From: a virus
Virus record (IMG/VR): IMGVR_UViG_3300042691_016433
Location: 1-24,520 of that record
Strand: one strand, 5' to 3'
Length of the DNA: 24,520 bases
Both the position numbers and the translations under genes were made by a program. Below are positions 1 to 24,520 of this stretch, one piece after another. The stretch's first letter is position 1, and the number at the start of each line of letters is the position of its first letter. The notes below the pieces were generated by a model, which ran no database searches, was not told where the DNA came from, and was given only the letters and a program-made list of their open reading frames with translations.

Positions 1-175
1 ATGACTCTTCATTATCCCTCAACCTTTCACAATAGATATCATATGCGTCAATGTAGGTTTGCTCAATCTGGTGTTGTGTGGCGTTAGAACCATTTACGCC
101 AAACTCGCTCTTTAGCAACCTATCTTGGATAGCCTGAATATTACCGAAGTGTGGTTCGTGGTCGTTCCAGCCCAT
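1..175 (-). CDS. Hypothetical protein, 3' part cut by window edge
   Basis: The frame opens with ATG at 175 and stays open for 58 codons to the window edge, so the C-terminus is missing. The protein begins MGWNDHEPHFGNIQAIQDRL and is hydrophilic, with no membrane segment or recognisable motif. Its start overlaps the stop of the upstream 136-aa gene (TGATG), so it is probably translated by coupling and shares that gene's promoter at 616-637. I do not recognise the family. Confidence 0.6.
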   Translation of the reverse strand, partial: MGWNDHEPHFGNIQAIQDRLLKSEFGVNGSNATQHQIEQTYIDAYDIYCERLRDNEES

Positions 176-585
176 CAGCCGTTCACCGCCTTGTTGATAA
201 GTTCCTTGACAACGGTTGGTGGAGTGTTGATTTCCACAATCTTACCGAACAGGAAGGTAAGTTTGTTTGACTCGTCATCAAGTAGGGCGAGGTTGTAAAA
301 CATTTCTGAGCGGTCAATGTATCCGTTCACATAGGACACAATGCTAGACATAATCGCAGGGTTAGCGCGGTAGCCGTCAGGTGCGTCTACTGCGTATTCC
401 TCAATAAACCGTGACAACTGAAACGCCTCATCTGTGTCACCAAGCGCAAGCGCAAGGATTTCATCACGGGCAGACAGATTTTGTAGCGTGCGAAGGATAG
501 AAACCGTATCTGGGTCTGTGAGTTTGCGGTTGTTGTCAAAGGCAAGGTCAATGAAGTCTTGGATTTGCTCGTCTGGGTGGTACAT
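175..585 (-). CDS. DUF4192-like hypothetical protein
   Basis: A 136-aa protein. I chose the ATG at 585 because GAGAGGAAA sits 5-10 nt before it; the frame continues 20 codons upstream but those lie over the -10 box. The segment from about residue 38 (SARDEILALALGD, then APDGYRANPA at about 69-78, then a helical YVNGYIDRSEMFYNLALLDD) resembles the C-terminal half of DUF4192 proteins of actinobacteria and their phages, as I remember them: an RDxxL motif, an APxxxRAxPA motif and a following small-residue helix. Function is unknown. It is the first gene of a unit with the partial gene at the window edge. The DUF4192 match is recalled by pattern, not searched. Confidence 0.7.
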   Translation of the reverse strand: MYHPDEQIQDFIDLAFDNNRKLTDPDTVSILRTLQNLSARDEILALALGDTDEAFQLSRFIEEYAVDAPDGYRANPAIMSSIVSYVNGYIDRSEMFYNLALLDDESNKLTFLFGKIVEINTPPTVVKELINKAVNG

Positions 586-615
586 AGTGTTTCCTCTCGT
601 TTGGTGTATGATGAA

Positions 616-637
616 AGCATACCACAAGGGACTGACA
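616..637 (-). promoter_or_regulatory. TGTCAGACCC-type promoter block for the 136-aa gene
   Basis: Minus strand reads TGTCAGTCCCTTGTGG then TATGCT, ending 30 nt before the start at 585. It has one substitution (A to T) in the core. A possible -35 (TTGTGC) lies 18 nt upstream of the -10. Confidence 0.65.
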
Positions 638-670
638 GGGCACAAGGGTTTTCTTCGTAACCTCGTAAAG

Positions 671-686
671 CTCTAGTGTGCTAGAG
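671..686. repeat. Short perfect inverted repeat
   Basis: CTCTAG, TGTG, CTAGAG: a 6-bp stem with a 4-nt loop, about 75 nt beyond the stop of the 58-aa gene on the minus strand. It could act as a weak terminator, but no T-run follows. The rest of 638-758 holds no gene I can support. Confidence 0.35.
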
Positions 687-758
687 GTGAGGCGCCGCGT
701 GTCGCGGGCCCCGAAGGGTTGAGCAGTTTTTAGGGACATGCTCAGGTCTCGTTTAGGG

Positions 759-935
759 TTAGCCAATAACCTCGTATTGACCTTGTTGGTATGTGCGATA
801 GCCCTCACCCTTGACATAGCACACAACGGCACCAGTCTTAGTGATACGCTCTACCTCTGCGAGATTACCGTAGAGGTCAGAACCCGCCTTAGTGATACGG
901 ATAGCCTCGGGAGTCTTGGTGAGTACCTCTGTCAT
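759..935 (-). CDS. Small hypothetical protein, YRTYQ family
   Basis: A 58-aa protein starting at the ATG at 935, with AGAAAGGC 5-6 nt upstream; the frame extends 11 more codons but without a better ribosome site. The end of the protein, GEGYRTYQQGQYEV, resembles GYRTFQNYQLRLL in the gene at 2793-2981 and DYRTFQPYEVRK in the gene at 3618-3779. All three therefore appear to be small paralogues, probably compact beta proteins. This one is the most divergent and has the most divergent promoter, with a palindrome in place of TGTCAGACCC. Function unknown. Confidence 0.65.
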   Translation of the reverse strand: MTEVLTKTPEAIRITKAGSDLYGNLAEVERITKTGAVVCYVKGEGYRTYQQGQYEVIG

Positions 936-963
936 TGTATTGCCTTTCTGTTGATGTGTGATA

Positions 964-993
964 AGCATACCATCTTGGTATGCTCTGGGTCAA
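964..993 (-). promoter_or_regulatory. Promoter with perfect palindrome over the -10
   Basis: Minus strand: TTGACC, an 18-nt spacer, then TATGCT. The -10 is one arm of a perfect 21-bp palindrome at 964-984 (AGCATACCA, 3 nt, TGGTATGCT). This suits a dimeric repressor covering the -10. It replaces the TGTCAGACCC block used by the neighbours. Confidence 0.5.
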
Positions 994-1157
994 GCACTTT
1001 TGGTAAAGTGAACGATTAAACTTTGTGCGAATAACGGGTCTATTCTACTAGAGCCTGAACGGATAAAGAACGATGGAATAAAGTCCTGAACGACACGGTA
1101 AAACTCCATAGAGCGACCTTGATAGCCACAAGCATTAGCAAGTTTGTAGAACGGCAT
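990..1157 (-). CDS. Small hypothetical protein, second gene of an operon
   Basis: A 55-aa frame beginning MPFYKLANACGYQGRSMEFY. Its ATG overlaps the stop of the 62-aa gene (TGATG), so coupled translation is likely and no separate promoter is seen. The stop at 990-992 lies inside the -35 of the next gene, so genes and promoters are packed without gaps. No motif is recognisable; the composition is that of a small soluble basic protein. Confidence 0.6.
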   Translation of the reverse strand: MPFYKLANACGYQGRSMEFYRVVQDFIPSFFIRSGSSRIDPLFAQSLIVHFTKSA

Positions 1158-1345
1158 CAGGCTTTCACCTCTCCGAAGATAAAGTCTGCGCTGTCCAGCA
1201 TAGAGTTAAACAATACGGAGATTTCGTCAGGGGTGTAAGCGTAGATTTCGCGCTTCTGCTCTAATGCCGTATGGGCAACCGACAAAAAGGTGCGTACGGC
1301 ATAGTAGGTGTCTGCGTCAATCGTGACGCGGGTGTTGTTAGTCAT
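1157..1345 (-). CDS. Small hypothetical protein
   Basis: A 62-aa protein, MTNNTRVTIDADTYYAVRTF at the N-terminus. ATG at 1345 is preceded by GAAAGGAAAAGAA, a good ribosome site, and by a TGTCAGACCC block at 1370-1391. The sequence is a short beta strand followed by an apparently helical, acidic region (LFNSMLDSADFIFGEV). No family recognised. First gene of a two-gene unit with the 55-aa gene. Confidence 0.7.
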   Translation of the reverse strand: MTNNTRVTIDADTYYAVRTFLSVAHTALEQKREIYAYTPDEISVLFNSMLDSADFIFGEVKA

Positions 1346-1369
1346 TTCTTTTCCTTTCGTTATGACTTT

Positions 1370-1391
1370 ATCTTACCACTAGGGTCTGACA
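1370..1391 (-). promoter_or_regulatory. TGTCAGACCC promoter block for the 62-aa gene at 1345
   Basis: TGTCAGACCCTAGTGG then TAAGAT on the minus strand, 24 nt before the start. The block directly abuts the stop codon of the upstream 63-aa gene. Confidence 0.7.
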
Positions 1392-1583
1392 CTAGTTAGC
1401 CATTTTGATTTCACCGCTAATGTGTCGGTTGGAAGTCCAGCCATCAACATCGGTCAGGTTTACTTTTACATCACCATGACCGTAGTGTTGGGTATTTCCA
1501 ACGATGTACACCATTCCAGGTACACCTAGAATGATTTTATCACCGCGTCTGAGGTCCTGCGACCTTTTAGTTTCTCTTTCCAT
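1392..1583 (-). CDS. Small hypothetical protein, possible KOW/SH3-like fold
   Basis: A 63-aa protein from ATG at 1583, with GAAAGGAAAG 5-8 nt upstream. It is basic at the start (MERETKRSQDLRRGDKI), then shows short strands: GDKIILGVPGMVYIVGNTQ and DVKVNLTDVDGW. The pattern RRGDKI..., a turn, then YIVGN would fit a small SH3/KOW-like barrel of the sort that binds nucleic acid or RNA polymerase, but this is inference from pattern only. Single gene with its own promoter block. Confidence 0.65.
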   Translation of the reverse strand: MERETKRSQDLRRGDKIILGVPGMVYIVGNTQHYGHGDVKVNLTDVDGWTSNRHISGEIKMAN

Positions 1584-1607
1584 TTTCTTTCCTTTCTTTA
1601 TGACCCC

Positions 1608-1629
1608 ATTCTACCACGAGGGTCTGACA
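1608..1629 (-). promoter_or_regulatory. TGTCAGACCC promoter block for the 63-aa gene
   Basis: TGTCAGACCCTCGTGG then TAGAAT, 24 nt before the start at 1583. It is preceded upstream on the minus strand by the GGACA box (1656-1661) and the CRP-like site (1679-1694). Confidence 0.7.
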
Positions 1630-1655
1630 CTCAATCGTAAAAAGCTGGGGCATTT

Positions 1656-1694
1656 CGGACATTGTCGTAAAAGGTTTTTGTGATGTGAATCACA
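1656..1694. promoter_or_regulatory. GGACA box plus CRP/GlxR-like palindrome, copy 1
   Basis: CGGACA at 1656-1661, 17 nt, then TGTGATGTGAATCACA at 1679-1694, a perfect TGTGA-N6-TCACA site. It lies about 50-65 bp upstream of the promoter block at 1608-1629, a position typical for an activator. The protein that binds is unknown. Confidence 0.55.
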
Positions 1695-1698
1695 GGCG

Positions 1699-1720
1699 CC
1701 GCCGCCCCGAAGGGCGGTGG
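1699..1720 (-). terminator. GC-rich UUCG hairpin after the acidic 50-aa gene
   Basis: A 9-bp stem (one G-U pair) around CCGCCC, loop CGAA (UUCG when read on the minus strand), GGGCGG, three bases beyond the stop at 1724. A UUCG-capped GC stem is a strong terminator or RNA-protecting structure, but no T-run follows. Confidence 0.5.
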
Positions 1721-1723
1721 GAG

Positions 1724-1876
1724 TTATGCCTCCCAGCCGAACAGGCTACCCTCCATCGCTGCGTCTTCGGCCATCCCGTTCCAGGTGTCCTCGGAGTCCT
1801 CTTCGAACTCGTTGCCATTTTCATCGAGGACATCTTCCCAGAGGTCGTCGAGGAAGTCGGTTTCGGTGTAGGTCAT
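1724..1876 (-). CDS. Small highly acidic protein, possible DNA mimic
   Basis: A 50-aa protein from ATG at 1876; GAAAGGAAC precedes it by 5-6 nt, and the longer upstream frame runs through the promoter. It has 18 Asp/Glu and no Lys, Arg or His, so the net charge is about -18. Acidic residues are spread along the chain (DFLDDLWEDVLDENGNEFEE, then DSEDTW). Small all-acidic phage proteins often mimic DNA and block nucleases, restriction enzymes or nucleoid proteins; that role is inferred from composition alone. It could instead be a simple chaperone-like or structural peptide. Single gene with its own promoter block and a strong hairpin behind it. Confidence 0.7.
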   Translation of the reverse strand: MTYTETDFLDDLWEDVLDENGNEFEEDSEDTWNGMAEDAAMEGSLFGWEA

Positions 1877-1906
1877 ATGCGTTCCTTTCGTTGGGGTGAT
1901 GGTGTA

Positions 1907-1928
1907 AGCATACCACAAGGGTCTGACA
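1907..1928 (-). promoter_or_regulatory. TGTCAGACCC promoter block for the acidic protein
   Basis: TGTCAGACCCTTGTGG then TATGCT, 30 nt before the start at 1876. Confidence 0.7.
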
Positions 1929-1994
1929 ATATTCCAGCGAATATTCGTGGCGTTTCTTAAAACATTCGTAAACGAGCTATGTGGCAGGTCTGGG

Positions 1995-2064
1995 CGGCGC
2001 CCCAAAAAGTTATCCACAGGCCGCGGTACAGCTTGTGGATAACCTCTGTCAAGGCGACACGCCG
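1995..2064. other. DnaA-box cluster A
   Basis: Two perfect 9-mer DnaA boxes in inverted order: TTATCCACA at 2010-2018 (+) and its complement at 2034-2042 (-). The first is preceded by GCGCCCCAAAAAG, which recurs almost unchanged at cluster C (about 4203-4215). The second is followed at 2047-2064 by TGTCAAGGCGACACGCCG, a repeat also seen at 3126, 4106 and 4264. No gene lies in 1929-2065. Confidence 0.6.
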
Positions 2065-2065
2065 G

Positions 2066-2128
2066 TCATAGTGATAAAAACCACACAACAAACCCAAGTG
2101 TGATGAGGATTACAAACAGTGTGCTCAC
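2066..2128 (-). CDS. Possible 20-aa single-span membrane peptide
   Basis: A 21-codon frame starting with GTG at 2128 that overlaps the stop of the WhiB gene (GTGA). Apart from the first residues it is entirely hydrophobic (LFVILITLGFVVWFLSL), long enough to span a membrane once. Coupling to the WhiB gene and the gapless layout of this arm support it. The GTG start and tiny length make it uncertain. A similar 22-aa peptide with its own promoter lies at 4298-4366. Confidence 0.35.
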   Translation of the reverse strand: MSTLFVILITLGFVVWFLSL

Positions 2129-2325
2129 GCCATAGCCTTTCGTTGTTGCCGATTTGTATTTGCCCAAATACCGTAGACATCATTTGCCAACGCGTATTCC
2201 AAACAGTCGCTAGAAACTGGACAGGTGAAGCAAGCCTTACGCGCAAGTCCGGCACGCTTACCGGCTTCGGCATCGTGATGTTCGGGTAGAGAGCAAGTGC
2301 CCTCAAACTGCCAACCAAGTTTCAT
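2125..2325 (-). CDS. WhiB-family iron-sulfur transcriptional regulator
   Basis: A 66-aa protein from ATG at 2325, which overlaps the upstream stop (TAATG) and has AAAGG about 10 nt upstream; a TTG three codons earlier is possible. The four cysteines of the WhiB family are present with family spacing: C11, X20, C32-X2-C35-X5-C41 (CFTCPVSSDC), which ligate a 4Fe-4S cluster. The G[VI]W turn follows as YGIWAN, where host proteins usually have GVWGG, and a short basic tail (TNRQQRK) ends the protein. WhiB proteins bind the primary sigma factor or DNA and redirect host transcription; phage copies can alter host gene expression and superinfection behaviour. Here it may act on the repeated promoters around it, but that is inference. 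Confidence 0.88.
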   Translation of the reverse strand: MKLGWQFEGTCSLPEHHDAEAGKRAGLARKACFTCPVSSDCLEYALANDVYGIWANTNRQQRKAMA

Positions 2326-2480
2326 TATTCGCAAACCTTTCCGGTAGCAGGGTCATAGACTGTGTAGTCATTAGTGATTAGAGCAACCTGTATTTCCATA
2401 CGGTCAAGGTCTGACAGTTCACTAAACGGAACAGCGGTGACACCGTTCTCATCTATCTTCATTACATTTAGAAAACCCAT
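2325..2480 (-). CDS. Small hypothetical protein upstream of the WhiB gene
   Basis: A 51-aa protein from ATG at 2480, with GAAAGGGGAAAA as ribosome site. It begins MGFLNVMKIDENGVTAVPFS and ends in VYDPATGKVCE. It is mildly acidic and looks like a compact alpha/beta protein; no family recognised. Its stop overlaps the WhiB start by one base (TAATG), so the two are one operon under the block at 2509-2530. Confidence 0.65.
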   Translation of the reverse strand: MGFLNVMKIDENGVTAVPFSELSDLDRMEIQVALITNDYTVYDPATGKVCE

Positions 2481-2508
2481 TTGATTTTCCCCTTTCGTTA
2501 TTACTTAC

Positions 2509-2530
2509 ATCATACCACTAGGGTCTGACA
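2509..2530 (-). promoter_or_regulatory. TGTCAGACCC promoter block for the WhiB operon
   Basis: TGTCAGACCCTAGTGG then TATGAT (extended -10 TGGTATGAT), 28 nt before the start at 2480. Hairpin 2537-2557 lies just upstream. Confidence 0.72.
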
Positions 2531-2536
2531 GCCTTG

Positions 2537-2557
2537 CCGTAGGATTACGCGCTACGG
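2537..2557. repeat. Covarying 6-bp/9-nt hairpin, copy 1
   Basis: CCGTAG, loop GATTACGCG, CTACGG, flanked by CTTG and TCG. It lies between the stop of the 42-aa gene and the promoter block of the WhiB operon. Confidence 0.6.
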
Positions 2558-2569
2558 TCGCGGGGAACT

Positions 2570-2698
2570 CTAGCCGATTCTAGCCTTTTCCATCATAGCC
2601 ATTAGTTCTAGGATGTATTCGGACTTTAGGTATTCATTACTAGATAGTTCTAGGTGGGTACGCATACCCTGCCAGAGGTCTTGATATTCGTTGGACAT
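2570..2698 (-). CDS. Small hypothetical helical protein
   Basis: A 42-aa frame from ATG at 2698 with GAAAGGGGACAAT as ribosome site and its own promoter block. N-terminus MSNEYQDLWQGMRTHLELSS, followed by a Met- and Leu-rich helix (YILELMAMMEKAR). It looks like a single amphipathic helix pair, perhaps a dimerising small protein. No family recognised. Support comes from the promoter, ribosome site and hairpin, as for its neighbours. Confidence 0.6.
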   Translation of the reverse strand: MSNEYQDLWQGMRTHLELSSNEYLKSEYILELMAMMEKARIG

Positions 2699-2719
2699 AT
2701 TGTCCCCTTTCTTTCTTAC

Positions 2720-2741
2720 ATTTTATCACGAGGGTCTGACA
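2720..2741 (-). promoter_or_regulatory. TGTCAGACCC promoter block for the 42-aa gene
   Basis: TGTCAGACCCTCGTGA then TAAAAT, 21 nt before the start at 2698. Confidence 0.68.
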
Positions 2742-2792
2742 GTCAGAGGCTCATCGCACGAGGCGCTTATTTGCTCTTAGTCAGAGATACCA

Positions 2793-2981
2793 CTAGGGCA
2801 ACTGTACCTCTACGAGGTCGCCATCAATGTTGGTGGTGAGCAATCGTAGTTGGTAGTTCTGGAATGTGCGGTATCCGCAATCCAGTTGGACGGTGTATGA
2901 GCCGGTAGCGTTCTTGCTAACCAGTTCACCATACTGTCCAAGGTGACGGCTAAGGCGGTCACGAACTTGTACTTCAGTCAT
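2793..2981 (-). CDS. Small hypothetical protein, YRTFQ family
   Basis: A 62-aa protein from ATG at 2981 behind a near-perfect ribosome site, AGAAAGGAGATACCT. It aligns along most of its length with the 53-aa product of 3618-3779: SRHLGQYGELVSKNATGSYT against SRHRGEYGFIVRANATGSFT, then YRTFQ in both. The shared pattern (SRHxGxYG, NATGSxTV, YRTFQ) suggests a small all-beta fold. Even the leader AGAAAGGAGATACC is shared, which points to gene duplication within this arm. Function unknown. Confidence 0.75.
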   Translation of the reverse strand: MTEVQVRDRLSRHLGQYGELVSKNATGSYTVQLDCGYRTFQNYQLRLLTTNIDGDLVEVQLP

Positions 2982-3007
2982 AGGTATCTCCTTTCTTGTA
3001 TACCCCC

Positions 3008-3029
3008 ATTATAGTACGAGGGTCTGACA
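3008..3029 (-). promoter_or_regulatory. TGTCAGACCC promoter block for the 62-aa gene at 2981
   Basis: TGTCAGACCCTCGTAC then a consensus TATAAT, 26 nt before the start. The GGACA/CRP-like composite (3067-3106) lies upstream. Confidence 0.72.
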
Positions 3030-3066
3030 ATGGACTCTAAAAATACCCGCCCAAACTAGGGCAAAA

Positions 3067-3106
3067 CGGACATCGCTAAAAAAAAGTTTTTGTGGTCTAC
3101 GTCACA
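3067..3106. promoter_or_regulatory. GGACA box plus CRP/GlxR-like palindrome, copy 2
   Basis: AAAACGGACA ending at 3072, 18 nt of A-rich DNA, then TGTGGTCTACGTCACA at 3091-3106, close to the GlxR consensus TGTGANNTANNTCACA. It lies upstream of the promoter block at 3008-3029. Confidence 0.5.
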
Positions 3107-3310
3107 CCGTTATGTCCGTTATGTCTGTCAAATCGACACGCGGGTTCGTAACCAAATTGTTATAAAACTTTCGGCGTTTGTGGATAAGTGTCGTAACTGT
3201 GGATAAACCTGTGGATAACCGGCGGCGCGCGGTCGGGCGTGTCGCAGCTGGCCCAAAACGGACATTTGGGACGTTACAAAATTGTTACAAAACTATCGGC
3301 GTGTCGCGCG
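3107..3310. other. DnaA-box cluster B with iteron-like repeats
   Basis: Part of a gene-free stretch of about 330 bp (3030-3356). It holds three perfect DnaA boxes in the same orientation (3179-3187, 3198-3206, 3210-3218, all TGTGGATAA as read on the plus strand). There are two copies of a 29-bp AT-rich repeat containing TTGTTAYAAAACT and ending CGGCG (3148-3176 and 3273-3301), and a TGTCAAATCGACACGCG repeat at 3126-3142. Another AAAACGGACA lies at 3255-3264. Together this looks like replication-origin architecture. Confidence 0.6.
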
Positions 3311-3324
3311 CGGTAGGTGCCTTG

Positions 3325-3345
3325 CCTAAGATTTACGCGCTTAGG
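3325..3345. repeat. Covarying 6-bp/9-nt hairpin, copy 2
   Basis: CCTAAG, loop ATTTACGCG, CTTAGG, flanked by CTTG and TCG. Lies just past the stop of the 67-aa gene at 3357. The stem differs from copy 1 with pairing kept. Confidence 0.6.
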
Positions 3346-3356
3346 TCGCGGTACCA

Positions 3357-3560
3357 CTAGCGCTTTTTGCGCTTGGCATATGTCCACATTTTGCGACTGT
3401 CGCCACAGTCACATTGACACAGATAAGTGTCGTTAGTATCACCAACACGCAATAGCGTATAGGTCAGGGCATCGACCGGATGACCAACACCGTGTGACGG
3501 ATGAGCCGAACAACGCGAGGTGCTGAAATGGGTAATCGCATAACCGTTAAACATCTTCAT
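3357..3560 (-). CDS. Small cysteine-containing protein, possible zinc-binding
   Basis: A 67-aa protein from ATG at 3560 behind AGAAAGGAGATACCT. It is rich in His in the first half (residues 11, 20, 23, 27) and has a CQCDCGD cluster (C48, C50, C52) followed by a very basic tail, RKMWTYAKRKKR. With C17 these residues could bind zinc, and the basic tail could bind nucleic acid. No TGTCAGACCC block precedes it. It follows the 53-aa gene with only hairpin copy 3 between them, so the two are probably co-transcribed. Family not recognised. Confidence 0.68.
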   Translation of the reverse strand: MKMFNGYAITHFSTSRCSAHPSHGVGHPVDALTYTLLRVGDTNDTYLCQCDCGDSRKMWTYAKRKKR

Positions 3561-3583
3561 AGGTATCTCCTTTCTTTTCCTTG

Positions 3584-3604
3584 CCGTAGGTTTAGGCGCT
3601 ACGG
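3584..3604. repeat. Covarying hairpin, copy 3, inside an operon
   Basis: CCGTAG, loop GTTTAGGCG, CTACGG. It lies between the stop of the 53-aa gene (3618) and the ribosome site of the 67-aa gene (3560) with no promoter block between, so here it must be read within a transcript or terminate part of it. Confidence 0.6.
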
Positions 3605-3617
3605 TCGCCGGTATCCG

Positions 3618-3779
3618 TTAGGAAAGACGCATTGTCTTTCGGACCTCATACGGCTGAAATGTGCGGTAATCGCCATTAGCCATTTCTACAGTGAATGAGC
3701 CGGTAGCATTAGCGCGAACGATAAAGCCGTACTCTCCACGGTGTCGCGAGTGTGTCGCGATGATTTGGATTTCCATCAT
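3618..3779 (-). CDS. Small hypothetical protein, YRTFQ family
   Basis: A 53-aa protein; two adjacent ATGs at 3779 and 3776 both fit the ribosome site AGAAAGGAGATACC. N-terminus MMEIQIIATHSRHRGEYGFI, then NATGSFTVEM and YRTFQPYEVRK. It is a clear paralogue of the 62-aa protein at 2793-2981 and a weaker one of 759-935. No known family. It heads a unit with the 67-aa cysteine protein downstream. Confidence 0.72.
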   Translation of the reverse strand: MMEIQIIATHSRHRGEYGFIVRANATGSFTVEMANGDYRTFQPYEVRKTMRLS

Positions 3780-3806
3780 TGGTATCTCCTTTCTTTCTAT
3801 GACCCC

Positions 3807-3828
3807 ATTCTAGCACTAGGGTCTGACA
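3807..3828 (-). promoter_or_regulatory. TGTCAGACCC promoter block for the 53-aa gene
   Basis: TGTCAGACCCTAGTGC then TAGAAT, 27 nt before the start at 3779. Hairpin copy 4 lies upstream. Confidence 0.7.
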
Positions 3829-3835
3829 GTCCTTG

Positions 3836-3856
3836 CCTAAGATTATCCCGCTTAGG
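3836..3856. repeat. Covarying 6-bp/9-nt hairpin, copy 4
   Basis: CCTAAG, loop ATTATCCCG, CTTAGG, flanked by CTTG and TCG. Lies between the stop of the 25-aa gene and the next promoter block. Confidence 0.6.
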
Positions 3857-3871
3857 TCGGCTGATTTCTAG

Positions 3872-3949
3872 TTAGTTCAGAAAGTCGTACAACGGACAAT
3901 CTTCACGGTCATGACTACTGTCACAACTAGAGCATAAAACTTGACTCAT
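3872..3949 (-). CDS. 25-aa zinc-knuckle-like micropeptide
   Basis: ATG at 3949 sits 5-6 nt after GAAAGGAG and 26 nt after a TGTCAGACCC block. The frame upstream of this ATG runs through the promoter and is unlikely to be translated. The peptide has C6-X2-C9-X3-H13-X4-C18 followed by Pro, one residue short of a CCHC zinc knuckle (CX2CX4HX4C), so zinc binding and single-stranded nucleic-acid contact are plausible. At this size it could equally be a peptide modulator of a larger enzyme. Promoter and ribosome site make translation credible. Confidence 0.55.
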   Translation of the reverse strand: MSQVLCSSCDSSHDREDCPLYDFLN

Positions 3950-3975
3950 GTCTTTCTCCTTTCTTTCATACCCCC

Positions 3976-3997
3976 ATTCTAGCACTAGGGTCTGACA
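3976..3997 (-). promoter_or_regulatory. TGTCAGACCC promoter block for the 25-aa gene
   Basis: TGTCAGACCCTAGTGC then TAGAAT, 26 nt before the start at 3949; same core as the block at 3807-3828. Confidence 0.7.
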
Positions 3998-4034
3998 GTC
4001 ACCCTCTCCAGAACCTAGACAAACTAGGGCAAAA

Positions 4035-4074
4035 CGGACACCCTCTAAAATAAAGTTTTGTGACCTACACCACA
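4035..4074. promoter_or_regulatory. GGACA box plus CRP/GlxR-like palindrome, copy 3
   Basis: AAAACGGACA ending at 4040, 18 nt, then TGTGACCTACACCACA at 4059-4074. The first DnaA box of cluster C begins 5 bp later. Confidence 0.48.
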
Positions 4075-4078
4075 CGAC

Positions 4079-4281
4079 TTATCCACAGGTAGTTGTGGAT
4101 AACCCTGTCAAGTCGACACGCCGATAGTTTACCAAATCGTTATAAAACTCCGGCGTTTTCTCGTAACCTCGTAACTTATCCACAGCCTGTGGACGACACG
4201 CGGGGCCCCAAAAAGTTATCCACAGCTTTTATACACAGTGTGGATAACCTTGGGGATAACTATTGTCAAGCCGACACGCCG
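4079..4281. other. DnaA-box cluster C, the densest
   Basis: Gene-free stretch (3998-4297). It has six boxes matching TTATNCACA: TTATCCACA at 4079-4087, 4176-4184 and 4216-4224 (+), its complement at 4094-4102 and 4239-4247 (-), and TTATACACA at 4229-4237 (+), plus a one-mismatch box at 4251-4259. Repeats TGTCAAGTCGACACGCCG (4106-4123) and TGTCAAGCCGACACGCCG (4264-4281) each follow a box within 3-4 bp. A third copy of the AT-rich TTATAAAAC...CGGCG repeat lies at 4127-4155. Best candidate for the core of a DnaA-dependent origin here. Confidence 0.65.
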
Positions 4282-4297
4282 AATCGTTACCAAATGT

Positions 4298-4366
4298 TTA
4301 CATGAAGATGATGAACATCAGGAACGAGAACAACGCGCCGAAGGCGAGGGCAGAGATGGGATCCAT
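4298..4366 (-). CDS. 22-aa single-span membrane micropeptide
   Basis: ATG at 4366 lies 5 nt after TAGGAGA, a good ribosome site, and 27 nt after a promoter block, so this tiny gene has a complete expression signal set of its own. The peptide is short polar (MDP) then hydrophobic (LAFGALFSFLMFIIFM), one membrane span. It could modulate a host membrane protein or act in lysis timing; nothing in the sequence decides this. It borders DnaA-box cluster C. Confidence 0.5.
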   Translation of the reverse strand: MDPISALAFGALFSFLMFIIFM

Positions 4367-4393
4367 TTTGTCTCCTATTGTTGGTGTGTGATT

Positions 4394-4415
4394 ATCATAG
4401 CACGAGGGTCAGACA
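4394..4415 (-). promoter_or_regulatory. TGTCAGACCC-type promoter block for the 22-aa peptide
   Basis: TGTCTGACCCTCGTGC then TATGAT, 27 nt before the start at 4366; one substitution in the core. The upstream gene's stop codon (4416-4418) abuts it. Confidence 0.65.
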
Positions 4416-4601
4416 CTACCGAACCCAAGTCGGGTCAGTAGGGTCTACGGAGCAAGCCTCATAGAAACGGTCAAAATCAAACGCGTCATTTGTAGTTGCT
4501 AACGCCTTAGCAAGGTCTACCGCGATAGTGGTCTTGCTATTCGCGTCAAGTGATGAACAGGCGACCGCGTTAGCGATTAGGGCGAAGGATTTTCTAGTCA
4601 T
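4416..4601 (-). CDS. Small conserved-type phage protein
   Basis: A 61-aa protein from ATG at 4601, preceded by AGAAAGAAG about 7 nt upstream. It begins MTRKSFALIANAVACSS and continues with a helix (VDLAKALATTNDAFDFDRFYEAC). The pattern of a basic N-terminus, a helix with ANA, then FDxDRFxEAC is one I recall from many small uncharacterised proteins in phages of unrelated hosts. Their role is not known. Single gene with its own promoter block. Confidence 0.75.
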   Translation of the reverse strand: MTRKSFALIANAVACSSLDANSKTTIAVDLAKALATTNDAFDFDRFYEACSVDPTDPTWVR

Positions 4602-4631
4602 TGTGTATCTTCTTTCTGTTGGTGTGATTAC

Positions 4632-4653
4632 ATTGTAGCACGAGGGTCTGACA
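4632..4653 (-). promoter_or_regulatory. TGTCAGACCC promoter block for the 61-aa gene
   Basis: TGTCAGACCCTCGTGC then TACAAT, 30 nt before the start at 4601. Confidence 0.7.
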
Positions 4654-4660
4654 GTCCTTG

Positions 4661-4688
4661 CCCGAGGATTACGAGATCGGGTCTCGGG
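4661..4688. repeat. Covarying hairpin, copy 5, with alternative 3' arm
   Basis: CCCGAG, loop GATTACGAG, ATCGGG gives five pairs plus one mismatch. A second arm, CTCGGG at 4683-4688, would pair perfectly with the same 5' arm, so two alternative hairpins are possible. Flanked by CTTG like the other copies. Confidence 0.5.
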
Positions 4689-4693
4689 TATTC

Positions 4694-4930
4694 TTAGGGC
4701 TTGTATCCAAATCCTACGATGTTCACCTTATCTAGCACGATGACATCGCCACCCTCTAGGGCTACCGTGTAGGCGTCCTCTAGATTTTTGTAAGTACCTA
4801 GAACCTTGCCTAGTTCATTGTACCCTCTACCGAAAGAGTAGAGCCTACAAGGGAAGGTCTTTCCGATGATGTTCAGAGGGTCATTGCCAAACATGTTGGT
4901 GTTTGGGATTACGTTCATGTAGTCGTTCAT
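4694..4930 (-). CDS. Small hypothetical protein
   Basis: A 78-aa protein from ATG at 4930; the leader is a run of GAAAGAAA repeats with a weak ribosome site (AGAAAGA). N-terminus MNDYMNVIPNTNMFGNDPLN, then LYSFGRGYNELGKVLGTYKN and a C-terminal strand pair VIVLDKVNIVGF. Probably a small alpha/beta protein; no family recognised. The reading frame is clean and has its own promoter block, with hairpin copy 6 upstream. Confidence 0.68.
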   Translation of the reverse strand: MNDYMNVIPNTNMFGNDPLNIIGKTFPCRLYSFGRGYNELGKVLGTYKNLEDAYTVALEGGDVIVLDKVNIVGFGYKP

Positions 4931-4953
4931 TGTCTTTCTTCTTTCTTTCTTTC

Positions 4954-4975
4954 ATCATACCACTATGGTCTGACA
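4954..4975 (-). promoter_or_regulatory. TGTCAGACCC-type promoter block for the 78-aa gene
   Basis: TGTCAGACCATAGTGG then TATGAT, 23 nt before the start at 4930; one substitution in the core. Confidence 0.68.
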
Positions 4976-4982
4976 CTCCTTG

Positions 4983-5003
4983 CCCTAGGGTTAGGCTCTA
5001 GGG
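4983..5003. repeat. Covarying 6-bp/9-nt hairpin, copy 6
   Basis: CCCTAG, loop GGTTAGGCT, CTAGGG, preceded by CTTG. Lies between the stop of the 51-aa gene and the next promoter block. Confidence 0.6.
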
Positions 5004-5015
5004 TAGCCGGTATGC

Positions 5016-5171
5016 CTAAGACACTTTTAGTTCATCGCTAAGTGCTTTACGGATAGCACCGTGTAGCGAACGAACGAGATACATAGGGTAGGTGTAAACA
5101 CTACCGCTGTTCAGGGTGACTACCCATAGGCGCTCGGAACCGAGTCGCTGTACAGACTGTACATTGTTCAT
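5016..5171 (-). CDS. Small hypothetical protein, KTSC-like
   Basis: A 51-aa protein from ATG at 5171 with AGGAGAAAGAC just upstream. It starts MNNVQSVQRLGSERLWVVTL and contains LNSGSVYTYPMYLVRSLHGA. The pattern of two strands followed by a Tyr-rich turn (VYTYP) and a helix recalls the small KTSC domain (strand, strand, YxYxxVP, helix), but the match is loose. Own promoter block, with a GGACA/CRP-like composite upstream. It is the last gene of the repeat-promoter arm. Confidence 0.65.
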   Translation of the reverse strand: MNNVQSVQRLGSERLWVVTLNSGSVYTYPMYLVRSLHGAIRKALSDELKVS

Positions 5172-5199
5172 TGTCTTTCTCCTTTCTTTCTATGTTCAT

Positions 5200-5221
5200 A
5201 GACTATCACGAGGGTCTGACA
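5200..5221 (-). promoter_or_regulatory. TGTCAGACCC promoter block for the 51-aa gene at 5171
   Basis: TGTCAGACCCTCGTGA then TAGTCT (a poorer -10 in the usual place), 28 nt before the start. Confidence 0.62.
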
Positions 5222-5247
5222 ATGAACGGCTCAAAATGGGGACAAAA

Positions 5248-5317
5248 CGGACATTCTCAAAATAAAGTTTTGTGATGTAGACCACACTAGGGTCTCAAAA
5301 TCGGTGTAAAACGGACA
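5248..5317. promoter_or_regulatory. GGACA box plus CRP/GlxR-like palindrome, copy 4
   Basis: AAAACGGACA ending at 5253, 17 nt, TGTGATGTAGACCACA at 5271-5286, then a second AAAACGGACA ending at 5317. The rest of 5318-5484 is AT-rich with no gene I can support; base composition drops here from the mixed left arm to a more AT-rich region. Confidence 0.48.
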
Positions 5318-5484
5318 TATGGGCGCACTATGAAAAAATAAATACGCGCGCGGAAACCTGTATCATACAAAATAGAAATTTATTTAAGTTTTGCAAATAT
5401 TTGAAATCGGGTGCAAATTGCCTATATGCGAAAAAATTTCTGGGCAAAATTTTGGGTATTTTTAGAAATGGGCGGTACGCAGAA

Positions 5485-5655
5485 CTATTCTTCTTGTTCT
5501 GCTAATGATGGTGGTGGCCCTATAAGATTTCCTTGCTTATGTAGCTCTATTAGAGCTTTTTTGTCACCATCTGGGCCTATGAGCAATAAATCGTATATTC
5601 TAGATAGCTGAATATACATAGCTAAAATTATGTCGTCTCTGTCGTCTGGTGTCAT
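5485..5655 (-). CDS. Small hypothetical protein with leaderless-type start
   Basis: A 56-aa frame from ATG at 5655, N-terminus MTPDDRDDIILAMYIQLSRI, then YDLLLIGPDGDKKALIELHK and a short acidic end. It is a helical, acidic protein. The start has no clear ribosome site; instead TGCTAAAAT (extended -10, hexamer at 5663-5668) ends 7 nt before the ATG, as in leaderless actinobacterial genes. It lies apart from both the repeat-promoter arm and the lysozyme-ThyX operon. I recall similar short proteins with an IGPDG motif in actinophages but cannot name a family. Confidence 0.6.
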   Translation of the reverse strand: MTPDDRDDIILAMYIQLSRIYDLLLIGPDGDKKALIELHKQGNLIGPPPSLAEQEE

Positions 5656-5693
5656 AGCTCTAATTTTAGCATATTTTTAAAAATCGGGGGGAC

Positions 5694-5849
5694 TCATAAA
5701 GTTAGAACCCATATGGCAAGCACTAGCATGCCTATTGGGAAGATAGCTAATATTGGATATGCCACAACTAGGGAGACAACGACGATTGTGAAGATAATCA
5801 TCATTATTCCAGATAGTAGGGCTGTGAGGGCATCTTCACCTTTGTTCAT
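5694..5849 (-). CDS. Small two-span membrane protein
   Basis: A 51-aa protein, last of a six-gene operon. The ATG at 5849 overlaps the previous stop (ATGA). After MNKGEDALTA it is almost wholly hydrophobic with two spans, about residues 12-30 and 34-51, separated by a Pro-containing turn (AYPILAIFPIG). Size and topology fit a class II-type holin or a small accessory membrane protein, and the operon starts with a secreted lysozyme. The lysis role is inferred only from this context. Confidence 0.62.
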   Translation of the reverse strand: MNKGEDALTALLSGIMMIIFTIVVVSLVVAYPILAIFPIGMLVLAIWVLTL

Positions 5850-6184
5850 TTTGTCTCTTTTCCGGTATTTATCGTATGGCCAAAAGTTGAGCTAATGCTA
5901 ACGTTACTGTAGTTACCGTAGGTCCTACCAGTGGGGACATTCTTGCTGCTTCCCAGAATCTTTTCATTACCGCTCCTTGCTTTGTATAAATTATAAGTAT
6001 ACACGATTGCATAGCATATGCATAGGGTCATGAAGCCCCATTGCCTAATTAGAGCCGCATAGGTGATCCATAGAAATTCCATTATTAATATCCAGGCCCA
6101 TCCTAACCCTGGTCGCTTAGAAACGATCCAGAGGCCTCCAATTGATCCAGCGGCTAAAATGAACGACCATATGGTCTCGGTCAT
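5846..6184 (-). CDS. Three-span membrane protein, holin candidate
   Basis: A 112-aa protein. ATG at 6184 overlaps the upstream stop (ATGA), as do all junctions in this operon. Hydrophobic segments are at about residues 4-21, 28-46 and 50-67, followed by a polar, Gly/Ser/Asn-rich tail of about 45 residues. Trp-rich spans with a cytoplasmic-type basic loop (SKRP) and YNLYKAR after the last span resemble small phage membrane proteins of the holin or transporter-fragment type. Being in one operon with a lysozyme and a second small membrane protein makes a holin role reasonable but unproven. Confidence 0.65.
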   Translation of the reverse strand: MTETIWSFILAAGSIGGLWIVSKRPGLGWAWILIMEFLWITYAALIRQWGFMTLCICYAIVYTYNLYKARSGNEKILGSSKNVPTGRTYGNYSNVSISSTFGHTINTGKETK

Positions 6185-6351
6185 TTCAAAATCCTAAATA
6201 CTGGTTCGCAGGGGTCGCCGCCTTCTTCATATTCAACTTTTTCTTCATCGGTCAAATAATCGTATCCACCATCATGTGTGGCACAATATCCTGGAGAAAT
6301 CCAACCGTTTTTAATACCGACTTCCATCCAGGCCTCAAAGTTGTATATCAT
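6181..6351 (-). CDS. Small acidic hypothetical protein
   Basis: A 56-aa frame between thyX and the membrane protein. The ATG at 6351 overlaps the thyX stop (TGATG), and its stop overlaps the next start (ATGA). N-terminus MIYNFEAWMEVGIKNGWISP, then GYCATHDGGYDY and an acidic stretch (TDEEKVEYEEGGDPCEP). The pattern WxxxGxxxGWxSxxxCxTHDG is one I recall from small conserved phage proteins of unknown function. Two Cys and one His might bind a metal. Tight overlaps on both sides make this a real gene. Confidence 0.7.
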   Translation of the reverse strand: MIYNFEAWMEVGIKNGWISPGYCATHDGGYDYLTDEEKVEYEEGGDPCEPVFRILK

Positions 6352-7247
6352 CACTTATCCTCCATATTAAACTTAATGGGGTCAGGATTATAGTTTATGG
6401 CCCAATCGCCGGTTCCGGCGTCATGTAATTTTTTAGCCTTTTCGACAATATCGGCAATTTCCTCATTTAGTTTATTTACTGTTTCCCGTTTCGACTCATT
6501 TTTCGGCAAGCCAAACGACTCATTTTCGATGGCGACAATAGCTGCCTGAGTCAATTCCTGCTTAAAAATCTCATTAAACACATTGGGGAAACGTGGCTGA
6601 ATTAAATCTCTAATAGCAGAGGCATATGCCATAATCTCATACTGTGCATCATCTTTCATTCTTTCGCTCAAAAAGTGCAATACGGATGCAAGGCTTACCG
6701 TCCAGCGATAACGGATATACATGGAATAAGCAGGAAGGAATAGACGGGCCTGCTCTGGAGCGATACCGGCCTTAAGTGCTTCCTTATATAGCGCTTCACT
6801 ATTTTTAAAATGCTTAGTAAGATACTTGCTAAACTCCCGGCCCTTAATGACATCAATTGGTTCGCCAGAACCCTGCTTAGAGTTCTCCGGTTTAGAACGC
6901 CACTCATTATATTTCGGAGTATAGAACTCCTCTTTTTCGGTAATATATCTGCGCGACGACTCATTCCACCCATTCTGATCATCAACAAATGTAGAACCGA
7001 CAGCATACTTCCAATGTTGGCGTGCCACCATAAGCGGTGAATATACCTCAAACGTCATAGAAACGTGTCTAAGGGGGGATAAATGCTTTTCCCTGATAAG
7101 GAACGCAAGCAAACTTAAATCCTTTTTATCGAGCTTTGAGGACTCTTTATCGTAGGATACCCGTGCGGCATTTACGATAGAAAGCTCATCCCCCATAGCA
7201 TCTACGAGCCTGACATATCCCTTATCTAAAACATCAATCTTATCCAC
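6351..7247 (-). CDS. thyX: Flavin-dependent thymidylate synthase ThyX
   Basis: A 298-aa protein that makes dTMP from dUMP with methylenetetrahydrofolate, using FAD and NADPH. The start is GTG at 7247, sharing one base with the upstream stop (TAGTG). The ThyX signature RHRxxSxNExSxRY is present in split form: RQHWK at 76-80, about 13 inserted residues, then WNESSRRY at 94-101. Other family features are RHVSMTFEV at 60-68, the substrate-contact region ARLFLPAYSMYIRYRWTVSL and the HFLSERMKDDAQYEI helix with its Arg and Gln. The last 60 or so residues are a charged tail beyond the usual 220-250-aa core. With the ribonucleotide reductase at 8442 it gives the phage its own supply of thymidine nucleotides. 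Confidence 0.93.
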   Translation of the reverse strand: MDKIDVLDKGYVRLVDAMGDELSIVNAARVSYDKESSKLDKKDLSLLAFLIREKHLSPLRHVSMTFEVYSPLMVARQHWKYAVGSTFVDDQNGWNESSRRYITEKEEFYTPKYNEWRSKPENSKQGSGEPIDVIKGREFSKYLTKHFKNSEALYKEALKAGIAPEQARLFLPAYSMYIRYRWTVSLASVLHFLSERMKDDAQYEIMAYASAIRDLIQPRFPNVFNEIFKQELTQAAIVAIENESFGLPKNESKRETVNKLNEEIADIVEKAKKLHDAGTGDWAINYNPDPIKFNMEDK

Positions 7248-7477
7248 TAGTTATTCCAATCTTCATCATACATCCAGACAATATCAAACATCTTATCATA
7301 CATAGCAATACCTAGTTGTGCATTGTATTCGCAGGCTAGACACCAAAGGATGATGTTATCGTCCTTGTCTAGTTTCGCAAATACCCGGCCGTGGTCTTTA
7401 TCGTTTTTACATACCGGCGCAGGTGCGCTCCCCTGGTCAACTAATTCCAGGTATCTATTTACAACCTGTATTCTCAT
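7247..7477 (-). CDS. Small CxxC protein, possible zinc ribbon
   Basis: A 76-aa protein. I chose ATG at 7477, one base after the stop of the lysozyme gene (TAA A ATG), rather than the longer frame that overlaps that gene; coupling would drive translation because no ribosome site is visible. It has C23, then CLAC at 46-49, each beside short strands (GRVFAKLDKDDNIILWCLAC). That looks like a one-knuckle-plus-Cys zinc ribbon lacking one ligand, unless H29 supplies it. The C-terminus is acidic and aromatic (FDIVWMYDEDW). Function unknown; it sits between lysozyme and ThyX genes. Confidence 0.66.
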   Translation of the reverse strand: MRIQVVNRYLELVDQGSAPAPVCKNDKDHGRVFAKLDKDDNIILWCLACEYNAQLGIAMYDKMFDIVWMYDEDWNN

Positions 7478-7478
7478 T

Positions 7479-8078
7479 TTAGTACCAGTTATGTGATTGG
7501 AAGTGGCCCCAGGCCTTACATGGAGTTCCGTAGCGGTTGTCAATGTAGTGCAGCCCCCACTTGATTTGGGTTACAGGGTTTGTGCGCCAGTCTGAGCCGA
7601 ACTTGGCCATCTTACTGCCAGGTAGTGCCTGTGGGATTCCCCACGCTGTACCGCTGGAATTAGATGAGCGCGTACTCCAACCTGATTCCTTAATCCACAG
7701 GTCGCGCAGGCAGTTCCATTGTCTACCATCCCAGCCGCGGGCGGCCGCGAGTTCCTTGCCGATTCTTTGGTTACGACCAGTGGGGCTAACTTCGCGCTCG
7801 GATGAACGAGACACCTTTTTCTTAGAACGCTTAGGCTTCGATTTAACAAATCGTTTTTTATTAGGCTTCTCTATGGGTGAGATCCTAATTGTAGAGCGGG
7901 ACACGCGCTTCTCGCGCGTCTTAGTGGGCTTCGGTGATGAAGCAGCATACCCTAGTGCAATCTCAGGTGGGGAAAACTGCACCTGTGAGCTTGCCTTACT
8001 TGGAGCGGAAATAAAACTCGCACTAACTCCAATTAAAACCAAACTCAAGCCAATAGCAACAACATCTTTCTTAATCAT
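7479..8078 (-). CDS. Secreted transglycosylase-like lysozyme (endolysin candidate)
   Basis: A 199-aa protein from ATG at 8078, 5 nt after GGAGG. Residues 1-30 look like a Sec signal peptide or signal anchor (KK, then GLSLVLIGVSASF, then APSKA). Residues 50-100 are a Lys/Arg/Ser-rich linker suited to cell-wall binding. Residues 105-199 match the C-terminal SLT-like domain found in actinobacterial and lactobacillar wall proteins: WNCLRDLWIKESGW with the likely catalytic E131, SSGTAWGIPQALPG, KMAKFGSDWRTNP, QIKWGLHYIDNRYG and a final NWY. C123 and C187 may form a disulfide. It would cleave peptidoglycan glycan strands outside the membrane. A signal-bearing lysozyme may not need a holin for export. 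It heads a six-gene operon with thyX. Confidence 0.85.
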   Translation of the reverse strand: MIKKDVVAIGLSLVLIGVSASFISAPSKASSQVQFSPPEIALGYAASSPKPTKTREKRVSRSTIRISPIEKPNKKRFVKSKPKRSKKKVSRSSEREVSPTGRNQRIGKELAAARGWDGRQWNCLRDLWIKESGWSTRSSNSSGTAWGIPQALPGSKMAKFGSDWRTNPVTQIKWGLHYIDNRYGTPCKAWGHFQSHNWY

Positions 8079-8109
8079 CAAAGCCTCCAGAAATTTAAGT
8101 TAAACATCT

Positions 8110-8155
8110 AGTCTACCACATGGCCTAAAATGGCGCAAGAGTGATTTGAATCACA
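8110..8155 (-). promoter_or_regulatory. Promoter with CRP-like site for the lysozyme-thyX operon
   Basis: Minus strand: -35 TTGCGC (8133-8138), 17-nt spacer, extended -10 TGGTAGACT with hexamer at 8110-8115. The 16-mer at 8140-8155 carries a perfect GTGATTTGAATCAC palindrome ending one base upstream of the -35, so its centre is near -44, the place of a class II CRP activator. No TGTCAGACCC block here. Confidence 0.62.
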
Positions 8156-8366
8156 AAAGTAACTAAAAGTTTATAAAAACCTCATTTCGCTTTATGTGTT
8201 ATCATGCTCTTATACTTAAAAGAATATATAAATATAACCATATTTAATATATACATATATAACTAATATAAGCTATATATGCGACCAATGTTACCAGAGT
8301 TTCGTAGCTTTTTCTCAATAAAAATTTTTGTAAAAAGTTTTCCATTTAGCTAAACTTAGTGACACT
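8156..8366. other. AT-rich divergent intergenic region
   Basis: No gene. About 8211-8283 is almost pure A+T with many TATATA steps. It separates the leftward lysozyme operon from the rightward structural arm. It could serve as an easily melted promoter or origin segment, but no DnaA box is present. Confidence 0.4.
8328..8356 (+). promoter_or_regulatory. Promoter of the ribonucleotide reductase gene
   Basis: TTGTAA (8328-8333), 17-nt spacer, TAAACT (8351-8356). A transcript would start near 8363, only a few bases before the ATG at 8367 and about 80 nt before the ATG at 8442. Confidence 0.5.
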
Positions 8367-8406
8367 ATGTCTGCTACAATTAACCTAATCAAATTCGTAT
8401 ATGTGG

Positions 8407-8431
8407 CCTCTCCGAAGGTCATCAGGAGAGG
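8407..8431 (+). promoter_or_regulatory. Hairpin sequestering the ribosome site of the RNR gene
   Basis: CCTCTCC at 8407-8413 and GGAGAGG at 8425-8431 pair perfectly over 7 bp with an 11-nt loop. The 3' arm is the only ribosome-binding sequence before the ATG at 8442, so folding would block initiation there. Confidence 0.45.
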
Positions 8432-8441
8432 TATATTTGCT

Positions 8442-10397
8442 ATGACCGGTATTGACAATAACTATGAAAACTTTATTGCTGTAAGTCGTTATGCACGATG
8501 GAAAGAGAAGGAAAACCGTCGTGAAACTTGGGGAGAATCAGTTGACCGCTATGTCGACTTTATGATTGACCATGTTAAGAAGAATTATGATGTTGCTGTT
8601 GAGCCTTCACTAGTTGAAGAGATTCGCGCAAACATCTTTAGTCGTAATGTTATGCCATCTATGCGTGCTTTGATGACTGCCGGTCCCGCCCTCGCGCGTG
8701 ACAATGTCGCAGGATTCAACTGCTCATTCTTGCCGGTAAACTCACCACGCTCATTTGACGAGGCAATGTACATTTTGATGTGTGGTACCGGAGTTGGATT
8801 CTCTGTTGAAGCAAAGTATGTTGCAGAACTTCCACCAGTTTCTGAGCACTTTGAAAGAAGCAATACTGTTATTGCTGTTGAAGACTCCAAGTCTGGTTGG
8901 GCCCGCGCATACCGCGAACTGCTTGCTTTGCTTTGGCAAGGACAGATTCCAGAGTGGGACGTATCTAAGGTACGCCCGCGAGGAGCACGCCTAAAGACCT
9001 TTGGTGGACGCGCTTCTGGCCCAGAGCCATTGGAAGACTTGTTTAGATTTTCTATCAAGGTATTCACAAATGCTGCCGGTAGACATCTTAAGCCCATTGA
9101 AGCTCACGACCTTATGTGTAAGGTTGGGGACATTGTTGTAGTTGGTGGAGTTCGTCGTTCCGCACTTATTTCCCTGTCCGACTTGGAAGACTTTGAAATG
9201 GCCAAGTCTAAGGCCGGAACCTGGTGGGAATCAGAAGGACAGCGCAGACTAGCGAATAACTCTGCCGTGTACAACACTAAGCCATCTATTGGACAGTTCC
9301 TTCGCGAATGGGGATTCCTCTATGAATCAAACTCTGGCGAACGCGGTATCTTCAATAAGGAAGGCATTCAACGTCATGCTTCATCTAGCGGAAGACGTGA
9401 TGGATCTAAGGCTGCTGGAACCAATCCCTGTGGCGAAATCATTTTGCGTGATTACCAATTCTGTAATCTAACCGAAGTTATTATTAGACCGGAAGATACA
9501 CAGGAGACTCTATCTCGCAAGGTAGAACTTGCCGCTATTATTGGAACCTGGCAATCAAGCCTTACCAACTTTAAGTACATTAGAAAGATTTGGAAGGATA
9601 ACTCCGAAGAGGAAAGATTGCTTGGAGTTTCTTTGACCGGCCAATTTGGTAATGAACTCACTTCTGGCAAGAAGGGTATGGATGAACTTATCTCTGCTCT
9701 GGAAACCTGGAGATCTAAAGCCATCTCTGCTAACAGCGAGTGGGCTGGAATTATGGGTATTCAGGCATCTGCCGCTATTACTACAGTTAAGCCATCTGGT
9801 ACTGTTTCACAGCTTACCGGCGTTTCCTCTGGTATGCACCCTTGGCACGACAAGCAATACCTTCGTACTGTTCGTTGTGATTCTAAGGACGCAATGGCAG
9901 AGTTCCTGAAAGACTCTGGAGTTTACTGGGAGCCAGATGCTATGAGTCCAGAAACAAGTCTAGTATTTTATTTCCCCATCAAGGCCCCTGAGGGTGCGGT
10001 AACTCGTGACGAACTTACCGCTATCCAGCACCTTGAGATTTGGAAGGTTTATAAGAAGCACTGGACCGAGCACAACCCTTCTATTACCGTGAGCGTTCGT
10101 GAGCACGAATGGATTGATGTAGCTGCATGGGTTTATGATAACTGGGAAGATGTTGGCGGTATCGCCTTCCTTCCCTATTCAGACCATGTTTACAAGCAGG
10201 CTCCATATACTCAGGTGTCGGCAGAGGAATTTGCCGAATGGGAGAAGAAGAACCCCACTAGCATTGACTGGTCAGCTTTATCTTTTTATGAAACAGAGGA
10301 TGGAACTACTGGCTCTCAGGAGCTAGCATGTGTTTCTGGGGAATGTGAAGTAGTTGACGTTAAGTCAGCCGTTACACCTGTTATTGTCCAGGCGTAA
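8442..10397 (+). CDS. nrdJ: Class II (adenosylcobalamin-dependent) ribonucleotide reductase
   Basis: 651 aa from ATG at 8442, or 676 aa from ATG at 8367. I prefer 8442 because AGGAGAGG lies 10 nt upstream and the family-like sequence (YARWKEKENRRETWGESVDR) begins just after it; the extra 25 residues resemble nothing. The protein matches monomeric Lactobacillus-type ribonucleoside triphosphate reductase. Numbering from 8367, it has C119 in GFNCSF, the radical Cys355 and Glu357 in NPCGEI, Cys366 in FCNL, and a C-terminal redox pair C655-X4-C660 (CVSGEC). All catalytic cysteines are therefore present. It reduces ribonucleotides for phage DNA synthesis without oxygen or a second subunit, but needs host B12. 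It works upstream of ThyX. Confidence 0.93.
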   Translation: MTGIDNNYENFIAVSRYARWKEKENRRETWGESVDRYVDFMIDHVKKNYDVAVEPSLVEEIRANIFSRNVMPSMRALMTAGPALARDNVAGFNCSFLPVNSPRSFDEAMYILMCGTGVGFSVEAKYVAELPPVSEHFERSNTVIAVEDSKSGWARAYRELLALLWQGQIPEWDVSKVRPRGARLKTFGGRASGPEPLEDLFRFSIKVFTNAAGRHLKPIEAHDLMCKVGDIVVVGGVRRSALISLSDLEDFEMAKSKAGTWWESEGQRRLANNSAVYNTKPSIGQFLREWGFLYESNSGERGIFNKEGIQRHASSSGRRDGSKAAGTNPCGEIILRDYQFCNLTEVIIRPEDTQETLSRKVELAAIIGTWQSSLTNFKYIRKIWKDNSEEERLLGVSLTGQFGNELTSGKKGMDELISALETWRSKAISANSEWAGIMGIQASAAITTVKPSGTVSQLTGVSSGMHPWHDKQYLRTVRCDSKDAMAEFLKDSGVYWEPDAMSPETSLVFYFPIKAPEGAVTRDELTAIQHLEIWKVYKKHWTEHNPSITVSVREHEWIDVAAWVYDNWEDVGGIAFLPYSDHVYKQAPYTQVSAEEFAEWEKKNPTSIDWSALSFYETEDGTTGSQELACVSGECEVVDVKSAVTPVIVQA

Positions 10398-10400
10398 TAT

Positions 10401-10428
10401 TTGCTTTACAGCCCCTGCGTGATATAAT
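10401..10428 (+). promoter_or_regulatory. Promoter of the fibre gene block
   Basis: TTGCTT (10401-10406), 16-nt spacer, consensus TATAAT (10423-10428), 24 nt before the TTG start at 10453. It lies 3 bp past the RNR stop, so the fibre block can be transcribed independently. Confidence 0.6.
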
Positions 10429-10452
10429 TGAAAAAAAGTCTGGAGGGCTACT

Positions 10453-10812
10453 TTGCCTATTTTTCATAAAAACTGGGAAGTTATTCCTGGCGAATCATTG
10501 AATTTTAACATTGATTATCGCGAGGGAGACCAGCTTGATCCAGATAATCTCACTCCAATTAATCTAACTAATTATACGGTTGTTCTTAAGGTAACCAAAA
10601 GAGGTGTTACCGCCCTAGAACTTACAGAGCCGACCGATATTTATGTTGACAACGCAGAGGGACATATTGAAATAAGTATATCTCCTTCTAACATTGCGTT
10701 AATCACAGATTCTCAACCGGTAAGTTATGCCGTTTATATTTATAATGATAACGATGTCAATGATAGATATGCTATTCTCCGTGGTCGAATTAAGGTGACC
10801 ACAAGTGCCTAG
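10453..10812 (+). CDS. Small beta-rich baseplate/fibre-associated protein
   Basis: A 119-aa protein that starts with TTG at 10453, fixed by GGAGGG five bases upstream. It has an all-beta pattern: [14 protein letters not shown], then [34 protein letters not shown] and [11 protein letters not shown]...GRIKVTTS. This resembles the immunoglobulin-like N-terminal domain of baseplate upper proteins (BppU type), where a G-x-hydrophobic run is followed by [10 protein letters not shown] and a closing GRIKV strand. It overlaps the following fibre gene by 8 nt, so it is likely an adaptor or partner that holds the fibre on the virion. The family call is by pattern only. Confidence 0.68.
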
Positions 10813-12868
10813 CAATCCGCAAGACACTGTTATTATTGTTTCAGAGAGACCTATTTATACCGGCTCGCAGTTTAGTGGTAGTACTGGGCCCACTGGCCCC
10901 TCTGGTGCAACTGGGCCACAAGGACCCGCCAACGGCCCAACTGGACCAACTGGACTTAATGGTGCCACTGGTGCGACTGGCGCGACTGGACCTCAAGGTA
11001 CAGCCGGAACCTCTGGTTCAGCTGGTGCGACTGGACCAACCGGAAATACCGGTCCACAAGGAACTGCTGGAGCAAATGGTTCTACAGGCGCAACAGGTTC
11101 TACTGGTTCTACAGGAGCTACTGGCGCAACCGGAAGTGGATCTAGCGTGCTTGAGGCTAATGGAATTATGGGCCAAGCGGTATCTAGTGATCCAATTGTT
11201 ATGTCTTCGCCTCCTACAGTATCCGTTATATCCGACACTGGCGCTACAACCATTGCGGGTGCAACACGTCGTCTGCCATCGCGTGACGGTGCAGACTTTA
11301 CCTATCTGGGTGCAACATACGCTAACGTCGGAACTGTTGGCTCTTACACGAACTGCTACAGGCAAACTGGTTTAACTATTGCTAATACCGTCGGTCAGAT
11401 TGGCAACCTCCTGCGCTTTGAGTTTGAGACTGACGCTGACCAACTAGAAATCTTAGTGCGTTCGGAGGATTCAACCCACGCTAAGTATCGCCTATGGGTA
11501 GATGGCCAACTAGTTACTGCATCTGAATCTACAGTCATTGGATCCTCCACATCCTGGCGTCGGATTAAGATTGTCTTTGCTGACGCAACTAATCGCCGCA
11601 TAACGTTTGAGGGCCAAGAGTTAACCTTTGGTGGCATCTTCGCTCTACCCACTCGCACTACATGGCCAACGTCCCGTGATATTGGGCCGAAGGTTATTGT
11701 CGTGGGAGACTCCTACGGGACATCTTTTGACACTGACGTTAAGTGGATCTGGGACTCGTTTGCAGTTGTTGCCGGTCGTTTATTGAATTGGAATATTAAT
11801 CCTTCCTTTGTTTCCGGTACTGGCTATGTTGAAACCGGCTATGGCGCGGGTGAATCAACTTACGGCGCAAGGTTTGCTACTGATGTTGCAGCACTCACCC
11901 CGGACATTGTTGTGTTTACTGGTGGCTTGAACGATAATGCGATAAGCCCGCTAAGCACTGTTCAGAGCGCTATTACGTCATTGTTTGCGGCAGCTAAGAC
12001 CGCGTTACCATCGGCGCAGTTCTTTGTCCTGTCCCCGTTCCGCCCTACCGACACTTACTACACCAGCCTTAACACTATCGCGGGCTACTTGTATGCGCAG
12101 TCCCTGGCTAATGGGTTTAACTTTATTGGTACACCTATTGAATACATCTCTGGTACCGGTACAGTGGCGGCACCTACGGGCGTGGGTAACTCAGACTTTT
12201 ACACACTCGCAGACACTTATCACCTAAATCCGGCGGGTTACGAATACCTAGGACGCCGTCTGGCTTCTGATATTCAGGACACGTCACGCGACTATTGGGC
12301 CACTAATCGTCTCAGCACAATGTCTGCAAGTAAGCGCGGTCTTGTTCCCGCGCCCGCCGCCTCCCCCTCTGCTACTAAGTATCTAACCGAGACCGGTACA
12401 TGGGCTACTGTAAGCGCAACTGGTGGAACTTCCATAAGTGGAAATATAATCAAAGCCGTTAGAGCAACTAAAACAAATACACAAACAGGTATAACCGACC
12501 TAAACTATATAACATTTAACGCCGAAGACTATACAGACCTTGCCACCCTACACTCAACATCTACAAATAATGAAAGATTTAAGGCACCTACTACTGGTAG
12601 ATATAGACTCACTGCTCAGGTTTCTGTTTTTAACATTACTTCACCAAGTGGTCTAATTCTTGGTATAGATAAAAATACTGACGGTAACTTTATTTATCAA
12701 CAAACTGCTGGTGCTGCCTACTCACTAACTGCTGCAATTTTTCAAGCAACCACTGGTTGGGTGCAGTTGAATGCAAATGATTATCTATCTATCGCAATAT
12801 ATACAGACGATGCTTCCGTTGATATAGTAAACGCCTCAACTTGGGCATGCTTTGAGCAGTTAACATGA
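10805..12868 (+). CDS. Tail fibre: collagen-like stalk, SGNH hydrolase, C1q-like head
   Basis: A 687-aa protein from GTG at 10805. Domains in order: an N-terminal docking-type peptide with [12 protein letters not shown] (9-20), shared with the next fibre; a collagen-like Gly-X-Y stalk (25-112), rich in GPTG and GATG; a beta region (about 115-290); an SGNH hydrolase (about 295-495) with GDSY at 301-304 (Ser303), GGLND at 373-377 (Asn376) and DTYH at 470-473 (Asp470, His473), the full catalytic set; a KRGLVPAP hinge (510-517); and a C1q/TNF-like jelly-roll (about 545-687) with [15 protein letters not shown]. The hydrolase probably removes acetyl or acyl groups from host surface glycans during adsorption. 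The hydrolase segment looks more GC-rich than its flanks, suggesting domain exchange. Confidence 0.85.
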
Positions 12869-12889
12869 TAAAATTGAGAGTGATGACTT

Positions 12890-15052
12890 ATGCCAACTAA
12901 AAGAGTAGTTATTGTATCAGAGAGGCCTGTCTATAGCGGTACCGCCCGCGGACCCATTGGTGTAACTGGACCTATTGGTGCAACTGGAGCAACGGGAGCT
13001 CAAGGAATTCAGGGGATTCAGGGTGTTACCGGACCAACCGGACCCATTGGACCTACTGGCGCTCAGGGAATACAAGGTATACAAGGAATTCAAGGTGTCA
13101 CTGGAAATACCGGTCCTACCGGTCCACAGGGAATTCAAGGAATTCAAGGTATACAAGGTATTCAAGGAATAACTGGCCCAACAGGAGCCACTGGATCACA
13201 AGGAATTCAAGGAGTTACTGGAAATACAGGTATTCAGGGTTCAACTGGCTCAACTGGTTCTACTGGTTCTGCTGGAGCCACTGGAGCTATAGGTCAAACA
13301 GGAGCTACCGGTGCTATAGGAGCTACCGGGGCAACTGGTTCTGCTGGAGCATCCGCTGCTCTTTCTTGGACGTACAGAGTAGGCTTAACTGGTGGCCCAG
13401 GAGATAGAGATCCAGGTTTTGATTATGTAAGTTTTGTGGGGAATGACCCAGATACAGCTACTCAAATTTTAGTTGATGATAATCCAGTTCTAGAGGATAG
13501 TATTCACAATGTATTACTTAGCGTTGAAAAAGGCTATTTAACTCTAAGAAGTCAGAGCAATCCTGCAAATTTCTTTACGTATCGAATAAATTCTAATCAG
13601 AATGGCACAGCTGGGGCTGGTTCTTATGTAATCTTTAATGTAACTAAAATAGATGCATACAGCTTACTTGTTGATGAAGAGTTAGTCACCCTGTCACTTT
13701 CAGTGCAAGGTCCTACGGGTCCTACGGGAGCAACCGGCGCCAACTCAACAGTCGCTGGTCCAACTGGCGCAACTGGACCGACAGGTCTAGCTGGCGCAAC
13801 AGGGGCCACAGGCCCCGATGGTACGGCTGGTACAGCCGGTGTTGCTGGCGCAACTGGACCGACAGGTCTGACTGGCGCAACAGGGGCCACAGGCCCCGAT
13901 GGTACGGCTGGTACAGCCGGTGTTGCTGGCGCAACTGGACCGACAGGTCTGACTGGCGCAACAGGGGCCACGGGGGCTACCGGAGACATTGGCCCGACTG
14001 GCCCGTCATATCAATTCGGAGACCCAATAAGACTTTATGTTAGAAATCCCGGCGGGCCAGGTTCGACAACACTTCCGAAGGGAGCGATTGTCTATACTTC
14101 TGGTGCCAACGGCGACCACGTACAGGTAACACTGGCACTAGCAAGTAACGACCTAACCTCTGCACGTACAGTTGGATACGTAGAGGCAGATATTGCAGCC
14201 GGTACAGATGGATACATTATTATTGAAGGATATTTAACTGGAATAGATACTACAGGAACTAGTGCCGGGGACATTGTATATCTTTCACCAACCACTCCTG
14301 GGACCTGGACAACCACAAAACCCTACGCTCCCAATCACCTTGTTTACGTCGGTGTAATAGTTAGGGCAAACGTCTCTAATGGCTCCATATACGTAAAGAT
14401 TCAAAACGGTTACGAACTGGATGAAATTCACGATGTTCTGATTACTTCGCCACAGGTTGGGCAGGTTCTTACATATAGCGTTACTGGTTCCACTGGGATA
14501 TGGATTAATGGTCCTACTCCTACCGGCCCAACGGGTCCTACTGGCTTAAGTGTAACTGGGCCAACTGGTCCAACTGGGCTTACTGGCCAGACAGGACCCA
14601 GCGGTCCAACAGGCGCAACATCAACAGTTGCTGGACCTACTGGTCCAACAGGGGCTACAGGGGCAACTGGCACTGGATCATCTGGTGGTTCAGTCTCCTT
14701 CGGCATCGAAGGAATTCTTACAGCAGGTGATGGTGGAAATAAACTTCGCATATATAACGACTCTGGATCATCTAGAACTATTACATCTGTAAGGGCATCG
14801 GTTAATACCGCCCCTACTGGGACAACGATTATTGTTGATGTCAAAAAGGATGGAACTAGTATATTTACTCCAGCGACCGCCGGAACGAGGCCGACAATTG
14901 CAATATCGGGAAATACTAATAAAACTACATCTTTTTCTACTGCTGCCGGTAGCACAACTTGGGCCGACGCATCCTACTTAACAATTAATCTTGACCAGGT
15001 AGGTAGCACTATTGCGGGGGCAGACCTAATTGTGACGGTAACGTACTCCTAA
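12890..15052 (+). CDS. Tail fibre with three collagen-like stalks
   Basis: A 720-aa protein from ATG at 12890; the ribosome site is weak (GAGAG) and TGATAAAAT lies about 15-20 nt upstream. Domains: docking-type peptide [12 protein letters not shown] (6-17); first collagen stalk (21-155) with long GIQGIQG runs; a beta domain (158-272); second stalk (274-372) containing an 81-bp tandem duplication; a common phage-fibre beta domain (378-515) ending in [11 protein letters not shown]; third stalk (541-598); and a C-terminal domain (600-720) with a YNDSG...[10 protein letters not shown] core. The C-terminal domain is shared with the 456-aa protein at 15800. No hydrolase motif. A trimeric receptor-binding fibre is the likely role. 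Confidence 0.82.
13766..13972 (+). repeat. 81-bp tandem repeat in the second collagen stalk
   Basis: Units at 13766-13846 and 13847-13927 differ only at the two codons CTA GCT versus CTG ACT region, and a partial third copy runs to about 13972. Each unit encodes nine Gly-X-Y triplets. Near identity at DNA level means a recent duplication. Confidence 0.85.
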
Positions 15053-15756
15053 TGGCTATCACAAGATATAGATTAAATGATAACCCGGTGGGCACAGCAC
15101 TAAAGGCAGATCAAAGTGGGTATTATGCATTTCAAGTTACAACTGAGCATTCTGGTGTCGCTGGTGTAACAACGCCAATACCTAAAGAAGGTCAAAGATG
15201 TAGGGCTGTTACTGGCTTAACCGGAACATTTACGGCTGATTTAGTTACTACCACAGACTATCCACTATATACATATGGATTTCTAGATTTTTATTTTTAT
15301 AATTCTTCCGCTGCGAATACTGATTGGAGGATCTACCTACTTGCTGGATACAACGACTATATACCCGCAGAAAGTTATCAGTGGGCGTGGATAAAACAAT
15401 CAACAAATGAAGTTATCGTATCTTCATATGATGGAGCCAGTTATGCTGAAGTGAGCCTGGGGGCAGGCAACGTTCCAAGAGACAAGTGGTCTAGAATAGT
15501 AGTAAATCTTGGCATTGATTATGGAGGCGGATTTTGGGGGCTTGCAAACAAAGTCAGTGTATTTAAGGGTACAAATATAAACGGAACAGTACCAGATTAT
15601 TCAGACACTACTCAAACTGGGTTTAGCACAACACCGTATTACGTAGTTATAGGTCAAACCGGCGGAGAGGCTGTATCTCAAGTGGGTGGCTTTATAGACG
15701 ATGTAATATTTAGTGATTCAGTAATAGTTAGAAAAAAGCCGTTTGTAATTGGTTAA
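15052..15756 (+). CDS. Concanavalin/LamG-like fibre-associated protein 1
   Basis: A 234-aa protein whose ATG overlaps the preceding stop (TAATG). It starts [15 protein letters not shown] and continues with strands typical of a concanavalin-like sandwich: DWRIYLLAGYNDYIP, DKWSRIVVNLGIDYG, KVSVFKGTNINGTVPDYSD and the closing GGFIDDVIFSDSVIV. It is a paralogue of the 226-aa product at 17170: the same MAxxRYxxN start, FQ, QGTFTG-like region, VF(K/T)G(T)N and IDD(V/L) end. Each copy follows a gene with the same C-terminal fibre domain. It probably binds sugars on the host or caps the fibre. No catalytic motif seen. Confidence 0.72.
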   Translation: MAITRYRLNDNPVGTALKADQSGYYAFQVTTEHSGVAGVTTPIPKEGQRCRAVTGLTGTFTADLVTTTDYPLYTYGFLDFYFYNSSAANTDWRIYLLAGYNDYIPAESYQWAWIKQSTNEVIVSSYDGASYAEVSLGAGNVPRDKWSRIVVNLGIDYGGGFWGLANKVSVFKGTNINGTVPDYSDTTQTGFSTTPYYVVIGQTGGEAVSQVGGFIDDVIFSDSVIVRKKPFVIG

Positions 15757-15799
15757 ATATATTTTTATATGATAAAATAAATATTAAAGAAGGAGAGTT

Positions 15800-17170
15800 A
15801 TGAGTGCAGAAATTGCTGGAGACGCTGTATTCCAGTCGCGAGTTCAATCAGCAATGGTTGCAAAGGCTTATACTTTTTTATCTGTTCAATCAGAAACAAA
15901 TCAAACGTATATAAAGAGAAAAAGACTTGCAGACTCAATTATTAGTGATAGTAGAGGAAAGGTTGTGTCTGCTTCGTGGGCTGTTGCAAACACGCTATCT
16001 GCTGATTTTTCAGGGACCCAATCTGATATTTCTGACCAACAGATAACAAATGCTATTAACTCTACCTGGGATGCCCTGGCTGGAGTAGCTCCTGGAGATG
16101 AATTAGTTTCTAGTTTACCCCCCACTATACAAAGTATTCTAGATATGCAAGCGGAAATTGATAATATAGAGCTTACCGCTGGGGTAACAGGTAATACAGG
16201 GAACACAGGCAGCCAGGGGCCCGTTGGTGCTACTGGTGGGACCGGACCGATTGGAAGCACTGGCCCACAGGGTACCGCTGGAACAAGCGGAAGTACTGGG
16301 CCCACCGGTCCAAGTGGCCCAACTGGGGCAACTGGCGTTGGCACAACTGGTCCTACAGGAACAACAAATGTTCAGCCAGATACACAGTTGGGCAATTTTG
16401 CCTTTTATACAGAAACAACTGGTTTTCCATCCAGCCTACCAGCACAGGCCGCTGCGTTTGCAATAAATAGTTCAACCGCTTCTTCAGCTACAACATTAAC
16501 TCTAAATAGTGGTGCAATTGGCCTATTGTCTGCTGATGGAAAAAGTGTAATAACTAACTTGGTTCCAGGCGATATATTTTTAATTAGATCTACAGTTACT
16601 AAAACAAAATTTCTTAAAGTTAAGGTTGTTGGAACACCAGTTGATCCACTAGCATCAGATGGAACATACAATAGCCTAGGATACAATATTCCAATTATTG
16701 TAATGAGTTCTTCTGGATTTCCGGTTGCGTTGTACGAAGGATGTACAGTAACTAAGATGCAGTCTTCTAACTCAAAACCCCAGATTACTTTTTCTTTAGC
16801 TGGTGTTGATTTAACAGTTGGATCTTCCCCTGGCACCAATGGCACCTATGATAATAAAGTTAGGTGGTATAACGACACGGGGGTTCCAATAGTAATTCAG
16901 TCTATAAGGGCTTCTGTTACAACTCCACCAACTGGATCTGCTGCAATCATAGATGTTTCAAAAAATATTAACGACTCTGGCTCATCGCTATTTTCCTCTA
17001 CATCGACTATGCCAACCATTGCTGTAAATGGCTACACTGCAACATCTAGCACATTTACAAGTAGGGCCGTGAGCCAGCTTGCCGCCGGGGACTATCTTAC
17101 ATTTTCAATAAGGCAAAAGGGTAGCTCGACCGCCGGTAAAGATCTAACAGTAACAATCTGGTACGCATAA
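15800..17170 (+). CDS. Collagen-like virion protein with FQSRV N-terminal domain
   Basis: A 456-aa protein from ATG at 15800 with AAGGAGAG upstream and TGATAAAAT before that. Residues 1-110 form a helical domain ([18 protein letters not shown], then RKRLADSII, then [15 protein letters not shown]) that also exists alone as the 132-aa protein at 17860. Residues 131-190 are a collagen-like stalk. After a linker comes a C-terminal domain (about 335-456) with [16 protein letters not shown] and PTIAVNG, homologous to the end of the 720-aa fibre. I recall FQSRV...WNALAG domains among virion genes of actinophages, perhaps a tail or head attachment piece. So it could link fibres to the particle. Confidence 0.75.
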
Positions 17171-17850
17171 TGGCACAGGCAAGGTATAAATTTAATCAAT
17201 CATCATTTACAGCTGGAGCTCCTACACCCGACGAAGGGTCTGGAGTAGGTTTTCAGTTTTATGCTTCTGCCGTCGGCGTAAACTCATCGCCGGCCCCATA
17301 CGAGGGAAGCTATTGTCTAAGAGTTAGTGCTGGTTCCGGCTACGCCGCAGGTGTGCAGGGAACTTTTACAGGCTGGGACATGTTCGTATACCTACCCACT
17401 GGCTTTGGAGACTTTACACCAGTTATAGGTGATGCAAGCTACTACGGAACACTTCTGGAGTGGTGTGCAATAAAGCCAAACGGATCATTTACAATTGAAT
17501 TTTATTATAACGATTATGCTGGAGAAGAAATTTATCAGCTAAAGGCTTCTAGTGCTGCCGGGGTTGTTCCATTAAATCAATGGTTTAGGCTCAGAGTTTT
17601 ATGCAATCCGTATAGCCCTACAGATGTCCAGGTATTTACTGGAAACAATATTTTAGGAACCACACCAACCGCACAGATTTCTACAAGCTCATGGCTCGGC
17701 GGAAGTTGGGGGCAGTACCTTCAAGGTTCTAGTGCTGCCACTGGCCCATCTTATATAGATGATTTATATATATCAAATACTATATCTTATCCAACCCGAG
17801 GTGAAGAGGCTTCTACAGCAAGACTATCATGTGGTATAATTACTACCTAA
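17170..17850 (+). CDS. Concanavalin/LamG-like fibre-associated protein 2
   Basis: A 226-aa paralogue of the 234-aa protein at 15052, again with an ATG overlapping the preceding stop (TAATG). Starts [16 protein letters not shown]; shows VGFQFYASAVGV, YEGSYCLRVSAG, GVQGTFTGWDM, NQWFRLRVLCNPYS, VQVFTGNNILGTTP and SYIDDLYISNTISYP. It has the expected strand pattern of a concanavalin-like sandwich. The pair of paralogues with matching upstream fibre ends shows duplication of a two-gene module. Sugar binding is the likely role, by fold only. Confidence 0.72.
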   Translation: MAQARYKFNQSSFTAGAPTPDEGSGVGFQFYASAVGVNSSPAPYEGSYCLRVSAGSGYAAGVQGTFTGWDMFVYLPTGFGDFTPVIGDASYYGTLLEWCAIKPNGSFTIEFYYNDYAGEEIYQLKASSAAGVVPLNQWFRLRVLCNPYSPTDVQVFTGNNILGTTPTAQISTSSWLGGSWGQYLQGSSAATGPSYIDDLYISNTISYPTRGEEASTARLSCGIITT

Positions 17851-17859
17851 GGAGAAAAA

Positions 17860-18258
17860 ATGTCATTATCTAATTATGAAAAAGCTGCCCGACTATGCTC
17901 AGTCGACTCTTTTCAATCCCGCGTGCGAGGCATGCTTGTGAGCACAGCTCTATCTATTAAGTCTGAGCCATTTCAAACAATAGAGGGCCCAAATAATACT
18001 ACACCAATCAGTGCAATATCTTTTAAGCGCTCATCCCTAGCAGATCATGTTCTGGGTAATACTGCCTTTCAAATTGAAAGATTTTCTTATATTGTAGCTC
18101 TGAGTCAGCCAGCAATAGACCTTTATTCAGTCCAGTTTGATGAAGACACTACCCAAAAAGCCTTTGAGTGTGCCCCACTTATCACAGATGAGGTTATTCA
18201 GGGAGTTATCTCTGACTGCTGGAACGGCCTTGCTGGCGTAAACTCGTGGGACCAATAA
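17860..18258 (+). CDS. Stand-alone FQSRV-domain protein
   Basis: A 132-aa protein from ATG at 17860 behind AAGGAG. SFQSRVRGMLVSTALSI (16-32), KRSSLADHVL, ERFSYIVALS, then ITDEVIQGVISDCWNGLAGV align with residues 11-96 of the 456-aa collagen-like protein. It is mostly helical with one or two short strands and has no collagen stalk. Virion attachment or assembly is plausible from context, not shown. Confidence 0.7.
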   Translation: MSLSNYEKAARLCSVDSFQSRVRGMLVSTALSIKSEPFQTIEGPNNTTPISAISFKRSSLADHVLGNTAFQIERFSYIVALSQPAIDLYSVQFDEDTTQKAFECAPLITDEVIQGVISDCWNGLAGVNSWDQ

Positions 18259-18300
18259 TATAAATATTGCTTATTGCATACATTATAACTAACAGAATGG

Positions 18301-18312
18301 TATGATACATCT
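18301..18312 (+). promoter_or_regulatory. Leaderless-type promoter of the glycosyltransferase
   Basis: TGGTATGAT extended -10 with hexamer at 18301-18306, then 6 nt, then ATG at 18313. If transcription starts at the A of ATG the hexamer is at -12 to -7. No ribosome site is present. Confidence 0.6.
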
Positions 18313-19383
18313 ATGAAAATAGCCGTATATACAATTGCGCTCAATGAAGCCAAGCATGTCAAAAGATGGGCCAAGTCTGCCGAAGATGCAGATTATAGAT
18401 TAATTCTAGATACCGGCTCAAAGGATAATACTGTCGTTACCGCTGAGAAAGCGGGAGTCACAGTTGTCACCAAAAAGTTTAAGCAGTTCAAATTCGATGA
18501 AGCTCGTAATGCTGCTGTTGACGCACTCCCAGAAGACATTGATTGGTGCATTAGTCTTGACGCCGATGAGGTTTTGCATGAGGGCTGGAGAGAGCTTTTA
18601 GAAAGAGATATTGCAAACCAGCCAAATGCTACACAGTTTAGTTTTAATTTTATTAATAGCCGTTTTCCGGACGGTACACCGGCACAACAATGGGCTCGAC
18701 CAATGATTCACCCACGTCATAATGCACGATGGAAGTGGCCAATCCATGAAATTATTGAGGCTGATCCATGTGTTATGGGTACAACTCGTGTAGTGGCCGA
18801 GCATTTTCCAGATAGAACAAAGCCTCGTACATACCTGCCTATGCTAAAGCAGGCAACCAGGGATCTTCCAGATGATCCTAGAATGTCATTCTATTACGGC
18901 CGAGAGCTTTGTTATAATGAAAAGTGGGACTTGGCAGAAAAAGAACTTAGAAGATGTCTCACCCTTAACGGATGGGCATATGAAAAGTCTGAGACAATGG
19001 TCTGGCTAGCTAGATGTAATAAGTCGGAAGCTGAACAGTGGCTTCTTAAGGCATGCGCTGAAACACCAGATAGACGCGAACCATTTGTTGAGCTTGCTGA
19101 ACTTTACTTTAATGAAGAGCGATGGGAACCGGCATTGGGTATGGCTCAAAGAGCTATTTCTATGCCTAATAAAAACCTTTCATACATTAGTGAAGATAAA
19201 GCGTGGGGATTCCTTCCACATCACATTGCCGCTATTTGTGCGTATACTATCAAGGCCCCAGAGCTTGCATTGCATCATGGACAGATTGCATCAGACCTAT
19301 TACCAGATGATGAAAACTTAAAGAAAAATCTTGAGTGGTATGCTAAGGGCTATGTCGAGGAAAAGGCGGAAGAGGCGTACTGA
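18313..19383 (+). CDS. Family 2 glycosyltransferase with TPR-like tail
   Basis: A 356-aa protein. The GT-A fold is clear: MKIAVYTIALNEAKHVKRWA at the start, LILDTGSKDNT (30-40), DEARNAAVD (62-70) and the metal-binding LDADE (82-86), followed by ARWKWPIHEII. From about residue 185 it has helical repeats resembling TPR (YYGRELCYNEKWDLAEKELRR, PFVELAELYFNEERWEPALG, ALHHGQIASDLLPDD). It would transfer a sugar from a nucleotide donor. The target may be host wall, phage DNA or virion protein. Its position between fibre genes, and the Thr-rich GPT/GAT collagen triplets next to it, favour virion fibre glycosylation, as known for the GPT collagen of Bacillus BclA. Confidence 0.85.
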   Translation: MKIAVYTIALNEAKHVKRWAKSAEDADYRLILDTGSKDNTVVTAEKAGVTVVTKKFKQFKFDEARNAAVDALPEDIDWCISLDADEVLHEGWRELLERDIANQPNATQFSFNFINSRFPDGTPAQQWARPMIHPRHNARWKWPIHEIIEADPCVMGTTRVVAEHFPDRTKPRTYLPMLKQATRDLPDDPRMSFYYGRELCYNEKWDLAEKELRRCLTLNGWAYEKSETMVWLARCNKSEAEQWLLKACAETPDRREPFVELAELYFNEERWEPALGMAQRAISMPNKNLSYISEDKAWGFLPHHIAAICAYTIKAPELALHHGQIASDLLPDDENLKKNLEWYAKGYVEEKAEEAY

Positions 19384-19386
19384 TCA

Positions 19387-19414
19387 TTGCATTTTTGCCG
19401 TAAAATGATATAAT
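19387..19414 (+). promoter_or_regulatory. Leaderless-type promoter of the 892-aa tail protein
   Basis: TTGCAT (19387-19392), 16-nt spacer, TATAAT (19409-19414), then 6 nt to ATG at 19421. No ribosome site. Confidence 0.65.
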
Positions 19415-19420
19415 TCATAT

Positions 19421-22099
19421 ATGGCGTATGCTGATTATGTTCTTTCAAAAGGTCCCGTAACATATTTAACTCTGTCTGGTGCAAGCGGTGACTTAAACAT
19501 AACGGGCCGGGGAACCAGTGCTACCGGGATTTCTGGTTATACCGCCGGAACGTTTCCACAGATAGTTCCTGGCTATGAATGTGGAACAATAGCAGACTCC
19601 TCAGTTGTAGAAAATATAATTGGTTGCCTAACTGAAATGTCAAGGCAAAAGGCATATACCGTTGAGATATGGGCAAAGCTAAAGGTCAACGCGTTTTCTG
19701 GATACTATTCCACGGCATATGATGTAATTTCGACGGTCGATGGTAATTGCAAGATATATGTAGAAAACTCCTTTGTTACGGTAATGTTAACAGCACTGGA
19801 CGGCACTGTATATAGGGCCAGGGTGAAGCACGCCGACTTTGACGAAAGTATGCACATAGTCTTTGTGTATTCTGCCTCGCAGTTCTATGTTGCTGTAAAT
19901 GGAGTAAAAGGGGATACAGAAGTTTTTCCATACAATAAAACAATTAAAGATTTATCTGGAAATTTAGTTGTATCGAGTACAAATATGTTTCTATCAAATC
20001 TGGCAATATACTCCAGAGAGCTTGGTATAGATGAAATTCAATCTAACTATGCTGTCGGAAAGAGTAAGCTAGATAAGGCCTCTATGGTTAGACAGCAGGG
20101 CGGTAGTTTTTACACACTATCTAAAGAAGGGGCAAACGTAAAGCACTCCAATAAGATTAATTATGAGGATTTTTCAGTAGGAAATAATAGAAACTTAGAA
20201 GTCAGTGCTAATAAATTAAAAAACTTTGAGTATAGTTCAATTATCATACGGGACTCCGAGGGGTTTGAGATTAACCCAATATACTCGTCAGCTACCGGTA
20301 TATCAGTTGGATCTATGTCGGTAACCGGAATACTTCAATCACTAACTGGTGGATACAGATCCTTGCTTGCAACTGGAAACAGTTTTACAACAGGTTCTAC
20401 AGTTATCCTGTCAGATTTTTCACCATCATCATTTAATGAAGAGGTGGTAATTTCATCTGTATCTGGAAATCAAATTCAATACCAATCAACAAATGACAGT
20501 GTTGTAACGGATGCAACTGGAAATGTTCAGTGTATCGCACACGCACTGATACCATCGGTTCCTGGGCTCAGTAATGTCGGCGGCTTTATCGGGATAAGAT
20601 TAATACCGAACTACCTTGTTAAAGAGATACTTACGATATACTCTAAAACTTCATTAAAGTCTATGACATGGAGCTTAACGGGCACGACAGGCATGATTAA
20701 CTTAACGTCTAAAACTTATAATTCATCTGGAGATATAACCTCAACGAATAGTTATAATTATGCCTCTCCAGTTTCGTCTGGGTTGGCGACAGACTTCTGG
20801 GTGTTAATGGATTCCACAGGGGTTAGAATCTCTACGACTGGAAATACATTTAATCAATACTCTTCCAGCGACTACGTTTACGATACAGTCGCAATCAACG
20901 ACCAAACACAAGTAATACTTGGCGCAGACTATGAGTATAGAACCACATCTACGTCAACATTCCCAATATCTAAAATATGGGTGGGCAGTGATATTCCAAC
21001 AACAGTAACTTTTAGCAACCTTAAGTTGACTACATTTAATAACTATATGTATGACTTTTCTTCCAGTTTAGATAAATCGGCTAAGACCCGTGGGGAGTGG
21101 ACGTATACGGTATCGGTTCCAACTGAGGGTACATATAATGGAACGTATATAGATTATGATATATCACCAGACAGCCTATCTAACGTGCAGATTAAATATA
21201 ACTCTGATGCCTCATATAGTGAGTGTAGACCTGGAAAGTTTTTACCATCAATGCCATATTCTGGAACACTTGGTGCGACGGGAGTGCCCTTAACAGTACA
21301 GGTTGTGCTTGAAACATCTAATGTTGAAAAAAATGTCCCAGAGTTTAGTAATGCGGACATATTTGTATATGAGGACAACACACTAGTTGGAGTAGACGAC
21401 CTTGGGTCCGCTACACTTAGTGGATCAAATGCTTCTGTAAGAAATAAATACTTCCTGCCAGGAGAGAATCGAAAAAGATTAAATACTACATTTATCAACA
21501 ATAATTACTTAAAAATTCCCGCTCCAACAGGTGGCTCCCTAGCCCACCAATCAGTAGAGCTTACCTTTGCATACGAGGGGTCGCCAAATAATAATTCTGT
21601 TATATGCTCTTCCTTTAATGGATCTAATAATGTGTATATATCAAACTCCGGCCTGGTCACCGTATCTGGATGGCCAACGACTACGTCATATTTAAACGGG
21701 TCTCCGATTGGCTCCGGAGCCACCGCACAAACTAATTCAACAAACCACCTGCTCATTGTTGGGTCCACCGGAACCACAGCGCCATTATATTTAAATGCTA
21801 GTGTCACTGGTGGTGGAGCCACAGGATATTTTTCATCTACTACCGGGTATTCTGGGGCAACAGCTGGAGTACAAACGTCATATGGCTATCTCGCAACGTG
21901 GCCGTTTGCATTGACAGGGGCAACCGGTGGAACGGGACAAACTGGCCAAACTAAGGATACCTTAGATTCACGCAGAGGTTATATATCTCAACAGTTAAAT
22001 ACTTCTGGTGAACAAATTAATATATCTAGTCCAACAGGTGCCACAGCGGTAGAGGTAATGGTAAATGTCACGCCTTGGCAGAGTTTTTCGTCAGCGTAG
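19421..22099 (+). CDS. Large LamG-type minor tail protein
   Basis: An 892-aa protein. Residues about 77-215 form a LamG/concanavalin-like domain (YTVEIWAKLKVNAFSGYY, then MHIVFVYSASQFYVAVNGVK, then FLSNLAIYSRELGIDEIQSN). A second such domain lies near 715-840 (YLKIPAPTGG, SVELTFAYEG, NNVYISNSGLVTV). The middle is beta-rich with scattered TG(I/V/S) motifs. There is no collagen stalk or catalytic motif. The length, repeated sugar-binding folds and position among fibre and head genes fit a minor tail or baseplate protein. Confidence 0.75.
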   Translation: MAYADYVLSKGPVTYLTLSGASGDLNITGRGTSATGISGYTAGTFPQIVPGYECGTIADSSVVENIIGCLTEMSRQKAYTVEIWAKLKVNAFSGYYSTAYDVISTVDGNCKIYVENSFVTVMLTALDGTVYRARVKHADFDESMHIVFVYSASQFYVAVNGVKGDTEVFPYNKTIKDLSGNLVVSSTNMFLSNLAIYSRELGIDEIQSNYAVGKSKLDKASMVRQQGGSFYTLSKEGANVKHSNKINYEDFSVGNNRNLEVSANKLKNFEYSSIIIRDSEGFEINPIYSSATGISVGSMSVTGILQSLTGGYRSLLATGNSFTTGSTVILSDFSPSSFNEEVVISSVSGNQIQYQSTNDSVVTDATGNVQCIAHALIPSVPGLSNVGGFIGIRLIPNYLVKEILTIYSKTSLKSMTWSLTGTTGMINLTSKTYNSSGDITSTNSYNYASPVSSGLATDFWVLMDSTGVRISTTGNTFNQYSSSDYVYDTVAINDQTQVILGADYEYRTTSTSTFPISKIWVGSDIPTTVTFSNLKLTTFNNYMYDFSSSLDKSAKTRGEWTYTVSVPTEGTYNGTYIDYDISPDSLSNVQIKYNSDASYSECRPGKFLPSMPYSGTLGATGVPLTVQVVLETSNVEKNVPEFSNADIFVYEDNTLVGVDDLGSATLSGSNASVRNKYFLPGENRKRLNTTFINNNYLKIPAPTGGSLAHQSVELTFAYEGSPNNNSVICSSFNGSNNVYISNSGLVTVSGWPTTTSYLNGSPIGSGATAQTNSTNHLLIVGSTGTTAPLYLNASVTGGGATGYFSSTTGYSGATAGVQTSYGYLATWPFALTGATGGTGQTGQTKDTLDSRRGYISQQLNTSGEQINISSPTGATAVEVMVNVTPWQSFSSA

Positions 22100-22109
22100 T
22101 GTACAAAAT

Positions 22110-22138
22110 TTGGCGTTCAGGCAGTAAAATGGTACAAT
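22110..22138 (+). promoter_or_regulatory. Leaderless-type promoter before the 116-aa gene and portal
   Basis: TTGGCG (22110-22115), 17-nt spacer, extended -10 TGGTACAAT with hexamer at 22133-22138, then 7 nt to ATG at 22146. The spacing is canonical. Confidence 0.65.
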
Positions 22139-22145
22139 TATATAC

Positions 22146-22496
22146 ATGAATCCACCCGGAAGAGTGCCTAGAACGCGCGTAGTAGATCACACAATATATG
22201 GAGTCTATGTCTGGCAATTGCCTACTGGGCAGTATTTCGCAAATGATAATCAGGACATACTTAGTATAGCTTCTGTCAAGGGTGATATCGGCAAGATGGC
22301 TAAGCTCCAAAGAGCTGCCGCATATTGGGGACAACCAAATGGTGCCCCCGTATTTATGGCCGGTAACCGTAAAATTACACAAGAAGAATTCGACCATCAA
22401 TGGGAGCGACAACTCAATGGTGAACTAGCCGATGAGTATGATATTGGCGCTATTATGGATGAACTAAGGGGGCAAAAACAACATGGCAGCAATTGA
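22146..22496 (+). CDS. Hypothetical protein upstream of portal
   Basis: A 116-aa protein from ATG at 22146. Begins MNPPGRVPRTRVVDHTIYGV, then YVWQLPTGQYFANDNQDILS, GDIGKMAKLQRAAAYWGQPN and a charged helix (QEEFDHQWERQLNGELADEY). Its last 14 bases overlap the portal start, so the pair are coupled. The order (small protein, portal, protease) suggests a head-assembly role such as a scaffold or connector accessory. Family not recognised. Confidence 0.72.
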   Translation: MNPPGRVPRTRVVDHTIYGVYVWQLPTGQYFANDNQDILSIASVKGDIGKMAKLQRAAAYWGQPNGAPVFMAGNRKITQEEFDHQWERQLNGELADEYDIGAIMDELRGQKQHGSN

Positions 22497-24045
22497 GGCA
22501 TTTGATGATGATCGGGCACTCGAGGTAAGTTTGGGTGGGTATGACAGCTTTGGCGCAGATAACACCGACCTATTTGCGGTAAAAGGTGAATCCCTTAGAG
22601 ACTTAGGTGGAGTTAACTCTAATCTTAAAAGAAAGATTGGGCGGGAGATTTCTAAGGCATATACCGGCATGGGTGATGCTAAGACTAAAGCAACAGAGAT
22701 TTCATACTACTCGGCATATGACGCATTTGGAGTAGTTCTTCCACCGTATAACCTAGACTATCTAGCACAGGTATATGAGCTCAATGCAGCCCATTATGCA
22801 GCCTGTAACGCAAAGGTTTCAAATATTGTTGGACTTGGATTCAGCCTTATAACTACACCAGAGGTTACGGATAAGATTAATTCTGCCGAGTCGGAACAAC
22901 GTAAGCATAACATGAGGGCTAAGGTTGCTCGGGCAAAGACTAAGTTTATGTCCCTGCTAGACCAAATGAACTATGAAGACACTTTCCTAGAAGTTCTCCA
23001 AAAGGCTTGGATTGATTACGAGGCTACCGGAAATGGCTACATTGAAATTGGTCGTACTGCAACAGGAACAATTGGATACATTGGCCACGTTGCCTCTAGA
23101 ACAGTTAGAGTTCGTAGACTAAGAGATGGCTATGTTCAAATTGTTGGGGCAAAGTCGGTATTCTTTAGAAACTTCGGTGACACAACTACTAAAGATCCGA
23201 TTGGAATGGATTCAACTCCAAACGAACTTATTCATATAAAGAAGTATAGTCCTAGAAACACATACTATGGTGTTTCGGACATTGTTCCAGCAATGAAGGC
23301 CCTCGCAGGAGATGACTTCGCCCAACAGTTCAACCTAGACTACTTTGAGCACAAGGCTGCTCCAAGATACGTTATCGTAATTAAGGGAGCTTCTTTATCC
23401 ACGAGTGCTGAGAAGAAGATTCATGAGTTCTTTATGTCTAAGTTGAAGGGCAAGCACCATAGAAGCCTTTATATTCCACTTCCGGCAGACACCCCTGATT
23501 CCAAGGTTGATTTCAAGATGACGCCGGTAGAGGGTGGGATCCAGGACGGATCCTTTGACCAGTACCGCCAAACAAATAGAAATGATATTTTGATGGCACA
23601 CAGAGTCCCACTTTCTAAGGTTGGGCACTCAGATGGGCTGTCACTTGGTGGTGCTGCTGACGCAGACAAGGGCTTCAAGGAGCAGGTTACTAGGCCAGAG
23701 CAGGATAAGCTGGAAAAGAGACTGAACAGGATTGTTGCTGAGTTTACCGATATGTTTACCATGCAACTTAACGAGATGAGCCTTACCGATGAAGACAAGC
23801 AATCTCAAATTGAGGAGCGCCTGGTTCGCATGAAGATTAAGGTTCCTAACGAGTCTCGTGAGAAGCTGGGCCTCCCTCCAATGGAAGGCGGAGATCAAAC
23901 CGTAGATCTTAAATCTCAACAGGCAGCTGAACAGACAGCTCAAGCTATGAATTCTAGAACTAGAGATCAGGAAAGATCATCTCAGGCAACCGATGGTAAG
24001 AGTGAACCAAGAAACCCTAAAGGTCAAGGCAGGACTACTCAATAA
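22483..24045 (+). CDS. Phage portal protein
   Basis: A 520-aa protein forming the dodecameric portal through which DNA is packaged. Matches portal proteins of the PBSX/HK97-like group: ELNAAHYAACNAKVSNIVGL (98-117), WIDYEATGNGYIEIGR, the SRTVRVRRL strand, NELIHIKKYSPRNTYYGVSD, PAMKALAGDDFAQQFNLDYF and the FDQYRQTNRNDILMAHRVPL segment, all characteristic in order. The last 60 residues are Gln-rich and disordered. ATG at 22483 lies inside the preceding gene and is coupled to it. The prohead protease follows, the usual partner order. Confidence 0.92.
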   Translation: MAAIEAFDDDRALEVSLGGYDSFGADNTDLFAVKGESLRDLGGVNSNLKRKIGREISKAYTGMGDAKTKATEISYYSAYDAFGVVLPPYNLDYLAQVYELNAAHYAACNAKVSNIVGLGFSLITTPEVTDKINSAESEQRKHNMRAKVARAKTKFMSLLDQMNYEDTFLEVLQKAWIDYEATGNGYIEIGRTATGTIGYIGHVASRTVRVRRLRDGYVQIVGAKSVFFRNFGDTTTKDPIGMDSTPNELIHIKKYSPRNTYYGVSDIVPAMKALAGDDFAQQFNLDYFEHKAAPRYVIVIKGASLSTSAEKKIHEFFMSKLKGKHHRSLYIPLPADTPDSKVDFKMTPVEGGIQDGSFDQYRQTNRNDILMAHRVPLSKVGHSDGLSLGGAADADKGFKEQVTRPEQDKLEKRLNRIVAEFTDMFTMQLNEMSLTDEDKQSQIEERLVRMKIKVPNESREKLGLPPMEGGDQTVDLKSQQAAEQTAQAMNSRTRDQERSSQATDGKSEPRNPKGQGRTTQ

Positions 24046-24046
24046 T

Positions 24047-24075
24047 TTGCTTTTAGGTTAATAAAGCAATACTAT
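24047..24075 (+). promoter_or_regulatory. Promoter and inverted repeat before the protease gene
   Basis: TTGCTT (24047-24052), 17-nt spacer, TACTAT (24070-24075), 9 nt before the ATG at 24085. The same segment is an inverted repeat, TTGCTTT, 9 nt, AAAGCAA (24047-24069), so it may also be a weak hairpin after the portal gene. Confidence 0.45.
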
Positions 24076-24084
24076 TGTCATACT

Positions 24085-24520
24085 ATGGAAATCAGCAAAG
24101 CCAATTTTTCTACGACTGGTTCACGCATTGATATTAGCGTCCCCTTTTCCAAGGTGGATGCCTCCGCTAGAACGGTGTCAGGTTTCGCAACTCTTGACAA
24201 TGTAGACCGTCAAGGTGACCTTGTTTTGTCTAGCGCATCAACCCAAGCTTTTGAGAAGTTTCGCGGTAATCTTAGAGAGATGCACCAGAGCATTGCTGTT
24301 GGTAAAGTACTTTCCTTTACACAGGAAGAATTTTATGACCCAGAGACCGCTAAAATGTATAGCGGTATTTATGTCACCGCCTACGTTTCTACCGGAGCCC
24401 AGGCTACTTGGGAGAAGGTCCTCGACGGTACGTTGAGTGGATTCTCAATAGGTGGAGCTATTGATGACTCAGAGAATTTTTATGACCCAGAGCTCGAGAA
24501 GAGCATTAGAATTATTAAAG
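24085..24520 (+). CDS. Prohead protease, N-terminal part (cut by window edge)
   Basis: 145 codons of an open frame starting ATG at 24085; the C-terminus lies outside the window. The sequence fits the prohead (S78/XkdF-like) serine protease fold: SGFATLDNVDRQGDLVLSSA (32-51), REMHQSIAVGK with the likely catalytic His67, GIYVTAYVSTGAQATWEKVL, and LSGFSIGGAI with the likely catalytic Ser121. It would cleave scaffold and capsid proteins during head maturation. Its place directly after the portal supports the call. The third catalytic residue would lie beyond the window. Confidence 0.85.
   Translation, partial: MEISKANFSTTGSRIDISVPFSKVDASARTVSGFATLDNVDRQGDLVLSSASTQAFEKFRGNLREMHQSIAVGKVLSFTQEEFYDPETAKMYSGIYVTAYVSTGAQATWEKVLDGTLSGFSIGGAIDDSENFYDPELEKSIRIIK

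Follow-up and report, generated by a model that had tools for sequence, protein, structure and literature searches.

Several genes at the right-hand end of this viral DNA, and one on its minus strand, carry a −10 hexamer so close to the ATG that a transcript begun there would have little or no leader. Are these genes translated from leaderless mRNAs and, if so, does the phage reserve that mode for one class of genes? We examined the whole 24,520-nucleotide stretch (the window) together with its relatives. In our judgment it is probable that gene-specific promoters placed at the ATG give leaderless mRNAs, with a near-leaderless protease, that the remaining genes are Shine–Dalgarno (SD)-led or coupled, and that these modes have been kept by the lineage. 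The positions, enrichment, conservation and SD absence reported here were read from the sequence.

Judged by its kin, which are Streptomyces and Rhodococcus phages, the window is part of the genome of a large actinophage; since its cultured relatives grow on actinobacteria, we infer an actinobacterial host. Homologues of the portal, the protease and the gene at 22146 occur in matching order in Stanwilliamsviridae (Streptomyces phages). Syntenic head genes are also present in Rhodococcus phages whose records name no Stanwilliamsviridae, so that this synteny is not diagnostic of the family. The best portal identity is 54% for this 24.5-kb fragment, and an Rfam scan of the window gave no match.

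Start sites in the window

All five leaderless-type starts (18313, 19421, 22146, 24085 and, on the minus strand, 5655) are ATG codons, and the distances first described for them hold: the −10 ends 6 nt before the ATG at 18313 and 19421, 7 nt at 22146 and 5655, and about 9 nt at 24085, although the hexamer there is weak. A spacing of about 6–7 nt is thus found at four of the starts, and at 24085 only through a weak hexamer. The accompanying claim that none has a ribosome site is borne out by pairing energies, which reveal no usable SD within the would-be transcripts (best values −4.3, 0.0, −2.9, −0.1 and −1.7 kcal/mol for 18313, 19421, 22146, 24085 and 5655, respectively); pairing at 18313 and 22146 involves bases in or before the −10 that the predicted transcript would not include.

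The first promoter is an extended −10, TGG TATGAT, 6 nt before the ATG (18298..18315, plus strand; hexamer 18301–18306), and precedes a family-2 glycosyltransferase gene (18313..19383, plus strand; phrog_13126, Glycos_transf_2 in Pfam) whose start codon is fixed by an alignment with its family that begins at residue 1 of the protein. In two IMG/VR relatives the hexamer is TATACT and the 6-nt distance is kept, with the sequence upstream of about −30 diverged. At the second, a −35-like TTGCAT is followed after 16 nt by TGA TATAAT, again 6 nt before the ATG (19387..19423, plus strand; hexamer 19409–19414). The last 30 nt before this ATG match 30/30 and 29/30 in two relatives, although the proteins share only 40% and 68% identity. 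The gene (19421..22099, plus strand) encodes a probable LamG-like minor virion protein, as judged by a profile alignment from residue 1 with a Streptomyces phage LamG-type protein (probability 94, E 1.6e-7); it has no Pfam match of its own, and one relative matches Laminin_G_3 at 6e-6, just under the gathering score.

Upstream of the portal, TTGGCG (−35-like), a 17-nt spacer and TGG TACAAT lie 7 nt before the ATG (22110..22148, plus strand; hexamer 22133–22138) of a phrog_9394 gene (22146..22496, plus strand) that is leaderless-type in most relatives examined. The portal gene (22483..24045, plus strand) shares 14 nt with it and carries an SD of −10.2 kcal/mol. The head maturation protease (24085..24520, plus strand, running off the window; phrog_9427 from residue 1) has a near-leaderless start preceded by TTGCTT (−35-like), 17 nt, TACTAT and 9 nt (24047..24087, plus strand; hexamer 24070–24075). 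TACTAT is the poorer hexamer and fails the strict −10 pattern; an alternative, TATTGT (24073–24078), lies 6 nt from the ATG. The 45 nt before this start match 45/45 in three relatives and 44/45 in a fourth, which has TATTAT at 6 nt. On the minus strand, TGC TAAAAT lies 7 nt before the leaderless-type start of a 56-aa gene (5653..5671). Conservation of this start was mostly rejected: 10 of 12 homologues have no strict −10 at 5–10 nt, L077 alone has one 7 nt before the aligned start, and another has one 9 nt before a far-upstream candidate start.

By contrast, the strong left-arm sites noted in the preliminary description are present, with 16 of the 17 starts scored between 620 and 5171 reaching −6.2 to −13.1 kcal/mol (the exception, at 620, is probably a wrong start, and that at 3950 was scored one base off); the literal GAAAGGAG given for them precedes only five of the 17, the others having variants. 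Thirteen copies of TGTCAGACCCTNGTGNTANNAT (at most 3 mismatches) lie on the minus strand at 616..5221, and TGn precedes the −10 in 12. Where the hexamer is strict, in nine copies, it lies 21–30 nt from the ATG and an SD intervenes, giving predicted leaders of 15–24 nt. SD energies are mixed at the eight minus-strand starts 5655–8078 (−1.7 to −9.3). The structural genes at 10453, 10805, 12890, 15052, 15800, 17170 and 17860 (10405..17860, plus strand) are SD-led or overlap-coupled, and at 10453, 12890, 15800 and 17860 an extended −10 lies 15–24 nt upstream.

The promoters could be real while most protein comes from longer upstream mRNAs through reinitiation after the preceding stop codon. In favour of this, only short gaps separate the genes from their upstream neighbours (54, 37, 46 and 39 nt in the window) and no terminator-like site is listed in them; however, these gaps contain no strong SD, the conserved element is a promoter rather than an SD, and in some relatives a hairpin, judged by eye, seems to end just before the promoter. 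We consider reinitiation as the main source of protein improbable. Longer read-through mRNAs could nevertheless also cover these genes, since a generic sigma-70 scan of 17700–24300 gave 15 promoters against 16.4 in shuffles and listed no terminator just before the leaderless-type starts.

Start mode and gene class

The preliminary description placed leaderless-type starts across the structural arm, which overstates their extent: they account for four of the 12 plus-strand structural genes from 10453 to 24085, the others comprising six with an SD (energy −6.1 or lower) and two overlap starts. It also proposed two translation modes for two gene classes. That two initiation modes exist is supported by the 6-nt peak, the extended −10, the initiator step and the kept spacing. 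A strict rule under which structural genes are leaderless and non-structural genes SD-led is very unlikely and, as a rule, refuted. In its favour, a tally by gene class in six complete relatives finds leaderless-type starts at 26 of 177 ORFs in the portal neighbourhood and at 22 of 1128 in the rest of the genome (odds ratio 8.7), with P below 0.05 in five of the six genomes taken singly (Genie2, 0.066), and a strict −10 at 6 or 7 nt is absent from all 17 left-arm starts scored (620–5171). However, leaderless-type starts are a minority on both sides of that tally; the six SD genes counted above are themselves structural; no gene is more structural than that of the major capsid protein, yet it is SD-led in all 57 unique relatives; 22 leaderless-type starts fall outside the portal module; and 5655 is leaderless-type yet no known structural gene. 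What survives is a bias toward the portal region, and on these data the real unit of start mode is the individual gene.

Excess over chance and conservation

Among 1371 ORFs, called by a simple length rule in 10 records, a strict −10 lies at a distance of exactly 6 nt in 50, where 5.9 are expected per distance (P about 5e-29); the records are related, three being near relatives of the window, so that these counts are not independent. Each of the six complete relatives contributes 6 to 9 ORFs at 6 nt, and the window by itself has a strict −10 at 6/7 nt in 3 of 31 ORFs against 0.27 expected (P 0.003). In seven records, TGn, which was not a selection criterion, accompanies 34 of the 51 hexamers at 6/7 nt versus 26 of 102 at 14–30 nt, and a −10 at 6 nt is found at 42 of 760 gene-start ATGs versus 80 of 28,286 other ATGs. 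The start codons with a −10 at 6 nt are 42 ATG, 2 GTG and 1 TTG (RTG in 44/45), those of SD genes in the same records 332/60/77; the mycobacterial RTG rule (PMC4633059, in part) predicts such a start-codon preference at leaderless genes. No 6-nt peak was found in the control phages T4 (1/250 ORFs) and SPO1 (0/188), and the unrelated actinophage DSL-LC01 has two starts at 6 nt and two at 7 nt among 143 ORFs, with a background of 0.6.

The 22146 promoter is kept in two relatives, and the 6/7-nt spacing in distant ones. The gene is present in 133 deposited phage records; a 6/7-nt −10 precedes it in 8/8 isolates examined (in Tomas only if the annotated start is moved 15 nt upstream, to an in-frame ATG), in 11 of 12 box-bearing uncultured contigs (three of them counted from an in-frame ATG that follows the automatic start by two codons) and in 50 of 62 unique further uncultured relatives, with TGn in 49 of the 50. 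The other 12 have it at 8 or 9 nt (two), at 1 nt (three) or not at all (seven). Allowing any in-frame ATG or GTG within 8 codons raises the count to 54/62 and leaves eight without, the same flexible rule giving 0/57 for capsid, 0/64 for portal and 9/71 for protease. The 22146 rows form 17 clusters, in which the modal spacing is 6/7 in 13, 8 in one, 9 in one and none in two. A pyrimidine lies just before the ATG in 50/50 of the 6/7-nt rows versus 0.67 of capsid rows.

For the protease, 80 loci were taken out of at least 562 matched. The −10 lies at 8–10 nt in 62 of 71 unique relatives, which are not 62 independent events because the rows fall into five clusters (protease clustering at 70% identity); eight of the remaining rows have the 6/7-nt spacing only and the last lacks any between 6 and 10 nt. 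These promoters mostly do without TGn (present in 12/62), with the consensus TATAAT in relatives. Among isolates, a strict −10 at 6 or 9 nt precedes only four of the eight protease genes; none is seen in Genie2, Coruscant and Tomas, where the protease gene overlaps its upstream neighbour. A pyrimidine–purine step at −3 is present whatever the −10 distance (0.88 at 8 nt, 0.98 at 9, 0.88 at 10), overall in 0.86 of protease rows versus 0.56 of capsid rows; against its being peculiar to the protease, such steps at −3 or −4 occur in 22146 rows as well (0.67 of 12; 0.84 of 38). A purine at −3 is weakened as proof of a 3-nt leader by the SD-led capsid gene, which has A at −3 in 48/57, and initiation at the ATG itself is possible, because a pyrimidine precedes it in 0.86 of protease rows.

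The bare TGNTANNNT-N6-ATG pattern is no commoner across the window than in shuffles (3 found, 1.4 expected; the N7 and N9 versions likewise show no excess), and since the generic scan is not above shuffles either, the weight rests on gene-start position and on relatives. That AT-rich gaps before ATGs simply yield −10-like hexamers is scarcely credible and, in our view, refuted for the lineage by the sharp single-distance peak, the TGn enrichment, the controls (ATGs that are not gene starts, the phages T4 and SPO1, and capsid and portal genes) and orthologue conservation, although chance could conceivably account for 24085 and 5655 taken singly.

Proposed mechanism and known systems

In the reading we favour, promoters set at the ATG, the genes at 18313, 19421 and 22146 would each use their own extended −10, with RNA synthesis starting on the A of the ATG, and the actinobacterial ribosome would initiate at the 5′-terminal AUG of the leaderless mRNA with no need of an SD. 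The protease promoter is set about 3 nt further from its ATG, and so the mRNA probably has a 3-nt leader. Other genes would use a −10 15–30 nt upstream with an SD, or overlap coupling, the start mode being the gene's own property, held through the lineage. Here we infer the ribosome mechanism and, from promoter position, the transcript 5′ ends. More speculatively, promoter–start distance might be a heritable, per-gene setting of head-protein amount (22146, 0 nt; protease, 3 nt, RNN-AUG; capsid, strong SD; portal, coupled), held across the Streptomyces, Rhodococcus and uncultured-host lineage; if so, initiation after a 3-nt leader would form a class of its own and be weaker than at a true 5′ AUG.

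Translation mode would then be tied, via promoter position, to individual virion genes across great evolutionary distance, and the conserved promoter–start distance makes very-short-leader function directly testable. A mycobacterial study excluded 1- to 14-nt leaders, whose leadered or leaderless behaviour was unknown (PMC7148126, in part); should its 3-nt leader be confirmed, the protease start would be a natural test of this gap. Start-codon annotation could likewise be improved with the −10 position as a guide, the annotated start looking wrong in one of eight isolates examined (Tomas 22146). Among the matches listed in open-licence PMC, none deals with leaderless starts in this family of phages, and 'leaderless' and 'promoter' are absent from the main text of the Coruscant paper (PMC7650747). 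The gene-specific conservation and the probable 3-nt protease leader look new.

Stanwilliamsviridae and the Rhodococcus phages Weasels2, Trina and Dorin share the window's gene order (22146–portal–protease–capsid) and have similar per-gene start modes; unlike the window, the five Streptomyces phages examined and Trina have an extra gene between portal and protease. The lambda cI mRNA is leaderless. Like the window genes, cI is a phage gene translated from a 5′-terminal AUG; it is, however, one regulatory gene of a coliphage, whereas here a conserved set of virion genes is concerned. Leaderless initiation was found in lambda (PMC3160421, in part).

Leaderless mRNAs are commonplace in Actinobacteria (M. 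tuberculosis, PMC3898074; M. smegmatis, PMC4633059; survey, PMC3160421; each in part), where, as in the window, a TANNNT −10 lies about 12 bp before the start codon and there is no SD; the mRNA there begins at RTG, as predicted for the window genes. In contrast, TGn accompanies 7% of M. tuberculosis TANNNT promoters but 34/51 in these phages, and M. tuberculosis leaderless genes are depleted for growth functions whereas the phage ones are enriched near the portal (PMC3898074, in part). The Deinococcus–Thermus genes described as having a '-10 region adjacent to the ORF' (PMC12340547, in part) are similar in that the −10 immediately precedes the ORF and must keep a certain spacing; those are host genes of another phylum, whereas here they are phage virion genes.

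Leaderless-type start sites and their enrichment

A -10 hexamer ends 6 nt before the start codons of the glycosyltransferase gene (18313) and the gene for a probable LamG-like minor virion protein (19421), 7 nt before those of the phrog_9394 gene upstream of the portal gene (22146) and the minus-strand 56-aa gene (5655), and 9 nt before that of the head maturation protease gene (24085); all five distances in the preliminary description are correct on reading the sequence. Its claim that these starts have no ribosome site also held, with a strong Shine–Dalgarno (SD) site in the would-be transcript at none of the five, as did the claim of strong SD sites in the left arm, present at 16 of 17 scored starts (620–5171). 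The start codons of the four plus-strand genes are supported because family alignments begin at or near the N-terminus: at residue 1 for the glycosyltransferase and the protease, at residue 1 for the 19421 protein against Streptomyces LamG-type proteins, and with residue 8 of the 22146 protein aligned to position 6 of a 107-position family profile. Among homologues of 5655 the start is kept in 1 of 12. An uncultured homologue (locus L077, near 6086) carries a strict -10, TATAAT, ending 7 nt upstream of its aligned start; AGGAGG lies just before this hexamer.

The upstream regions are conserved in close relatives. The 30 nt preceding 19421 are 30/30 and 29/30 identical in two IMG/VR relatives whose proteins are 40% and 68% identical, and the 45 nt preceding 24085 are identical in three relatives and 44/45 identical in a fourth. 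At 18313, the hexamer TATGAT is replaced by TATACT in two IMG/VR relatives with the 6-nt gap unchanged.

The window, six complete relatives and three from IMG/VR were scanned for open reading frames of at least 60 codons, blind to promoters. Of the 1371 ORFs called, 50 have a strict -10 whose end lies exactly 6 nt from the start codon; the background at 10–40 nt is 5.9 per distance. The 7-nt (8 ORFs) and 9-nt distances have no overall significance in these ten records. The 6-nt arrangement is found at 42/760 gene-start ATGs versus 80/28,286 other ATGs, and TGn precedes 34/51 hexamers at 6 or 7 nt versus 26/102 at 14–30 nt. No 6-nt peak was observed in E. coli phage T4 (1/250 ORFs) or Bacillus phage SPO1 (0/188). 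Taken by itself the window gives a modest signal, 3 ORFs out of 31 where 0.27 would be expected (P 0.003); neither pattern searches over its whole length nor a promoter scan rose above background.

Two translation modes for two gene classes had been proposed; a structural bias stands, but a strict rule does not. The bias is evident since 6/7-nt starts occur in 26/177 ORFs of the portal neighbourhood (from 12 kb before to 20 kb after the portal gene) versus 22/1128 elsewhere (odds ratio 8.7). The extended -10 (TGn before the hexamer) also serves SD-led genes, both in the left arm and on the plus strand at 10453, 12890, 15800 and 17860, where the -10 lies 15–24 nt upstream. By eye, 10805–17170 holds three tail-fibre-like genes with collagen-like repeats (family match checked for 15800 only).

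Conservation gene by gene and the predicted protease leader

In 8/8 isolates examined (Muntaha, Genie2, Coruscant, Weasels2, Dorin, Trina, Annadreamy and Tomas), a -10 ends 6 or 7 nt before the start of the 22146 orthologue, Tomas being counted only if an in-frame ATG 15 nt before the annotated one is taken as the start. This ATG of gene 50 in Streptomyces phage Tomas (locus L016:2647–2662) lies 6 nt past TACAAT, and the annotation probably sets the start 15 nt downstream of the true one. For the 22146 orthologue, 6/7-nt spacing is also seen in 11/12 uncultured contigs having the left-arm promoter box and in 50/62 unique further relatives. When any in-frame ATG or GTG up to 8 codons away from the aligned start is allowed, 6/7-nt spacing occurs in 54/62 rows for 22146, 0/57 for capsid, 0/64 for portal and 9/71 for protease. 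In Coruscant, Genie2 and Tomas the LamG-type gene adjoining 22146 upstream shows a 6-nt spacing; in Annadreamy the spacing is 9 nt. An SD site precedes the capsid gene in 57/57; the portal gene has one with at least 5 matching bases in 15/64, and no -10 within 20 nt of the start in these 64 rows.

For the protease, 62 of the 71 unique relatives have the -10 at 8–10 nt, 8 have it solely at 6/7 nt and 1 has none. Among isolates, Weasels2, Trina and Dorin have it at 9 nt and Muntaha at 6 nt; Annadreamy has no strict hexamer, and neither do Genie2, Coruscant and Tomas, in which the protease gene overlaps its upstream neighbour. Transcription usually begins on a purine ~7 nt past the -10. Because of this, and of a pyrimidine–purine step at -3 in 0.88 (n=8), 0.98 (n=46) and 0.88 (n=8) of rows with the -10 at 8, 9 and 10 nt, a protease mRNA with a predicted 3-nt leader is the simplest reading. 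Three observations count against the 3-nt leader. Most protease rows also have a pyrimidine directly before the ATG, and the transcript may thus begin at the ATG itself; comparable steps are found in 22146 rows (at -3 or -4) and, at -3, in 0.56 of the capsid rows; and TGn is present in 12/62 protease promoters, most of them lacking it. In IMG/VR contig G004 the protease frame is broken by stops (18936–19378; loci L133 and L134).

The left-arm promoter box and neighbouring features

A box fused to the -10, TGTCAGACCCTNGTGNTANNAT, occurs in 13 minus-strand copies (at most 3 mismatches; 0.02 expected) upstream of left-arm genes at 616–5221. TGn is present in 12/13 of these promoters and a strict hexamer, 21–30 nt from the ATG, in 9/13. 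The exact box is found in 55 IMG/VR stretches, with a related protease in 16 of 24 hand-picked contigs among them, and the box possibly serves a large uncultured clade as an early promoter or operator. In one such promoter (3949–3984, minus strand) an ATG lies 6 nt past TAGAAT; by eye, it opens a 7-codon frame that spans the SD site and whose end overlaps the main start as ATGA; this may be a leaderless mini-cistron.

Six copies of a hairpin-like 33-nt repeat (family D4) lie at 2532–5010, those at 2532, 3831, 4656 and 4978 directly upstream of a minus-strand box and those at 3320 and 3579 not; they are possibly terminators. Several DnaA-box-like motifs of the TTATCCACA type were seen by eye at ~2010–4270 among GACACGC-containing repeats (families D5 and D8), and a replication origin is possible there. 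The genes for ThyX (6351–7247, minus strand) and a phage ribonucleotide reductase (8367–10397, plus strand) flank the switch in gene direction, and both are present in three box-bearing uncultured loci (L076, L092 and L113).

Origin and proposed mechanism

The window makes up the whole of a 24,520-base IMG/VR virus record and most likely represents part of a large actinophage, since its portal, protease and 22146 proteins match phage records as follows: 232 for the portal (127 Streptomyces; top identity 54%), 137 for the protease (127 Streptomyces, 9 Rhodococcus, 1 Alicyclobacillus) and 133 for 22146 (127 Streptomyces, 6 Rhodococcus). According to PMC4633059, mycobacteria translate any mRNA starting with ATG or GTG, and PMC3898074 puts the leaderless share of M. 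tuberculosis genes with a primary start site at about one quarter. The phage would exploit its host's capacity for leaderless translation through extended -10 promoters, and its leaderless-type genes would be autonomous units. Leaderless-type starts are a known kind of phenomenon, the transcripts here being predicted from sequence; what appears to be new, as far as the literature was searched, is their conservation gene by gene, together with the predicted near-leaderless start of the protease.
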